Source of the DNA: Pseudomonadota bacterium
GTDB lineage: Bacteria; Campylobacterota; Campylobacteria; Campylobacterales; Sulfurospirillaceae
Length of the DNA stretch: 64,000 nucleotides
Direction of reading: 5' to 3'
Assembly (NCBI GenBank): GCA_017860615.1
Contig: JAGDMU010000006.1
Location: forward strand, 124,001 to 188,000
Below are positions 1 through 64,000 of the stretch, one piece after another (the stretch's first letter is position 1; each line of letters opens with the position of its first letter). A program made the position numbers and the translations under genes. A model generated the notes under the pieces. It saw only the letters and a list, made by a program, of their open reading frames with translations. It was not told the origin of the DNA and did not search any database.

Positions 1-1
1 T

Positions 2-391
2 CCTGCCATTTTATGGGTGCTTTTTCTCTCCATTTGGTGGGTTCCTGTTGGTTTTGGACTTTTTGTAGTACAAGATTTTAGTGCACTTTTGGGTCACACG
101 ATTTACTTGGAAAAATCACCGCTTCATGCTTTGGCATTGGGTTATTTTACAACCGTTCTTGTGGGTTTTGGAACAAGGGTAATCCTTGGACATTCAGGCA
201 GAACGCCTAAAGCAGATGCTTATGCAGTGACGCTATTTGGGCTCATTCAAGCGATGGCGCTTATTCGTATTATTGCTGGTATTTTTCCACAGTTTGGGTA
301 CTTACACGCGGTACTTACGGTGGCAGTTCTGTGGATTGTTATCTTTGGGTTATGGTCTAAGCGGTATATTCATATCTTATTTGAGAAGTAA
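2..391 (+). CDS. NnrS family membrane protein, C-terminal part
   Basis: The reading frame is open to the left edge, so only about the last 130 residues are present. They form four or five hydrophobic helices with the sequence HALALGYFTTVLVGFGTRV followed by LGHSGR, which matches the conserved core of NnrS-type haem- and copper-containing membrane proteins found in nitric-oxide and denitrification gene sets. The GTG at 17 is an internal codon, not the start. The gene converges on the copper chaperone gene, with a hairpin between them. NnrS relieves nitrosative stress in other bacteria. Assignment rests on the LGHSGR region and the topology. Confidence 0.8.
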   Translation, partial: PAILWVLFLSIWWVPVGFGLFVVQDFSALLGHTIYLEKSPLHALALGYFTTVLVGFGTRVILGHSGRTPKADAYAVTLFGLIQAMALIRIIAGIFPQFGYLHAVLTVAVLWIVIFGLWSKRYIHILFEK

Positions 392-399
392 CGCATTGT

Positions 400-423
400 G
401 TGAGCCCAAATAACAGGGCTCAC
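400..423. terminator. hairpin between convergent nnrS-like and copZ-like genes
   Basis: A perfect 8-bp stem (GTGAGCCC pairing with GGGCTCAC) closes an 8-base loop. It lies just after the stop codon of the left gene and before the end of the copper chaperone gene. The flanks are only weakly T-rich (CTCTTTAC on the right), so termination is likely but not certain. Confidence 0.55.
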
Positions 424-439
424 CTCTTTACATTTAAAA

Positions 440-646
440 TTACGAAACGACTTCAAACCCCGCTTCATCAATCGCTTTTTCAAACACACTTACATCAATC
501 GGAGCATCATATTCAATAACTGTTTGACCACTAGCAAGGTCAACATTGACACTCTTGACGCCTTTAATTCCCTCTAAAACGCCTTTGACGCTTTTGACGC
601 ATCCCCCACAACTCATCCCTTTAACCACCAATGTGATTGTTGCCAT
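440..646 (-). CDS. copZ: CopZ-like copper chaperone (HMA domain)
   Basis: This 68-residue protein is a single heavy-metal-associated domain. Its metal-binding loop GMSCGGCVKSV near residues 10-20 carries the two cysteines that bind Cu(I). Family members hand copper to P-type ATPases in the cytosol. It lies directly downstream of, and on the same strand as, the copper ATPase gene (22 nt gap), which supports the copper assignment over mercury or another metal. Length is usual for the family. A detached MerP-like role is possible but less likely. Confidence 0.88.
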   Translation of the reverse strand: MATITLVVKGMSCGGCVKSVKGVLEGIKGVKSVNVDLASGQTVIEYDAPIDVSVFEKAIDEAGFEVVS

Positions 647-668
647 TGTTTATCCTTTTACTATAATT

Positions 669-2831
669 TTATTTCATTTTCCAACGTCTTAACAGCAATG
701 AATTACTCACCACTGAGACCGAACTCATCGCCATTGCTCCCCCTGCGACAATTGGGTTTAACATACCCATAAACGCCAGTGGAATCGCTAGAATATTATA
801 CACAAAAGCCAAAAAGAGGTTCTGCTTAATTTTTGACATTGTAGCACGCGAGAGTGCTATGGCATTGACGACATAAAGTGGATCGTTTGCGATCAAGATC
901 AGATCGGCACTCTCCACAGCAATATCCGAACCATTAGACATCGCAATCGCCACATCCGCGACGGCAAGGGCTGGTGCATCGTTGATGCCATCTCCCACCA
1001 TGCAGACAAATTTTCCCTCATTTTTAAGTTTGCTAATCGCTTCCGCTTTGCCATCAGGTAACACTTCAGCAAAAAAATGTTTGATACCCAGCTCCAGAGC
1101 TACTTTTTGGGCGCAACGCTCATTATCTCCTGTGAGCATATACACTTCAATACCGTCACTTTGAAGCTTCTCAACCGCTACTTTTGCACTTTCACGAATA
1201 GTATCAGCAAGTGCGATATACCCGATGATCTCTTCTTTGGTGGCAAGGGCTACGATACTATTGCCCTCTTCCAAAAAGGCTTGAGCCTTATGTGAGGATT
1301 GCAGTGCTGTAAATTGCGTGATAAAAGCAGGTGAACCTGCAAAGTAAACCACACCATCAATCTCTCCTGAAACACCCAATCCTGAATAGTTCTGAAACGC
1401 TTGAACACTGTAACGCTTAGGCTCTGGAGCTGCCGCAATGATGGCTTTACCTAATGGGTGCTTAGAACCCTCTTCTAAGGCTGAAACCAAGGCTAAAAAT
1501 GGCTCTTTTTTTAAGTCCTTTTTTTCGATTAAAACATCTACGACATGGGGATTGGCATAGGTCAATGTTCCTGTTTTATCAAACACCACAGCGGTGATCT
1601 TGCCAACATTTTCCAACACTTCTGCATTTTTGATGAGAATGCCCTCGCTCGCGCCCCTTCCAACACCCACCATAATCGCCGTTGGCGTTGCAAGACCAAG
1701 CGCACATGGACATGCGATAACCAGTACCGAAACCGCATTGATGATTGCCTCTTCAAAATTACCCCCAATAAACCACCACGCACCAAAAGTTATAACAGCA
1801 ATACTTACAACGATAGGTACAAAAATGCCTGAGATGGTATCGGCAAGGCGTTGTATAGGCGCTTTTGAACCTTGTGCCTCTTCAATGAGTTTAACAATAG
1901 CACTCAAAAAGGTATCGGCTCCTACTTTCGTCGCTTGACACTTCAACATCCCATCGCCATTTTTCGTTGCTCCAACGATGACATCTCCCGCCGATTTAAG
2001 CACGGGTAAACTCTCACCTGTCATCATCGACTCATCAACCATGCTATTGCCTTCTACAACAATGCCATCAGTGGGGATGCTTTCCCCTGCTTTAACCACA
2101 AAAATATCATTGACTTTTAGCGCTTCGATGCTGATTTCTTCGATCTTGCCATTGCGCTCAACAAACGCTTTTTTAGGCTGTAAATGAAGCAATTTTGCAA
2201 TCGCAAAACCCGTCTTTGCTTTAGCTCTTACCTCTAAAAGCTTGCCTAAAAGGACTAAAGTTATGACCGAAACAGAGGCTTCAAAGTAAAGATGCAATGG
2301 CAGATTAAAGAGCATCACGCATAGGCTTAAAAAGTACGCTGCACTTGTTCCAAGAACGACCAAAACATCCATGTTGGCACTACCGCTTTTAAGGCTTTTG
2401 AAAGCACCTACATAAAACTTTCGTCCACAGTAAAACTGAACAATCGTTGCGAGGGCTAACTGTATTAGAGACGAAAGATGAAGGTGAACATTGAAAAGCA
2501 TTGCCACCATTTCGACTAAGAATGGTAGTGTGAACAGTGCTGAGAGAATAAACTCTTTTAAAAGCTTCTGGTACTCTTGCTCTTTCTCTAAGCTTTTTTG
2601 ATTTTGATTGACCTTGGCAGATTCTGTCGCGCCAAAGCCTGTTTTTTCAATGCTTTGTATAATTTGGGGAAGATCAATGGCAGGGTTGTTTGAACTCACA
2701 AAGGCTTTTTCCGTGGCTAAATTAACATTGGCTGTGACGCCTTCAAGCTTACCAAGCACACGCTCGATGCGTGCTGAACATGCAGCACACGTCATGCCCT
2801 TGATGTCAAGCTCAAAATGCTTTTCGGACAT
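669..2831 (-). CDS. copA: Copper-translocating P-type ATPase
   Basis: This is a P1B-type ATPase of 720 residues that exports Cu(I) from the cytosol. In order it has an N-terminal HMA domain with GMTCAACS (residues 12-19), membrane helices, the actuator motif TGES (271-274), the intramembrane CPC metal site (374-376), the phosphorylation motif DKTGT (418-422), the KHPLG motif of the nucleotide domain, and GDGINDAP. The longer frame from 2891 adds 20 residues without a ribosome site. I chose the ATG at 2831 because GGAG precedes it at good spacing and the protein then begins just before the HMA domain. It is probably co-transcribed with the chaperone gene downstream. Confidence 0.95.
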
Positions 2832-2896
2832 TTTTTGTCTCCATTTTTTTTGACATTCTAACGCTTCGTTACTTGTGCCAAGATGAAACAAAAAAT

Positions 2897-2926
2897 GTAA
2901 GACGATTTTTACCTATAAAGTCTTAC
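2897..2926 (-). terminator. terminator of the HD-GYP receptor gene
   Basis: Read on the minus strand, GTAAGAC pairs with GTCTTAC across a 16-base loop and is followed by ATTTTTTG. The stem overlaps the TAA stop of the HD-GYP gene. The stem is short and the loop large, so this is a moderate call. Confidence 0.5.
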
Positions 2927-5301
2927 GATGAGAGGTATTGTGTTATGTCAACTTCATCGATCTGTTCGGGATTTAGATACTTTTTAGCATACTCCATGTA
3001 GACACCACTTTTTAAGAAGAGCTCAAATAAATCCCCATCAATATGCTGATCTTTTTTCATAAAACTTAAGATTTTTATTGCTTCAGAGATTGTTTTAGCT
3101 TTTTTATACGGTCGATCATTGGCTGTTAACGCTTCAAAAATATCTGCAATAGCAATAATACGGGCAGGTAAAGAGATTTGCTCTTTACTCAGTCCTCTTG
3201 GATATCCTGTCCCTTTCATCGTCTCATGGTGTGCACAGGCATACTCAGGAACTTTTTTGAGGTTATCCATAAACGGCAGTTCTGAGAGCATACGAATGCT
3301 CATAATAATATGCTCGTTAATCTTATAACGCTCTTCATCATTAAGCGTTCCTTTGGCAATGCTCAAATTGTAAAGTTCACCCAAATTATTGTAGTAGTAA
3401 GGGATTTCCATTTTGATGCCAAGTTGCATATAAATTTTTTCATCTATCTCATGGGCTCGTTTTATCAGATGTTCGGGCTTGTCTTGCAGTAAGGTTTCTT
3501 GGCATGGTAATGGTTTAGCAACAATCTCTTGAAGACGTTTATTCTCAGCTTCACTCATGCCCAATCTATCGTCAAAATGGCGTGTCCATGTTATGGATGC
3601 TATCTGTTTAAGGCGCTCTATCTTTTGAGCATCCATAAACTCACCACCGATGTTGCATTCCGCTAAAAATGCAAAATCATCAAACAGTTTTGCCTCAGCC
3701 TCTGTACGTCTTTGGCGTAATAACTCTTTATCCTCTTTCCCTGCCAACAGTCCTTCTAGATAGGCTATCTGAGCATCCCTGAGTAGTACTTCAAAACGCG
3801 TGCGAATCTCATGAATACGGTTATGAATACTCTCTAATTTTGTTGCTTTATCGACGACATACTCAGGTGTTGTGACCTTACCACAGTCATGTAAAAGAGC
3901 GGCTATGCGAAATTCTCGCCACGCGTTTTCGTTTTTAAAATGAAACTTTTTAAAAACGCCCTCTTCACTTTTATTGGCTTCTTCTGCTAACATCGCAGCA
4001 AGTTCAGGAACTCTTTCACAATGCCCACCCGTATAAGGTGATTTTTCATCGATTGCACTTGCTATGAGTTTTATAAAAGACTCCATCAGGTTTTCTTGTG
4101 CTTTTTCATGCGTTTTGATGGAACGCGCCATTAAAACCATGGAATGGCTGAGGGCATAAAACTCTTTAATACGCGTCGTAATATGATGAACCGTGTCATA
4201 TTGCTTCGCAGCAACACTGTCACTCATGTTTTTGAGTAGATCAACGGGGCGTATAATGATGTGCCTTAGGACAAACCATGTAACGAGAATAATCAAAGCC
4301 ATGATGAGAAACGAAATCACAATAGTCTCAATAGCGATCTCATCAATCTCTTGTGTCACTTTTTTCTCTTCGAGATAGGTTCCAATATACCACTGTTTTC
4401 CAAAGTCAGCAGGGAACTCTGAAAAAGCAAAAAGATAGTTCTCGTTAGCGTCATTTTGAACTCGTCCACGCCTAGTTCCATTTAAAAATTGCTCATACGA
4501 TGCTTTTATCTCCAAAGGAAGATGATCGACTTTCATCTTTGATGCTTTCAGAGGTAATGAACTTGCAATCACATCGCCATGAGAATTGACAATCACAATA
4601 GGTCCATCAATAACAATACTTTGTTCTTGAAGCAATTTTGTAATCGAAGCAATCGTAAAATCGATTCCTGCTACTTTGATTTTTTCACCCGCTTTGTTTA
4701 TAAAAGGGTATGAAACGGTAATGCCTATCTCATTGGTTGAAGCAAAGGCATAAGGTTCGGACCAATAAAATTGCTCATTAAGGGATGCTCCTGCCTCCTT
4801 ATACCATGTTCGATCTCTAGGATCATAGTCAGCTTCATTGTATTCAAGACGTGTTGTTCCAAATTGAGCATTTTTATAGGCCCATTCATCTACCCTAACT
4901 TTACCACGTGTGTCGATGGTACGCATTGCAAATTCTGGGGTACGTCTGGTTTGAAAAAAGTTTCCATAGCGATCAGCAATGTAGATACTTGCTATCTTCT
5001 TATCAGAGAGTAACATTTCCCACATCATTCGTGTATAGATCTCTTTATTCGCAAAAAGATCGTCATTTTCTTGGCTATGCACCAAAATTTTAAGGTGTGA
5101 AGAGGTTTTTTGTAATGAGATTTTGATGGTTTCGATGATGTTTTTACGCACTTCAGCATTACGCTTTTGAATCATGCTGTAAGAATTTTTGGAACTTTGA
5201 AGATAATTATGCCCAATGAGAGAAAAAGAGAGGAAGCCCGCCAAGCCAATAATCAAGGTGATGATACTGAAGGTAAATGTATATCTTTTGGTGTGTTTCA
5301 T
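2923..5301 (-). CDS. Membrane receptor with periplasmic Cache domain and HD-GYP output
   Basis: The 792-residue protein has an N-terminal membrane helix (about 12-34), a periplasmic Cache-type sensor region, a second helix near 325-345, and a HAMP-like linker. A C-terminal HD-GYP domain follows, with an HCERV helix, ALLHDCGKV (the HD pair), HHETMKGTGYPRGL (the GYP signature) and IADIFEALT. HD-GYP domains hydrolyse cyclic di-GMP. About 130 residues are inserted between the HD and GYP halves, including RIHEIRTRFEVLLRD. The start at 5301 has AGGAG upstream; the longer frame to 5364 lacks a ribosome site. It probably links an extracellular small-molecule signal to c-di-GMP level. The ligand is unknown. 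Confidence 0.88.
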   Translation of the reverse strand: MKHTKRYTFTFSIITLIIGLAGFLSFSLIGHNYLQSSKNSYSMIQKRNAEVRKNIIETIKISLQKTSSHLKILVHSQENDDLFANKEIYTRMMWEMLLSDKKIASIYIADRYGNFFQTRRTPEFAMRTIDTRGKVRVDEWAYKNAQFGTTRLEYNEADYDPRDRTWYKEAGASLNEQFYWSEPYAFASTNEIGITVSYPFINKAGEKIKVAGIDFTIASITKLLQEQSIVIDGPIVIVNSHGDVIASSLPLKASKMKVDHLPLEIKASYEQFLNGTRRGRVQNDANENYLFAFSEFPADFGKQWYIGTYLEEKKVTQEIDEIAIETIVISFLIMALIILVTWFVLRHIIIRPVDLLKNMSDSVAAKQYDTVHHITTRIKEFYALSHSMVLMARSIKTHEKAQENLMESFIKLIASAIDEKSPYTGGHCERVPELAAMLAEEANKSEEGVFKKFHFKNENAWREFRIAALLHDCGKVTTPEYVVDKATKLESIHNRIHEIRTRFEVLLRDAQIAYLEGLLAGKEDKELLRQRRTEAEAKLFDDFAFLAECNIGGEFMDAQKIERLKQIASITWTRHFDDRLGMSEAENKRLQEIVAKPLPCQETLLQDKPEHLIKRAHEIDEKIYMQLGIKMEIPYYYNNLGELYNLSIAKGTLNDEERYKINEHIIMSIRMLSELPFMDNLKKVPEYACAHHETMKGTGYPRGLSKEQISLPARIIAIADIFEALTANDRPYKKAKTISEAIKILSFMKKDQHIDGDLFELFLKSGVYMEYAKKYLNPEQIDEVDITQYLSS

Positions 5302-5399
5302 AGCTACTCTCCTAACATTGAGGCGTGTAACGATTGATACCTTAAAACAAAGAGATTGTAACACGATTTGACTAAATCATCAATACATTCTTTGAAAGA

Positions 5400-6704
5400 T
5401 TATACTTCTGTTTTTTCCTCTAAAAGTGCTACTTCTTCGATGTCTGTGTTGAAATCTTGGTATTCCAATTTGGCATCTTTAAGATTTTTAGTCGCTTTAG
5501 CGCCTAAACGCTTCAAATTCTCTACACGACCCAGTATATTACCCGATCCTTCCGTGAGCTGTTTTTGAGCGTTTTCATAGCTGTTATTGAGGGTTTGAAG
5601 CTGGCTACCCACTTTTTTGAAACTCTCTGAAAAACCGACCATTTTGTCGTACATTTTTCCAGCTTCATCAAAGAGCTTTGATGCTAACGTACTCGACTGT
5701 TCACTTTGCCAGTAAAGATAAATGGTACGTAAGGAAACGGTTAACGTTGAAGGGTTAACAATGGCAATATGCTTGCGAAGCGCGTACTCATAAAGTTTTG
5801 GATCTTCATTGATTGCCACCGAAAAAGCACCTTCGATGGGAACAAACATAAACACATACTGGAGTGTGCCTTGTTTATAATGCGCATAGTCTTTGCTATC
5901 AAGGATATCAATATGTTCGCGAAATGCCTGCATCAAGGCTTTGGAAGCAATATGTTTTTCTTCTTCACTCTCCGCTCTGATAAATTCATCGTAACTGTTC
6001 AGTGAAACTTTCGAGTCGATGATAATCGTGCGATCTTGTGGGAGTTTAATGACGACATCGGGGCGCTTCGTTCGCCCTTCTTCATCTTTATAACTCTCTT
6101 GCGTTTCGTAATGTACACCCTTGATAAGTCCTGAGTACTCCAAAACGCTCTCCAAAATCATTTCACCCCAACTGCCTTGGCTCTGTTTTTTACCCTTCAG
6201 CGCTTTAGTGAGATTTTCAGCCTCTTTGGAGATGTTCATACCAGCCCTTGCGACCTGCTCGATCTCTTTGGAAAGCTCTGCAAATTTTTTCGTACTGTTT
6301 TCTTGGGAATTTTCAACACTCTTTTTAAAACCATCCAAATTTTCTTTGAAGGGCTTAAGCAGTGTTTCAAGCGATTTTATCGAAGTATCATCCAGTTTTT
6401 GAATCTTTTTTTCTAAGTGTTGCTCCATAATAGCATTCAGTTTAAGTTCAAGCTTTTTTCCTTGTTCTTCAAGGTCCAGTTTGAGTTTTTGGTTGCCCTC
6501 TTTTTGGGCATTTAGTTCTGCTTGGAGTTTCGCACTGTAGATGTTGAGTGTTAAATTATCAGAAGTTAACTGCTCATTTTTAGCTTTCAATTCATCTAAT
6601 ACAGAAGCTTTTTCTTTAAGTACTGCCTTAATCCATAATCCTAACACTATCATGGCAACACAAAATGTAATAAAAATAGCTAAGAGTAGCATCTCTTGTG
6701 GCAT
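5400..6704 (-). CDS. rmuC: RmuC family DNA recombination protein
   Basis: This 434-residue protein has one N-terminal membrane helix (about 4-25) and a long coiled coil rich in Lys, Glu and Leu (about 30-170). The RmuC nuclease-like domain follows, with the recognisable stretches KRPDVVIKLP, IIDSKVSL and FVPIEGAF. RmuC limits recombination at inverted repeats and is annotated as a PD-(D/E)XK-related protein. The ATG at 6704 is preceded by AGGAG, and the seven residues further upstream have no support. It follows the FtsL-like gene by 25 nt on the same strand. Confidence 0.92.
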   Translation of the reverse strand: MPQEMLLLAIFITFCVAMIVLGLWIKAVLKEKASVLDELKAKNEQLTSDNLTLNIYSAKLQAELNAQKEGNQKLKLDLEEQGKKLELKLNAIMEQHLEKKIQKLDDTSIKSLETLLKPFKENLDGFKKSVENSQENSTKKFAELSKEIEQVARAGMNISKEAENLTKALKGKKQSQGSWGEMILESVLEYSGLIKGVHYETQESYKDEEGRTKRPDVVIKLPQDRTIIIDSKVSLNSYDEFIRAESEEEKHIASKALMQAFREHIDILDSKDYAHYKQGTLQYVFMFVPIEGAFSVAINEDPKLYEYALRKHIAIVNPSTLTVSLRTIYLYWQSEQSSTLASKLFDEAGKMYDKMVGFSESFKKVGSQLQTLNNSYENAQKQLTEGSGNILGRVENLKRLGAKATKNLKDAKLEYQDFNTDIEEVALLEEKTEV

Positions 6705-6729
6705 AAAAACTCCTAATGTATGCAAAAAA

Positions 6730-7014
6730 TTATTCGATATAAATGGTGTCTAAAATCTGATTTTTGAAGCGAATATTTTCCAAATTTTGCTTTAAAACAC
6801 GATTCTCTTCTTTAAGAATTGAGTACTCACCGTAAAGTTTGCTGATGTCACGGCTCATGTAGTAGATTTGATTTTTGATATAAATTTTAGGAAGAATCAG
6901 CAAAAAGGCAACAAACATCACCATATACACGAGCAATAAAAAACGAAAATCAAGATTTTTCTCGACCTTCTGCTCGGCATCGTACTGTTCTAAAAGTTCA
7001 TTTTTATCGCCCAT
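6730..7014 (-). CDS. FtsL-like bitopic membrane protein (candidate)
   Basis: A 94-residue protein with a charged N-terminus, one membrane helix (about residues 25-43) and a short periplasmic segment that reads as a leucine-zipper coiled coil (about 50-90: SRDISKLYGEYSILKEENRV). This layout matches the cell-division protein FtsL. The gene starts inside the stop codon of rsmH (TAATG, one base shared), exactly where ftsL sits in the division cluster of many bacteria. FtsL sequences diverge widely, so the assignment rests on size, topology and position. Confidence 0.6.
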   Translation of the reverse strand: MGDKNELLEQYDAEQKVEKNLDFRFLLLVYMVMFVAFLLILPKIYIKNQIYYMSRDISKLYGEYSILKEENRVLKQNLENIRFKNQILDTIYIE

Positions 7015-7931
7015 TACGCACTCTTTATCTCAAAAACTCTCAGTTTTGCACTGCGACTACGAGGATTTTTCTTGACTTCAGCATTGCTTGCCTCAATCGG
7101 CTTTTTACTGATGAGTTTGCCTAAACGGTGGTTATTACCACACATACAACGCATCACCGAAGGGGGACAAATACAGTTTTGCGACCAAAGTTTAAAGGTT
7201 TGCTTCACGATGCGATCTTCCAATGAATGAAACGAGATGATCCCTACGATGCAGTGCTCAAAATGAGCATTTTTAATGCTCTCTAAGAGCTCTGTGAGTA
7301 CTCCTAGCTCATTATTAACCTCAATGCGAATGGCTTGAAAAAGAAGTGTTGAAGGGTGGATACTCTTTTTACCTCCCACTTTTTCAGCCAATTTAGAAAG
7401 CTCTTTGGCACTTTGCAGAGGCGCTTTGGTTCTGGCTTCACAGATAAGATGTGCCAATTTTTTATACTCGTGAATCTCGCCATATTCGCGTAAAATAAAC
7501 TCTAACTCCTCTTTGGAATAGTGATTGACAACCTCATAAGCACTGAGTTCCTGCTTCGGGTTCATGCGCATATCTAACACATCCGAATCAAAAGCAAATC
7601 CACGCTCTTTTTTATCCAGTTGTAAGGAGGAAACACCGATGTCAGCGAGAATTCCACGGATGGGTAGATCCGTGTATTTAGAAATAACAGAAGAGAAGTT
7701 ACCATGATGAAACACAACACGATCACCAAAGCGTTCTAACCTTGTTTTGCTAAAGGCTAACGCTTCTTCATCTTGGTCACACCCAATGAGTTTTATGTTG
7801 GGATTCTGTTCTAAAAGAGCTTCACTATGCCCACCGTATCCAAGTGTACAATCAACAATAACCCCTTCATTAACACCAGAAAATGCCTCTTTGACCTCTT
7901 CTAAAAGTACGGGAATATGGGGAATGTTCAC
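7014..7931 (-). CDS. rsmH: 16S rRNA (cytosine-1402-N4)-methyltransferase
   Basis: The 305-residue protein (formerly MraW) methylates N4 of C1402 in 16S rRNA using SAM. The N-terminus HIPVLLEEV and the SAM-binding loop TLGYGGHSEALL (about residues 28-40) are diagnostic. GILADIGVSSLQLD, ERGFAFDSDV, LDMRMNP and SFHSLEDRIVK follow in the expected order. The length is usual. It is the first recognisable member of the division cluster on this strand and is translationally coupled to the FtsL-like gene. Confidence 0.97.
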   Translation of the reverse strand: MNIPHIPVLLEEVKEAFSGVNEGVIVDCTLGYGGHSEALLEQNPNIKLIGCDQDEEALAFSKTRLERFGDRVVFHHGNFSSVISKYTDLPIRGILADIGVSSLQLDKKERGFAFDSDVLDMRMNPKQELSAYEVVNHYSKEELEFILREYGEIHEYKKLAHLICEARTKAPLQSAKELSKLAEKVGGKKSIHPSTLLFQAIRIEVNNELGVLTELLESIKNAHFEHCIVGIISFHSLEDRIVKQTFKLWSQNCICPPSVMRCMCGNNHRLGKLISKKPIEASNAEVKKNPRSRSAKLRVFEIKSA

Positions 7932-7958
7932 TGGATATCCTTGCTTAAAATGGCTCTA

Positions 7959-9263
7959 TTATAATCTATTGAGGCTTACAATCGCCTCATACGCTACGTC
8001 CATCATCGTCTCAATCTCTTCATGAGTAATGACATAAGGGGGCATAAAATAGACAACATTGCCCAGTGGACGCAGTATCACACCCTTTTTCAGTGCATAC
8101 TCAAATATTTTTAAATTCACACGAAAATCAATCGGATAAACATCAAGTTCCACAGCAGCGATCATCCCCATTTGACGAATTTTTTGCACATTGGGGAGTG
8201 CTTTAAAACGCTCTAATTTTGAAGCAATTAAAGCAATTTTTTCTTGATTTTTTTCTAAGATAGATTCGTTCTCAAAAATATCCAATGTAGCGTTCGCCGC
8301 ACTGCACGCTAAAGGGTTTCCTGTGTAGCTGTGAGAGTGTAAAAATGCCTTAAATTCAGCGTAATCGCAATAAAACGCATCGTACACGTTTTGAGTTGTC
8401 AGAACAACAGAAAGAGGAAGATAACCTCCCGTTAGTCCTTTGGATAATGTCATAAAATCAGGACTAACACCTGCATGTTCACACGCAAACATTTTGCCCG
8501 TTCGACCAAAGCCAACAGCGATTTCATCGGCAATAAGATGTACACCATAGTCATCACATAGTTTGCGAGCAAGCGAAATGTAAAGCGGGTGGTACATGTT
8601 CATTCCACCCGAACATTGAATCAATGGCTCGATGATAAACGCTGAAATTTGAGCTGCTTTTTCTTTAAAAATTTGCTCCAGTGCATCCGCTGCTTTTATG
8701 GCGCTCTCTTCCGTTTGATCTTTAGGTACAGGCGTTTGAATCGTTTGCAATAAAATATCTTCAAAAACTTCTTTATAAAGCTTCACATCACCAACGGCTA
8801 AAGCACCGATGGTTTCGCCATGGTAACTGTTTTCTAAAGAGACAAAAAAAGGTCGTTTTTCGCCTCTATTTTTATGGTATTGAAAACTCATTTTGAGCGC
8901 TACTTCAATCGCACTGGAACCGTTATCTGCATAAAAACACTTCTCCAGACCCTTTGGTGCTAAGGCACACAGTCTTTTGGAAAGCCTAATGATCGGTTCA
9001 TGCGTAAATCCCGCAAAAATAACATGTTCCAGTGCTTCTAATTGTTCTTTAATTTTCTGATTGATGTAAGGATTGCAATGACCAAAAAGATTGACCCACC
9101 ATGAACTAACACCGTCAATATAACGGTTATCTTCAAAATCATGTAAATAAACCCCTTTTCCACTTTTGATTGGGATAATCGGAAGTCTCTCGTGGTCTTT
9201 CATCTGCGTGCATGGATGCCATATATGCTTTAAATCATCCTCAATTAACATTTTTGTGTTCAT
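7959..9263 (-). CDS. bioA: Adenosylmethionine-8-amino-7-oxononanoate aminotransferase
   Basis: BioA (434 residues) converts KAPA to DAPA in biotin synthesis using SAM as the amino donor. The N-terminal [13 protein letters not shown] (about 13-25) and [14 protein letters not shown] are characteristic. [12 protein letters not shown] carries the PLP-binding lysine (about residue 270) and [13 protein letters not shown] follows. No other biotin genes are nearby. The start at 9263 was kept although its ribosome site is weak; an ATG four codons later is possible. It reads away from the divergent chaperone gene. Confidence 0.95.
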
Positions 9264-9368
9264 TGTTACATTTTGCCTTTTTTTGTTAGGAGTTTCACGC
9301 GATTTATGGTTATTTAATAACTATATAGATAGAATTATAGCAAAATACAAAGTTCTCAAAGGGCAAGA

Positions 9369-10829
9369 ATGATTACGTGGATGCAACGTCACAAGAAATA
9401 TCTGGTCGTCACTATCTGGATTAGCACAATAGCGTTTGTCGGCGCTGGTTTTGTGGGATGGGGTGCTTATGATCTTAATCGAGATCGTGCTGCTTCCGTT
9501 GCCAAGGTAGGCCATCGAACTATTTCTGTCCAAGAGTTTCAATCCGCTTATGCAAGCCACTACAACTTCTACAACAATCTTTTAGGTGGCAAACTCACCC
9601 AAGAACAAGCAGACCAAATGGGTCTTGATAAAATCGTTATGAACACGCTGGTCAATCAAACACTTCTTTTAAATTATGCTGATGAAATTGGGCTTGTTGC
9701 TACCAAAGAGGATGTTAAAGAACGCCTAAAGAACAATCCAACGTTCCAAAGTGATGGTGTTTTTAACAAAGACCTTTATTATTCTATCCTCAAATCAAAC
9801 CGTATTAATCCAAGCGACTACGAGAATGGTCTTGAAAAAGAGATTTTAAACACTAAACTTGAAAACTTCTTCAAATTAACACCTTCTACGAAAGAGATCG
9901 ATCTTTTCGCCTCTGCTTTTTTTATGGAAGATCGCCTTTCAATTGCCGCAGTGACACTTGATGCTAATGAAGTGACCACAAATGAAGAGGCAATTAAGAC
10001 CTATTGGGAAAAAAATAAATCAAACTATCTTACGAAAAAAAGCTATACACTCGAACTGCTCAATCTCCCAGCATCTCAAACAAAATTCGATGATAAAACA
10101 CTTGAAGAATTTTACACACAAGAAAAACACAATTATAAGTTTGAAGATGGCAAGTTAATGACATTTGCTGAAGCAAAGTCTAAAGTAGCTATTGATTTAA
10201 GACTCAAAAATGATAAGAAAAATGCTTTAGAGGCTTTCCTTTCTTTCAAAAAAGGTGAAACAGCTCCAAACGAGACCAAAGTTATTTTTGATGACGATAC
10301 AACCTTCCCACTTGATAAAATTCAAGTTGCAGCAAGAGATGAAGTTTTAAAGCCAGTTGTTATTAAAGATAGTTACGTCATCATTAAAGTCAAAGAGATC
10401 AAATTTCCAGAGCCTATGTCTTATGAAATGGCTAAGAAAGACGCTAATCGCGATCTTTTAGAAGAACTCAAAAAAGTAGCCTTGGAAAAGAAAGCTGGGG
10501 CAAAACTTGAGAACTTTGCGGGAAGTGACATTGGCTTTGTTAGTAGAGACTCTGTCAAATCCATTGCAGGACTTAGTGAAGCAAAAAGTGCAGAATTTTT
10601 AAGTCACGTTTTTGATAACACTACAAAAAAAGGTTATAAAGTTATTGATGGGAAAGCCATTGTCTACGAGATTTTGGAACAAAAGTTGCTTAATAAAGAC
10701 AAAGCTAAGCAGTATGTTAGTTTGATTAGTGAAAATGTTTTACAAGTCAAACAAGCAGAGTTAAATCAAAATCTTATTAAAAAGCTCGCTACTGCATACA
10801 AAGTCGAGCAATACTACAAAGGAAAATAG
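9369..10829 (+). CDS. SurA/PpiD-like periplasmic folding protein
   Basis: The 486-residue protein has a short cytoplasmic N-terminus, one membrane helix (about 12-33) and a periplasmic SurA_N-type region. The region near residues 40-70 (VAKVGHRTISVQEFQSAY) is typical of PpiD/SurA, which aid outer-membrane protein folding. I do not see a clear parvulin active-site motif in the middle, so prolyl isomerase activity may be lost. The stop codon abuts the TTG start of ftsA, and AAGGA near the end of this gene serves ftsA, so the two are likely coupled. Confidence 0.82.
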   Translation: MITWMQRHKKYLVVTIWISTIAFVGAGFVGWGAYDLNRDRAASVAKVGHRTISVQEFQSAYASHYNFYNNLLGGKLTQEQADQMGLDKIVMNTLVNQTLLLNYADEIGLVATKEDVKERLKNNPTFQSDGVFNKDLYYSILKSNRINPSDYENGLEKEILNTKLENFFKLTPSTKEIDLFASAFFMEDRLSIAAVTLDANEVTTNEEAIKTYWEKNKSNYLTKKSYTLELLNLPASQTKFDDKTLEEFYTQEKHNYKFEDGKLMTFAEAKSKVAIDLRLKNDKKNALEAFLSFKKGETAPNETKVIFDDDTTFPLDKIQVAARDEVLKPVVIKDSYVIIKVKEIKFPEPMSYEMAKKDANRDLLEELKKVALEKKAGAKLENFAGSDIGFVSRDSVKSIAGLSEAKSAEFLSHVFDNTTKKGYKVIDGKAIVYEILEQKLLNKDKAKQYVSLISENVLQVKQAELNQNLIKKLATAYKVEQYYKGK

Positions 10830-12209
10830 TTGAGCACTACGATTTTAGGTATCGACATTGGTTCAACCAAGATTTGCGCTATTATCGCTCAAAAAAACGA
10901 TGATGGTGACATCAAAATCTTAGGCGCAGGTATTGCAAAGTCTCAAGGTCTTAAAAAAGGTATTATTACCAATATTGACCTTGCTTCAAAGTCGATTCGC
11001 AACGCACTGAATGATGCAAAAAGAGTCGCAGGTACACAGTATGAGAGAGTCATTGTTTCGATCTCTGGTGCCTACACGAAAAGTGTTGATAGCAGCGGTA
11101 TTGTCAATATTCCAAACCGCGACATTGGTATCAAAGAGATTAATCGTGCAATGCAAATGGCAGATCATAATGCTAACATCCCAAATGAGTATGAAAAACT
11201 CCACGTACTTCCTTACAATTTTAAAGTTGATGATCAAGAGTTTATCGAAGATCCACTAGGAATGAATGGAGCACGTTTAGAAGTGCAAGTCCATATCATT
11301 ACAGCTCAAAAATCTTCACTCAGTAACCTTAGAAAAGCGGTTAAATCAGCAGGCGTTGAAATAGACAATATCGTTCTTGGCGGTTACGCCTCTGCCATTG
11401 CTGTTTTAAACCATGATGAGCGTGAACTAGGTGTTGCTGTCATCGACATGGGTGGCGCTACATGTAACATCATGATTCATGCAGGTAATTCCATGCGTTT
11501 CAACGACTATTTAGGCGTTGGCTCACTGAATATCACGAATGACCTTTCAACTGCCCTTCACACGCCTCTTGGTGCAGCAGAAGAGATTAAGATCAATTAT
11601 GGCTCACTCAAAAGCAATTCAAATGAACTGATTGAACTTCCCGTTATTGGGGATGATGGTTCAACGCATGAAGTATCGCTCAATATTGTCTCTAACGTTA
11701 TTTATGTTCGGGTTGAAGAAACACTTATGATCTTAGCAAAAACACTTGAAGATAGCAGTTTTAAAGAACAAATTGGTGCAGGTGTAGTATTAACAGGAGG
11801 AATGACAAAACTGGATGGTATTAGAGAATTAGCATCAGCAATTTTCGATAATGTACCCATCAGAATTGCCAAACCAAGAGAAATGGATGGACTTTTTGAG
11901 ACACTCAGAGATCCAAGCTATTCAACAGCTATTGGTCTTGTCTTATACGGTGGAGGTCATTTTACACCTTATGAGATCGATTCTAATAAGAAATTACGAT
12001 ACAAAGATGAAACAATAGAACCAACTCGCCATCATCATCAAGAGACATTTGAAGAGAATGACGACGTTGAAGAAGGTGAAATTGGAACACTTCCTGCTTC
12101 TGATAGCAGTAATGCAAAAGAGAAACTTAAAGATCTCGCAAATATTCAGGAAGAAAATAGTGAGGGTTTTGGCTCGAAACTATGGAATAGATTGACACAA
12201 TTATTTTAA
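10830..12209 (+). CDS. ftsA: Cell division protein FtsA
   Basis: FtsA is the actin-like protein that anchors FtsZ rings to the membrane. This one has 459 residues: the phosphate-1 loop ILGIDIGSTKICAII (about 5-19), the SHS2 (1C) region, GVAVIDMGGATCNIM, VVLTGGMTKLDGI, and a C-terminal amphipathic tail FGSKLWNRLTQLF that would bind the membrane. Translation starts at TTG immediately after the previous stop, with AAGGA six bases upstream. ftsZ follows 15 bases downstream. The acidic stretch at 405-440 before the tail is probably a flexible linker. Confidence 0.97.
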   Translation: MSTTILGIDIGSTKICAIIAQKNDDGDIKILGAGIAKSQGLKKGIITNIDLASKSIRNALNDAKRVAGTQYERVIVSISGAYTKSVDSSGIVNIPNRDIGIKEINRAMQMADHNANIPNEYEKLHVLPYNFKVDDQEFIEDPLGMNGARLEVQVHIITAQKSSLSNLRKAVKSAGVEIDNIVLGGYASAIAVLNHDERELGVAVIDMGGATCNIMIHAGNSMRFNDYLGVGSLNITNDLSTALHTPLGAAEEIKINYGSLKSNSNELIELPVIGDDGSTHEVSLNIVSNVIYVRVEETLMILAKTLEDSSFKEQIGAGVVLTGGMTKLDGIRELASAIFDNVPIRIAKPREMDGLFETLRDPSYSTAIGLVLYGGGHFTPYEIDSNKKLRYKDETIEPTRHHHQETFEENDDVEEGEIGTLPASDSSNAKEKLKDLANIQEENSEGFGSKLWNRLTQLF

Positions 12210-12224
12210 AGAGGGGTAAGAGGT

Positions 12225-13343
12225 ATGAACGGATTTAGCATAGAAGAATCAAAATGTGTTTACGGAGCTAAAATCAAAGTTATCGGTGTTGGCGGTGGCG
12301 GTGGTAATATGATTAACCACATGGTCAGAGAAGGTATTTGTGGTATCGATCTTATTGCAGCTAACACAGACGCTCAAGCCCTTGAAAACTGTTTGGCAAA
12401 AACAAAAATTCAACTTGGCAAAAAAGGTTTAGGTGCAGGTATGCGCCCTGAAATCGGCAAAGAATCTGCATTAGAGAGTTATGAAGAGATCAAAAGTTCA
12501 TTGGAAAAAGCAGATATCGTATTTATTGCATCTGGTTTTGGTGGAGGCACTGGAACAGGAGCAGCACCTGTTGTAGCTCAAGCGGCTAAAGAAGTTGGTG
12601 CTTTAACTGTAGCGGTTGTGACACGCCCCTTTATGTTTGAAGGTAAAAAAAGAGCTAAACTTGCAGAACTTGGTATTAACGAACTTCGTAAAGAGAGTGA
12701 TTCTATTGTAATCATCCCTAACGACAAACTTCTTGCGATTGTTGATGCGAAATTTGGAATCAAAGATAGTTTTAAAATCGTTGATGATGTTTTAAGCCGT
12801 GCTGTTAGCGGTATGAGTTTGGTTGTTCTTTCATCTGGTCAAAGTGACATTAACGTTGACTTTGCCGACGTACAAACGGTTATGAGTCATCGTGGTATGG
12901 CACTCATGGGAATTGGTGAGAGTACTGGTGAAGATGCAGCAATGGAAGCCATTAAGAGTGCTATTGAGTCTCCTCTACTTGATAACCTCTCTATTAACGG
13001 TGCACTTGGCGTCTTGGTTCACTTCCAAATTCCAGCAAGTTATCCTATCACGGAAATCAGCAATGCAATGCAACTTATTCTTGATTGTGCTGATGAAGAT
13101 GCCGATGTTATTTTTGGTACTACCACCAGTGAAGATATGGACGAAAACAGTGTCAAAGTAACCATTGTAGCCACAGGATTTGAAAATAAAATCGAAGCGT
13201 CTAAAGAGCTTAAAATGCTTAATAGCAATCAAGAATCAATCAAAAAAGAGCGTATTTTACGTATGAAAAAAGTAAGTGGTGGCTATGAGGGCCAAGATGA
13301 TTATCTTGATATCCCAACCTACATTAGACACCAAATGGATTAA
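12225..13343 (+). CDS. ftsZ: Cell division protein FtsZ
   Basis: This tubulin-like GTPase of 372 residues polymerises into the division ring. The nucleotide-binding sequence VGGGGGNMINHM lies near residues 23-34 and the tubulin signature FGGGTGTGAAPVVAQAA near 105-121. The NPNDKLL-like stretch is IIPNDKLL. The C-terminal peptide DYLDIPTYIRHQMD is the conserved tail that binds FtsA and other partners. A GAGGGG ribosome site precedes the ATG. Transcription ends at a strong hairpin just past the stop. Confidence 0.98.
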   Translation: MNGFSIEESKCVYGAKIKVIGVGGGGGNMINHMVREGICGIDLIAANTDAQALENCLAKTKIQLGKKGLGAGMRPEIGKESALESYEEIKSSLEKADIVFIASGFGGGTGTGAAPVVAQAAKEVGALTVAVVTRPFMFEGKKRAKLAELGINELRKESDSIVIIPNDKLLAIVDAKFGIKDSFKIVDDVLSRAVSGMSLVVLSSGQSDINVDFADVQTVMSHRGMALMGIGESTGEDAAMEAIKSAIESPLLDNLSINGALGVLVHFQIPASYPITEISNAMQLILDCADEDADVIFGTTTSEDMDENSVKVTIVATGFENKIEASKELKMLNSNQESIKKERILRMKKVSGGYEGQDDYLDIPTYIRHQMD

Positions 13344-13376
13344 TAATCCCCTTTTACTCTCCCTCCTCTTCTATGC

Positions 13377-13411
13377 AGAGGAAGAAGCTTTTGGCTTCTT
13401 CCTCTATTTTT
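13377..13411. terminator. strong terminator after ftsZ
   Basis: A perfect 12-bp stem (AGAGGAAGAAGC with GCTTCTTCCTCT) and a 5-base loop are followed by ATTTTTG. It lies between convergent genes and overlaps the TAG stop of the DUF4149 gene, so it can serve both strands. Confidence 0.9.
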
Positions 13412-13874
13412 GACTTAACCAACTTCTTCTTATAAACAATCCAAATTGAGCTACCATCAAAGCTTTCATAATCCATTCGCTCTGTTTATGCATTGTATCG
13501 AATGCTTCTGTTGTAGTTTCAGCACTGCCCAATTGTTGCGCATGAAGAATAAATGGCGTATAGTAAAAAAGAAAAAGACCTGTTGAACCAACAATCAGAA
13601 AAGACAAGAAAAATGAAAGAAAGTCATAATTTTTGCGCATCATAAAGACTTGTACTTCATAAATAATGCTATAAAGAGCAACAAAACCAATGACCAGATT
13701 CATCTTTAAAAAGACTTGAGTCATGAGAATTCCGCTTTGAAAATGGCTTAAAACACCATCACCCAAGTATTTCTGTGGGAAAAAGATTACAGGAGCTATA
13801 AATGCGCCTGCTGCAATTTCAACACCCATAGCAATACCAAGCATTGCCAAATAAATAACCATAAAACTTTTCAT
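13404..13874 (-). CDS. DUF4149-like four-helix membrane protein
   Basis: A 156-residue integral membrane protein with about four helices (near 5-25, 50-70, 82-105, 133-150). The pattern resembles the DUF4149/TMEM205 family, whose function is unknown. Features include AAGAFIAPVIFF near residue 21 and FYYTPFILHAQQLG between helices three and four. It begins with an ATGA overlap on prmC, so it is the last gene of the M48 protease-prmC operon. Confidence 0.6.
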   Translation of the reverse strand: MKSFMVIYLAMLGIAMGVEIAAGAFIAPVIFFPQKYLGDGVLSHFQSGILMTQVFLKMNLVIGFVALYSIIYEVQVFMMRKNYDFLSFFLSFLIVGSTGLFLFYYTPFILHAQQLGSAETTTEAFDTMHKQSEWIMKALMVAQFGLFIRRSWLSQK

Positions 13875-14692
13875 TCCTTCTCCTTAATCCAAAACCCACG
13901 GTCTAATCCCGCTAAGTCTTTATAAAATTCTATTGCTAACCCTTTAGATTGGGCATAAAGGTTCATCGGCTGACGCTGATCGTAACCCATTTCACAGGCA
14001 AGTACTTTTACGTTTCGTGCAAGAAAAAGATCAATGATATGGCAAAGCATCTCATCTCCCCTATTTCCACCATACAATGCTAAAGATGGCTCATATGAAA
14101 GTCCTATGCCTAAAGGCTCTTTATTTGCAATATAGGGAGGATTCGAGACAATCATATCAATCTCACCTTGAACGCCATCTAAGTAGCTACTTTCAATAAA
14201 TGTAATACGATCATTCACACCATGCTTTTGAGCATTCTCCTGACTAACCATAAGGGCATCTACCGAAATATCGACTGCGGTGAACCTTGCTTTTGGAAGC
14301 AGAAGAGAAAGCATAACTGAGATAATCCCACTACCACTACCAATCTCAACGATATGCGCTTGTTCTGGTAATGTTTTAGCCAACTCTACAGCTTTATCGA
14401 CAAGTATCTCAGTCTCAGGACGCGGGATAAGCACACGAGAATCAACATAAAATTCTCGATCGTAAAAACTGGCTCGTTCTAAAATATACTCTAGCGGTTC
14501 ATGGTTTGCGCGACGTTTTAAAAGCTGCTCAAACCGCTCATCACTACTTATTTCATCATCACTGTGCGTTAAAAGCCAACTCATTTCACGGCCTGAAACT
14601 TCGCCTAATAAAATCATCGCCTCTTTTTGAGGGACATCTGTCACATCACGCAACTGCTCAGAACTTTGAGCTAAAAGCTCTTTAATGCGCAA
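13871..14692 (-). CDS. prmC: Peptide chain release factor N5-glutamine methyltransferase
   Basis: PrmC (HemK) methylates the GGQ glutamine of release factors RF1 and RF2. The 273-residue protein shows RVLIPRPETEILVDKAVE, the SAM loop VEIGSGSGIISVML and the catalytic MIVSNPPYI motif. The frame extends to 14773, but that would run far into the protease gene. The TTG at 14692 is preceded by AGGAG nine bases upstream, gives the family's usual length and overlaps the protease stop by only 11 bases, so I chose it. Confidence 0.93.
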   Translation of the reverse strand: MRIKELLAQSSEQLRDVTDVPQKEAMILLGEVSGREMSWLLTHSDDEISSDERFEQLLKRRANHEPLEYILERASFYDREFYVDSRVLIPRPETEILVDKAVELAKTLPEQAHIVEIGSGSGIISVMLSLLLPKARFTAVDISVDALMVSQENAQKHGVNDRITFIESSYLDGVQGEIDMIVSNPPYIANKEPLGIGLSYEPSLALYGGNRGDEMLCHIIDLFLARNVKVLACEMGYDQRQPMNLYAQSKGLAIEFYKDLAGLDRGFWIKEKE

Positions 14693-15908
14693 GAGCTTCT
14701 TCTCCTGCTTCAAAATGCATTCCCAATTTTTTAAGCCTCTCGGTGAGAGGTGGATGCGTAAAATAGAGTGCAATGGTCAAAGGATGAGATAAAGGAAAGC
14801 TTTTATTTTCGTCCGCAAGTTTTACAAGTGCCGAGGAGAGAGCCTCTTTGCTTTCACACTCACTACCATATTCATCGGCTCTGTACTCATTGTAACGGCT
14901 AAGAAGTCCAAAAAGAGGCATTAACACGAATGAAACCAATGGAGAAAGCAATAAAAAAAGCACCATTACGCTTCCTGGTGATTGCGTGACACGTAAAGAA
15001 TCAAAAAGTTCTTCTGGAAGATTGCCAAAAAGTGCAAACATCAAGAAAAGCATCAAAGCACTCGAAGCAATATTTTTGAGAATATCTTTATGTTTAAAAT
15101 GACCTAGTTCATGCCCCAGAACAGCGAGTAGTTCATGCTTTTCAAGCTTTGCGATCAATGTATCAAACAATACAACGCGTTTAGAACGTCCAAGTCCTCC
15201 AAAATAAGCGTTGAGTCTATTGTCACGTTTGCTGGCATCCAAACTAAACACGCCACTGCTTTTAAGTCCCGCTTTTTTCAAAAGCTCTTCAATGGAACTT
15301 TTAAGGTTCTCATCCTCAAGTGGTGTGAGTTTATTGAACAGTGGAACAATAACAATAGGATAGATCATATTGATACATAAAATAATCACAAAAGAGAATA
15401 AAAATCCATAAAACCACCAATACTCGTATGCCATAATAATCGCACTCATTGCCCCAAAAAAGGCACCACCAAAAAGTAGAAACATCAAAATTGATTTAAC
15501 CTGATCTAAACAAAATGTTTTAACATTAATAGTAGAAAAACCAAACTTTTTATCGAGTCCAAAGGTATGGTAGAGATCAAAAGGAAGGGACAATAGATAA
15601 TTGATCGCAATAAAACTCATGACAAACGCAACAGAGCGTACAACTTCATGTTCAATACTGAGCATAGCACCAAGTTGCGAGAGTCCAAAGGTTACCCAAC
15701 CAAAGAAGAGGACAAAATCAAACAATGTGGTTAATAAAGAGAGTTTTTGTGACGCTATCTTATAAGCAGCTGCTTTGAGATAATTCGATGGTGAGAGAAT
15801 GATGGCTTTTAAAGCACGCGCCTTGGTTACGTAGCCAATTTCCATGAACGCTGCATACAGTTTAATTAAAAGATATAGGATATAAAAGAGAGTTATAAGT
15901 TCTAACAT
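14682..15908 (-). CDS. M48 family (Ste24/CAAX type) membrane metalloprotease
   Basis: The 408-residue multi-helix protein carries the zinc-protease motif HELGHFKH (VLGHELGHF, about residue 265) and the downstream glutamate ligand in NEYRADEYG. FDLYHTFGLDKKFGFS near residue 110 is typical of Ste24-like enzymes that cleave near membranes. In bacteria these probably take part in membrane protein quality control, since prenylated CAAX substrates are absent. It heads an operon with prmC and the DUF4149 gene. AAGGA precedes the ATG. Confidence 0.9.
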   Translation of the reverse strand: MLELITLFYILYLLIKLYAAFMEIGYVTKARALKAIILSPSNYLKAAAYKIASQKLSLLTTLFDFVLFFGWVTFGLSQLGAMLSIEHEVVRSVAFVMSFIAINYLLSLPFDLYHTFGLDKKFGFSTINVKTFCLDQVKSILMFLLFGGAFFGAMSAIIMAYEYWWFYGFLFSFVIILCINMIYPIVIVPLFNKLTPLEDENLKSSIEELLKKAGLKSSGVFSLDASKRDNRLNAYFGGLGRSKRVVLFDTLIAKLEKHELLAVLGHELGHFKHKDILKNIASSALMLFLMFALFGNLPEELFDSLRVTQSPGSVMVLFLLLSPLVSFVLMPLFGLLSRYNEYRADEYGSECESKEALSSALVKLADENKSFPLSHPLTIALYFTHPPLTERLKKLGMHFEAGEEALAH

Positions 15909-16122
15909 ATTAATACGATTCCTTTGTCAAATTGAAAAACGTTATCATACCAGTTTTTCATCAATATTGTCTAAATAGATACAACTCGTTTGCAACACAC
16001 CAGTGCTATTATTTTCACAGAAAAAAACATTTTTAATAATCGTTTCTTATAAAATATATACTTTAAATATTTTATTAGGAAAATGAGTTTAGAATGATAA
16101 ATATGCACAAAAGGAGGCTATT

Positions 16123-17733
16123 ATGACAATTTCAAAGCAGCTTATGGTAATGCTTTCTATCGCAATTATCGGCACTTGTACCATCTTTGGTATCAGTATG
16201 ACCAAAATGGATCAAGTTTATGAGGAAACGAATTATGTTACTGTAAATTCATTGCCAAGCGTTCTTTCACTCAATCATGCAATGCTCTATGCTCTTAGAC
16301 TCAGACTGGTTATGTGGGAACATATTACCCAAGAAGATAAAGAGACAAATGCCAAGTCAAAAGAAGGCATCTTGGGAGCACTCAGTGACTTAGAAAAAGA
16401 GTTGAAAAAATATGAAACAATGATCAGTGATGATAAAGATAAAGCACTTCTGGCAAAAGATGTTGAGACATTTGGGGCATTTAAAAAATTGGTCGATGAT
16501 CTTTTAAAACTTTCAGAGACAGGGCACAAAGCAGAAGCTTCAATAGCCTTCAATAAAGCAAGACCAGTCCTTAAATCACTCACTTCTGCACTGGATGAGC
16601 ATATGCAATACAATGTAGATCTTGCTAATAAAATGGCAAACCATGCAGCCGATGCAAAACAAAATGCAAACTTAGTCATGATTATTCTCTCTTTATCCAT
16701 TATTGGATCAACGATTTTCATCAGCGTTCTCATTCGCAACAACATTATGCAAGGTGTGCATCTTGTGCGTGATAGCATTGGTAATTTTGTGCGAACTAAA
16801 GAGCTTAACTTCCGCATCACGTATGAAAAACACAATGAAATCAAAGAGATGGTCGATAGTTTTAACGCTCTTGTTGAAACCTTAGAGCATACCATTGTCG
16901 ACGCAAAAGCCTCTTCGAGTGAAAATGCTTCTGTTTCCCATGAACTCAGTACCACCAGTATGCAAATAGGCCGCAATGCTGAGCAAAGCTCTGCCATTGT
17001 TGAAAGCACCATTGAAGAGATTCAAACCATTAAAACCTTTGTTCAAGAAACAGCAACCCTTTCAGAAACTATGAAACAGAGTATTGCTACAGCAGGGAAT
17101 CGCCTTGATAATGCGAAAAATGAAGTAATAACCCTTCGCAATGAAGTCGAATCAGCGAGTCAAGCCGAAACAGCCCTTGCTCAAAAGCTTGAGCAAATGA
17201 GCCATGATGCTGAGCAAGTCAAACAAATTTTAACCGTTATCTCAGATATTGCCGATCAAACCAATCTACTTGCACTCAATGCAGCCATTGAAGCGGCACG
17301 TGCTGGGGAACATGGTCGTGGCTTTGCAGTAGTTGCGGATGAAGTACGAAAACTTGCAGAGCGAACCCAAACCTCACTCACAGAGATCAATGCTACCATC
17401 AATGTTATTGTTCAGTCTATTGTGGATTCTTCTGAACAGATGGGAAGAAATGCTAAAAACATTCAAAGGCTCTCCGATGTTTCCAGTGGTGTAGAGACAA
17501 CCATTTTAGGAACGACCCAAGTTATGCAAGAAAGCGTTACAGCGGTTACAACCAGTGCGCAAAATTCACGAAAGATTTCGCAAGATACCGATAAAATTGT
17601 GGATATGGTCACAAATATCAACACCCTAACCTCTCAAAATGCCAGAAGTGTTGAAGAGATTGCAGCAGCAGCAGATCACCTCTCCCGTTTGGCTGAAAAT
17701 CTCAACAACAAACTCAATCAATTCCGCTCTTAG
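16123..17733 (+). CDS. Methyl-accepting chemotaxis protein with four-helix-bundle sensor
   Basis: This 536-residue chemoreceptor has a membrane helix at about 7-28, a helical periplasmic region of roughly 155 residues rich in Asp, Glu and Lys (four-helix-bundle type), and a second helix near 185-205. A HAMP-like linker and a cytoplasmic signalling domain follow, with the hairpin tip [20 protein letters not shown] and [19 protein letters not shown]. It relays ligand binding to CheA and CheW. The ligand is not predictable. AAGGAGG seven bases before the ATG is a strong ribosome site. No che genes are adjacent. Confidence 0.93.
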
Positions 17734-17746
17734 TTCTCCTTCTTTT

Positions 17747-17776
17747 GGGGTAAAGCTTTTCAGCTTTACCCCATTT
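17747..17776 (+). terminator. terminator after the chemoreceptor gene
   Basis: A perfect 10-bp stem (GGGGTAAAGC with GCTTTACCCC) and a 6-base loop are followed by ATTTCG. It lies 14 bases after the receptor stop and before the next gene's promoter. Confidence 0.8.
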
Positions 17777-17798
17777 CGATACATTTTCATCTTAATGG

Positions 17799-17804
17799 TA
17801 TAAT
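17799..17804 (+). promoter_or_regulatory. -10 element of the ABC-F gene
   Basis: A perfect TATAAT sits 29 bases before the TTG start chosen for the ABC-F gene. Transcription would begin near 17811, giving a leader of about 23 bases with AAGG just before the TTG. No clear -35 is visible, as is usual for sigma-70 promoters of this phylum. Confidence 0.6.
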
Positions 17805-17833
17805 ACCCGCAAAAAATGAAACAAGGTACATAT

Positions 17834-19792
17834 TTGGCACTTTTAGATTTAATCGGCATTAGTAAAGCATACGAAACACAAAAAATTTTAACAGACGTTG
17901 ATTTCTCTTTACATGAAGGTGAACGCATTGCCATTATTGGTAAAAATGGTGGTGGCAAATCAACATTGATGAAAATTGTCTTTGGTGCTTTAGAAGCAGA
18001 TGGGGGAAGAAGAATTCTTCAAAAAAATATCAAAGTTGGTATGCTAGATCAAACCCCTCGTTTTAAAGAGGGCATGAATGTTAAAGAAGCCATTGAAGAG
18101 GAACTCAAAGAGCTCAAAACGGCACGCCTTCGTTATGAAGAGGTCATTAAAACCCTAGAGCATGACTACCACAATGAAGCACTTTTAGCAGAACAAAGCC
18201 AACTGGTCACGTTTTTAGACCTACATGATGCGTGGAGTTTGGATGAAAAGATTGAGCAGGTCTTACATGAGTTTGATCTCAAACAGTTTGAACACAGCGA
18301 TGTTAACCTTCTTAGTGGTGGAGAGCAACGCCGAGTCACATTGGCTGGACTTATCCTCCAAAAGCCCGACATTCTTCTCCTAGATGAGCCTACGAACCAT
18401 TTAGATGTCTATATGGTTGAGTTTTTAGAGCAGATGATTTTAAAATCAAAGTTCACCCTACTTTTCATCTCACATGATCGTTATTTCATTGACCATCTCG
18501 CAACTCGAACCATTGAAATTGATGATGGGAAAGTAAGGAGTTTTGAAGGCGGTTATGAAAACTACCTTATATGTAAAGAACAGCTCATCCTCTCTTTGCA
18601 AAAACAGCACGAAAATCTCCTCAAATACCTCAAAGGCGAAGAAGAGTGGCTCAGACGTGGTGTAAAAGCACGACTTAAGCGCAATGAAGGGCGAAAACAA
18701 AGAGTATTTGAACTGCGTGAGTCTGCGAAAAAAAACCCCTCTTTGGTTAAAAAACTTAAACTGGAACTTGAGCGCGAAAAGCATAACTTTAATGGTGAAA
18801 AAATCATTAATAAGCAAAAAATGCTTTTTGAAATATACAACATTCATAAAAAACTTGGTACAAAACTCCTTATTAAAGACTTTAGTACACGTATTTTGCA
18901 AAAAGATCGTATTGCCATTGTTGGTAAAAATGGAGCTGGCAAATCAACACTGCTTAAAATATTATTGGGTGATATGAGTGTCGATAGTGGAAATTTTGAT
19001 AAGGGCGAGTTTAAAGTTGGTTATTTTGATCAACAACGCATGATGCTTGATGACAACAAGAATCTCATAGAGACATTTTGCCCTAATGGTGGAGATCGTG
19101 TCGATGTGAAAGGTAAAAACCTCCATGTATTTGGATACCTTAAAGATTTTCTCTTCCCCAAAGAAGACCTGAACAAAAAGATCGGCATACTTAGCGGTGG
19201 TGAAAAAAACAGAGTAGCTCTAGCTCTACTTTTTTCGCAAGAAGTGGATTGTCTCATCCTTGATGAACCGACCAACGATTTGGATATTCCAACCATTAAT
19301 ATTCTTGAAGAGTACATCCAAAGCTTTGGAGGTGCTGTTATTTTTGTAAGCCATGATCGTTACTTTGTCGATAAGATTGCTCAGAAATTGTATGTCTTTA
19401 AAGGCGAAGGTATTATTGAAGAGAGTTATCAAAGCTACAGCGAATACTTAGAGATTGAAAAAGAGATCAAAGAGCTTGAATCTATGGAAACGACCCAAGA
19501 AGTTCCTTGGATTGAAAAAGAAGAACCAAAAGTACAAAAAGCTAAAGAGAGTGTGCCTACAAAACTAAGCTATAAAGAGCAACGTGCTCTTGAAACACTC
19601 CCAGTCGAAATTCAAGCATTAGAAGACGAGATTAGCTCCATTAAAAAATGTCTTGAAGATCCCGAGTGTTATCAGCAAATTGGGCTTGCTAAGCTCAGCC
19701 AAAATTTAGAAGAGAAAGAAGCACTGTTAGAGCCGATGATTGAAATGCTATTGGAAATAGAAGAAAAAGCAGAGATGTTGCAAAGAGGCTAA
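17834..19792 (+). CDS. ABC-F family ATPase (Uup/EttA type)
   Basis: A soluble protein with two ABC ATPase domains and no membrane segments. Domain one has Walker A IIGKNGGGKSTLM and signature LLSGGEQRR. A charged linker (about 235-315) follows, then domain two with Walker A IVGKNGAGKSTLL and ILSGGEKNRVAL. Both Walker B boxes end in DEPTNHLD or DEPTNDLD. A C-terminal Lys/Glu-rich coiled coil resembles the arm of Uup. ABC-F proteins act on ribosomes to relieve stalling. I chose the TTG at 17834 (AAGG seven bases upstream, N-terminus MALLDLIGIS). The ATG at 17816 is nearly leaderless. Confidence 0.9.
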   Translation: MALLDLIGISKAYETQKILTDVDFSLHEGERIAIIGKNGGGKSTLMKIVFGALEADGGRRILQKNIKVGMLDQTPRFKEGMNVKEAIEEELKELKTARLRYEEVIKTLEHDYHNEALLAEQSQLVTFLDLHDAWSLDEKIEQVLHEFDLKQFEHSDVNLLSGGEQRRVTLAGLILQKPDILLLDEPTNHLDVYMVEFLEQMILKSKFTLLFISHDRYFIDHLATRTIEIDDGKVRSFEGGYENYLICKEQLILSLQKQHENLLKYLKGEEEWLRRGVKARLKRNEGRKQRVFELRESAKKNPSLVKKLKLELEREKHNFNGEKIINKQKMLFEIYNIHKKLGTKLLIKDFSTRILQKDRIAIVGKNGAGKSTLLKILLGDMSVDSGNFDKGEFKVGYFDQQRMMLDDNKNLIETFCPNGGDRVDVKGKNLHVFGYLKDFLFPKEDLNKKIGILSGGEKNRVALALLFSQEVDCLILDEPTNDLDIPTINILEEYIQSFGGAVIFVSHDRYFVDKIAQKLYVFKGEGIIEESYQSYSEYLEIEKEIKELESMETTQEVPWIEKEEPKVQKAKESVPTKLSYKEQRALETLPVEIQALEDEISSIKKCLEDPECYQQIGLAKLSQNLEEKEALLEPMIEMLLEIEEKAEMLQRG

Positions 19793-19804
19793 CGCCTCCT
19801 TGCA

Positions 19805-21394
19805 TTATGCTTTAAATGTTGAAAGCGTTGAATCAAGACTTTGAGAAGACTCCAACATTCTTTGAGAAATGTGAGAAAGTTCCACAGCAATTTTTTCATT
19901 GTTATCGGATAAACTCAATGTTTTTTTCATCTGCTCCATCATTTGATTGGTGAGATGTGAAATTTCAACCACTTTTTTAGACGCTTTTTTAGAAACCTCT
20001 ATCGACTCTAAAGTACGATTTTTTGTCTCTTCTGTCGCATTTTGTACTTCAAATGCATTTTGAGAGATATGGCTAATATTTTCAGCATTAACTTCCATAT
20101 GACTACTAAGTTGTGTAACACCTTGGACAATCACACTGATAGTAGCATCAATTTCAGCCAATGACTTTTGAGTGCGTTCTGCAAGCTTTCGTACTTCATC
20201 CGCAACTACTGCAAAACCACGCCCATGTTCACCTGCACGCGCCGCTTCAATGGCTGCATTAAGCGCAAGAAGATTGGTCTGATCAGCAATATCTTTAATC
20301 ATTGCCAATACACCCTTAATCTGGTCTGTCTGAGAAACAACATTTTGAATTTGATGTGCCATTTCTTGCTCAGATTCACTTGCACCATTAATTTTTTGAA
20401 CGACTTCATTAAGCGCAACACTCATTTTTTCTAGGACACTAAAAGAAGAGTGATTGTCTTCTACGGTATGAATAGCAAGCTCTTCAGAAAGGTCTAAATC
20501 AGCTTCGATATCTTTCATTAAATCAAATGACATTTTAATCTGATGGGCTTGTTCAACCACTCCTTTTGAAAAAGCTACGGCATTCTCATTGAGTGTTTCA
20601 CCCGTATGTTCAACATTTTGCGAAATTTTTTGTGAACTTAAAATGATGGATTGAATTTTTTCAATAAAAATATTGATATATTTAGCAATATCGCCCATCT
20701 CATCTTGACTGTTAATTTGAACACGCGCAGTTAAATCACCATTGCCACTGGACAGATCATGCACACGTGCCATCAGGATTTCTAAAGGATTTCCCACGAC
20801 ACGTTTAAGGACAAGCATAATCAAGACCGAGGTTATAAGCAATGAAAGTGCAAAAATACTAATAAGTTCCCAACTTACCTCTTTAATGTAAGCATCAATT
20901 TCATCAAAGGAGAATGTCATATCCATCACACCCAGAACATCTCCTTTTTGAGAGGTGGCGTGACAGGCTAGACAATCTTGTTCAGCAATCAGTGGTTTTA
21001 AAAGTCTTAAGCGATGACCTTTGTCATCATCAAGTGTCATATTATGTTGTGTTGGATTTTTAAAAATATTGACTACCGCGACATCTGTTGATGGTTTTGC
21101 ATTGATGCCAAACGTGTCGATAACCACTTGGGATTGATGAATTTTAAGCTCTTTTATCCCTTTCATCTCTCCTGCTTCTTGGAGTGACTTTTCAATGAGT
21201 GCACGATCTCCTAAATTCATCGCTGCTCGTACGGTTTGAAAAACAGATTGACTGAGTAAATTCAAATTGTTTTCGCTCTGGATTTGAGAAGATTTTTTAA
21301 ACTCACCGACAATAAAAAACTGTAAAATGATGAAACTACCCAATAAAAGGGGAATAAGGGTTAACCCTATTTTTAAGCCTATACCTTTGCGCAT
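19805..21394 (-). CDS. Chemoreceptor with periplasmic haem-c motif
   Basis: The 529-residue receptor has a membrane helix (about 9-29), a periplasmic sensor domain ending near residue 177, a second helix (178-198), a HAMP domain and a signalling domain with [20 protein letters not shown] and [11 protein letters not shown]. The sensor contains CLACH at 141-145, a CxxCH covalent haem-c site, in a context ([15 protein letters not shown]) like that of haem-binding sensor proteins. It could detect redox state, oxygen or nitric oxide. The gene overlaps the STAS gene upstream by 16 bases, so the two are translationally coupled. Confidence 0.9.
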
Positions 21395-21702
21395 GTATAG
21401 GCCTTTCTTACATTCATTACTTCAACTAAGTTCATGTCATCTAACATTGTATAGAGTTCTTCACAACCCACATTAACCTGTAAGTTCATTTTATCCATTT
21501 TGATTGACTTTAGTAAAAAGCCAATAACAGAAGACGTTATAATAAAAGAGTCTTTAATCATGAGATTAATGATGGCATCTGGATGCTGCTGATGCGTTTT
21601 GTGAATTGCCTCTTTAATCGCTTGTGCATTCGCAATTGTCTTAATCGTGCCCGTGACAATAATATCTACATGTTCTCGGTGCACTTTGGTCACTAAATCC
21701 AT
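21379..21702 (-). CDS. STAS-domain-like small protein
   Basis: The 107-residue protein alternates beta strands and helices in the manner of anti-sigma-factor antagonist (STAS) domains. [17 protein letters not shown] (about 51-67) corresponds to the conserved loop that holds the regulatory serine in SpoIIAA. No membrane segment or other domain is present. It overlaps the start of the haem chemoreceptor gene, so a role in that receptor's signalling is likely, though the partner kinase or anti-sigma factor is not in the window. The fold call is by eye. Confidence 0.6.
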
Positions 21703-21788
21703 TTCGCCTCCAAAGTCAAAAAATCAACTTTTATTATAGTATATATTTGTTTGATTTTGAAATTAATGTATTCTAAAAATGACACAAA

Positions 21789-22085
21789 TTAGCCACACAG
21801 TTCCTTTTTAACACGCTCACTCGCCATACTGATATTCCAAGCAGGTTCCCAAACAATTTCAATGTCACAATTTTGCACACCCTCAATTTTTAAGACAGCG
21901 TCTTTTGTCCATTGTTGGATGAGTTCATGTAATGGGCATCCTTTGGTAGAAAGCGTCATAGTAACATGTACATTTCCTTCTTCAATTTTAACACCATAAA
22001 TAAGTCCAAGTGAGACAATATCAAACCCCACTTCAGGGTCAATAACGGTTGAAATTGCATTATAAACATCATTTTCTGTAATCAT
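21789..22085 (-). CDS. DUF59/MIP18 family protein
   Basis: A 98-residue protein of the DUF59 (SufT/PaaD/MIP18) family: IDPEVGFDIVSLGLIYGV near residues 16-33, VTMTLSTKGCPLHE with the conserved cysteine near 50, and EIVWEPAWNISMASE near 75-90. These proteins assist iron-sulphur cluster assembly or delivery to target enzymes. It is the last gene of a three-gene operon, three bases after the oxidase-like membrane protein. DUF59 and DUF2249 genes are often found together with nitric-oxide and denitrification genes, which fits this operon. Confidence 0.88.
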   Translation of the reverse strand: MITENDVYNAISTVIDPEVGFDIVSLGLIYGVKIEEGNVHVTMTLSTKGCPLHELIQQWTKDAVLKIEGVQNCDIEIVWEPAWNISMASERVKKELCG

Positions 22086-22088
22086 CAG

Positions 22089-23351
22089 TTATTCCTTAAT
22101 TTTATAATTAAATGCAAAGACTGCATTAAAAGCTACCAACACCAATGAAATGAGTAGCAACACACTTCCTAAGAAAAAAAGTGCTCCTAGTTGTAAAACA
22201 ACACCGCCACAAAGCGCTATGACAGAGATAAACAGCATCCACGTTTGGGCATCTGCAATTTTAGTATGAATCATTTGATGCAATAGAGGCACTTTTTGTT
22301 TTCCAACCAAAGGCGAAAATTTCTCATACCAGATCAAAAAAGGCAAGATTTTATAAATATGCCCCACAATAAACGAGAGTAAAAAACCAAAAAAGAAAAG
22401 CACACCTGCAAGCATGCCCAAAAGAGGGAAACCTAGAATAAAATAAAGCGTACATGCGATCACAGAAGCAATGAGACATACTAAGGCAAAGATAACATTC
22501 TTTGCCCAATAATCATTCTGTTTACGTGCTCTTTGCTTAAAGATGATAACTATTTGCACTACAAAACACAGAACTCCTGAAACCATTAAAAAGGCAGCAA
22601 TGGCTTGAATAAAAATGGGGAGCTGAGCAATTAAAGCAATCATACAAAGCGTAACACCACAACTCTGCAAGTAAAATGCCGCTTTGATCCATTTTTCTTC
22701 AAATCCATGGGAGAGTGAAAACATAGGTATTAACACCATAGCAACCCCCATAACAATCATCATCACAAAACCACCAAGCGTGCCTATAATGTGCGCTTTC
22801 ACCCAAGCATCGATATCAATTGCGACAAGACCATGTCCTAGACTCAGCCCAATAAGTAACCCTAAGCTCACTGAAATAAACAAAAAGATTGTACCAATCA
22901 GTAAAAACTTACTCACAAGCGTAATGTTTTCTAAACGGTAAAACGTTATAAAAACATTGAAACAAAAGATCAGCATAGAAAGATACGTAATCACCGCACC
23001 ATAAGGAATGAGCAAATGAAGTTCGCTAAAGCTAAATCCGCTGACCATCATTGAGAAGCCAACAATGTACATGTAAAACTGTACATACGCAAAATCTTTG
23101 GAAAAGATAGGTGCTTCAAGTACAACGGGTAGAAGCTGATACATGGCGCCAAAGATGACCATCATCACAAACCCTAGTAGGTAGAGATGTGAAAAAGCCG
23201 CCAATGAAGAGGAGATGATATACCCTGAAATGTCAGAGCTCATCGATAAAAGTGCTATACCGCTAAGGCTTAAAAAGACAATTCCAGCGATAAAAAAATG
23301 TGCTACCAGCACAAAGGGAGGAGCCATTTCAGTGGCAAGAGAGACTTTCAT
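22089..23351 (-). CDS. Polytopic oxidase-subunit-I-like / NnrS-like membrane protein
   Basis: The 420-residue protein has about twelve membrane helices. Histidines sit inside helices at H18 (VLVAHFFIAG), H55 (AFSHLYLLGF) and near 189 (WVKAHIIGTLGGF). GAMYQLLPVVLEAP and GHIYKILPFLIWYEKF also stand out. The histidine pattern recalls the haem ligands of cytochrome oxidase or NO reductase subunit I and of NnrS proteins, but the copper-site histidines are not all evident, so catalysis is uncertain. I chose the ATG at 23351, five bases past the stop of the DUF2249 gene; the frame extends to a GTG at 23366. The operon context suggests NO or N-oxide metabolism. Confidence 0.6.
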   Translation of the reverse strand: MKVSLATEMAPPFVLVAHFFIAGIVFLSLSGIALLSMSSDISGYIISSSLAAFSHLYLLGFVMMVIFGAMYQLLPVVLEAPIFSKDFAYVQFYMYIVGFSMMVSGFSFSELHLLIPYGAVITYLSMLIFCFNVFITFYRLENITLVSKFLLIGTIFLFISVSLGLLIGLSLGHGLVAIDIDAWVKAHIIGTLGGFVMMIVMGVAMVLIPMFSLSHGFEEKWIKAAFYLQSCGVTLCMIALIAQLPIFIQAIAAFLMVSGVLCFVVQIVIIFKQRARKQNDYWAKNVIFALVCLIASVIACTLYFILGFPLLGMLAGVLFFFGFLLSFIVGHIYKILPFLIWYEKFSPLVGKQKVPLLHQMIHTKIADAQTWMLFISVIALCGGVVLQLGALFFLGSVLLLISLVLVAFNAVFAFNYKIKE

Positions 23352-23355
23352 AGAC

Positions 23356-23709
23356 TCAACCTGCACACTGTTTTTGGCTTAAATCCACTTTATCGCTGAC
23401 ACCTTCTTTGTAGGAGAAAACAAGTTGAAGTTTTCCACCTTCAAGTTCTGTGACATCAATGTCATAAAAAGATTGTATTTTAGCCAGCAAACCAACAGGT
23501 GAGCGATGGTTAATCATCACTACTTTTTTCTGTGCATTATCAAGAAGCTCAAGTGCTATCATCGCATTGACCATCGGTTCTGGCGGAACACACAATGATG
23601 TGTCAAAGCTAATGTACTCAATGCCATCTTGGACATAGGAGAAAAAAGGGACGGTTGTATTTTCTACGTGGAGTAGTTTTGCATCACTAGGGAAATGAAG
23701 TGTATTCAT
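23356..23709 (-). CDS. DUF2249 domain protein
   Basis: A 117-residue soluble protein. CVPPEPMVNAMIALELLD (about 40-57) and VVMINHRSPVGLLAKI match the core of DUF2249, a TusA-like fold common in nitric-oxide and denitrification gene sets. Its biochemical role is unknown. The start at 23709 is preceded by AAGGA; the longer frame to 23745 has no ribosome site and would run across the promoter. It is the first gene of its operon, under the Crp/Fnr-type promoter. Confidence 0.75.
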   Translation of the reverse strand: MNTLHFPSDAKLLHVENTTVPFFSYVQDGIEYISFDTSLCVPPEPMVNAMIALELLDNAQKKVVMINHRSPVGLLAKIQSFYDIDVTELEGGKLQLVFSYKEGVSDKVDLSQKQCAG

Positions 23710-23733
23710 GGTTTCATCCTTATTTTTGATGAA

Positions 23734-23775
23734 ACTATAATGCAAAGCGAAGTTAATTTCCTTAATCTACATCAA
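23734..23775 (-). promoter_or_regulatory. Crp/Fnr-type box and -10 of the DUF2249 operon
   Basis: On the minus strand TTGATGTAGATTAA (23762-23775) matches TTGAT-N4-ATCAA at nine of ten positions. A -10 hexamer TATAGT lies at 23734-23739. If transcription begins about seven bases further, near 23727, the box centre is at -41.5, the usual place for a Crp/Fnr activator that contacts RNA polymerase. The regulator itself is not in the window. Confidence 0.6.
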
Positions 23776-23814
23776 GAAAAAGAGAAATATTGTCTTAATT
23801 AAAAAGATATGAAG

Positions 23815-23840
23815 AGGAAAGCCCTAAAAAAGGCTTTCCT
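23815..23840 (-). terminator. hairpin after purH
   Basis: A 9-bp stem (AGGAAAGCC with GGCTTTCCT) around an 8-base loop starts nine bases past the purH stop codon. On the minus strand the downstream sequence becomes T-rich (ATATCTTTTTAATT) only about eight bases later, so termination is probable but not textbook. Confidence 0.6.
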
Positions 23841-23848
23841 AGAAGATT

Positions 23849-25381
23849 TTAATGTAAAAAGTGTCTCACACCTGTAAAGTAGAGCGCCATACCATGCTCA
23901 TTCGCAGCCGCGATAACATCTTCATCACGAATACTACCACCTGGTTCAATGATCGCTTTCACACCAGCAGCAGCCGCTGCATCAATGCTATCGCGGAATG
24001 GGAAGAACGCTTCACTGGCAAGTGCCGCACCACTCACATCAATGCCCATATCTTCGGCCTTGCGTAAAGCAGCTTTTGCGGCATCGACACGACTGGTCAT
24101 ACCCATACCAATAGCCACCATAGCGCTATCTTTTACATATACAACACAGTTTGACTTCGTAAGGCTTGCCACTTTATAGGCAATCTCAAGATCACTGAGT
24201 TCTTGTTTAGAGGCAACTCTGCTGGTTAAACATTTTGCGTTTTTGATTTCATCATCATTCACCATATCACTCTCTTGGAATACAAAACCACCATCAACGT
24301 GTTTGAAGTCATACGCATCTTCACTAAGAACGAGGTATTTGCTCTCTTGCGTAAAGATTTTAATACGTTTTTTACTATCAAACACATGAAGAGCATCTTC
24401 ATCCACATTTGCAGCGATGATGACTTCTACGAAAATCTCATTGATTTTCTCTGCCAATGCACGATTCAGCGTTCCATTGATTGCCACAACACCACCGTAT
24501 GCTGAAACAGGGTCGCATTTTAGGGCTTTAATGTAACTGTCTAACAAGTCACCACCAATAGCAAAACCACACGGATTCGCATGTTTGATGATACAAACGG
24601 CTGGAGCATCCCCAAACGAAGCGGCGATTTTAACCGCACCATTGATGTCCGTCATATTGTTAAAGCTGGCTTCACCTTTGAGCGTTTTAAAGTTATTGGT
24701 AAAGAAGTAGTCAAACTCGTATAAAGCGCCCTTTTGGTGTGGGTTTTCACCATAACGGGTATCGAACGCTTTGGTTCCTACGATAAATTGCTTCTCACCA
24801 AAACCGTTGTTAAAACGTTTGTTCATGTAGTTTGCGATCATGCTGTCATACGCACCCGTATGCTCGAACGCTTTAATCATCAAATCTCTTCTAAATTCTA
24901 GGCTATTTGCTCCCGATTTAAGCGCTTCGATGACTCTGTCATAGTCTAAAACATCGGTAACGATCATCACATCAGCAAAGTTTTTTGCCGCACTTCGCAC
25001 CATCGCAGGACCACCAATGTCAATGTTCTCAATAATGTCATCAAAGTCATCGGTTTTAGCAATGGTCTCTTTAAACGGATAAAGATTGACACACACAAGA
25101 TCAATCCCCTCAATGCCATGCTCTTTAGCCACTTCAACATGCGCAGGTAAATCTCTACGGTGCAAGATGCCTCCATGAATCATGGGATTGAGTGTTTTAA
25201 CTCTTCCATCAAACATCTCAGGAAATTTCGTTACTTCACTGATTTCAAGCGCACGAATGCCCTCTTCTTTTAAAAGTTTATAGGTTCCACCTGTTGAGAT
25301 AATCTCAAAACCCAATGCCGTCAAATCCTTGGCAAACTCGATAATACCTGTTTTATCACTGACACTAATTAACGCTCTCAC
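23849..25381 (-). CDS. purH: Bifunctional AICAR transformylase / IMP cyclohydrolase
   Basis: PurH carries out the last two steps of IMP synthesis. The 510-residue protein begins [16 protein letters not shown] and has STGGTYKLL and [14 protein letters not shown]-type sequence in the cyclohydrolase part. The transformylase part has IIKHANPCG (catalytic His in the KHANPCG motif) and ends [20 protein letters not shown]. The frame extends to 25399, but the GTG at 25381 has AAGGA six bases upstream and gives the family's usual N-terminus and length. The upstream ATG has no ribosome site. Confidence 0.96.
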
Positions 25382-25483
25382 GCTCTTCCTTTTTGACATG
25401 TTAAATATTTGTTTATTTATTTATTTTACAATACGTTCCTTTTAGGACGTATTAAATACAATTGTCAAAATTTTGGAGTTTTA

Positions 25484-25918
25484 ATGAATCAACCACTAAA
25501 GTCGTCAAATCTCGTGTGGGCAACACTCTTTCTGTGTTGGCTTACAGCGATGATTGCAACACTGGGAAGTCTTTTTTTCAGTGAAGTCATGTTCTTCCCA
25601 CCCTGTGTTATGTGTTGGTACCAGCGCATTTGTATGTATCCTTTAGCAGTTATTTTTCTCGTCGCACTTTTCAGCAACGATAAAAATGTTTTCAAGTACG
25701 CCATGCCGCTTGTTATACTCGGACTTTTCTTTGCGATTTATCATAATTTGCTCTATTTTGGCATCTTGCCAGAGAGCGTTGCGCCCTGCTCACAAGGGGT
25801 TTCATGCACGAGTGATTACGTTAACTGGTTTGGATTTATCACCATTCAGTTTCTCTCTTTAGTTTCATTTGTCATTGTTTTTGTATTACTACTATTTTTA
25901 AAAAGAAAGGCTTCTTAA
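25484..25918 (+). CDS. DsbB/BdbC-type disulfide bond formation protein
   Basis: A 144-residue inner-membrane protein with four helices. CVMCWYQRICMYP (about 39-51) contains the quinone-proximal CxxC pair and the conserved arginine of DsbB-like proteins. A second periplasmic pair lies in APCSQGVSC near residue 108. It would reoxidise the thiol oxidase encoded next door and pass electrons to quinone. The ATG at 25484 follows GGAG; 25 upstream residues in the same frame lack support. It is more like the short BdbC form than E. coli DsbB. Confidence 0.85.
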   Translation: MNQPLKSSNLVWATLFLCWLTAMIATLGSLFFSEVMFFPPCVMCWYQRICMYPLAVIFLVALFSNDKNVFKYAMPLVILGLFFAIYHNLLYFGILPESVAPCSQGVSCTSDYVNWFGFITIQFLSLVSFVIVFVLLLFLKRKAS

Positions 25919-25921
25919 CCT

Positions 25922-26548
25922 ATGAAAAAACAGACTATTGTCATTGCATCCCTCTTTGTTCTTGTGCTTCTTTTTGTAGGAGGAAGCTACTTCTATAAAA
26001 ACGCTGACCACAGCGTCACGGGAGAAAAAACCACAGCACTCATGCGCCCACACGCCTATGTCATCGGCAATCCAAACGCTAAAACAACCATTGTGGAGTT
26101 TTTTGACCCAGCATGTGAGACATGCAAAAGTTTTTATCCGTTTGTCAAAAACATTCTCAAACAAAACCCTGATAAAATCAAACTCGTGCTTCGTTACGCA
26201 CCTTTTCATACCGACTCTTACTATGTGGTTGCGATGATAGAAGCGGCACGATTACAAGGTAAATACCTCGAAGCTCTTGAAGTGATTTATAAATACCAAG
26301 ACAAGTGGGCAAGCCATCATACGCCTAATATTGGGCTTATTTGGGGATTTTTACCTGAAGCGGGGATTGACATCGAGAAATTGAAAGATGATATGAAAAA
26401 ACCTGAGATTGATGCGCTTATCAAGCAAGATATTGCCGATACAAAGACGCTTGGAGTCAAAGCAACGCCAGAGTTTTTTGTCAACGGTAAGCCACTGCTT
26501 AAATTTGGATACAAAGAGCTTCAAGCCCTCATTGAATCCGAACTCTAA
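25922..26548 (+). CDS. DsbA/BdbD-like periplasmic thiol-disulfide oxidoreductase
   Basis: The 208-residue protein has an N-terminal signal or anchor helix (about 6-24) and a DsbA-type thioredoxin fold. The active site is CETC in EFFDPACETCKSFYPF (about residue 60), and GVKATPEFFVNGKPL near 180 contains the cis-proline. It probably introduces disulfides into exported proteins. It starts three bases after the DsbB-like gene, so the pair is an operon and probably a redox couple. CETC differs from the CPHC of E. coli DsbA. Confidence 0.85.
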   Translation: MKKQTIVIASLFVLVLLFVGGSYFYKNADHSVTGEKTTALMRPHAYVIGNPNAKTTIVEFFDPACETCKSFYPFVKNILKQNPDKIKLVLRYAPFHTDSYYVVAMIEAARLQGKYLEALEVIYKYQDKWASHHTPNIGLIWGFLPEAGIDIEKLKDDMKKPEIDALIKQDIADTKTLGVKATPEFFVNGKPLLKFGYKELQALIESEL

Positions 26549-26554
26549 GAGAAA

Positions 26555-27043
26555 TTAGCCCTGTTTTGGGGGCGTAATTTCATTGTAGCCATGAAGCCTA
26601 ATGTCACGACGCCTTTGTGCGTCATGGCAACGTCTCTTTTCCACATCAGTTTCTGGCACAAAGGTAGGCACAGGGGTGGGTCTTCCTTTGTCATCGACAG
26701 CGACCATCGTAAAGAAACAGCTGTTCGTATGCGTTGCAATCCCTTTTTGAATATTTTCTGCAATGACCTTAATCCCCACTTCCATCGACGTCTTACCTGT
26801 GAAATTGACACTGGCTAAAAACGTCACCAGCGTTCCTACAGGTATGGACTGTTTAAAGATCACTTGATCCACCGACATCGTAACAACATAACCGCCGCAA
26901 TAACGTGACGCGCACGCATAAGCCACTTGATCGAGAAGCTTTAACAAATCTCCTCCATGAACATTACCCGAAAAATTGGCTTTATCGGGTGTCATTAAAA
27001 CAGACATACTGAGCGTGTGTCGCTCAAAAGGCGTGGATAGCAT
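26555..27043 (-). CDS. Hotdog-fold acyl-CoA thioesterase
   Basis: The 162-residue protein is a cytosolic acyl-CoA hydrolase of the YciA/ACOT type. It has SVLMTPDKANFSGNVHGGDLLKLLDQVA (N-terminal to about 40), with the HGG motif and catalytic aspartate typical of this hotdog family, and SVDQVIFKQSIPVGTLV near 55-70. Such enzymes release CoA from a range of acyl groups. It starts one base before the TerB/J-domain stop codon. The C-terminus is Arg-rich (EKRRCHDAQRRRD). Confidence 0.88.
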   Translation of the reverse strand: MLSTPFERHTLSMSVLMTPDKANFSGNVHGGDLLKLLDQVAYACASRYCGGYVVTMSVDQVIFKQSIPVGTLVTFLASVNFTGKTSMEVGIKVIAENIQKGIATHTNSCFFTMVAVDDKGRPTPVPTFVPETDVEKRRCHDAQRRRDIRLHGYNEITPPKQG

Positions 27044-27796
27044 CTAATTTTTTTCCTTTTTTATCATTTCATACGCTTCATTAATCTCTTGAAGCTTAGC
27101 GGTCGCAGCATCAATGATATTTTGATCCTTACCCTGCCCCATAAGAATGTCGGGATGGTACTCTTTAACAAGGGCGCGATACTTCTTTTTTATGCTTTCC
27201 ATATCTTCGCTTGGCTCAACTCCTAAAATTGCATAGGCATTTTTTATTCCCATCTGCGCTTGTGAGGCTTTGTTAGCATAAAATTGTTCAAATGCAGCGA
27301 TAAGTCTTTCAAAATCTGACCGTTTGATTTCTAACGCATTGGCAATATCTTCGGTAATCATAAACTCCGCTTGCGAAAAGCTGTTGTCAATAAACGCAAG
27401 ATTGAGTAGGTACTCCATCACTTTGAGACGTTTGGTATAATCATTTTTAGTGAGTCGGAGATACTTTTGAGAGACAATCAGCGTGTTATCAAAGCTTTTT
27501 AGCTCTTTTTCGTAAATGCTTTTCAGTGTTTCACGTATACTTTCGCTCTCTTCAAACACACGTGCAATATCACTAAAAGTGTGCTTTAAAAGCTCTGCTT
27601 CCAGTTCGCACACTCTACCATCCGCTTTAGCCACTTTCGCCATAAGTGAGACCAAAAGTCCAGCTTCATGTTCAGCAAGATCTCCCCTGAGTGTCTGCTT
27701 TACATCCACATTAATATGCTGATACGCCTCAGTTTGATAGTTTTTTGTGAGGAAATAAAATATAATAATAACCACTGCAATAATGACATAGGTCAT
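27044..27796 (-). CDS. Membrane-anchored TerB / J-domain co-chaperone (DjlA-like)
   Basis: The 250-residue protein has an N-terminal membrane helix (about 2-18), a TerB-like acidic helical domain (about 40-150, with LLVSLMAKVAKADGRV) and a C-terminal J domain. The J domain contains AYAILGVEPSEDMESIKKKYRALVK-type helices and the HPD tripeptide in EYHPDILMGQG, which stimulates DnaK. This is the order found in DjlA. The start at 27796 has AAGGTG upstream; the 52 residues before it are not credible. It is upstream of the thioesterase gene. Confidence 0.85.
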   Translation of the reverse strand: MTYVIIAVVIIIFYFLTKNYQTEAYQHINVDVKQTLRGDLAEHEAGLLVSLMAKVAKADGRVCELEAELLKHTFSDIARVFEESESIRETLKSIYEKELKSFDNTLIVSQKYLRLTKNDYTKRLKVMEYLLNLAFIDNSFSQAEFMITEDIANALEIKRSDFERLIAAFEQFYANKASQAQMGIKNAYAILGVEPSEDMESIKKKYRALVKEYHPDILMGQGKDQNIIDAATAKLQEINEAYEMIKKEKN

Positions 27797-27872
27797 TTTT
27801 TCACCTTTGTATCTAAAGTTCAAATTGGGAAAATATGTTACAATCATTACACTAAAAATAAGGACAATTTTG

Positions 27873-29006
27873 ATGTTTAATTTTGATGAGATCGTCGATA
27901 GAACCAAAACGCCTTGCGAAAAATGGAACAAATATAAAGGAACTGATGTCATCCCTGCATGGGTTGCCGATATGGATTTTAAATCACCTCCTTGCGTTAT
28001 TGAAGCGCTTCAAAAAAGAGTCAATGAGGGTGTTTTTGGCTATACAGACATTGATGATGAGACGTATGATGCGATTATCGCTTTTCTCAAACGTCATTAC
28101 TATTGGGAGATTAAAAAAGAGTGGCTCGTCTTTACGCATGGTGTTGTCAGTAGCATGAATATTGCATGTCTAGCAAATGAAGGAGAAAGCGTTATGACAA
28201 CCACGCCTATTTATCCGCATTTTATCAAAGCACCTAAGCATGCCAATAAAGAAGTATTAGCCATTCGTATGAAAGAGGAAAACAACCGTTGGGTACTTGA
28301 TTTTCAAGCAATGGAAAAAGCGATAAAGCCTACATGTAAACTCTTTATGCTTTGCAATCCATATAACCCAGCAGGAACCGTTTTTAGCAAAGCGGAATTA
28401 GAGCAACTGGGTGCATTTTGTCTCAAACATGACCTTACGATCTGTTCGGATGAAATTCATGCTGATTTACTATTGAACCCAGAGGCAAAACATATTCCTA
28501 TCGCTTCCCTTAGTGAGTCCTTAGCACAAAAAAGTATTACGCTTATGGCACCAAGCAAAACCTTTAACATTGCAGGGCTTCAAGCTTCCTTTGCCATCAT
28601 CCCCAATGCGGATCTTCGTAAAAGCTTTAAAAAGACGATGGGCAGTATGGTCGGAGGTATCAATCTTTTGGGCATTACGGCACTCAAAGCCGCTTACCTT
28701 GAAGGCGATGCGTGGCTTAGCGAGTTACGTCTCTACTTAGCGGAAAATCTCAAAATGGTACAAGCCTTTGTGGCACACAATACAAAACTAAAGCTCTTAG
28801 ACCAAGAGGCAACATTTTTAGCGTGGATTGATGCATCGGCTCTTCATGTAGAAAGCCCTTATGAATTTTTCTTGCAATACGGTGTAGGTCTGAGTGATGG
28901 GGAACCTTTTGGCGACAAAAATTTTGTACGATTAAACTTTGGAACACAGAAAAGTGTTTTAGAAGCAATTTTAAATCGAATGCAAAAGGCGATGAATAGC
29001 TTATGA
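27873..29006 (+). CDS. PatB/MalY-type PLP C-S lyase
   Basis: This fold-type I PLP enzyme of 377 residues begins FNFDEIVDRTKTPCEKW and has VIPAWVADMDFKSPP and VFTHGVVSSMN. LCNPYNPAGTVF and the lysine motif MAPSKTFNIAGLQ follow; the lysine binds PLP (about residue 231). Relatives cleave cystathionine and related thioethers, or act as aminotransferases. The ATG at 27873 is preceded by AAGGA; the longer frame crosses the divergent gene's start. Its stop overlaps the start of the phosphoesterase gene (ATGA). Confidence 0.9.
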   Translation: MFNFDEIVDRTKTPCEKWNKYKGTDVIPAWVADMDFKSPPCVIEALQKRVNEGVFGYTDIDDETYDAIIAFLKRHYYWEIKKEWLVFTHGVVSSMNIACLANEGESVMTTTPIYPHFIKAPKHANKEVLAIRMKEENNRWVLDFQAMEKAIKPTCKLFMLCNPYNPAGTVFSKAELEQLGAFCLKHDLTICSDEIHADLLLNPEAKHIPIASLSESLAQKSITLMAPSKTFNIAGLQASFAIIPNADLRKSFKKTMGSMVGGINLLGITALKAAYLEGDAWLSELRLYLAENLKMVQAFVAHNTKLKLLDQEATFLAWIDASALHVESPYEFFLQYGVGLSDGEPFGDKNFVRLNFGTQKSVLEAILNRMQKAMNSL

Positions 29007-29881
29007 TAAAACATTTACTATTAGGGTTTTTAACAGCCCTAAGTCTCTATGGTGGTACGCATATCGTCATTCTTGGCGACCCTCATCTTCCAGGAAAGCA
29101 CCCCCAAATGAAAGAGCATGTTTTAGAACATATCAATCAATGGGAAAACGTGGATATGGTCGTAGCCATGGGTGATCTTTGCTCAAAAACAGGTACACAA
29201 GAAGAGTATGCTTATGTAAAAGCCTACTTTTCACAACTGACCAAACCTCTTTGGGTTATTACAGGAAACCATGATTTTATTTATTCTGATGAGTTAGATA
29301 GCAATGAAAAGCTCCAACACGCTCCTCGTGAGATTCAAGAAGCCAAACTAAAGCGCTTTCAAAATACATTTAATCTTCCAAAACTCTACTACAGCGTAGT
29401 TAAAGAGCCTTATCTGCTTCTTTTTCTCTCCGCGGACAATCCAGACCATCTGGCTGAGATCTCTTCTGAACAATTGACATGGATTGAGCATGAACTTAAA
29501 ATGCACTCCAAAATGCCCACCATTGTTTTTTTCCATGCACCCTTAGAGAACACCTTGGAGACGTATAACCGTTGGGTGAATACTCCCAATTTTGTCGCTC
29601 AACCCAAAAAGAAAATTCATGAACTGCTTCAAGCCAACCCTCAACTCTTTTTATGGGTCAGTGGACATACACACACATCTGCTAAAGAACCTAGTTTTGC
29701 CTCAAAGATTAATCAGTACGAACATGTCACCAACATCCACAACAGTGACATGAACAAAGAGGTCATTTGGACAAATTCGCTGTTTTTAGAGGAAAATCAT
29801 GTTACGATAAAGACATACGATCATAGCCAACGAGAATGGCTTGATGCGCTTGAGCGTCATATTGCTGTACCAAAATTTTAG
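29003..29881 (+). CDS. Exported calcineurin-like metallophosphoesterase
   Basis: The 292-residue protein has a signal peptide (about 1-17) and the metal-binding motifs of calcineurin-like phosphoesterases: GDPHLPG (about 25-31), GDLCSKTG (about 56), GNHDF (about 91), a lone histidine in FFHAPLE and GHTHTS (about 223). These coordinate two metal ions. The substrate could be a nucleotide or another phosphoester, and the active site faces the periplasm if the signal peptide is real. It overlaps the C-S lyase gene by four bases. Confidence 0.87.
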   Translation: MIKHLLLGFLTALSLYGGTHIVILGDPHLPGKHPQMKEHVLEHINQWENVDMVVAMGDLCSKTGTQEEYAYVKAYFSQLTKPLWVITGNHDFIYSDELDSNEKLQHAPREIQEAKLKRFQNTFNLPKLYYSVVKEPYLLLFLSADNPDHLAEISSEQLTWIEHELKMHSKMPTIVFFHAPLENTLETYNRWVNTPNFVAQPKKKIHELLQANPQLFLWVSGHTHTSAKEPSFASKINQYEHVTNIHNSDMNKEVIWTNSLFLEENHVTIKTYDHSQREWLDALERHIAVPKF

Positions 29882-29923
29882 GTAAAAATAGTTAATATGC
29901 CGCACATTTTTATGAGGATTTGA

Positions 29924-30544
29924 ATGAGACAGTACCTATTTGCCTTATGCGCATGCTTGTTTTTGTTAAGCGGTTGCGCTCAAAAAGAGTTTACACAAAA
30001 TGCTCCTGAGCTGCCGCAAGTCAAAGACGATACTCCTAAACGTCAAGAAATCATCAAAAATGCACTCAAACACCAAGGTAAAAAAGATGGCGGAGACTGC
30101 TCAGGCTTTGTAAGCCTTGTCAATAAAGAGAGCATCGAACCCTATTTTACAACAGCAGAATTGAATGGTTATTTTGAGGATGCAAGACGTTCTCTTGCCA
30201 TTTACAATCTTTTAGAAGATCAAAACCGTCTCTACCAAGAAAAGCCCAAAGTTGGAGACTTGATCTTTTTTGCAAACACCGTAAAACGATATGCCAAAGC
30301 AAAAAAAAGCATTGACAATATCACTCATATTGGTATCATTACTAAAATTGATCCTGATGAAACCATCTATTTTATTCACCACACCAAAGGAAAAAATTTG
30401 ATTAGCCAGATGAATCTTAACTATCCAACTGTTGCGATGTATGACAATAAAGCGGTCAACTCCTATATGGAAAAATGTCCTAAAAATGAGGGGCATCAAT
30501 GTTTAGCCCCTGCTTATTTTAGTGCTTATGGGAAAATCAAATGA
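29924..30544 (+). CDS. NlpC/P60-type lipoprotein 1
   Basis: A 206-residue lipoprotein with a signal peptide and lipobox LLSGC (cysteine about residue 18). The NlpC/P60 core has the nucleophile in GGDCSGFVSLVN (about residue 59), the histidine in NITHIGII (about 140) and a third polar residue in the IHHTKG region. NlpC/P60 hydrolases cleave peptide bonds in peptidoglycan stems. It is a close paralogue of the next gene, which starts inside its stop codon (ATGA), indicating tandem duplication. Confidence 0.8.
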   Translation: MRQYLFALCACLFLLSGCAQKEFTQNAPELPQVKDDTPKRQEIIKNALKHQGKKDGGDCSGFVSLVNKESIEPYFTTAELNGYFEDARRSLAIYNLLEDQNRLYQEKPKVGDLIFFANTVKRYAKAKKSIDNITHIGIITKIDPDETIYFIHHTKGKNLISQMNLNYPTVAMYDNKAVNSYMEKCPKNEGHQCLAPAYFSAYGKIK

Positions 30545-31305
30545 GACTTATTTCATGTAGTTTAATCGCTTTGTTATTATGTGGGTGCGCACCCAAAAGT
30601 GTGGAAGTCTCTCCTGCGGTTGCGGGGATGCAACAAGAACTTGCAGAGCCTAAGATATACCTTGAAGAGAAGCCAACCAAAGATTTTTTTCTTAAAAAAG
30701 AACGTGAAAGCTTTGACTTACGCTCAGTACCAGAACTCTCCAAACGTGAATCCATTGTTGAAAATGCGATGATGTATCTTGGAAAACGAGATGGAGGGGA
30801 TTGTTCAGGATTTGTCAATCTGGTAAATTTTAAATCAGGACTACCGTTTTATGACAATAAAGAGCTCAGTCAAAGCTATGACAATGCTCGAAAATCTCGC
30901 GCAATGTTCAACCTGATGTCAAAAAAAGGCAAAGCGTTTGAAGCAAAACTCCCTAATATTGGAGACCTTGTCTTTTTTGAAAACACTGAACGCAGACCTG
31001 CTGTAAAAACACAAAAAACAAAAGGTAAAGAGAAATCACCTGCAAAACAGCCTGTAGTTAACGTTGCTGAAAACATCACCCATGTGGGCATTGTCACAAA
31101 AGTAGAAGTAGATGGAACGGTTGAATTTATCCACCATTCTAATGGCAAAAATATCTTGGACTATATGAACTTCACCTACCCTATGCTCACGCATAAAGAT
31201 GGCAAAAAAATCAACACGTATATGAAACGCTGCCCTTCTAAAGGTGGAGCTGCTCAACCTCAATGTATGAATATCGCCTTTTTTGTGGCATATGGAACAT
31301 TTTGA
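30541..31305 (+). CDS. NlpC/P60-type lipoprotein 2
   Basis: A 254-residue paralogue of the preceding protein. It has the lipobox LLCGC (cysteine about residue 16), the GGDCSGFVNLVN nucleophile motif (about 93) and NITHVGIVTKV with the histidine. It is longer because of an extra N-terminal stretch and a Lys-rich insertion (residues about 157-170, KTQKTKGKEK) before the histidine block. The two proteins may act as a pair. The periplasmic peptidoglycan role is inferred from the family. Confidence 0.8.
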   Translation: MRLISCSLIALLLCGCAPKSVEVSPAVAGMQQELAEPKIYLEEKPTKDFFLKKERESFDLRSVPELSKRESIVENAMMYLGKRDGGDCSGFVNLVNFKSGLPFYDNKELSQSYDNARKSRAMFNLMSKKGKAFEAKLPNIGDLVFFENTERRPAVKTQKTKGKEKSPAKQPVVNVAENITHVGIVTKVEVDGTVEFIHHSNGKNILDYMNFTYPMLTHKDGKKINTYMKRCPSKGGAAQPQCMNIAFFVAYGTF

Positions 31306-31532
31306 TTTTACACACAATCCAAGCAAAGCTTGAATTGCGAGATAGCACTAAAGCTAACCAATAAATTGGCAGAAAAAGAGAGTTAAATTGGCAAGAAGTA
31401 AAAGCACCAAGGGTGCGTGGGCATTCCGCCGAGGAAAACTCAGCGTTAGCGTAGCTTTTAGAGCTTTGCATTAAAAGCGTATTAAGAATTCTTGTAGTAA
31501 GGAAGAGGTGCTTTCGCACCTCTTGAAATTTT
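31306..31532. other. 227-bp intergenic stretch with inverted repeats, no gene
   Basis: Between the convergent lipoprotein-2 and purL genes no credible reading frame occurs. An imperfect palindrome (CAATCCAAGC, 3-base loop, GCTTGAATTG; near 31317-31339) lies at the left and a perfect 9-bp hairpin at the right. The middle contains several short repeats (AAATTGGC twice; TAGCTTTTAGAGCTTTGC). It resembles spacer or dispersed-repeat sequence, but this cannot be settled here. No RNA gene is recognised. Confidence 0.4.
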
Positions 31533-31534
31533 TT
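31503..31534. terminator. hairpin between lipoprotein genes and purL
   Basis: A perfect 9-bp stem (AAGAGGTGC with GCACCTCTT) and 4-base loop. On the plus strand T6 follows four bases later. On the minus strand it begins nine bases after the purL stop and the loop reads GAAA, a stable tetraloop, but no U-run follows. Confidence 0.7.
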
Positions 31535-33734
31535 AGATGTCTTGCTCAATAACTTCAGCAAAACGGTTGAAATAACGCTCTTTAATGGCTTCAACAGATT
31601 TTGAAATATCATTACACGTCAAATTTACTCCACCAACCATACCAATTTTAACAACGCTGATACCGATCTCTCTAGCCATTGCTTCAAAACCAGATTCATT
31701 GTTGACTTCAATGATAGCACGTGAGAAACTCTCTGCAAAAATATCTCTTACATCATTAAGGGCAATACTTGCCGTAACACCCTTGCCACTTTTAGCTGCC
31801 ATTTTAGCCAGAGCAATAGCGATACCACCCACATTGACATCTTTAGCAGCGCTCACGTAGCCTTTTTTATTTGCTTCAATCACAAGTTCCCATAGTTTAA
31901 GCTCTTTGTCATAATCAAGAGGAGCCAGGGTACCTTCAACTTTGCCAAACAGCTCTTTCATATACAAGCTACCACCAAAGTCACTTTTGGTCTCACCAAT
32001 AAGATAAAGGCTCGCGTCCTCATTTTGGAAACTTGATGGAAGTGTTTTGTTTGCATCATCATTCAAACCTACCATCACGATGGCAGGTGTTGGGAAAACG
32101 CCAATGCCATTGGTCTCATTGTAAAGAGATACGTTACCACTGACAACAGGTGTGTTTAGTTTTGCACATGCCTCTTTGATGCCGTAACAGCCCTCTGCAA
32201 ACTGCCACATAACTTCTGGGTTTTCAGGATTGCCGTAGTTTAGACAGTCTGTAATAGCAAGAGGTCTAGCACCACTCATCGCAACGTTTCTTCCACTCTC
32301 AGCAACTGCCGCAGCAGCGCCCATTTTAGGGTCGATGTAGTTATAACGTGGGTTACAGTCGCTACTCATTGAAAGTGCTTTACCGTTTTCTTTGATGCGA
32401 ATCACACTTGCATCAAGGCTACCAGGGGCTTTAATCGTATTGGTTTGAACGGTTGAATCGTATTGGTCAAAAATCCATGATTTATCACTGACTTCGACGG
32501 AATTTAAAAGTGTATCGAACGCTTTTTGGTTATCCACTTTTGCAAAATCGTTAATCGTTGTGTTTTTAATAGAAGCTAAGTACGCTGGCTCTTTTGTTGG
32601 TCTATCGTAAATTGGTGCTTGCTCGCTCACAGGTTGTACTGGCATATCCGCCACTCTCTCACCATGCCAGAAGAGTTCCATATTGCCCGTTGCGGTTACT
32701 TCCCCGATGATTTCAGCGTTGAGATCCCATTTTCTAAAGATGTCAACCACTTTATCTTCATACCCTTTTTTAGCACAGATGAGCATACGTTCCTGTGATT
32801 CTGAGAGCATAAATTCAAACGGTTGCATACCCTCTTCACGTGCAGGAACTTTGTCTAAGTGCATGATCATACCGCTACCACTACGTCCTGCCATCTCAAA
32901 TGAACTCGATGTCAAGCCCGCAGCACCCATATCTTGGATACCTACGATATAGTCTGTTTTAAAGAGCTCTAAACATGCTTCAAGTAAAAGTTTTTCAGCA
33001 AATGGATCGCCTACTTGTACGGTTGGACGTAGGCTTTTGTTGGCTTCGGTAAAACTATCACTTGCCATAACAGCACCACCAAGACCATCACGACCTGTTT
33101 TAGAACCAACATACACAACAGGATTGCCGATGCCTTCAGCTCTGCCGTAAAAAATTTCATCACTTTTTGCAAGACCAAGTGTAAACGCATTAACCAAAAT
33201 GTTACCATTATAGCTCTCATCAAAGAAAGTCTCTCCACCGATGGTTGGAACACCCATACAGTTACCGTATCCACCGATGCCCGCAACAACACCACGTACA
33301 AGGTAACGTTGATGATGGGAAGTATCGTCATTGTTGGTAACATTACCAAAACGAAGCGAGTTCATGTTTGCAACAGGGCGAGCACCCATGGTAAAGACGT
33401 CTCTTAAAATGCCGCCAACACCTGTTGCCGCACCTTGATAAGGCTCGATAAAACTTGGGTGGTTATGAGACTCCATCTTAAAGACGGCTGCCATACCATC
33501 GCCGACATCAATAACACCTGCATTTTCACCTGGTCCTTGAATAACCCATGGTGCTTTGGTTGGAAAACCATTCAGATATTTTTTACTGGATTTGTAAGAG
33601 CAGTGCTCACTCCACATGGATGAGAAGATACCGATCTCTAGCATATTAGGCTCACGTCCTAAAATGTTCAAAATATTTTCATATTCGTCTTTGGTTAACT
33701 TATGTTTTTTTAACACTGCGTCTAAATTTTCCAT
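31533..33734 (-). CDS. purL: Phosphoribosylformylglycinamidine synthase subunit PurL
   Basis: PurL (733 residues, small type) makes FGAM from FGAR in purine synthesis and needs separate PurQ and PurS subunits, which are not nearby. The N-terminus LTKDEYENI and [16 protein letters not shown], the ATP-binding [10 protein letters not shown] and [24 protein letters not shown], and [11 protein letters not shown] are all present. The length and architecture fit. purH is about 8 kb away on the same strand, so this is not a contiguous pur operon. Confidence 0.97.
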
Positions 33735-33796
33735 GGATTGTTCGCCCTATGTGATGTAATTAAAATGGGCTTATTGTACAAAAAAGGAGCTAAAAG

Positions 33797-35683
33797 TTAG
33801 TTTTGACGAAACGTTGCCTCTAAAACTTCGGCACTAAGAGGTTTTGCGAAAAGATAGCCTTGCATACTATCACACCTATTTTCAATCAAAAATGCTTTTT
33901 GCTCTTCTGTCTCAACGCCTTCGGCGAGGACTTCAAGCTCTAATGTTTTTCCCAAAGCAATAATGGCTTTTGAAATCGCTTGATCATCGGTATCGTGTGG
34001 TAAATCTCTAATGAAAGAGCGATCAATTTTGAGTTTATGCAATGGTAACTGTTTAAGATAGCTAAGCGACGAATAGCCTGTTCCAAAATCATCAATCGAG
34101 ATTTTATAGCCTAAGTTTTCCAGCTTTTGTAACGTTTTAGAGACTTGATCGGGGTTATTCATAAAACAACTCTCTGTTACTTCGAGTTCAATTCTTTGTG
34201 CATTTATACCGATTTCTTGGCGTATAACCTCTATGGATTCCACAAAATTTTCCTCTTCAATTTGAACACTAGAGATATTAATTGCCATCACACCATCAAA
34301 GAAAGCTTGTTCATCCCATTTTTTCATTTGCATTAACGATTTTTTAAACACCAATAGACCAAGAGAAATAATCAACCTCGTCTCCTCAGCTCTACCAATA
34401 AAATTATTGGGAGGTATTATCCCTTCAACGGGATGCTGCCATCTTACAAGTGCTTCTAAGCCTATCATTCGATTGGTATGAAGATTGATCTGTGGCTGAT
34501 AATAAACGACAAACTCGTCATTTTCAATAGCATGTTTGAGTTCATTATCAAGCTTCGATATATTTAGAAGTTGTTCTGTCATAGAAGGAGTGTAATAAAC
34601 ATAGCTTTTTTGGAGGCTATTTTTAGCTTCATACATAGCAGTATCGGCATTTTTGAAGAGTGTCTCAAAACTGCTGCCATCTTTTGGAGAACATGTCACA
34701 CCCATACTTGCATTGAGCCTAAACTGCTCATTTCCAATTTCTATAGGGATTTCTAAACTCTGGATAAGTCTATTACATAATGCCTCTACATGTAAATGTT
34801 CACGCGTTAAAATCACAAACTCGTCACCCCCTACACGCGCAATAAAATCAGACTCTTGAAGTGAAGATTTAAGGCGCTCTGCAACCACTTGAATTACTTT
34901 ATCTCCCGTGGTATGTCCATACATATCATTGATTGTTTTAAAGCGATCTAAGTCTAAAAATAAGAAGCATAATGTTGGTTCCTCAATCAGGCGCTTTTCA
35001 AGTTCTTGTTTCAGGTAAACGCGATTAGGTAATTTAGTAAGAGGGTCATTGAGCGCTAAAAAGAGCATCTCTTTTTGAGCATTCTTACGACTACTAATAT
35101 CTCGATGTGTTCCCGCCAGCCTTAGAGGATCACCCGTTTTTTCATCACGTTCAACCACAGCACCCGAGCCTTCAATCCACACCCAGTGCCCATCACGATG
35201 TCGCATACGAAACTCAATGACATAGGGCAAATTGTGTTTTATGGTATTTTCAACTGCATTTTTTGCAATAAGGCGATCTTCAGGATGAATGCGCTCCGTC
35301 CAATCTGTATCCAGTTCATCAATATCGTTACGTTTTAAACCTAAAAAAGAGAGCCAAATATCATTGACCACATGCTTATGATTGACATAATCCCAATCCC
35401 AATAGCCAAGATTAGCCCCTTGTATAACATACTCTAAACGTTGTTTATGTTCTTTGAGCTTCTTTTGCATTGAGACAATTTGGAGAATTTTTGCTTTAAT
35501 CAACCCATAAAGTAGTAAGGAGGTTACAACAACAAAAAAAAGTCCTTTGTAGGTCTGCATTGCTGTTACTAACGCAACATTATCTACAAAATATTCTACA
35601 ACATGATCTGAAAAGAGTATCCATAGCGTTGCAAAAAGAGCATAAATAAGCACTATTCGTAATGGACTTATGCTAACGCGCAT
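33797..35683 (-). CDS. Membrane PAS-GGDEF-EAL cyclic-di-GMP protein
   Basis: The 628-residue protein has two N-terminal membrane helices (about 8-28, 45-65), a PAS/PAC region (VIQGANLGYWDWD, FRMRHRDGHWVWIEGSG), a GGDEF domain with intact RVGGDEFVIL and an EAL domain. The EAL domain has LEALVRWQHP, ELEVTESCFM and IDDFGTGYSSL with KIDRSFI. Both catalytic motifs look complete, so it may make and degrade c-di-GMP. The ATG at 35683 has AGGAGTG upstream; the ATG at 35743 lacks a ribosome site. Confidence 0.92.
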   Translation of the reverse strand: MRVSISPLRIVLIYALFATLWILFSDHVVEYFVDNVALVTAMQTYKGLFFVVVTSLLLYGLIKAKILQIVSMQKKLKEHKQRLEYVIQGANLGYWDWDYVNHKHVVNDIWLSFLGLKRNDIDELDTDWTERIHPEDRLIAKNAVENTIKHNLPYVIEFRMRHRDGHWVWIEGSGAVVERDEKTGDPLRLAGTHRDISSRKNAQKEMLFLALNDPLTKLPNRVYLKQELEKRLIEEPTLCFLFLDLDRFKTINDMYGHTTGDKVIQVVAERLKSSLQESDFIARVGGDEFVILTREHLHVEALCNRLIQSLEIPIEIGNEQFRLNASMGVTCSPKDGSSFETLFKNADTAMYEAKNSLQKSYVYYTPSMTEQLLNISKLDNELKHAIENDEFVVYYQPQINLHTNRMIGLEALVRWQHPVEGIIPPNNFIGRAEETRLIISLGLLVFKKSLMQMKKWDEQAFFDGVMAINISSVQIEEENFVESIEVIRQEIGINAQRIELEVTESCFMNNPDQVSKTLQKLENLGYKISIDDFGTGYSSLSYLKQLPLHKLKIDRSFIRDLPHDTDDQAISKAIIALGKTLELEVLAEGVETEEQKAFLIENRCDSMQGYLFAKPLSAEVLEATFRQN

Positions 35684-35809
35684 CGATTCACTCCTGCTGA
35701 TCGGTTTTTGGTTGAAGTCCATTATACTGTACGTTTGTGACATTTATACTATTTTGATAAAAATTCAGCTAAAATCCAACTTCAATTTAACTTCGAGGCG
35801 GTACCTTTT

Positions 35810-36235
35810 ATGTTTGGAATGGGAATAGGAGAAATCCTTGTTATAGCCATCATTGCTATTATTTTCTTAGGGCCAGAAAAACTTCCTGATGCGATGGTCA
35901 AAGGTGCAAAATTTTTCAAATCATTTAAAAACAGCATCAACGACGTCAAAAGTAGCTTTGAGCAAGAGATGAAAATCCAAGAGCTTAAAGATGAAGCACT
36001 TACTTATAAGAAAAAACTCGATGAAGCAGCCACCAGTGCGCGAAAAATCATTACCTTTGATGAACTTGAAGAGATTAAAAAAACAACTCAAGGGGTTAAT
36101 GACTCTTTAAAAGAACTGGAAAATAGTGTTAAAGAAAGTGCAACGCTTGATGCACCATCTTCTGCAGCGCCAGAACCGATCCCAGTTCAAGTAATTGAGA
36201 CACCTAAAGAGACAAAAAAAGAGGAAAATGTATAA
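35810..36235 (+). CDS. tatB: Sec-independent protein translocase TatB
   Basis: A 141-residue protein with an N-terminal membrane helix (about 5-22), the FLGPEKLPD motif and an amphipathic helix (about 28-60), typical of TatB. The C-terminal half is a charged coiled coil. Together with TatC it recognises twin-arginine signal peptides, which periplasmic molybdenum and Fe-S enzymes use. The stop shares a base with the tatC start (TAATG). tatA is not in the window. Confidence 0.92.
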   Translation: MFGMGIGEILVIAIIAIIFLGPEKLPDAMVKGAKFFKSFKNSINDVKSSFEQEMKIQELKDEALTYKKKLDEAATSARKIITFDELEEIKKTTQGVNDSLKELENSVKESATLDAPSSAAPEPIPVQVIETPKETKKEENV

Positions 36236-37002
36236 TGTTTGATGAGTTAAAACCCCATTTAGCAGAACTTCGTAAAAGACTTTCCGTTTCGCTAATCGTC
36301 ATTCTTGTAATGTTTCTTATCTGCTTCGCTTTTTGGCAACCTATTTTGGCATGGATGATCGCGCCTCTAAAGGCTGTTTTACCACAGGGTAGCAATGTAA
36401 TTTTTACTGGCGTTCAAGAGCCTTTCTTTACGGCTATGAAAGTCGCCTTTTTTGCAGGATTTATTCTTTCTTTACCTGTGATTTTTTGGCAATTTTGGCT
36501 TTTTGTTGCGCCTGGTCTTTATGATAATGAAAAAAAACTGGTCGTTCCTTTTGTAGCTGCTGCTACCATGATGTTCCTCATAGGTGCATCTTTTTGTTAT
36601 TATGTTGTTGTACCACTTGCCTTTGAATTTTTAGTCGCTTTTGGTAGTGCCCTCTTTACAGCACTTCCTAGCATTGGCGAATATGTGGGCTTCTTTACAA
36701 AATTTTTAGTAGGATTTGGACTCTCTTTTGAGATGCCCGTTATCATCTTTTTCTTCGCTAAATTGGGGCTTGTTGATGATAAAGGCTTAAAAGACTTTTT
36801 CCGATATGCTATTGTTATTATCTTCATCGCTGCGGGTATTTTAACGCCTCCAGATATCCTTTCACAATTTTTAATGGCTGGACCACTAATCCTCTTGTAC
36901 GGTATCTCTATTCTCGTTGCAAAAGCAGTGAATCCTTATGTTGCACCTGAAGAAGATAATGAAACCACTGAAGAAAACAGTGAACCAAAGAACGAGGAAT
37001 AG
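36235..37002 (+). CDS. tatC: Sec-independent protein translocase TatC
   Basis: TatC (255 residues) has six membrane helices and begins DELKPHLAELRKRL, the cytoplasmic N-terminal motif that binds the twin-arginine signal. GVQEPFFTAMKVAFFAGF is the conserved first periplasmic-to-helix-two region, and ILTPPDILSQFLMAGPLILLYGISI is near helices five and six. The acidic C-terminal tail ends in a TAG stop three bases before the queA start, so tatB, tatC and queA form an operon. Confidence 0.96.
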   Translation: MFDELKPHLAELRKRLSVSLIVILVMFLICFAFWQPILAWMIAPLKAVLPQGSNVIFTGVQEPFFTAMKVAFFAGFILSLPVIFWQFWLFVAPGLYDNEKKLVVPFVAAATMMFLIGASFCYYVVVPLAFEFLVAFGSALFTALPSIGEYVGFFTKFLVGFGLSFEMPVIIFFFAKLGLVDDKGLKDFFRYAIVIIFIAAGILTPPDILSQFLMAGPLILLYGISILVAKAVNPYVAPEEDNETTEENSEPKNEE

Positions 37003-37005
37003 ACC

Positions 37006-38025
37006 ATAGACCCGCTTTTAAAATCTACCTACGATTACACACTTCCACCAGAGCTTATCGCTACACATCCCATAGAACCGAGGGATGAAGCGAGGCTTTT
37101 GGTATATAATCGCGCAAATGGTACGATTACTCATACTCTTTTTAAAGAACTTTTTCATTTTTTACCCTCAAATATTGCTGTTTTACTCAATGACACGAAA
37201 GTGGTTAAAGCACGTATTTTTGGTAAAAAAGAGAGTGGTGGAGAAGTCGAAGTACTGCTCAATGCACCTCTTCAAGAAAACCTCTATTCTGTTTACATCA
37301 GAGGCAGAGTCAAACAAGGAACACATCTCTTTTTTGATGAGCATTTGCAAGCAGAAATTGTAGAGCTTAAAGAGGATGGTACGCGTATTGTTGCTTTTAT
37401 CCAAGAAGAAAAACCACTGCATACCAAAGCTCTTTTTGACGTTTTAGATAGAATCGGGCATATTCCACTTCCACCTTACATCAAGCGTGAAGATACCAAT
37501 GAAGACAGCGTGGATTATCAAACAGTATTTGCTAAAGAGCAAGGTGCCGTTGCGGCGCCAACCGCTTCATTACACTTTACAGACAGCATGTTTGAGACGC
37601 TTAAAAAACGGTATGAAACACACTTTTTAACCCTTCATGTGGGAGCAGGAACCTTTAAACCCGTCGAAGCTGAACACATTTACGACCATGTCATGCACTC
37701 TGAGATTTATGCCATCCCAAATGAGACGTGTAAGCTTATTGAAAGTTCGAAAGATATTTTAGCAGTGGGCACAACCGTGACACGAACGGTGGAATATTTT
37801 GCACGTACCAAAGAGCCACATGGAAAATGTGATCTCTTTTTACATCCAGAAAATTTACCCATTCGGGTCAATCATCTCTTAACCAATTTTCATCTTCCAA
37901 AATCAACATTGATTATGTTAGTGGCATCATTTGTGGGCATTGAAAAAACGCTAGAACTCTATGAAGAAGCCGTCAAAGAGAAGTATCGTTTCTTCTCTTA
38001 CGGCGATGCAATGTTAATTGTCTAA
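37006..38025 (+). CDS. queA: tRNA preQ1(34) ribosyltransferase-isomerase (AUA start)
   Basis: QueA makes epoxyqueuosine in tRNA from preQ1 and SAM. Reading from 37006 gives 339 residues starting DPLLKSTYDYTLPPELIA and HPIEPRDEARLLVYN, the conserved N-terminus. Later motifs include LLNDTKVVKARIFG, GAVAAPTASLHFT and HVGAGTFKPV. There is no ATG, GTG or TTG between the in-frame tatC stop (37000-37002) and 37099, which lies past conserved residues. GAGGAA at 36994-36999 is six bases before ATA (37006), so ATA is the likely start codon. A TTG start at 37099 would remove 31 conserved residues. Confidence 0.92.
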   Translation: MDPLLKSTYDYTLPPELIATHPIEPRDEARLLVYNRANGTITHTLFKELFHFLPSNIAVLLNDTKVVKARIFGKKESGGEVEVLLNAPLQENLYSVYIRGRVKQGTHLFFDEHLQAEIVELKEDGTRIVAFIQEEKPLHTKALFDVLDRIGHIPLPPYIKREDTNEDSVDYQTVFAKEQGAVAAPTASLHFTDSMFETLKKRYETHFLTLHVGAGTFKPVEAEHIYDHVMHSEIYAIPNETCKLIESSKDILAVGTTVTRTVEYFARTKEPHGKCDLFLHPENLPIRVNHLLTNFHLPKSTLIMLVASFVGIEKTLELYEEAVKEKYRFFSYGDAMLIV

Positions 38026-38307
38026 TTACGCTTTCATATCAAGCAAACTACCCAACATCTCATCTTGTGCTTGAATTGGCTTTGTATTGGCCTCAAAGCT
38101 CGTTTCAAGTGCAATTTGATCAGTAAACTCACGGGCTAAGTCTGTAGTGTTTTCAGTTGGATTGCTTTGTGCAACCACTGCATTATTTTGATTGGTAATG
38201 GTTGTTTGGGTTGCAGCATACTTCTCAGTATTGACATTGGCAACATTGTTTGCGCTGTTATTCATCCAGTTGGACATAGCCGTCATGGCAGTAGCATTGA
38301 TTTGCAT
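38026..38307 (-). CDS. Miniature flagellar axial-like protein
   Basis: The 93-residue protein resembles the two ends of flagellar rod and hook proteins joined together. The N-terminus SNWMNNSANNVANVNTEKY (about 12-30) resembles the rod/hook region with the NVAN(V/A)NT motif. The C-terminus FTDQIALETSFEANTKPIQ and DEMLGSLLDMKA (about 61-93) resembles the C-terminal D0 helix of FlgE/FlgC. No central domain is present. No flagellar genes flank it. It converges on queA, whose stop is directly before it. Confidence 0.7.
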   Translation of the reverse strand: MQINATAMTAMSNWMNNSANNVANVNTEKYAATQTTITNQNNAVVAQSNPTENTTDLAREFTDQIALETSFEANTKPIQAQDEMLGSLLDMKA

Positions 38308-38378
38308 GATAGCTCCTTTCTCTTATTTTCGAACTATACTCTACTTCGCTTGAAAAAGATATAAAGAAAATTTAGACT

Positions 38379-39065
38379 CTATTTTGTGAGGGTTTTGAGG
38401 GTTTCATTCATGAATGCAATCGTCTGGGGATTTGTATCTTTATGAAAAGCAACGTAGAGATCACACTCTTTAAGCACATAAACAACTTCGTATTCCGAAA
38501 CATCACATCCCATCTCTTTGAGCAATGAAAAAGCCCCTTCAACACTAAAGGCAATCGCATCAATACGGTTTTCTTTAAGTTTTTTAAGCTGCGATGTACG
38601 GTTTGAAAAACGTTCCAAATTTTCTAAACGAAAACCAAGCTCTAACAGTGCTTTTTCTGAAGCAGTATCGGGGATGGTCGCAATTTTATAGCGATGCAGA
38701 ACAGCGGGAGTGGTAACCTTAAGGTGTGTACTTTTCTTCGCAATGACACCTAGTGTCATTTTTCCAATAGGACCAACCCATTGAAAGAGCGCTTCACGCT
38801 CAGGTGAACGTACGATGCTATATATCATTGAATGTTCATCATTTAAAACTTTATTATAGCCTAGTGCCCAAGGTAAAAGCTGAATGGAGTTATCAGAAAA
38901 CTGATGTCCATTTTTAATAAACAGTTCTTCAACAAGATCCGTAGAGAATCCTTTCACCTTGCCATTTTCTAAAAAATTATAGGGAGGACTTTGCTCAGTA
39001 TACACCTTAAAGACTTCTGCACATAAACTAAATGAAAGAAAAGCTATGAGCAAAAACTGTTTCAC
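38379..39065 (-). CDS. Periplasmic solute-binding protein (SBP_bac_3 type)
   Basis: The 228-residue protein has a signal peptide (about 1-16) and the two-lobe pattern of amino-acid-type binding proteins: VYTEQSPPYNFLENGKVKGFSTDLVEEL-like start (first 45 residues) and TTPAVLHRYKIATIPDTASEKAL in the hinge. No permease or ATPase genes are nearby. It overlaps the stop of the REC-HD-GYP regulator by four bases. It may therefore be a periplasmic sensor partner of the hybrid kinase rather than part of a transporter. Confidence 0.85.
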   Translation of the reverse strand: MKQFLLIAFLSFSLCAEVFKVYTEQSPPYNFLENGKVKGFSTDLVEELFIKNGHQFSDNSIQLLPWALGYNKVLNDEHSMIYSIVRSPEREALFQWVGPIGKMTLGVIAKKSTHLKVTTPAVLHRYKIATIPDTASEKALLELGFRLENLERFSNRTSQLKKLKENRIDAIAFSVEGAFSLLKEMGCDVSEYEVVYVLKECDLYVAFHKDTNPQTIAFMNETLKTLTK

Positions 39066-40081
39066 TGCCCATTCCTAGAACGTTGAAGAGACTTCCATGT
39101 GTATATGAACATGTCAAAATTTTCAAGCAAAATATCGGTGATATTAGGATCAAATTGCAATCCTTTCATCATCACGAAATAGTCTCGTACAACTTTTTCT
39201 TCCCAAGGCTCTTTGTAAACACGTTTGTCTAAAAGCGAGTCAAAAACATCGGATACCGCACAAATACGTCCAACCAATGAGATAGCATCGCCTTTTTTGC
39301 CATAAGGGTAACCTTCTCCATCCCATCGTTCATGATGTTCTAATGCGATGGTTGCAGCCAAACGCATCAGTTCAAACTCAGAGTCAATGAGCATTTCATA
39401 GCCCATGACTGAGTGTTGTTTCATAACAACCCACTCTTCGTCATTGAGTTTATCAGGTTTATTGAGTATCTCATCACTAATGCCCACTTTACCAATATCA
39501 TGCAATACAGCTGCCATTTTAATCTTTTCGCATTCGGCTTCATCATGACCAAGAAATTTACAAAAGAGATAGCAAAATTCTGCGACACGCCTTAGATGTT
39601 GTCCTGTTTCTTTAGATTTTAGCTCTGCAATAGAGGCTGAAAGATAGGTCATTTCATGGTTGAGTTTACGAATCTCTTCCGTTTGACTCTCGACTTGGGT
39701 TTGTAGATTTGACTGAAGTTGATACAATGAGACGTGCGTTCTCACTCTGGCTTTTAAAAGACTCGCATGAAAAGGCTTGGAGATAAAATCAACCGCGCCT
39801 AAATTGAAGCCTATCTCTTCATAGTCACTTCCATCATTGGCGGTGAGAAAAATGACAGGGATATGACGAACTTTTTCCATCTGTTTAAGTCTGCGACACA
39901 CTTCGTAACCTGTCATAAGTGGCATATTAATATCAAGTAAAATAAGGTCTGGGAGAACAGATTCCGCTAAAAGAATCCCTTTTTTTCCCTCTTTTGTAGC
40001 GTACACTTCATATTCGCTCAAAATAGAACTGAGCATTTCGATGTATTCGGGCGTATCGTCGATCACTAAAATTTTAGCCAT
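39062..40081 (-). CDS. Response regulator with HD-GYP output
   Basis: The 339-residue protein has a receiver domain with DDTPEYIEML, the phosphorylated Asp in LILLDINMP (about residue 52) and KPFHASLLKARV, a coiled linker and an HD-GYP domain. The HD-GYP domain has VLHDIGKVGI, HHERWDGEGYPYG and CAVSDVFDSLLDKRVYK. It likely degrades c-di-GMP when phosphorylated by the adjacent kinase. It begins eight bases before the kinase stop and overlaps the binding-protein gene downstream. Confidence 0.93.
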   Translation of the reverse strand: MAKILVIDDTPEYIEMLSSILSEYEVYATKEGKKGILLAESVLPDLILLDINMPLMTGYEVCRRLKQMEKVRHIPVIFLTANDGSDYEEIGFNLGAVDFISKPFHASLLKARVRTHVSLYQLQSNLQTQVESQTEEIRKLNHEMTYLSASIAELKSKETGQHLRRVAEFCYLFCKFLGHDEAECEKIKMAAVLHDIGKVGISDEILNKPDKLNDEEWVVMKQHSVMGYEMLIDSEFELMRLAATIALEHHERWDGEGYPYGKKGDAISLVGRICAVSDVFDSLLDKRVYKEPWEEKVVRDYFVMMKGLQFDPNITDILLENFDMFIYTWKSLQRSRNGQ

Positions 40082-42980
40082 TTTTTATATCCTTGCTTAA
40101 ACGCTCCAAGCTCTCCAAGGCTGTTTCAAAATCAAAGTTTTTACATGCTAAAAGAAGCGCTTTAAACGCTTCATCTTCATGTAGCTTGGCATGTGTGGCA
40201 AGCTCTTCTAAAAGTGTATTGACCTTAGAGACATTTGAGAATTCAAGAGCCATTTTAAGCTCCAGCAACAATTCCTTTTCAGGCGCGTTGGATTCATCCA
40301 ATAGACTTTGCTTCTCATTAAGAGGAGTATTGAGTTGCTCATACTCTTTTTGGAGCAGGCTCATTACCGTACGATGCTCTTCTAAAATAGGTGACAAAGG
40401 AAGCTCTTGAAATGTTTGATGCTCTTTTAAAAACTGCTCAAGTTCTCCAAGTTTTTGCTCTAAACGTAAAAGACCGACAGTTCCACTCAACCCTTTTACC
40501 GTATGTACGTAATCAATCAAAAGCGTTAGTTCTTGCTTTGCAATAAGATCTTGCAGCTTTTGAGGCATTTCTAAATAGGTTTCAAAGAAACTGTTGAAGA
40601 GTTTTTGCCATAATGCTTCATTGTCACCTAGTTTTTTGATTGCCTCTTTTTTAGCAAAAGGAGCCATAGCACGTTTTTTAGCTGCGGTTTGTTGTTTAGG
40701 CGTAATGGAGAGGCTTACATGTAAAACCTCTAAAAGGGTGCCATAAAAGTCTTCCACTTCAAAAGGCTTCCCAATATGCGCATCCATGCCAGCAGCAAGG
40801 CATTTCTCAATATCTTGGATCATAACATTGGCTGTCATAGCCACAATAGGCGTTAAAATGTTTAATTCTTTGCGGATAATCCGTGTTGCTTCATAGCCAT
40901 CCATAATGGGCATCTGCACATCCATCAAAATAAGATCAAAGGGGTGTACTTGCTCTTGAATGATCTCAACGGCTTCCAAACCATTACGTGCTACTTCAAT
41001 TTTAGCATGTGTCTCTTTGAGTAGATAGGTTGCAACTTCAAGGTTGATGTCATTATCTTCAACAATCAAAATACGTTTAGAAGAAAGATCAATCTTAGAA
41101 GGATCAAAAAGTGGTGTTTGAGCACTCAGTGAGCATAATGTCACCAATTCATCGTAAAGCATCGAAGGATTGATTGGCTTTTTGAGTAAAGATTTGATCC
41201 CCGTATTAAAAATACGATTTTTAAGTTCTGCGTCATCATTGGTTGCAATCATCAAGAAAGGAGGCAGTACCTCTTGGCTATTTTGCTGCACCAACTGTGT
41301 GTAAAAATCAACGCCATTCATTCCCTTTGCAAGTTCATAGTCAAGAATAACCATATGATAAGGCTTCATTGCACTCTTGATCTTCACGGCAATATCTTCA
41401 TTGCTTTTGTGTGCTGAGACAAAGAAACCAAAGGACTTAATAAACTCACAAAGTGTATCACTCACTTTTTTCTGATCTTCAATGAGTAAAATACGTAAAG
41501 GTTCATAAGCACCTGTACTATTTTCATGTTGGATGTCTAAGCCTTTAACAATAGGAAGTATTACGCTTAGGCTGAAAAGGCTTCCTCTGCCCTCTTCACT
41601 CTCTAAGCTAATACGTCCTTGCATCATATCTGCTAGTTGCGTACAAATGAAAAGCCCAAGCCCTGTTCCACCATGCTTTCGTGTAATAGAAGCATCAAGC
41701 TGTCCAAATGCTTTAAAAAGCAGTGACTGTTTCTCTTTGGGTATACCCATCCCACTATCTTTGACATGAAACGTTAAGGTCGCGGTATGGTTTTCATGCA
41801 CCTGTTCGCTTACGCTTAAAATGACAGCGCCCTCTTTGGTAAATTTGATGGCATTGCTTAAAAAGTTATTGACAATTTGCATAATCTTGCACGGATCACC
41901 TTTAAAAAAGCGGTTTGTATCTACAAAATCACACTGAAAGTCGACCCCTTTCTCTTTAGCAAGTACTGAAAAAATCGAACAGCTTTTCTTCAGCTCTTTG
42001 TGCAAATCAAAAGCAATGCTTTCAATCTCCATTTTCCCCGCTTCAATTTTTGAAAAGTCCAAAATATCGTTGATAATGCGAAGTAATACGGATGATGCCT
42101 CTTTGATTTTTCCAACATAACTGGCTTGGGTACTGTTCATCGCTGTTTTACTCAGCAAATGCGACATCCCCATAATGGCATTCATTGGTGTACGGATCTC
42201 ATGACTCATATTGGCTAAAAATTCAGATTTATAACGGCTTGCGTCTTCAAGCTCTTTGGTGCGTAGTTTGACCTTTTCATCCAACATCTCATTTTCATGT
42301 TTGAGTGTCTCAAAAAAACCTTTAAGTTTAATGCGTGTCTTGTCTAAAGCCAAACCCAAAGTACCGATTTCATCGTTTTCATCCCAATGAAATGGCTCAT
42401 CAAGCTTTTGCTGCGCTAATAGGTTAGAATGCCCCACCAAACGTCTAATAGGACGAATGATTTTATAGTAATAGATCCATGAGATCACAAGGACTAAAAA
42501 GAGAACTTGAAAAAAGAGCATGGTGCCAAAAAGCGTTAAATCAGACATCACAGAATCAATAAGATCTTGACGTTTAAAGCCCATTTCCAATGAACCTACA
42601 ACGACATTGTCTTTTTCCAATGTCTTGTTTAAAAATAGTGTGTCATCGTTGTTAGAAACCCTTTCTTTTTTTTCCCAACCTAGAAAAAGCTTTTCATCGC
42701 TGTCTTTAACATAGACAAACTGCACATTAGGATCAAGCAGAAGCTGATCGAGCATTTTTTGTCCCAACTCTGGATAAAAATTCCATAAAGACTCCACAAA
42801 AACAGCCGAAGAGAGATTGAATTTTTTGGTGTTAAGTGTTGTGAAAGCTTCTTGTTTGTTTTTGTAGGTACTATTGACATACGTTAGCATCAAAAGAGGC
42901 AGTGGCAATAGCAGTGAGATAATAATCATCACCGCTAAAGCTTGTAATAAAGATACACGGTACAACATTGCTCTAATCAT
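40074..42980 (-). CDS. Hybrid sensor histidine kinase with two receivers and HPt
   Basis: The 968-residue membrane kinase has helices near 10-32 and 150-172 flanking a periplasmic domain of about 115 residues, and a HAMP region. The HisKA phosphohistidine is H260 in NMSHEIRTPMNA. An ATPase domain follows (NFLSNAIKFTKEG, GTGLGLFICTQLAD), then a poorly conserved receiver, a second receiver (LILMDVQMPIMDGY) and an HPt domain (YVHTVKGLSGTVG). Start is uncertain by four codons. It feeds a REC-HD-GYP regulator and a solute-binding protein in the same operon. Confidence 0.92.
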   Translation of the reverse strand: MIRAMLYRVSLLQALAVMIIISLLLPLPLLMLTYVNSTYKNKQEAFTTLNTKKFNLSSAVFVESLWNFYPELGQKMLDQLLLDPNVQFVYVKDSDEKLFLGWEKKERVSNNDDTLFLNKTLEKDNVVVGSLEMGFKRQDLIDSVMSDLTLFGTMLFFQVLFLVLVISWIYYYKIIRPIRRLVGHSNLLAQQKLDEPFHWDENDEIGTLGLALDKTRIKLKGFFETLKHENEMLDEKVKLRTKELEDASRYKSEFLANMSHEIRTPMNAIMGMSHLLSKTAMNSTQASYVGKIKEASSVLLRIINDILDFSKIEAGKMEIESIAFDLHKELKKSCSIFSVLAKEKGVDFQCDFVDTNRFFKGDPCKIMQIVNNFLSNAIKFTKEGAVILSVSEQVHENHTATLTFHVKDSGMGIPKEKQSLLFKAFGQLDASITRKHGGTGLGLFICTQLADMMQGRISLESEEGRGSLFSLSVILPIVKGLDIQHENSTGAYEPLRILLIEDQKKVSDTLCEFIKSFGFFVSAHKSNEDIAVKIKSAMKPYHMVILDYELAKGMNGVDFYTQLVQQNSQEVLPPFLMIATNDDAELKNRIFNTGIKSLLKKPINPSMLYDELVTLCSLSAQTPLFDPSKIDLSSKRILIVEDNDINLEVATYLLKETHAKIEVARNGLEAVEIIQEQVHPFDLILMDVQMPIMDGYEATRIIRKELNILTPIVAMTANVMIQDIEKCLAAGMDAHIGKPFEVEDFYGTLLEVLHVSLSITPKQQTAAKKRAMAPFAKKEAIKKLGDNEALWQKLFNSFFETYLEMPQKLQDLIAKQELTLLIDYVHTVKGLSGTVGLLRLEQKLGELEQFLKEHQTFQELPLSPILEEHRTVMSLLQKEYEQLNTPLNEKQSLLDESNAPEKELLLELKMALEFSNVSKVNTLLEELATHAKLHEDEAFKALLLACKNFDFETALESLERLSKDIKNG

Positions 42981-43110
42981 TTTCTAGGACTCTTTCTAAA
43001 GCTATTTTAACGACACGAGCCACAAGGGCATTGAAGCTTATAGACCCTATTAGGAAGCAATAAACTAAGTCAAAATAAACTATAACATTTTCAAATTAGA
43101 ATTGTCAATT

Positions 43111-44505
43111 TTAAAGATAAATCGACTCTGCTTTTTTAACAATATGGACTTTGCTTTCGACATTTTCTTTTAAATAGGCTTTAAAAAGCTCCAATTTATC
43201 TATTTCGCCATGAATCAAATAAATCGTATTGAGCCCTTTTATCTGCTTAATCCAAGAGAGCATATCCGCCCTATCGGCATGTGCTGAGAGACCATTGATG
43301 GTATAGAGTTTCGCACGCACTTTAATATCTTCACCGTAAATGCGAATAAACTGTTCTCCATCGATGATATCACGCCCCAATGTTCCTTTAACTTGAAACC
43401 CTACAAAAATAATGGCATTTTTAGGATTCCAAATGCGTTGTTTAAGATGATGTAGCACTCTTCCACCATTACACATACCACTTCCAGCGATAATAATAGC
43501 GCGCTTTTCAACCTCGTTAATTTCCATAGAGTCTTTTTTACGAGGTGTTGCGTGAAGTTCAGGAAAGGAGAACGGATCATCCCCAAGGCTGACACGTAGC
43601 CCTAGCGTTTGATTGAGCTGTGCAGGGTACTTTTGATAAATCTTTGTTGCCTCGATGGCTAAAGGACTGTCTAAAAAGACGTGGCAATTGTGCAATTCTC
43701 CCGCTTGATGCATCTGATGCAACAACCACAAAATTTCTTGGGTTCTCTCCAAGGCAAACGAAGGGATAACAACATTGCCTCCTTCAGCAAGGGTTTGAAT
43801 AACCGCTTCTTTAAACTCTTTAATACTCTCATCTAACGCCCTATGTTCTCTATCACCATACGTTGATTCGATAAAAAGGGTATCCGCATGTTCGATGGTG
43901 CTCAGATGATTGAGTAACAAACGATTTTTACTTCCAAGATCGCCTGAAAAGACAACACTTTTATGCAAGGTATCTTCTTCATAATTCACTTCTACAAAAG
44001 CACTTCCCATAATATGCCCAGCATTGTGAAAAGCAATCTTCAAAAAAGGAGCTAATGTGATGACTTCATCGTATTTGACACGACGCATCTTTTTAGTAAA
44101 GAGTTGTTCAACGTGCTCTTTCGTGTAAAGGGGTTCTTGCACACTGTTCTCTTCACCACGGCGCAGTGCTTTTCGAAGTTGGGTTTCGTACTCTTCTTGA
44201 AGCAATCCTGCACTGTCTAAAAGCATGATATAAGCAATATCAAGCGTTGCATCCGTTGAGATAATTTCGCCCCGAAATCCTTCTTTAACCAATTTAGGAA
44301 CCCTACCGATATGATCAATATGGGCGTGTGTTAAAATTAAATAATCAATAGAGGGAACATCAAAAGGGAAAGGCTCGTAGTTACTCTTCCAAAGCTCACC
44401 CTGAATCATTCCACAATCAATTAAAATTTTGATCGATTGAATCTCTAACAAGTGACATGAACCTGTAACCATGGAAGCGGCTCCATACGATGTGACTTTT
44501 GCCAT
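43111..44505 (-). CDS. Beta-CASP metallo-beta-lactamase ribonuclease
   Basis: The 464-residue protein has the MBL motif LTHAHIDHIGRVP (about 57-69), SGDLGSKNR, a beta-CASP insert (PSFALERTQEILWLL, SGMCNGGRVLHH) and an RMMBL C-terminal region NGLSAHADRADML with IYLIHGE. This is the architecture of CPSF-like RNA endonucleases and exonucleases (RNA-processing family). It probably takes part in RNA turnover. It lies ten bases after the acyl-CoA ligase gene on the same strand. Confidence 0.92.
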   Translation of the reverse strand: MAKVTSYGAASMVTGSCHLLEIQSIKILIDCGMIQGELWKSNYEPFPFDVPSIDYLILTHAHIDHIGRVPKLVKEGFRGEIISTDATLDIAYIMLLDSAGLLQEEYETQLRKALRRGEENSVQEPLYTKEHVEQLFTKKMRRVKYDEVITLAPFLKIAFHNAGHIMGSAFVEVNYEEDTLHKSVVFSGDLGSKNRLLLNHLSTIEHADTLFIESTYGDREHRALDESIKEFKEAVIQTLAEGGNVVIPSFALERTQEILWLLHQMHQAGELHNCHVFLDSPLAIEATKIYQKYPAQLNQTLGLRVSLGDDPFSFPELHATPRKKDSMEINEVEKRAIIIAGSGMCNGGRVLHHLKQRIWNPKNAIIFVGFQVKGTLGRDIIDGEQFIRIYGEDIKVRAKLYTINGLSAHADRADMLSWIKQIKGLNTIYLIHGEIDKLELFKAYLKENVESKVHIVKKAESIYL

Positions 44506-44515
44506 AATAGCCCCT

Positions 44516-46408
44516 TTAATGAATAAATTTGTCGATAATCTCTTTGTATTTTTTCTCTATTACGTGACGCTTCTTTTTAAATGTATTGGTCAGTTCTTCA
44601 CCAACGGTAAATTCTTTTTCTAAAAAATGAATATTTTGCAATTTTTCAAACGGCTTAAATCCTTGCCCTTGATGTAAAAGATCATTCATCTCACTTTTAA
44701 TCTTAGCAACAATCTGCTTATCTTCCATCACTTGTTCAATGTTATGAACGGCTTTGTTAAAATGAACCGCAACATACTCTTTGAGCTTTTCAAAATCAGG
44801 TACGATGAGTGCACCAAGCCCTTTTTTGGTGTGCCCAACCAAAATAGCATCGGTGATAAATGGCAACATCGCTATGGTGGACTCTATACGGCTAGGATCA
44901 ACATTTTCACCACTGGCAAGCACGATAATTTCTTTAGAACGCCCTGTGATAACCAGCTCTCCTTTAAGGGTCAGCTTTCCAAGATCCCCTGTTTTAAAAA
45001 AGCCATCATCACTAAAACTTTTAGCATTTTCTTCAGGGTTTGAGTAATAGCCTTTAAACACTTGCTCACCCTTCACCCATAGTTCACCTGTTTCGCCAGC
45101 ACCAACTTGATCACCTTCTTTATTGACAATTTTCAAAGTTGTGTCTCGAACTGGCAGACCTAAGGTTGCAAAGGTATTGCATTGAAGTGCTCGTCCTGCA
45201 ATGGTTGGAGCACATTCTGTCATACCGTATGCATTGACGATACGAATTCCAATGGCATCAATCCATGCATCTAAAAAGTCAGGTAAAGCCCCACCACCAC
45301 TAATCGCCAAACGCAATCTTCCGCCAAATTTTTCCTGCACAAGTGCCAATTTTTTCTTTGCAATAGCGTTAAGAGGAGCAAGGAGTAGACGTTGGATAAA
45401 TGCTATCGTTTTATCTTTATATCTCAAGAGAGAGAAGCGTTTTTCAAAACACGGAAGTTCATCTTTTAAAATGCGATCTACCCTATTATACGCAGCTGAG
45501 ATAGCAACCAATTTATTAAATAACTTTGCTTTTTTGGGGTCTTTTTTCTCTAATGCTGTGTTGATTTTCGTATACATCGACTCCCACAGTCTAGGGACTG
45601 TTGCAACCAATGTGGGCTTGTAATATTCAAGATCATTTGCAAATGTTTTAATGGTTGAATAAACCGTACAACTCCCTTTTGAAAGCGCAACATATTCAGC
45701 AGCACGTTCAAATATATGCCACGAAGGAAGAATAGAAACCCACACATCGCTGCTTTGAAGTGCAATTAAAGGAGGAAGCTCACGGACATTGTACATGATG
45801 TTTTTATGGCTTAATGGAACCCCTTTAGGCGTACCTGTTGTACCTGATGTATAGATGATCGTGACAATATCTTCTTCATCCAACACATCTTTGGTTGCGA
45901 TAAAGGTTTCAATTTCATTGGAATGAATAATGCGGTCTTTTAAAATATCTTTGTACGAGTAAAGATTGCTTAAGAGAGAGTGTACTTTGGGTGCTTCCAC
46001 AATAAAAATAGCTTTGAGTTTCAGATGGTTTAACATCATCTCATGACGAATATAGATGTGTTCATCTTCAACAATCAAAAAATCAGCGCCTGAATGAGAG
46101 AGAATGAACTCTAACTCCTGTGTAGGCGTATCGCAGCCTCTTGGAATGCTAATCGCACCTAGAGAAATAAGCGCAAGATCGGTGACCATCCACTCATAGC
46201 GGTTGTCACACAAAAACATGACTTTAGAGCCTTTCTCGACCTTTTTAGCTTTAAAAGCACGAGAAAGAACCAAAACATCCTCAAACAATTTTTCATAACT
46301 TACTTCAAATTCTTTATCTGCTACCCTATAGATAAAGGCTTTTCTCTCTTTATACTGCTCATAGGTCTTGATAAACATATGAAACAACGTGTTTTCTTCA
46401 CGATGCAA
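44516..46408 (-). CDS. Long-chain fatty acyl-CoA ligase (AMP-forming)
   Basis: A 630-residue ANL-family enzyme with IIYTSGTTGTPKGVPLSHKN (AMP-binding P-loop, about 175), SILPSWHIFERAAEY, YGMTECAPTI, ELWVKGEQVFKGYY and TGDLGKLTLKGELVITGRSKE. It activates long-chain fatty acids for CoA loading. I chose the TTG at 46408: AAGGA is six bases upstream, whereas the TTG at 46414 touches it. AMP ligase family members vary in substrate; the long-chain assignment is from the overall style. Confidence 0.9.
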   Translation of the reverse strand: MHREENTLFHMFIKTYEQYKERKAFIYRVADKEFEVSYEKLFEDVLVLSRAFKAKKVEKGSKVMFLCDNRYEWMVTDLALISLGAISIPRGCDTPTQELEFILSHSGADFLIVEDEHIYIRHEMMLNHLKLKAIFIVEAPKVHSLLSNLYSYKDILKDRIIHSNEIETFIATKDVLDEEDIVTIIYTSGTTGTPKGVPLSHKNIMYNVRELPPLIALQSSDVWVSILPSWHIFERAAEYVALSKGSCTVYSTIKTFANDLEYYKPTLVATVPRLWESMYTKINTALEKKDPKKAKLFNKLVAISAAYNRVDRILKDELPCFEKRFSLLRYKDKTIAFIQRLLLAPLNAIAKKKLALVQEKFGGRLRLAISGGGALPDFLDAWIDAIGIRIVNAYGMTECAPTIAGRALQCNTFATLGLPVRDTTLKIVNKEGDQVGAGETGELWVKGEQVFKGYYSNPEENAKSFSDDGFFKTGDLGKLTLKGELVITGRSKEIIVLASGENVDPSRIESTIAMLPFITDAILVGHTKKGLGALIVPDFEKLKEYVAVHFNKAVHNIEQVMEDKQIVAKIKSEMNDLLHQGQGFKPFEKLQNIHFLEKEFTVGEELTNTFKKKRHVIEKKYKEIIDKFIH

Positions 46409-46466
46409 GCACAATCCTTAATATTTCAAGTTACTTAATTGTAATCATAATTCCTGAAAGAGAGGC

Positions 46467-47027
46467 TTAACGTGAACGAAATGCTTTAAAAACTAAGAGA
46501 ATAATTACGATTTGAACACCTAAAAGCCCTACATGGAGACAATAGACTTGGCTCTGTTTATCGACAATGCCGAAGAACTCGATGATTTTGTAGAAAACGT
46601 AGGAAAGTACCATGCCTACAAGATAGCCTTTTTGTTTCACAACATCCGCAAAAGAGAGCAATATAGTACGTTTTAAGGCAAGTGTTTCGATCCGCATAAG
46701 ATAATTACCAAAAACAAACGTTAACTGATAAGAGGCATAAATCAAGAGGACATTGACATAAGAATATTTAAAAATGAGAAAACTTATAACAATAAACAAG
46801 GACAAGAACTCTACCAAAAGCGTTATGCGATAAAAAACGAGAAGATTCATCATCTTCTCGTATACTTTCGCCACAACCAGTAAACCTACGGCTAACCCAA
46901 TACCTCCTAGTGAAAATACAGAGGGTTCAAGCGGTGTATAAAGCACAAAAACACTGCCTACTGCAAGCCCAAAAAAGAGGGAGTTGAGTAGCTTATACCA
47001 AAGATAAGGGCGTAGGTTTAGTTGCAT
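46467..47027 (-). CDS. Small six-helix membrane protein coupled to TonB receptor
   Basis: I do not recognise a family. The 186-residue protein has about six hydrophobic helices (near 11-31, 36-54, 62-86, 88-108, 133-150, 163-182) with basic residues at both ends, resembling half of a transporter. It begins inside the stop of the TonB receptor (TAATG). It could be an inner-membrane partner for uptake of the receptor's ligand, but no motif supports a mechanism. Confidence 0.6.
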   Translation of the reverse strand: MQLNLRPYLWYKLLNSLFFGLAVGSVFVLYTPLEPSVFSLGGIGLAVGLLVVAKVYEKMMNLLVFYRITLLVEFLSLFIVISFLIFKYSYVNVLLIYASYQLTFVFGNYLMRIETLALKRTILLSFADVVKQKGYLVGMVLSYVFYKIIEFFGIVDKQSQVYCLHVGLLGVQIVIILLVFKAFRSR

Positions 47028-49087
47028 TAAAATCTCGCGTTGAAGCCAACCATGAAAGTTCGCTCGTAATTTAATGGGTAGACACCTAAAGAAGAACCAC
47101 TATCAGAGAACATTGCATTTTTCGTATCAAATACATTATTCACTTTAGCAAAAAACTCATAATTTTTATAAGCATATGTTGCGGATACGTCTGTCACATA
47201 ATAGCTTTCCATCTTTCCATAGCTTCCATCAAAATCATCTATGGCATAAGAGCGTGATTTATAGGTTTCAGATACTAAAAGCGACACTGGCTTAACAGGA
47301 TTATAACCTAAGGCTACTTTTAAAGTATGAGGTGAAACGCCTGGTATTTCTCTACCATTATAACTGCCACTAGCACCATCATCAATAATTTTTGTATCTA
47401 CATATGTATAATTAAGCATCGTAAATACATTCGATAGAATATAGTAGGTATTCGAAAGTTCTAACCCTTTTTTTTCTGTCTCTTTGAGATTGGTATTTGT
47501 GAAATTTGCCGCATTATAGTAAATTTCATTATCCAAAGAAGAGAAAAACAGGGTTGCTTTAAATTTAGTTTTTGATGTAAGATAATTAAACCCAAGGTTA
47601 ATAGTATCTGCGGTCATCGGTTCAATAAAACCATTAAAAACGGATCCAGCATAATTCCAAAACGCATCATAGGTTGCACTAAATAACCTGTCAATATCAG
47701 GTGCTTGAAACGAATGATTGTAATTTGTGAAAACAGACATGTTGCTATTTAACTTATAGTTATAGCCAACATCATACGCATTTTCTGAATAAGTTTTACT
47801 CAAATCTGATGCACTGTCCTGAAAGGTATATTTGATACTCTCATTACGAGCACCTGCGGAGAGCGTATTTTGCCCAAAGGTATAGTCTACCTTGCCATAA
47901 ATACCAAGATTGTCTTTTGTGATGGTATTGGTTGGAGACCATGAACTTTTCGTCTCTTTTTCGCCATTAAATGATTGTAAACCTAGTACTGCTTTCAAAT
48001 TTCCATCGGTATAATTTATTTTTGTATCGTAGCTATTATAATCATATGATCCATTGATCGAACCACTAGAAGAGACATAATAAGCATTAGCTTTTTTATC
48101 TTCATCAAAGACTTGAGCATCTACACTAAAACGGTCGTTTATTTTATAATGAGCCCCATAGTTTAAAACATCTGATTCATAACTCATATCAGTGTATTTG
48201 CTATTTGGAATAGCATAAACATTATTTTGATACTGTGTAGGGGTAAGCGCATTGGCATAATTTGCATTCATTTTCGAAAATGTTTTGCCAAGATTAAATG
48301 TAAGATCATCAATAGGCGTTAATGTCGCGCTAATTGACTTATTACGATTCCAACTTTCATCTTTTGTGCCATCTGTTGATACGTGTTTAAATCCATCATG
48401 GCTGTAATCATCAATATAACCCGAAATTGAAAATTTTTCTTCTTTCACACCAAGACCTAAAGAGCCAAACCATAAGCCATTATCGCCAATATAGCTTTTA
48501 ATGACTGCTCCATCAGTATCTTTAGTAATAATATTAATCGCTCCTGCATTCGCGCCATCACCGTATTCAACTGAACCACTACCTTTAATTATCTCTATTT
48601 TTTCGATGCTATCAAGAGGAATAGAAGATAAAAGTTGTGGAGACATATCCATATTATTAAGACGTCTACCATTGAGAGTGATAACTGTATTTTCATATCC
48701 TGTACCAAGTCCATACCCACGCATATCAATGGCTTGAGCAAAAGGATTTCCATAACTTGGCATGGTTGTAACAGAAGTTTGGGTATTTAAAAATTCGTAG
48801 ATATCTTGAGTGTGAGATTGTTGTATTTCTTTTTTGTTATACACTTCAGATGCAAATGGTGCACCAACTTCACTGACCTTGATCTTCTTTGAGATCACCA
48901 CAACAGGCGCACTACTTTCTTCGAGCACTTCTGTTGTTTCTGAGGATGCTTCAGCTTTTGGGGTATACAATTGCTTTTGATTATCTACGACACTTTGACC
49001 TTCACTGGCAAGGGCAATCGTAGCATTTAAAGCAAGTATCGCCGCTAGGCTAAAATACTTTCCTCTAAATCCTTTCAGATTTTTCAT
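47027..49087 (-). CDS. TonB-dependent outer membrane receptor
   Basis: A 686-residue beta-barrel receptor with a signal peptide (about 1-27) and a plug domain. The plug has IDMRGYGLGTGYENTVITLN and LNGRRLNNMD, and its end reads VEYGDGANAGAINIITKD. The C-terminus LNYERTFMVGFNARF ends in phenylalanine, as needed for barrel assembly. The ligand (siderophore, cobalamin, copper complex or other) is not shown. A small membrane protein follows in the operon. It is divergent from the KdpD-like kinase gene. Confidence 0.92.
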   Translation of the reverse strand: MKNLKGFRGKYFSLAAILALNATIALASEGQSVVDNQKQLYTPKAEASSETTEVLEESSAPVVVISKKIKVSEVGAPFASEVYNKKEIQQSHTQDIYEFLNTQTSVTTMPSYGNPFAQAIDMRGYGLGTGYENTVITLNGRRLNNMDMSPQLLSSIPLDSIEKIEIIKGSGSVEYGDGANAGAINIITKDTDGAVIKSYIGDNGLWFGSLGLGVKEEKFSISGYIDDYSHDGFKHVSTDGTKDESWNRNKSISATLTPIDDLTFNLGKTFSKMNANYANALTPTQYQNNVYAIPNSKYTDMSYESDVLNYGAHYKINDRFSVDAQVFDEDKKANAYYVSSSGSINGSYDYNSYDTKINYTDGNLKAVLGLQSFNGEKETKSSWSPTNTITKDNLGIYGKVDYTFGQNTLSAGARNESIKYTFQDSASDLSKTYSENAYDVGYNYKLNSNMSVFTNYNHSFQAPDIDRLFSATYDAFWNYAGSVFNGFIEPMTADTINLGFNYLTSKTKFKATLFFSSLDNEIYYNAANFTNTNLKETEKKGLELSNTYYILSNVFTMLNYTYVDTKIIDDGASGSYNGREIPGVSPHTLKVALGYNPVKPVSLLVSETYKSRSYAIDDFDGSYGKMESYYVTDVSATYAYKNYEFFAKVNNVFDTKNAMFSDSGSSLGVYPLNYERTFMVGFNARF

Positions 49088-49164
49088 TCATTCTCCTTAA
49101 AATTTGGGAAAATTATTTTATCCTAAAAGTAAGCATTTTGATAACTTTTTGATACATTCTGCTC

Positions 49165-49170
49165 TATAAT
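49165..49170 (+). promoter_or_regulatory. -10 element of the KdpD/E-like/Ktr operon
   Basis: TATAAT lies 34 bases before the TTG start of the kinase gene, so the leader would be about 22 bases. No good -35 is evident. Confidence 0.55.
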
Positions 49171-49198
49171 AACCTCAAATAGACCATGAGGATATGCC

Positions 49199-50218
49199 TT
49201 GTTCCATCGCTATAACTATATTTTAACGGCGTTAGCTGTCTTAGGAGCTATTACACTCATTAGTATGCTCTTTCAAGGCTACTTAGAGCTTGTAAACATT
49301 GCGCTGATTCATCTCATTCCCATCATTGTTGTAGCCCTTCGCGGTAACTTTTATGCCACTGCATTTATCGCTCTTATCGCTATTTTACTCTTCAATGTCC
49401 TCTATGTTCCGCCCGTTTACAGCTTTAGTGTGCATGATGCCATTTATCTGTGGAGTTTTGCCATCTTTTTGCTGGTCGGGTACATCATCACAGCGCAAGC
49501 TAAAAAAATCCAGACCAATGAAATCAGAGAGATTTTACTCAATACGCTCTCGCATGATCTCAAAACACCACTCTCTTCCATCTTGGGATCTATTACACTT
49601 CTTTTAGAAGATCCCAAAATGAGCACAGAAACCAAAACGATTTTATTGCATGACATCAAAAACAGCTCTGATAAGATGCACAGACTCATCAACAACCTCT
49701 TAGACAACGCTAGACTGAAAGACAAACACCTCAAACTTAAGATGGAATGGTGTGATCTTGAAGATATTTTAGGCGTTGCTTTGCAAGATTTTGATGAAGC
49801 GCATATCCAAAGCTCACTGACGTTAGATGTAGACCCATCCTTAGAGCTTTTCTGGGGTGATTACAATCTTTTAGTACGTCTCTTTGCCAACCTATTAGAC
49901 AACGCCTTTAAATACTCCAACCAAAATAAGCACATAAACGTCTCCATTGCTCAAAAACAAGAGAGTGTCATAATAACCTTTTTTAACGAAAGCCCACCTC
50001 TTAAAGAAAAAAATCTAGAGACCATTTTCGATAAATTCTATCGCCTTGAAAATGCCCAAGATATTTCAGGCAGTGGCATTGGACTCTTTATCTGTCAGAG
50101 CATTGTGAGAGCACATAATGGAAAGATCAAGGCGTACAACCAAGAAAATGGCGTATGCTTTGAGATACTACTTCCTATTACAAAGCTACCCACCAAACTT
50201 CAAAGTGAGTATGAATGA
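49199..50218 (+). CDS. Short KdpD-like sensor histidine kinase
   Basis: The 339-residue kinase has the four membrane helices of KdpD (DUF4118, about 5-100; VALRGNFYATAFIALIAI), then HisKA with the phosphohistidine in LSHDLKTPLSSIL (about 120) and an ATPase domain (LLDNAFKYSN, GSGIGLFICQSIVRAHNG). It lacks the N-terminal KdpD and universal-stress-like domains present in full-length KdpD. The TTG start has GAGGA six bases upstream. The response-regulator gene starts in its stop codon (ATGA). Confidence 0.88.
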   Translation: MFHRYNYILTALAVLGAITLISMLFQGYLELVNIALIHLIPIIVVALRGNFYATAFIALIAILLFNVLYVPPVYSFSVHDAIYLWSFAIFLLVGYIITAQAKKIQTNEIREILLNTLSHDLKTPLSSILGSITLLLEDPKMSTETKTILLHDIKNSSDKMHRLINNLLDNARLKDKHLKLKMEWCDLEDILGVALQDFDEAHIQSSLTLDVDPSLELFWGDYNLLVRLFANLLDNAFKYSNQNKHINVSIAQKQESVIITFFNESPPLKEKNLETIFDKFYRLENAQDISGSGIGLFICQSIVRAHNGKIKAYNQENGVCFEILLPITKLPTKLQSEYE

Positions 50219-50925
50219 AAGCCAACGAATTGATTTTAATCGTTGAAGATGATGATGCTATCTCAAAACTCTTAACCATTTCACTCTCAGAATATGGTTA
50301 TAAAACACGCCGTGCCAATGATCTTGCTATGGCAAAGAGAGAGTTTATAAGCTACAACCCTATGCTCATTATTTTAGATCTTGGACTTCCCGATGGTGAT
50401 GGTAAGGAGCTTATCAAAATGATCCGAAAAGAGAGCAAAACATCCATCATTGTGCTCTCAGCCAGAAGCGATGAAAAAGAGATTATCGCAGCACTTGATT
50501 TGGGAGCGGATGATTATGTGACCAAACCCTTTTCCACCAGTGAGCTGTTGGCGCGCGTACGCTCTACGCTCAGACGTGTGCATCACGATGTCTCGCATGA
50601 AATTCTGACGTGTAAAGACCTTTGCATTGACTTTACCAAAAAAGAGGTAACCCTCAAAAACACTCTTTTAAAACTCACTCCAACAGAGTATAATTTACTG
50701 CGATATCTCATGCAAAATGCCAATAAAGTGCTGCCGCATCAGCAAATTTTAAAGTCTGTATGGGGTGTGGGCTATCAAAACGAGATGCAATATCTTAGAA
50801 CTTACATTAACTCTTTACGTAAAAAAATTGAAAAAAGTTCTACCAGACCAGAGTATATCACGACAGAATCGAGCATCGGATATCGATTCTCTTGTCATGA
50901 AGAACACGAAAAAGGAAATGAATGA
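50215..50925 (+). CDS. KdpE-like response regulator (OmpR family)
   Basis: A 236-residue regulator with a receiver (LIVEDDDAISKLL, phospho-Asp in IILDLGLPDGDG, about residue 55; VTKPFSTSELLARV) and a winged-helix DNA-binding domain (LTPTEYNLLRYLMQNANKVL, YLRTYINSLRKKIE). The sequence style is that of KdpE. It overlaps both neighbours by four bases. Its likely target is the potassium operon it belongs to, since no kdpFABC is present in the window. Confidence 0.92.
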   Translation: MKANELILIVEDDDAISKLLTISLSEYGYKTRRANDLAMAKREFISYNPMLIILDLGLPDGDGKELIKMIRKESKTSIIVLSARSDEKEIIAALDLGADDYVTKPFSTSELLARVRSTLRRVHHDVSHEILTCKDLCIDFTKKEVTLKNTLLKLTPTEYNLLRYLMQNANKVLPHQQILKSVWGVGYQNEMQYLRTYINSLRKKIEKSSTRPEYITTESSIGYRFSCHEEHEKGNE

Positions 50926-52253
50926 ATCAAAAGACTTTAAGAATCATCTTTTTTAGCTATCTTACGGTTGTTTTTATTGGAGCAATTTTATTAATGTTGC
51001 CCATCGCACATATCGGTAAATTAGCCTTTATAGATGCACTTTTTACCGCAACATCTGCAACATGTGTAACAGGGCTTATTGTCAAAGTAACACCTGAGGA
51101 TTTTACCTTTTTTGGACAATTTGTCATTCTCATTCTTATGCAAGTCGGAGGTGTTGGATATATGAGTATCGTCACTCTTTTCTTCTTGTTTATGAAAAAA
51201 AATCTAAATATTCATGAAAAAAATATGGCAAAAGAGTCACTCAATTACTCGACAAATTTTGACATTCAACATTTCCTCAAAAAAGTCTTTCTTTTCACTC
51301 TTATCATCGAATCACTCGGCGCACTTATCTTAACCATGCGCTTTGCTACACATATGCCTCTTAATAAAGCCATTTGGCAAGGTATCTTTCACTCGGTTGC
51401 AGCATTTAATAATGCAGGTTTTTCAACTTTTAGAGATAACCTTGTTGGGTATCAGACAGATTTTACGGTTTTAGTGACTGTTGGACTGCTTATTATTTTA
51501 GGTGGTCTTGGTTACTTGGTTTTAGTAGAAATTCATGCCAAGGCTACACACAAACGCTTTATGCTCTCGGCTCACACCAAGATCACGCTTGTGGGTACAC
51601 TTATTTTGATTATCTCAGGCATGATTCTTTTCTTAGTAATCGAATGGGATAACAAAGGCATCTTCAAAAACATGTCTATGTATCACAGTCTTCTTAACAG
51701 CTTTTTCCTCTCAGTCAATTTTCGAACATCAGGCTTTAATAGCCTTGATCTTGCCAATCTTAGTGATGCGTCACTCTTTTGCTCCACGATCTACATGATG
51801 ACAGGAGGTGGAGCAGGTAGTACAGCAGGCGGTATCAAAATCACAACAGTTGCCGTACTGATCATTGCAACCATTCACACCATTAAAATCAGCAACCAAG
51901 CACCCAATGCCTTTAAACGAACCATTACACAAGAAATTATCAACCGCTCTTCTGCCATCATCCTCGTTGCATCCTTTATAACGATTACAGCAACGGTTAT
52001 CTTGGTAGAAACACAGCATACTGACTTTATGAAAACCCTTTTTGAAGTCGTTTCGGCTTTTTGTACCGTTGGTGTTTCCGTTGGAAATGGCGATGTACTA
52101 AGCCTCGCAGGGAAATTTAGCCCCTTTGGGAAATCCATCATTATAGCCCTTATGCTTATTGGACGTATGGGTATTTTTGCTTTTGGATTTCTCATTATCG
52201 GTAAAGAAAAAATCAAACACATACAATACCCCGAAGGAAGGATTTTATTATGA
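50922..52253 (+). CDS. TrkH/KtrB-type potassium transporter
   Basis: The 443-residue membrane protein has the repeated pore loops of the TrkH/KtrB superfamily: TATSATCVTGLIV (about 40-52), FHSVAAFNNAGFSTF (about 155), FFLSVNFRTSGFNS and EVVSAFCTVGVSVGNG. The GGGAGSTAGGIKITT stretch is the gating loop region. It conducts K+ (Na+-coupled in Ktr systems) and needs a cytosolic regulatory subunit, encoded next. It begins within the regulator's stop (ATGA). Confidence 0.93.
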   Translation: MNQKTLRIIFFSYLTVVFIGAILLMLPIAHIGKLAFIDALFTATSATCVTGLIVKVTPEDFTFFGQFVILILMQVGGVGYMSIVTLFFLFMKKNLNIHEKNMAKESLNYSTNFDIQHFLKKVFLFTLIIESLGALILTMRFATHMPLNKAIWQGIFHSVAAFNNAGFSTFRDNLVGYQTDFTVLVTVGLLIILGGLGYLVLVEIHAKATHKRFMLSAHTKITLVGTLILIISGMILFLVIEWDNKGIFKNMSMYHSLLNSFFLSVNFRTSGFNSLDLANLSDASLFCSTIYMMTGGGAGSTAGGIKITTVAVLIIATIHTIKISNQAPNAFKRTITQEIINRSSAIILVASFITITATVILVETQHTDFMKTLFEVVSAFCTVGVSVGNGDVLSLAGKFSPFGKSIIIALMLIGRMGIFAFGFLIIGKEKIKHIQYPEGRILL

Positions 52254-52912
52254 AAACATACGCCGTCATAGGACTTGGAAAATTTGGCTTTCACATTGCC
52301 AAAGGATTAGCCGAACAAGGCATGGACATTATTGCCATTGACAATGACCCTCACAAAATCCAAGTCATTAGCGAATATATTGAAGATGCCATTATCTTAG
52401 ACAGTACCGATATAAAGGCACTTCAAGAAGCGGGTGTTGTAGGTCTGGATACTGTTATTATCAGTATTGGTGAAAACATTGAGGCGAGTATTTTAACCTT
52501 GATGGCACTGAAAGAATTAGACAATAAAACCATTATAGCCAAAGCCATTACGCTCACTCATGGTGAGATTTTGGCGCGTTTGGGCGCTTTTAAAGTCATC
52601 TATCCAGAGCGAGAATCGGCTAAGAAATTGGTGGAAAACCTTGTAGGAAACGTCGTTATTGATCAAGTTGATTTTAGCAGTACCATTAAGATTGCTAAAT
52701 TCTCCGTTACACCAGCCCTTATTGGTAAACTTGTCAAAGACATTGAGCTTATGTTTGAAAATGAAATCCATCTTATCGCATGTAAAACACGTGACAACTG
52801 GACATTTGATGTGGAAAAAACTTATAAAATCCGTGAAAATGATATGCTGGCATTTATCGGTAAAAAAGCTTTCATTGAGAAGCTGAGAAACCTTACCAAA
52901 GCAGAGAGTTAA
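52250..52912 (+). CDS. TrkA/KtrA-type potassium uptake regulatory subunit
   Basis: The 220-residue protein has an RCK-N Rossmann domain (IGLGKFGFHIAKGLAEQG, about 5-22; IDNDPHKIQVISEYIE) and an RCK-C (TrkA_C) domain near 140-215. It is the single-RCK form, as in KtrA, which binds ATP/ADP and gates the KtrB-like channel. It overlaps the transporter gene by four bases (ATGA) and ends the operon. Confidence 0.93.
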   Translation: MKTYAVIGLGKFGFHIAKGLAEQGMDIIAIDNDPHKIQVISEYIEDAIILDSTDIKALQEAGVVGLDTVIISIGENIEASILTLMALKELDNKTIIAKAITLTHGEILARLGAFKVIYPERESAKKLVENLVGNVVIDQVDFSSTIKIAKFSVTPALIGKLVKDIELMFENEIHLIACKTRDNWTFDVEKTYKIRENDMLAFIGKKAFIEKLRNLTKAES

Positions 52913-53031
52913 TCTCCATACCTAAAGCCTCTTTTAATGGAAAGGTGTTATAACCTTAGTCATGAGAGAGGTTTTATCCATCCAATAAAAATTCTATTGC
53001 ACAATTTTTCATCAACCTAAAAGGAGTCTCT

Positions 53032-53397
53032 ATGTCACTGCGTCCTTTAACTCCCGAAGAAGAGCGCGTTATCGTGCACAAAGGCACAGAAATGCCCTAT
53101 TCTGGGGAATATAATAGTTTTTATACAAAAGGAATTTACCACTGCAAACGTTGTAATGCTCCTCTTTATACCTCAAATGACAAGTTCAATTCTAACTGTG
53201 GCTGGCCTAGTTTTGATGATGAGATACAAGGAGCTGTTAAACGTGAAACTGATGCGGATGGCAGACGCACTGAAATACTCTGCAATGCGTGTGGTGCGCA
53301 CTTAGGACATGTATTTGAAGGAGAGGGTTTTACCCCTAAAAATACCCGCCATTGCGTCAATTCTATCTCACTGTTATTTGTCCCTGAAAAAGAGTAG
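53032..53397 (+). CDS. msrB: Peptide methionine-(R)-S-oxide reductase
   Basis: MsrB (121 residues) reduces methionine-R-sulfoxide in proteins. It has two CxxC zinc pairs (CKRCNAPLY near 37 and CNACGAHLG near 83), [18 protein letters not shown] and the catalytic cysteine in [11 protein letters not shown] (about 106). AAGGAG precedes the ATG. It is not fused to MsrA and no MsrA gene is nearby. The length is usual for stand-alone MsrB. Confidence 0.96.
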
Positions 53398-53411
53398 TTT
53401 TTTGTTTATGC

Positions 53412-53417
53412 TATAAT
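53412..53417 (+). promoter_or_regulatory. -10 element before the leader ORF
   Basis: A perfect TATAAT 30 bases before the leader ORF start; transcription would start near 53424. Confidence 0.55.
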
Positions 53418-53447
53418 ACGACACAAATTATTTTAAAGGAATTCTGT

Positions 53448-53513
53448 ATGACCCAAAGCGAACCGGACTCGTGTAGCTTTAACTTTGCTCAAAACATAGG
53501 GGCTATCCTATGA
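53448..53513 (+). CDS. 21-residue leader ORF upstream of the DUF21-CBS gene
   Basis: A 21-codon reading frame (MTQSEPDSCSFNFAQNIGAI plus L) with AAGGA seven bases before its ATG. Its TGA stop shares bases with the start of the DUF21-CBS gene (ATGA), and that gene's own AGGGG site lies within the leader. This arrangement suggests translational coupling or attenuation. It is too short for the usual gene finders. No homology can be judged by eye. Confidence 0.55.
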   Translation: MTQSEPDSCSFNFAQNIGAIL

Positions 53514-54586
53514 CGTTGTTGATTACGTATCTCTCCATTGCACTTTTAATCTCATTTCTCTGTTCCGTTCTTGAAGCTGTTTTACTTTCAAGCACACACT
53601 CTTATATAGAGACGCTTCCTAAAGAAGCCAATGAAAATGCTATTGTCCTCCTCAAAGATTTAAAATCAAACATCGATAAACCGATCTCTTCGATTTTAAC
53701 GTTCAATACCTTTGCACACACAATGGGTGCAGCAGGAGTAGGCGCACAAGCACAAATCTTGCTTGGTGAAGAGTGGCAAACAGCCGTTGCCTTTGTTGTG
53801 ACACTATTGATTTTATACGTTTCTGAGATTATTCCTAAAACCATTGGAGCACTCTACTGGAAAAAATTGTTGATACCATCTGCGTATATGATCTCTTTTT
53901 TAGTCACCATTACGACACCTTTTACATGGGTTTCATCACTTTTGACCAATTATATTTCAAAAAACAAAAAGCATCACAGCAACTTCTCACGTGATGAGAT
54001 CATGGCCGTCGTTGCCATGGGTGAAAAAGAGGGAACCATTCTCAGCAAAGAGAGTGACCTCATTGAAAATCTTTTAAAACTTAAAAATATTAAAGCCAAA
54101 GATATTATGACACCTCGTAGTGTTGTGTTTGCCTTACCTGCAACTACAACCATTGAAGATGCGATTGAAGATGACCGTATGTACATTCACTCGCGTATTC
54201 CTATTTTTGGTGAGACTCTTGATGATGTTGTGGGAATTGTCTTTAACCAACGCATCCTTGAAGAGAGTGTGGAAGACCATGATACAATTACACTAGAACA
54301 CATTGCGCATGAAGTGCATATGGTTTCTGAAAATCTTCCTGTACCAAACTTGATCGACCAGTTCGTTAAGCGTAAAACACACCTTTTTATTGTTTTTGAT
54401 AGCTACGGTCAAACCGCAGGTGTTGTAACACTTGAAGATGCCATCGAAACACTTCTAGGTGTTGAAATCGTTGATGAGATGGATGAAGTGGAAGATATGC
54501 AACTCTTTGCAAAAGATCGAAGTAAAAAGTTTCAAGACCGCATGAAGGTCGAGCGTAAAAAGCTCGAAAAAGCAAAAGTAAATTAA
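53510..54586 (+). CDS. DUF21 (CNNM)-CBS pair membrane protein
   Basis: The 358-residue protein has the DUF21 transmembrane domain (about 1-150; SFLCSVLEAVLLSS, YVSEIIPKT) and a pair of CBS domains (about 195-330; KDIMTPRSVVFAL, THLFIVFDSYGQTAGVVTLEDAIETLLG). It ends with a charged tail and lacks the C-terminal CorC_HlyC domain. Related proteins are linked to magnesium or cobalt efflux and to haemolysin annotations. It follows the leader ORF and is closed by a strong terminator. Confidence 0.87.
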   Translation: MTLLITYLSIALLISFLCSVLEAVLLSSTHSYIETLPKEANENAIVLLKDLKSNIDKPISSILTFNTFAHTMGAAGVGAQAQILLGEEWQTAVAFVVTLLILYVSEIIPKTIGALYWKKLLIPSAYMISFLVTITTPFTWVSSLLTNYISKNKKHHSNFSRDEIMAVVAMGEKEGTILSKESDLIENLLKLKNIKAKDIMTPRSVVFALPATTTIEDAIEDDRMYIHSRIPIFGETLDDVVGIVFNQRILEESVEDHDTITLEHIAHEVHMVSENLPVPNLIDQFVKRKTHLFIVFDSYGQTAGVVTLEDAIETLLGVEIVDEMDEVEDMQLFAKDRSKKFQDRMKVERKKLEKAKVN

Positions 54587-54600
54587 ACGCGTTAAACCCC

Positions 54601-54630
54601 TAAAGAGGCTTTAGTTATAAAGCCTCTTTA
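54601..54630. terminator. bidirectional terminator between DUF21-CBS and phosphatase genes
   Basis: A perfect 13-bp stem (TAAAGAGGCTTTA with TAAAGCCTCTTTA) and a 4-base loop, followed on the plus strand by AAAAAACTTTT. It lies between convergent genes and overlaps the phosphatase stop. On the minus strand the downstream flank is GGGGTTTAACGC, so it works best for one direction. Confidence 0.85.
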
Positions 54631-55221
54631 AAAAACTTTTCTGCAATCCCACTGCATTCTTTTTTCATCCCATGTTAATTCATTCACGCACGCATAAGGT
54701 TGTTCAATGCTAAACAGATCATTGAACGTTAACCCAAGTATAGGCATAAGTATCATGCGATTAACGCCTGCATGAGCAATGATGAGGATAGTGCCTGTTG
54801 CATGGTGTGTAATGGCATTAAAAGCATACCTTGCGCGCCCAGATAGATCATGAAAACTTTCACCATGAGGTGGTGTAAAATGCTCTATATCTTCGCCTCT
54901 TTTGGCATACAGTTCAGGATAAGCTGATTTTATCTGTGCCATTGGCATATTTTCCCACTCCCCCATATCAATCTCACAAAAGGCTTCGACCTTTTCATAG
55001 TGGATATTTTTACCTTCACATACAATTTCAGTGGTTTGTAAACAGCGCTTAAGTGGACTTGTAAAAACCATATCAAGAGTAATCGTTTTAAAATAATCAT
55101 GCAACATTCTGGCTTGTTCGATGCCTTGTTGATCCAAAGGTATGTCTGTACGACCGAGATATCTCTTTTCACTTCCATTATCGATGTGCCCATGACGAAG
55201 CAGATAGACTTTTTTAACCAT
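54628..55221 (-). CDS. Histidine phosphatase superfamily protein
   Basis: A 197-residue protein of the phosphoglycerate mutase-like group: VYLLRHGHIDNG with the catalytic His (about 9), FTSPLKRCLQT (about 56-66), CEIDMGEWEN and IIAHAGVNRM with the second His. Relatives include CobC. Its substrate is unknown. It is the last gene of the molybdenum hydroxylase maturation operon and overlaps the nucleotidyltransferase gene by eight bases. Confidence 0.88.
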   Translation of the reverse strand: MVKKVYLLRHGHIDNGSEKRYLGRTDIPLDQQGIEQARMLHDYFKTITLDMVFTSPLKRCLQTTEIVCEGKNIHYEKVEAFCEIDMGEWENMPMAQIKSAYPELYAKRGEDIEHFTPPHGESFHDLSGRARYAFNAITHHATGTILIIAHAGVNRMILMPILGLTFNDLFSIEQPYACVNELTWDEKRMQWDCRKVF

Positions 55222-56320
55222 AGTTAAATACTTTGCCTGTTAGATTTTCAATTTTCTTTATAATCATTTTTGTGGCATTCAAACGCTTCATAATGTTTTT
55301 TTGCGCATCAAAATTCCCTTCATACTTTAAAAACGCCTTCTCAAAGCGCTTTTCAAAACCACATACCTCATCTTCATTCACCAATTTATCGGCGAGAAAA
55401 AGTAGTTCATTCTCATTCAGTGGCATATTTAAATCCACATCAATATCCATATGCGTTGCAATGATATCGCCGATAGTTTCATAGCCCAAATTCTTAAGCT
55501 TTAACGCACCAGCACTAGCGTGATTTTTCTCTTTGCGTGCGATGTCATGCAACAATGCCGCAGCACACAAAGCATTTTTATCAAAAATTAGCATACAGGA
55601 GGAGAGTTCCTGTAGCAGAATGCTTACCATTTTTTCAACCGCTTGGCAGTGTGCGATAATATGCTCTTCCACTCCATTCTCTTTCATGATCGCCAAACAC
55701 TCTTGTTCCGTGGGTACTCCTCGTGTTTCATACATACCCAAGGCTTCATAATCCTCTTTGGTATCCATATCCATAAGGACTGCTTGATCACACACATTGA
55801 CATACTGTGCATCATCATTAAAGGCTTCCAGTACTTTTTTAAGCCCTCCTTCTCCATCGCTTGAGAGAATGTGTGCTTTATACTTCATAGCAATGAGAGG
55901 AGGATGACCTTTACGTCCTAAAAATGTGGGGTAAGTGACACCTTTATCTTCACGTGCATACGCCTCATACAAGCGTTCAAGGCTTTGCACTTTAATAAGA
56001 GGAATATCCACAGGTTGCATATAAAAAGCGCTCAGTGATTCATCTATAACACTCAGCCCTTTTTGAATGGAGCTAAACATTCCTTTGTCATAGGCTTCAT
56101 TGTATACGATCTGAACGTTATAGCCTTTGAGTGTTGCGACAATCTCTTCGTGCCGATGCCCTGTTACAACATAAATAAGATGTATACCATGTGCTTGGTA
56201 TGTCTCAATTAGCCGCTTTAAAGCACTTGTTTTTCCCAAAGGTAAAAGGGGCTTAAAGTCATGCATCCGTGAAGAATACCCAGCAGCGATGATAAGAACA
56301 GCGATGTTGCTCTTCTTCAT
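55214..56320 (-). CDS. MobA-like nucleotidyltransferase fused to HD domain
   Basis: The 368-residue protein has a MobA/MocA-like domain (about 1-190; LIIAAGYSSRMHDFKPLLPLG, MQPVDIPLIK, GVTYPTFLGRKGHPPL) and a C-terminal HD domain (about 225-330; AALLHDIARKEKNHASAGA). MocA-type enzymes add CMP to the molybdopterin cofactor for xanthine dehydrogenase-family enzymes. The HD domain may be a phosphohydrolase, and its role is not established. From memory this matches a recurring family next to aldehyde oxidoreductase genes in sulphate reducers. It starts four bases after the XdhC stop. Confidence 0.85.
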   Translation of the reverse strand: MKKSNIAVLIIAAGYSSRMHDFKPLLPLGKTSALKRLIETYQAHGIHLIYVVTGHRHEEIVATLKGYNVQIVYNEAYDKGMFSSIQKGLSVIDESLSAFYMQPVDIPLIKVQSLERLYEAYAREDKGVTYPTFLGRKGHPPLIAMKYKAHILSSDGEGGLKKVLEAFNDDAQYVNVCDQAVLMDMDTKEDYEALGMYETRGVPTEQECLAIMKENGVEEHIIAHCQAVEKMVSILLQELSSCMLIFDKNALCAAALLHDIARKEKNHASAGALKLKNLGYETIGDIIATHMDIDVDLNMPLNENELLFLADKLVNEDEVCGFEKRFEKAFLKYEGNFDAQKNIMKRLNATKMIIKKIENLTGKVFNYG

Positions 56321-56323
56321 TGC

Positions 56324-57358
56324 TTAACTTCTCCTTGCTTTAATAAGCTCTGCTGCAATGCTAATAGCAATCTCTTCAGGCGTTTGAGCGTTAATGGAAA
56401 CACCAATAGGACAACATACCGCATCCAAATCTTTTTGCGCAAATCCTTCACCAAGAAGTTGGTTATACACATAATTACGTTTGGTCTTACTGCCAATCAT
56501 ACCAATGTATTTGGCTTTCATGTGAAGCGCTTGTTCAAGCACCACTTTATCAACGCCTCTGGTGACGATGACAATGTAACTATTTTTAGGAATATGCATC
56601 GTTTGTTGTAAATTTTCATAGGTTGAAGAAACAACATGCACCTCATCAGCTGTAGGAAAACGCCCTTTGTTCGCAAATGCTTCTCTATCATCCACAATAA
56701 CGGTGTAAAAGCCAAGTGTTTTGGTCAATGCTGCAATTTGTGAAGAGACATGACCTGCCCCTATGATGTAAAGGCGCTCTGTCGTGTAAAAGGGCTCTAT
56801 CATATAGCGATTTTTTCCAACATGCAGATGAAATTTGATATGATAGAAATTTTCCCTAAGCTCACGCACAATACTCTGAATTTCCTTATCGTCTTCACCG
56901 TACAGGTCCGTTTCCGTACAAATCCATTTATTTTTGCCAGAAACACGCCTGTTCGCCTGTGAAATATTTGTAATCATCACAAAATCTGTTTCAGAGGCTT
57001 TAAGCTCTTTTGCTGTGTGATAAATATTGAGCTGATGTATATCCAAAGCATCTATATACTCTAAAAGAACACTCACTTCACCGCCACATACCATACCAGC
57101 GGCTCTTGCATCATCATCGGTGAGTTCAATATCTTCGATAGAACACTGTTTGGTTTTAAACTTTTGAGGCGCTAATTGCATCGCCATGGCTTCAAGCGTA
57201 CCGCCACCGATGGTACCTTCAATAGAACTATCTTTACGAATCACCATCTTCGCACCCGCTTCTCTTGGTGCTGAACCGCTTTTGTGTACTATCGTGGCTG
57301 TAACTATCTCGTTTTGTTCATTTAAACTCTCCACAATGTGTTCAATTATGGTTTTCAT
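56324..57358 (-). CDS. XdhC/CoxI family maturation factor
   Basis: The 344-residue protein has the XdhC_CoxI N-terminal domain (VHKSGSAPREAGAKMVI, GTIGGGTLEAMAM) and a C-terminal Rossmann domain (LYIIGAGHVSSQIAALTKTLGF, about 192-213). XdhC binds Moco and inserts it, with sulphuration, into molybdenum hydroxylases. It overlaps the ligase gene (ATGA). Its place beside the aldehyde oxidoreductase gene strongly supports a maturation role. Confidence 0.9.
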   Translation of the reverse strand: MKTIIEHIVESLNEQNEIVTATIVHKSGSAPREAGAKMVIRKDSSIEGTIGGGTLEAMAMQLAPQKFKTKQCSIEDIELTDDDARAAGMVCGGEVSVLLEYIDALDIHQLNIYHTAKELKASETDFVMITNISQANRRVSGKNKWICTETDLYGEDDKEIQSIVRELRENFYHIKFHLHVGKNRYMIEPFYTTERLYIIGAGHVSSQIAALTKTLGFYTVIVDDREAFANKGRFPTADEVHVVSSTYENLQQTMHIPKNSYIVIVTRGVDKVVLEQALHMKAKYIGMIGSKTKRNYVYNQLLGEGFAQKDLDAVCCPIGVSINAQTPEEIAISIAAELIKARRS

Positions 57359-58659
57359 ATTATTGCTCCTTGTCTACAATCCTGTAATTTTCGTTTAATC
57401 ATACTGTTGGTAATTTTGGAGGAATGATCATCTTCTAAAACCTCCATAAAGAGTTCAAAATCAACATGAAAATGATCTCTGATACGCTGAATGATCTCTG
57501 TTTTAACGCCTTCAAAATCCTCTTTATTTGAAAGAACAAGCATTAGGTGTAAAACATTATTCTCACGTACGGTGAGTTGATAATCTAATACGAAAGAAAA
57601 ACGCAAAAGGATTTCATCAAAATCTCTTAAATGCATCTCATGCCCATTTATACAGATGTGGTTTGCAATGCGACCACGCACCTTCTCCATCGTTCTTAAA
57701 AACGTACCACACGCACAAGGCTTAGTAGAAATTCGCGCCATATCGCCTGTTCTGTAGCGAATGAGTGGCATCGCTTGGCGATTAAATGTTGTAAACACAA
57801 CCTCACCATACTCCCCATCGCTCACACACTCGCCCGTCATGGGGTTGATAATTTCAAAATAGAGATGGTTCTCTCTTAAGTGGTAACCACACAGACACTC
57901 ACACTCAACACCGCCACCATAACCCATTTCCGTCATGCCATAATGGTTATAGACTTTACATGCTCCTTCGTTTGAGAGTGCCTCTACAAGCGCATCTGGC
58001 ACATAGTCAGTACTTAAAAGCACTTTTTTAATGTGTCTGTAAAAGAGTTCTGGCTTAACTCGACTTAGGTAAAGCACTTGCATAGGAATACCCACAATGC
58101 AAGTAATGTTATGTTCTTCAATACACTGCGCGGTTTTTTCCACATCATTTAAGACGCCATGCACAATGCACGAAATACCGCTGTGTGCCAATGCTTTTTT
58201 GAGCAAATCCCCAATACTCGCATAAGAGGGACCTGGAAGCAGCACCATAACCTTATCGCTCTCATCCACCAAACAACGCATCCCATAATGAAAAAAATCA
58301 ATCGTTGCTTCTAAATCTTCATGGGTAAAAAAGAGGCGCTTCTCATCGCCTGTGGTGCCTGAGGTATTGAGCGTGACGATGCGCTCGATGTCACTGCTTG
58401 GCACACAGACAAAATCATGCACACTTTGCTTAATATCCTCAGGCGTTGTAAAAGCAATCCGCTCAAAATCTTTAAGTGTTTTGATAGAATTGAGTTCAAT
58501 GTCGCTCAACGCGCTTTGGTAAAACCGACTCTTCTCTTTCGCATAGGCTAGTGTTTTTAAAAGTTCTCCAAGCTGATAAGCTTGCAACGCTTCTTGGCTT
58601 AAACTCTTTAGCTCTACGCGTTCAACGATCCAACGCTCTAAGGGTGTTGTTTTCATCAT
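57355..58659 (-). CDS. PaaK-like AMP-dependent ligase
   Basis: A 434-residue member of the ANL adenylating superfamily related to phenylacetate-CoA ligase: LNTSGTTGDEKRLFFTHED (about 92), YNHYGMTEMGYGG (about 232), RYRTGDMARIS and a C-terminal lid. It has extra cysteines (CECLCGYHL and KPCACGTF) that could bind zinc. Substrate and product are unknown. It is flanked on both sides by four-base overlaps, with the radical SAM gene and with XdhC. Confidence 0.88.
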   Translation of the reverse strand: MMKTTPLERWIVERVELKSLSQEALQAYQLGELLKTLAYAKEKSRFYQSALSDIELNSIKTLKDFERIAFTTPEDIKQSVHDFVCVPSSDIERIVTLNTSGTTGDEKRLFFTHEDLEATIDFFHYGMRCLVDESDKVMVLLPGPSYASIGDLLKKALAHSGISCIVHGVLNDVEKTAQCIEEHNITCIVGIPMQVLYLSRVKPELFYRHIKKVLLSTDYVPDALVEALSNEGACKVYNHYGMTEMGYGGGVECECLCGYHLRENHLYFEIINPMTGECVSDGEYGEVVFTTFNRQAMPLIRYRTGDMARISTKPCACGTFLRTMEKVRGRIANHICINGHEMHLRDFDEILLRFSFVLDYQLTVRENNVLHLMLVLSNKEDFEGVKTEIIQRIRDHFHVDFELFMEVLEDDHSSKITNSMIKRKLQDCRQGAII

Positions 58660-59993
58660 CCTAACCTCTTTGAACCTCGATAAAGAGATTCACCTTCGTT
58701 ATTGGTAATGTTGTAAGCACAAAAAGGGATCAACTTCCCATCCGCAGTCGAGACATGAATACAACAATCCTTGATACGTTCTAAATTGACATTCCACGCG
58801 TCTTGAAACGCCATACCTGAAATGCTAAACGCATTGTTGGCAATGGCACTGAGTATGGCATCCCAATCGGAGAGTTTCTCCTCTTTACCCTGTGTTTGGT
58901 ATGACCAGTTTCGAGCTACAAAGGCTTTAGCTTTAGTCGCTCCCTCTTCTGCTTTTTCATTGCCATTTGAACAACATACGCGTTTAGAAACAGGCTTTAA
59001 CACACTCTCTTCGATAAGATAATTGCCATGAAATGAGCAAAGTGCATTTTCACATCCTGGGGGTTGCATACTCTCTAACGAAATCATCCCCTCTGTTTGC
59101 GCACATATATGCTCCATCACCTCAGGCAATGTGATGCGTTCTTCATCCTTAGGCGCTTTGGGAATACGCCCGAAGTAACTGACAGGTTGAAAATGAACTC
59201 CTCTTACGGTAGGAGAGTGATCGATGCCAAAACGGATGATTTCACCGATGCTACAAACATTGACATGGGGTATGATGGTAGGAACAAGCACCACACCAAT
59301 GCCGAATTTTCGGCAATTCTCAATTGCTTGACATTTAATATCAAACAGCGCTTTTCCACGCAAATATTCATAAATCGCATCATCGACTCCATCAAATTGT
59401 AAAAAAATTGAGTTAAGGCCTGCCTCTTTGAGGGTTTTTACATAGGCTTCATCGTTAGCCATGCGAATGCCATTGGTGTTCACCTGAATGAAAGGAAAAC
59501 CAAGCTCTACACCCATACGCACAATCTGGGGCAAATCATCACGCACTGTTGGTTCACCGCCCGAGAGCTGAATGTTGCACCTGCCTGATGTTTTTAGGAT
59601 ACTCTCAAACTGAAACCGTAACTGCTTTAACTTAGGATCTTTATTTTTTCCCTCCATCGCATCGGCAAAACAAAAACGACAGTTCAGATTACATCGTGAG
59701 GTCACTTCAATGAGCGCAGTACACGTATGTTGCCTATGCTCACTGCAAAGCCCACAATCATAGGGACAGCCTTGATCTACTTCCTTAATCGGGTTTTTAA
59801 TGTAAGCCCTCTCTTTGGTACGTATCCATTCCTGCATCGGTGTTTTTCCTCGCCATAACACCGTTTCAAACGTTCCGTGTTCCAAACACGTCTTAAGCAT
59901 ATAAGCTCGCTCATCTTCTTCTACAATAGATGCTTCAAGAACACGTAAACAGATAGGACATAAACTTTGGGTCTGCATCAAAGGACTTAACAT
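58656..59993 (-). CDS. Radical SAM protein of the molybdenum hydroxylase cluster
   Basis: A 445-residue radical SAM enzyme. The Fe-S cluster motif is TSRCNLNCRFCFADAM (CNLNCRFC, about 94-101), followed by IQLSGGEPTVRDDLPQI. The N-terminus has a CPIC pair (about 12-15) and CLEHG, resembling Tes-type or cofactor-maturing radical SAM proteins. The C-terminus is rich in cysteine (VCCSNGNEK, DCCIHVST, PFCAYNIT), so extra clusters are likely. From memory, relatives in sulphate reducers are annotated TrsS and some are selenoproteins. Here the frame has no in-frame UGA. The reaction is unknown. Confidence 0.85.
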   Translation of the reverse strand: MLSPLMQTQSLCPICLRVLEASIVEEDERAYMLKTCLEHGTFETVLWRGKTPMQEWIRTKERAYIKNPIKEVDQGCPYDCGLCSEHRQHTCTALIEVTSRCNLNCRFCFADAMEGKNKDPKLKQLRFQFESILKTSGRCNIQLSGGEPTVRDDLPQIVRMGVELGFPFIQVNTNGIRMANDEAYVKTLKEAGLNSIFLQFDGVDDAIYEYLRGKALFDIKCQAIENCRKFGIGVVLVPTIIPHVNVCSIGEIIRFGIDHSPTVRGVHFQPVSYFGRIPKAPKDEERITLPEVMEHICAQTEGMISLESMQPPGCENALCSFHGNYLIEESVLKPVSKRVCCSNGNEKAEEGATKAKAFVARNWSYQTQGKEEKLSDWDAILSAIANNAFSISGMAFQDAWNVNLERIKDCCIHVSTADGKLIPFCAYNITNNEGESLYRGSKRLG

Positions 59994-59998
59994 TTTAC

Positions 59999-60448
59999 CT
60001 ACTCTCTTCTATTGCCATATTCAAAGCCGTGTTCAAGCAAAATCTCATAGACTTTGACATACGCTTTTTGAATCATTCCTGCACAGATGGGTTTAAAACT
60101 CTGATCTGCGCTTTGAAAATCTCTCTCTCCAATGAGCGTTACGCATTTGGTCGAACCAAACTCTGTTTTAAACCACGCATGGAACTCCTTGATCATCTGT
60201 AAAAAGTCCTCTTCTGCTTTTTCATTCTCATTACCTTTAGCACCATAGAGTCCCAAAACACCGATGCCCCCAGTGAGCACACCACAGGTTTTTTGCGTAT
60301 CAGCGATACCCCTACAAAGCCCTTGTGCAGAACGTATCAGATCATCATTGCTTGTGCCTTCATCTGCAAGGGCAAGCTTATACATGATCTGTGCACAACA
60401 AAACCCTTCTGATGAGAGTTTAAATAAACGTAGCGATAAATCATCCAT
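59999..60448 (-). CDS. C-GCAxxG-C-C family redox protein
   Basis: A 149-residue protein with GFCCAQIM (about 16-23), CRGIADTQKTCGVLTGGIGVLG (C and CG motif near 50-65), STKCVTLIGERDF and PICAGMI. This matches the C_GCAxxG_C_C family, whose cysteines bind metal or a cluster and whose function is unknown. The ATG at 60448 follows AAGGAG and shares a base with the methyltransferase stop (TAATG). The longer frame to 60496 would overlap the neighbour. Confidence 0.87.
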   Translation of the reverse strand: MDDLSLRLFKLSSEGFCCAQIMYKLALADEGTSNDDLIRSAQGLCRGIADTQKTCGVLTGGIGVLGLYGAKGNENEKAEEDFLQMIKEFHAWFKTEFGSTKCVTLIGERDFQSADQSFKPICAGMIQKAYVKVYEILLEHGFEYGNRRE

Positions 60449-61173
60449 TACTTTTCTCCTTTCTTTGCAATTAACATAAAATAACCAGGTTTGCATTGTT
60501 TGATATTGTGCTCAAAAGAACAGCATGTTTGAGCAACTTCGCCTTCGATGGTTTTACGCCAAAACGCACCCATAGAGCCATGTGAAAAGATGATTTTGAC
60601 CATAAGCTCTTTGAGTAAATGAGAGCAATCTTCCACATGCATAATTTCAAAACCAATCTTTTCCAGTACCTCTTCTAACGAAAATAGATCATGCATTCCT
60701 CGCATACATGAAGTGATTGAAAAAGTGTCCATCGCGTTTAGCATTTCAGGGTTTTTTGCATAAACATCGTTGATGACAAACCACCCATCTTTCTCTAATA
60801 CCCTGTACACCTCTCGCAAAGTTACATATAAATCATTCATTAAAGAGAGCGTACACTCTGCCAAAACACACTCAAAATGATCGTTTTCAAACGGAAGAGC
60901 AGCACCTGAGCCGCTCACAAAGGTCGCAAAAGGATTTTTCGCTTTGGCAATGTCGAGCAATTTTGAGGATGGATCAATGCCCACCACCTTTACTCCATAC
61001 TTTTGGTAAAGATACGAAGCTGTCGCACCCATACCACAACCAAGATCCAATATACGGGTCTGTTTATTTAAAGCACAAAAGTTAACGGCTTGCTCTGTGA
61101 GTTTAAATCCTCCAGGACGCAAGGTTTCGCCTGTGGCTTCTTGCATACAGCTGCTTTCATACACGTTTGACAC
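60448..61173 (-). CDS. SAM-dependent methyltransferase of the molybdenum hydroxylase cluster
   Basis: The 241-residue protein starts SNVYESSCMQEATGETLRPG and has the class I SAM-binding motif RILDLGCGMGATASYLYQ (about 42-60), with the acidic residue in VVGIDPSS. It ends in a Cys-containing tail (TCCSFEHN, near 215-225). The frame extends to an ATG at 61200, but the GTG at 61173 directly follows the 68-residue gene's stop and has GGAGG nine bases upstream. The methyl acceptor is unknown. Membership in the same operon as the radical SAM gene suggests a joint modification. Confidence 0.86.
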   Translation of the reverse strand: MSNVYESSCMQEATGETLRPGGFKLTEQAVNFCALNKQTRILDLGCGMGATASYLYQKYGVKVVGIDPSSKLLDIAKAKNPFATFVSGSGAALPFENDHFECVLAECTLSLMNDLYVTLREVYRVLEKDGWFVINDVYAKNPEMLNAMDTFSITSCMRGMHDLFSLEEVLEKIGFEIMHVEDCSHLLKELMVKIIFSHGSMGAFWRKTIEGEVAQTCCSFEHNIKQCKPGYFMLIAKKGEK

Positions 61174-61174
61174 G

Positions 61175-61381
61175 CTACTTGTCCTCCAAGCTTTTCTCAA
61201 CTTCGAGTATCTTGCCCAAAGCCAAATCTTCGCCGATAAACACCATGTTGCACTCTGGACACTTTAAAAGCTCAACTTCAAAATTGCCTTCAAGATAACG
61301 CACTTTTACCTTTTGCGACATCAACGCTTTTTGGCATTTATCGCACATCCATACGGTTGTTGTATTGGTTTGTTCATTCAT
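61175..61381 (-). CDS. Small two-CxxC zinc-ribbon or rubredoxin-like protein
   Basis: A 68-residue protein with two CxxC pairs: WMCDKCQKAL (about 12-21) and LKCPECNMVF (about 38-47), spaced like a zinc ribbon or rubredoxin. It may bind zinc or iron and act as an electron carrier or adaptor. It starts at 61381, one base after the stop of the large oxidoreductase gene, with GGAGG six bases upstream. In remembered homologous clusters it is annotated as a redox protein. Confidence 0.75.
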   Translation of the reverse strand: MNEQTNTTTVWMCDKCQKALMSQKVKVRYLEGNFEVELLKCPECNMVFIGEDLALGKILEVEKSLEDK

Positions 61382-61382
61382 C

Positions 61383-63740
61383 TTAGTCCTCCACTACTTC
61401 CATACGATGGCTGTACACATCTTTCACCGTGATGTCGCTACCCTGTTCTTCGTACTTCACCCAAAATGTCACGTTTTGAACCCTAAGGCGTGCAAGGTAG
61501 TCTGATGTTTGGGGATTAAAAAAGCGCTCTTTGTGTGTTAGGGAGTGCTCCACCACTTTTTCAACATCACTGAGTAAAATAAATCGCTTTTCCATAAGTG
61601 CAACGATTTCATCACAAAGATGCAACGTAAAGTTATAAGATGGACTCATGTCGCTCTCCTCTTCATTCCATATCTCTTTAAGAAGCTTGTATTTTAGGCG
61701 TTTACGATTGTTTTGTCGCTCTGAAAGCGTTGGCATTTTTTGAGGCTCATCTTGGTTTACTTCATTGCCATAAATGATGTCTAAGAGGTGATAAGCTCTC
61801 TTACTTCCCTTCACTAGGGCATCTTTACACATCGCACAATAAACCAGAACATCGTGTTCACTCTCCTCTATGCGGTCTTTCACAAAGTCCTCGGCTTGTT
61901 CAGGATTGGCATTGGAAACCAATCCACCATACCCACAGCATTTTGCTTTCTCTTTGGAGTATTCAAGCTCTTGGATGGTGTAACCCAAGGTTTTTACGAT
62001 ATGTCGCACACTTTGATGAAGCTTTGAATTGTGTCTAGTCGCACACGCATCGTGAATGCAAAGCTCACGTTTGCCTTTTTTGATGTCCACCTCTGGAAGT
62101 CCATAGGTGTCAAATACTTCCCACAACGAGATGGTCTTAATCATCGGCAAGTACTTTTCAAAGGTTGCTGCGCAACTTGAACAAGCGAGAATGAAGGTAG
62201 GCTCATCCATCTCTTGCCATGTTTTATGAATTTTTTCGATACTCTCAGGCATCAAATCAAGCCTTCCCGCCCAATCCGCAGGAGCCCCGCAACAGCCCAA
62301 GTAAAGCCCAACATCATTGTCGGCATCTTTGTTTTTAATCGCACCCACTAAATGCTTGTAAATATCCCCGATATACTCTGTATGTGTGGAACTCAGCTGA
62401 CACCCTGGATAAAAAAGATACCCCGTTTTGCTTGATCCTTTATACAGTCCTCTCGCATATGCTGAAAAGGCAATGACAGGATAGTAAAAGAGGTTTTTAG
62501 ACGCTTCTTTGCTCGGTTGTTTGCGAATCAGCGAAAAAGCATCGCTGTTGCTAAATTGCATATCTTTGAGAGCGAAATCATGCGCGGAAAGTGGCATTTT
62601 TTTGCGCTCCACCATGCTTTGCCTTGTAGCGTGTATGATCTCTTTCATACCAATGCCTATAGGACATACCTCTTTACACAGCCCACACTCGGTACAGGAG
62701 TTAATCATCAAATTGGCGCTGCGTGTGCCTAAAACAATGCGTTCGTTATGGTTAATACTTCGGATGTAGCTATCGGGCGTAATGTTAAAGCGTTGCATAT
62801 GAACACACGCTTTAATACACTCAGTGCATTGGCATTTTAAGCATCGTTTGGCTTCTTGTATCGCTTCGTTTTCAGCGTAGTAAGCGGATGTTTTCTCAAC
62901 GCTCTCTACGGGGGTAACATTGTCAGTTTTAAACTCTAGTTTCGTCTCAAAAACGCCTTCACGCTCCCTAGAAGCACTCATTGACGTTTTTGTGATGTAC
63001 CTATCAATAGAAACCGCTGCTCTTTTTCCTGAACTAGCCGAGAAAATAACCGAAGGATTTTGTGTTTGAAGTTTTCCACCCACAAAAAGCGCTGAATCAT
63101 CCACTTGGAGAGTTTGAGGATGGATCGTGTAGTGCTTACTCCATTCGCTTGTGCCCAAATAGAGGGCATCGTACTGTTGCAGATAGGTCTGTAGGGTTTG
63201 CTCAGTGACTTCCGTAGTGTAAACAACACTGATGCCTTTTTTCTCGATCGTGGAGAGTTCTTCTTCGATAAGTGAAGCTTCTAAACCCTCATGCGCCCAA
63301 AGACTTCCCCCTAAACGGTCTGTTTTCTCATAAATAGTAACTTTATAGCCCTTTTTATCGAGTTCAACCGCTGTTACACACCCACTAAGTCCCCCACCGA
63401 TAACGGCAACCGTACCTTTAGTCTTCGGCATAAGCAGTGGTTTTTTAGGAGGCATATAGCCCAAATCAATTACACTTTTTTCAAGTTCGCTAATGCGAAT
63501 GCTCCCACCACAATTTTCTCTCACACAGACCCTCTCGCAAGGATGGTCACAAATTTTTCCAATAAGCCTGCTAAAGGGTATTTTGTTTTCCATAACCTTA
63601 TACGCTTTAGCAAAATCACCTTTTTCTATCTCTGACACAAAGGCGATCACATCCATATGAACAGGACACGATGCCACACATGTGGGAGGTTCTGAATGAA
63701 TACACTGATTGCTAATATCCAATAATTTATCTAAATCCAT
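61383..63740 (-). CDS. FAD-dependent dicluster oxidoreductase with C-terminal CCG domains
   Basis: The 785-residue protein combines a glutamate-synthase-beta-like dicluster domain (CVASCPVHMDVIAFV, CDHPCERVC, near 15-75) and an FAD-binding GXGXXG domain (VIGGGLSGCVTAVEL, about 113). Two ferredoxin motifs follow (CLKCQCTECIKAC, CTECGLCKEVCPIG, near 305-355). The CCG region resembles HdrD/GlpC (GCQLSST, CCGAPADW, CCGYGGLVS). It likely moves electrons between the aldehyde oxidoreductase and NAD(P)H or another carrier. It is the first gene after the hairpin that follows the molybdenum subunit. Confidence 0.85.
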   Translation of the reverse strand: MDLDKLLDISNQCIHSEPPTCVASCPVHMDVIAFVSEIEKGDFAKAYKVMENKIPFSRLIGKICDHPCERVCVRENCGGSIRISELEKSVIDLGYMPPKKPLLMPKTKGTVAVIGGGLSGCVTAVELDKKGYKVTIYEKTDRLGGSLWAHEGLEASLIEEELSTIEKKGISVVYTTEVTEQTLQTYLQQYDALYLGTSEWSKHYTIHPQTLQVDDSALFVGGKLQTQNPSVIFSASSGKRAAVSIDRYITKTSMSASREREGVFETKLEFKTDNVTPVESVEKTSAYYAENEAIQEAKRCLKCQCTECIKACVHMQRFNITPDSYIRSINHNERIVLGTRSANLMINSCTECGLCKEVCPIGIGMKEIIHATRQSMVERKKMPLSAHDFALKDMQFSNSDAFSLIRKQPSKEASKNLFYYPVIAFSAYARGLYKGSSKTGYLFYPGCQLSSTHTEYIGDIYKHLVGAIKNKDADNDVGLYLGCCGAPADWAGRLDLMPESIEKIHKTWQEMDEPTFILACSSCAATFEKYLPMIKTISLWEVFDTYGLPEVDIKKGKRELCIHDACATRHNSKLHQSVRHIVKTLGYTIQELEYSKEKAKCCGYGGLVSNANPEQAEDFVKDRIEESEHDVLVYCAMCKDALVKGSKRAYHLLDIIYGNEVNQDEPQKMPTLSERQNNRKRLKYKLLKEIWNEEESDMSPSYNFTLHLCDEIVALMEKRFILLSDVEKVVEHSLTHKERFFNPQTSDYLARLRVQNVTFWVKYEEQGSDITVKDVYSHRMEVVED

Positions 63741-63778
63741 TCTTTCTCTCCTCTTTGATCACATAAAACAAAAGGATA

Positions 63779-63803
63779 CGTGAGATAAAAACCATATCTC
63801 ACG
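63779..63803 (-). terminator. hairpin between the molybdenum subunit and maturation genes
   Basis: A perfect 9-bp stem (CGTGAGATA with TATCTCACG) and a 7-base loop lie 21 bases past the molybdenum gene's stop. On the minus strand the next bases are TATCCTTTTGTTTT, T-rich but interrupted. It may be a partial terminator or an RNA-stabilising structure that lowers expression of the maturation genes. Confidence 0.55.
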
Positions 63804-63824
63804 CATCTTTGAGCTATCGCTACC

Positions 63825-64000
63825 TTAAGCCATAGCTGCTAAAACTTTCTCAGGGCGTGCTGGTAAGTGTGTTACTCTCGCACCGCACGCATTGTAAATC
63901 GCGTTAATAATCGCCGCATGTGGAGCGGCAAGAGGCATTTCACCTGCACCTGAAGCACCTAGTAAGCTGTTTGGTCTCTGGTATTCTGTGTAGATAAGAT
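63825..64000 (-). CDS. Molybdenum aldehyde oxidoreductase / xanthine dehydrogenase-type large subunit, C-terminus
   Basis: Only the last 58 or so residues are in the window; the frame runs off the right edge. They read EYQRPNSLLGASGAGEM then PLAAPHAAIINAIYNACG and end LPARPEKVLAAMA. The GAGE motif contains the catalytic glutamate of molybdenum hydroxylases, and the PHAAIINAIYNACG stretch is typical of Mop-type aldehyde oxidoreductases. It is the first gene of the cluster, with XdhC and a MobA-like gene downstream. Confidence 0.88.
   Translation of the reverse strand, partial: LIYTEYQRPNSLLGASGAGEMPLAAPHAAIINAIYNACGARVTHLPARPEKVLAAMA

Follow-up and report, generated by a model that had tools for sequence, protein, structure and literature searches.

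A conserved operon co-inherited with a molybdenum oxidoreductase, and a small zinc-ribbon protein as its possible redox-group carrier

Four neighbouring genes for a radical SAM protein, a methyltransferase, a C-GCAxxG-C-C protein and an adenylate-forming ligase lie at positions 57355-61173 of the window (the whole stretch of 64,000 nucleotides that was analysed), and they raise the question of what such a set of enzymes could make and how it relates to the aldehyde oxidoreductase (AOR) encoded in the same operon. The reading that we prefer, with a probability of about 0.28, is that this core builds a redox group specifically used by DICL, the probable electron partner of AOR, with the zinc-ribbon protein SMALL as the carrier of that group and with no stable change to AOR or its molybdopterin.

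The operon and its inheritance with AOR

The four open reading frames are all intact and neighbouring on the minus strand, with gaps from the methyltransferase downwards of -1, +5 and -4, and then of -4 to the following XdhC-family gene, so that they are indeed adjacent and coupled, as the sequence-only reading had held. All four also belong to the core proposed by that reading, but a fifth core gene, encoding a zinc-ribbon protein (SMALL), had been overlooked. The operon comprises ten genes on the minus strand, extending from 54628 to past the end of the window (64000), for which DICL, SMALL, MT, CGCA, TrsS and LIG are used as short names:

63825..64000, minus strand: 3' end of the AOR gene (AOR/Mop), NF045668, 1612 bits (cut-off 1100); the gene continues past the window (L002:6825-9590; contig C24:187825-190590)
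61383..63740, minus strand: DICL, probable electron partner of AOR, NF045663, 993 bits (cut-off 530)
61175..61381, minus strand: SMALL, zinc-ribbon protein of 68 amino acids, NF045645 (DVU_1557 family, DUF7479), 95.6 bits (cut-off 60)
60448..61173, minus strand: MT, class I SAM methyltransferase (DVU_1556 family), NF045667, 250 bits (cut-off 155)
59999..60448, minus strand: CGCA, C-GCAxxG-C-C protein (DVU_1555 family), NF045669, 155 bits (cut-off 103)
58656..59993, minus strand: TrsS, radical SAM protein, NF045646, 680 bits (cut-off 490)
57355..58659, minus strand: LIG, PaaK-like adenylate-forming ligase (DVU_1553 family), NF045666, 468 bits (cut-off 300)
56324..57358, minus strand: XdhC-family AOR maturation factor, NF045664, 413 bits (cut-off 350)
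55214..56320, minus strand: NTPHD, fusion of a MocA-like nucleotidyltransferase and an HD domain (DVU_1551 family), NF045665, 439 bits (cut-off 315)
54628..55221, minus strand: CobC-like histidine phosphatase, the final operon gene, TIGR03162, 158 bits (cut-off 163)

Curated NCBIfam cut-offs are passed by all operon proteins except the CobC-like one, whose gene is found again at the operon end in other loci. MT starts at a GTG codon (refined boundary; its residue numbers count from the ORF start at 61200), and the ATG of CGCA overlaps the MT stop codon. The gene set is the same as that of the NCBIfam families DVU_1551-DVU_1559 (NF045645, NF045646 and NF045663 to NF045669), which are entered one by one under locus-tag names without function. 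A literature search returned no paper on the pathway, and one review lists TrsS solely as a selenoprotein family (PMC13188914). The opinion that this combination is not a described pathway has therefore stood, as none matched. Selenocysteine is found in some members of NF045646 only and so is not required; TrsS of the window has no in-frame TGA, nor was an internal TGA present in 80 sampled relatives, which were drawn with patterns demanding Cys at some sites.

The order AOR-DICL-SMALL-MT-CGCA-TrsS-LIG is kept across phyla, and because it is repeated in dozens of genomes of Bacillota, Thermodesulfobacteriota, Chloroflexota, Acidobacteriota and others, the core arrangement lies far beyond chance. 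Among 199 genomes of Desulfovibrionia, TrsS and AOR occur together in 139, TrsS alone in two, AOR alone in four and neither in 54, while in Campylobacterota, the home phylum, both are found in the identical 13 of 298 genomes; the Fisher P of ~3e-41 for this co-occurrence ignores phylogeny and is inflated by the co-transfer of one operon. One of the AOR-only genomes holds a decaying operon (L158), and in a further genome, G328, AOR is intact but TrsS and a full-length DICL are both missing. Fusions join TrsS to MT (L095), NTPHD to TrsS (L078), DICL to SMALL (L066, L086 and L088) and a CobC-like phosphatase to LIG (L059). The core genes are co-inherited with the molybdenum AOR as a widespread, highly conserved operon, and the earlier proposal of a dedicated modification or cofactor-type pathway linked to the oxidoreductase is supported.

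Core variants without AOR alongside (type-2 loci) also occur, and their TrsS proteins fall outside the AOR-linked clade; two of these loci, L098 and L182, have no DICL within reach. The only extra genes that recur beside the core encode molybdate/tungstate-type ABC-transport, a MoCF-domain protein, sigma-54 activators, a class V aminotransferase, a methyltransferase, a DUF364 protein and an Fe-dependent alcohol dehydrogenase (the last near the core in six loci), and no conserved gene for product transport or export, for a peptidase or for a lipid pathway was found in the neighbourhoods of core loci.

The PDB chains nearest to AOR are 1dgj (D. desulfuricans AOR) and 1sij (D. gigas AOR). An AOR fragment in the D. 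gigas genome (G343) is 100% identical to the crystallised protein, and this AOR heads an identical operon (locus L154). Since the AOR purified from D. gigas nevertheless has an ordinary structure at 1.28 Å, with molybdopterin cytosine dinucleotide in its plain form together with two [2Fe-2S] centres (PMC10223205, PMC3877041), the idea that AOR or its pterin is stably modified was set aside, although a labile mark would remain compatible. The suggestion, made from the sequence alone, that the core builds a modified pterin or alters the oxidoreductase is not supported, given this protein and the type-2 loci.

Architecture of the core proteins and DICL

The NF045646 match of TrsS spans residues 7-439. 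Conservation is 98% or higher at C12/C15/C36/H39, C76/C80/C83/H86 and C319/C410/C425, which confirms the extra cysteines remarked on earlier at both ends of the protein. The structural model of TrsS (pLDDT 92) aligns with Tes (tetraether lipid synthase, 7tom) with a VIA Z of 48.8 and an rmsd of 1.9 over 398 residues, and judging by sequence and model TrsS has the Tes architecture. The rubredoxin-type N-terminal site and overall fold are common to TrsS and Tes / MJ0619 (7TOL, 7TOM), and at the C-terminal cluster of Tes the substrate becomes bonded to sulfur (PMC9433317). Also common are the N-terminal CX3CX2C + His cluster site and the SAM-closing loop (Q269/S272/R276); all metal-site motifs of Tes (CX2C...CX2H; CX3CX2C + His; labile Met) are aligned and invariant in TrsS, with M394 corresponding to the labile cluster methionine Met439. 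When plasmids were searched with TrsS, all matches were radical SAM proteins, some of them Tes-like.

Conserved cysteines of MT are C55, C116 (100%) and C165 (96%). A Cys-rich tail had been noted in MT and is true of this single sequence, but C226, C227 and C236 are present in only 6%, 13% and 22% of relatives, and the tail was dropped as a functional site because its cysteines are not conserved. CGCA has four invariant cysteines and is predicted to be all-helical (AlphaFold pLDDT 91); its best fold match is split-Soret cytochrome c (1h21), with a Foldseek probability of 0.96 yet an E of 0.41, and with a VIA Z of 8.9 over 135 residues (next row 4.1), a value that helical bundles can reach by chance. 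Against a split-Soret cytochrome c profile CGCA gave an E of 8.5e-4 with the CG pair aligned, and a PDB search with this protein alone returned nothing useful. In LIG, K422 (the probable catalytic lysine) and C253/H260/C315/C317 are at least 95% conserved, and its nearest relatives are phenylacetate-CoA ligases (PaaK 4r1l, E 3e-35). In DICL a pyridine-nucleotide/FAD domain is combined with two ferredoxin-type clusters and with a pair of CCG (HdrB-type) domains, the CCG cysteines of which (C447/C483/C484/C520/C523 and C566/C601/C602/C635/C638) are 100% conserved in 59 sequences.

SMALL as a possible carrier, and the alternatives

The C-terminus of SMALL carries a lysine at a single column in 63 of 63 relatives (median identity 42%), closing an E-x-K tail; in the nine other operon families a shared end column is found in only ~4-20%. 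E66, K68 and the end position are invariant, E62 occurs in 62 of the 63, and the tail, which follows the pattern (L/M)E(D)K, reads E-D-K-stop here. The zinc-site cysteines (C13, C16, C41 and C44) are at least 98% conserved, and in the DICL-SMALL fusions SMALL stays C-terminal with its free terminal lysine retained; SMALL of the type-2 locus L181 has two residues beyond the lysine. Overlap with a ribosome-binding site was rejected as the cause of this conservation because codons vary in the tail DNA, GGAGG is present in just 27 of 66 tails and several loci keep EDK although the next annotated gene is at least 80 nt off.

According to the preferred reading, SMALL would be a LysW-like carrier, with LIG adenylating a carboxylic acid and joining it to the invariant C-terminal lysine. 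TrsS would then activate an inert C-H bond on the SMALL-bound group, giving a C-S or C-C bond via its auxiliary cluster, the ArsM-like MT would methylate this group and the C-GCAxxG protein would give or take electrons, so that the finished group might serve as a redox arm, moving from AOR to the HdrB-like sites in DICL and back. The gene order kept across phyla, co-inheritance, the fusions, the end of SMALL, the LysW precedent, the Tes design, the Cys pair aligned with ArsM, the CCG motifs and the retention of DICL or its halves in several AOR-less loci were counted in favour of this model. Counted against it were the AOR without TrsS in G328, the DICL-less L098 and L182 and the extended SMALL of L181, as well as the resemblance of LIG to CoA ligases, from which a CoA thioester may result, and the possibility that the C-terminus of SMALL is a docking tail.

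Such a docking tail belongs to a tentative alternative, in which the core would make a small molecule that diffuses and serves DICL and AOR as cofactor or electron carrier (thiol or quinone-like, with a role like that of CoB/CoM or mycofactocin), and SMALL would be a zinc-ribbon subunit of DICL. This would suit the HdrB-like nature of DICL with its NAD(P)/FAD domain, the fusion of SMALL to DICL in places, the kinship of LIG with phenylacetate-CoA ligases and the AOR-less loci, where the core is accompanied by CCG proteins, by HgdB-like proteins or by a NuoF-like diaphorase; however, it leaves the invariant end of SMALL, unique among the operon proteins, without explanation, and a conserved export gene is missing.

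Maturation or repair of AOR, meaning insertion, reduction or reactivation of the molybdenum site without a lasting chemical mark, is a possible but somewhat doubtful task for the core. The near-perfect co-occurrence of AOR and TrsS, the NTPHD-TrsS fusion and the neighbouring XdhC, MocA-like protein and molybdate/tungstate-type transporters all point towards it, as does the isolation of D. gigas AOR in active and inactive forms that differ in dithiolene oxidation (PMC3877041). It is difficult to reconcile with the type-2 loci and with G328, and a radical SAM enzyme, a ligase and a methyltransferase together exceed what reduction requires.

Modification of a lipid or membrane quinone, comparable to the lipid chemistry of Tes in archaea, by which the AOR chain would gain a specialised anchor or acceptor in the membrane, is unlikely, although the TrsS model is nearly isostructural with archaeal Tes, LIG and MT could use acyl or ring substrates and CCG proteins often feed menaquinone. 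TrsS is ~45 residues shorter than Tes between two aligned stretches (TrsS 311-375), the absent residues perhaps corresponding, by their presumed location, to the second lipid pocket of Tes; Tyr459, invariant in archaeal Tes, is Val414 in TrsS and V/I/T/E/S in its relatives; the conserved H267 of TrsS is absent from Tes; and the core lacks a conserved lipid-pathway neighbour. That SMALL is instead a RiPP-type precursor, whose C-terminal E-x-x-x-E-D-K TrsS and MT would cross-link and methylate before it is cleaved off, would accord with the invariant tail residues and with these two enzymes being in the operon, but is very improbable given the DICL-SMALL fusions, the want of a conserved peptidase and an acid-CoA-type ligase with no obvious role. 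A catabolic route, in which AOR turns a particular aldehyde into an acid and LIG then makes the CoA ester of that acid, is less likely still despite their shared operon and the nearby alcohol dehydrogenase, as TrsS, MT, SMALL and CGCA would have nothing to do in it and LIG remains with the core where AOR is missing.

For decades, work on the AOR of D. gigas has taken flavodoxin to be its putative partner; its crystal structure was the first of the xanthine oxidase family (PMC10223205). The operon that begins with the gene of this AOR also encodes DICL, which is probably its dedicated partner, and a biosynthetic core that is hardly ever missing where AOR of this kind is present. Should the product of the core be a new redox group, the path that electrons take in anaerobic aldehyde oxidation would be incompletely described for sulfate reducers, acetogens and Campylobacterota, and a new carrier-protein pathway would be added in which a radical SAM enzyme of the Tes class works outside lipid chemistry. 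The gene families had already been named; this analysis adds the operon-level link to AOR and, as a proposal, the carrier role of SMALL. Rather doubtful is the full proposal of SMALL as a new type of carrier, in which the free C-terminal lysine of a zinc ribbon would be loaded by an ANL ligase and the new prosthetic group, built by a radical SAM enzyme of the Tes class with an ArsM-like MT, would swing as a redox arm from AOR to an HdrB-like acceptor.

Comparison with known systems

Despite the common architecture, TrsS scores 389 bits on the Tes model, below its cut-off of 450, has C91 as a further specific residue and is bacterial and operon-bound, unlike Tes. MT is of the same methyltransferase class as the ArsM arsenite methyltransferases, and its C116/C165 align with both C-terminal cysteines of four ArsM-family sequences, a pair that in ArsM binds As(III), a thiophile. 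MT nevertheless reaches only 59 bits on the ArsM model (cut-off 263), has a gap where the N-terminal Cys region of ArsM lies, with no counterpart of that Cys, and, unlike ArsM, has no arsenic genes in its operon. With HdrB and other CCG oxidoreductases (TfrB, LdhH) DICL shares two complete CCG motifs and a dicluster ferredoxin domain, but it differs from them in its fused GltD-like flavin/NAD(P) domain, in a likewise fused C-terminal domain standing beside SMALL and in having AOR as its partner. The FeGP cofactor (Hcg) pathway combines a radical SAM enzyme, a methyltransferase, a carboxylate-adenylating enzyme and a nucleotidyltransferase, and the parts list of the core resembles that of this and other nucleotide-linked cofactor pathways as an enzyme-class analogy only, with no homology seen.

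For SMALL, a PDB profile search gave only generic zinc fingers, with no LysW among the matches listed. No sequence relation between SMALL and LysW is detectable and the tail is EDK instead of EDWGE, both of which were counted against the model, and the partner ligase is an ANL enzyme where that of LysW is the ATP-grasp LysX. LysW is itself a zinc ribbon with its substrate borne on the C-terminal residue, and the LysW/ArgW carriers and SMALL are alike in their small size, their CxxC...CxxC zinc site and an invariant C-terminal tail as the proposed point of attachment (PMC10433800).

Operon layout and gene families

The four genes picked out by the sequence-only reading as adjacent and coupled are indeed so, all being intact and on the minus strand with intergenic gaps of -4 to +5 nt, and each scores above the NCBIfam cut-off (DVU_1553 AMP-dependent ligase, radical SAM TrsS, DVU_1555 C-GCAxxG protein and DVU_1556 methyltransferase). 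The set was real, and a fifth gene beside it, SMALL, had been overlooked.

57355-61173, minus strand, adenylating ligase (LIG), radical SAM protein (TrsS), C-GCAxxG protein (CGCA) and methyltransferase (MT)
61175-61381, SMALL, 68-aa zinc-ribbon protein

The four form the middle of an operon ordered AOR (molybdenum aldehyde oxidoreductase, most of its gene lying outside the window), DICL (HdrB-like putative electron partner of AOR), SMALL, MT, CGCA, TrsS, LIG, XdhC, NTPHD (MocA-like plus HD) and CobC. Past its end (49199-54586), a sensor kinase and response regulator, a Trk-type potassium uptake pair, a methionine sulfoxide reductase B-like protein and a CorC/HlyC-like membrane protein, judged by eye, are unrelated to the operon finding. 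Since these gene families are already catalogued in databases by name, and the literature searched, which omits most subscription journals, held no account of the pathway, the system is known as names only and its mechanism is, as far as could be checked, undescribed.

Inheritance with and without the oxidoreductase

Scanning genome contigs for TrsS turned up 80 loci spread over many phyla. The gene order AOR-DICL-SMALL-MT-CGCA-TrsS-LIG is found repeatedly among them, in many cases with XdhC-NTPHD-CobC next. Fusions tie TrsS to MT and the nucleotidyltransferase (TrsS-MT in L095, NTPHD-TrsS in L078) and SMALL to DICL (L066, L086, L088); LIG-CobC (L059) and NTPHD-CobC or HD-CobC (L035, L063, L096) were also found. 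Among 199 Desulfovibrionia genomes, TrsS occurs in 141, this type of AOR in 143 and both in 139. One TrsS locus without AOR (L157, G400) opens partway through the operon where its contig begins, so that AOR may have been cut off; another (L156, G451) has only a TrsS pair and LIG. In two AOR-only genomes (G465, G497) AOR lies at a contig edge, and in a decaying operon (L158, G471) AOR and MT are split and TrsS and LIG are gone, while G328, whose intact AOR of the same clade stands alone (L155, 10519-13317, minus strand) in a genome devoid of TrsS and full-length DICL, is the single clear AOR-only case. In the home phylum (298 Campylobacterota genomes), 13 genomes carry this AOR, and precisely the same 13 carry a TrsS that scores over the cut-off. 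TrsS of the window branches within a clade of Bacillota sequences (support 100/99), a placement suggestive of transfer into this Campylobacterota lineage.

Deep-branching TrsS (L064, L082, L085, L098) fall outside the AOR-linked clade (99/99), and their loci have MT, LIG and SMALL with no adjacent AOR. DICL is retained as a single gene in two of these (L064, L082); AOR-less L180 and L181 retain its halves, as a separate CCG protein and a small gene adjoining SMALL, the small gene of L181 matching the C-terminal domain of DICL. In L082 (15321-17826), the AOR-less core is followed by a methyltransferase corrinoid protein and an AcsV-like corrinoid activase. Tandem TrsS pairs occur in L085, L101, L156 and L180, with no AOR among the flanking sequence examined. 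TrsS is solitary in L051 and L052, each with a nearby zinc-finger methyltransferase gene of one common cluster; CobW-family and binding-protein-dependent transporter genes are also close by in L051.

Candidate chemistry of the core

The cysteine-rich tail earlier singled out in the methyltransferase (METHYLTRANSFERASE) is not conserved; the conserved cysteines are C116 (100%) and C165 (96%), which align with both C-terminal cysteines of arsenite methyltransferases, where As(III) is bound; the substrate could plausibly be thiophilic or bound to a thiol. LIG is PaaK-like and should be capable of adenylating a carboxylate; its conserved K422 is probably the catalytic lysine, and the conserved C253/H260/C315/C317 set looks like a zinc site. 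CGCA (59999-60448), with four invariant cysteines (C34, C71, C118 and C138 in longer-ORF numbering), gives a confident helical model resembling split-Soret cytochrome c (1h21); the fold match is moderate, and the family may share this fold. The PDB title of 1h21 mentions a novel iron centre, and CGCA could reasonably be guessed to hold an iron or iron-sulfur site.

The AlphaFold model of TrsS (pLDDT 92) matches tetraether lipid synthase (Tes) over 398 residues (rmsd 1.9, Z 48.8). Of the Tes features compared (PMC9433317), TrsS conserves the motifs of the metal sites, the loop that closes over SAM (Q269, S272, R276) and the labile methionine (M394); Tyr459 of Tes is replaced by Val414, and H267, 98% conserved in TrsS, corresponds to Asn in Tes. 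Since the substrate radical of Tes is captured on the C-terminal cluster through a carbon-sulfur bond (PMC9433317), one would guess, by inference, that TrsS forms a C-S or C-C bond.

A more remote TrsS/Tes-like group also adjoins an ArsM-like methyltransferase, and the radical SAM and methyltransferase pair may thus be the oldest portion of the core. A third TrsS/Tes-like group (L183, L184, L185 and L187, in the class of G305; scoring about 390-415 bits against the local TrsS model) has an adjoining ArsM-like methyltransferase and lacks LIG, SMALL and AOR; a MerA/lipoamide-dehydrogenase-like gene is close by in at least one of these loci (L183). On contig C21 of the window's own genome, a 995-aa fusion of radical SAM, ArsM-like and MbdU-like domains (L194, 2847-5831, minus strand) lies near a 373-aa CCG/HdrB-like protein (6465-7583, minus strand), forming another uncharacterised neighbourhood of radical SAM, methyltransferase and CCG proteins.

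SMALL as a putative carrier

All 63 SMALL family members terminate at one shared residue, with the tail (L/M/I)-E-(mostly D)-K, and their pairwise identity has a median of 42%; the shared end column reaches only about 4-20% in each of the other nine operon families. Held-out AOR-linked sequences have the same end pattern, those from AOR-less loci finish in E-x-K or D-A-K (L181 alone having a two-residue extension), and SMALL is C-terminal in all clear fusions. Since codons differ and the pattern is kept where no annotated gene follows closely, the conserved tail is a protein-level pattern.

We propose that SMALL would serve as a carrier protein, to whose K68 LIG would attach a carboxylic acid; TrsS and MT would modify this load, CGCA would deal with electrons, and the product would remain as, or be freed into, a redox group joining AOR to DICL. 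Of the rivals, a diffusible cofactor for DICL ranks first, followed by maturation of AOR that leaves no lasting mark. The earlier idea that the oxidoreductase itself is altered, or its pterin modified, does not fit the crystallised AOR of D. gigas, a 290-residue fragment of which is 100% identical in G343, where the operon reads AOR-DICL-SMALL-MT-CGCA-TrsS-LIG-XdhC-CobC: structures at up to 1.28 A contain molybdopterin cytosine dinucleotide and two [2Fe-2S] centres, and a sulfido ligand is not required (PMC10223205, PMC3877041). With an operon of identical type and ordinary AOR cofactors, it is therefore unlikely that AOR or its pterin undergoes a stable covalent change, and the deep-branching core loci that have no adjacent AOR point the same way. 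Lipid or quinone modification and a peptide product rank third and fourth, and a catabolic route last. Comparison of SMALL with LysW found no sequence match; LysW, a zinc-ribbon carrier that holds its substrate on a C-terminal glutamate (PMC10433800), is the closest precedent for SMALL.
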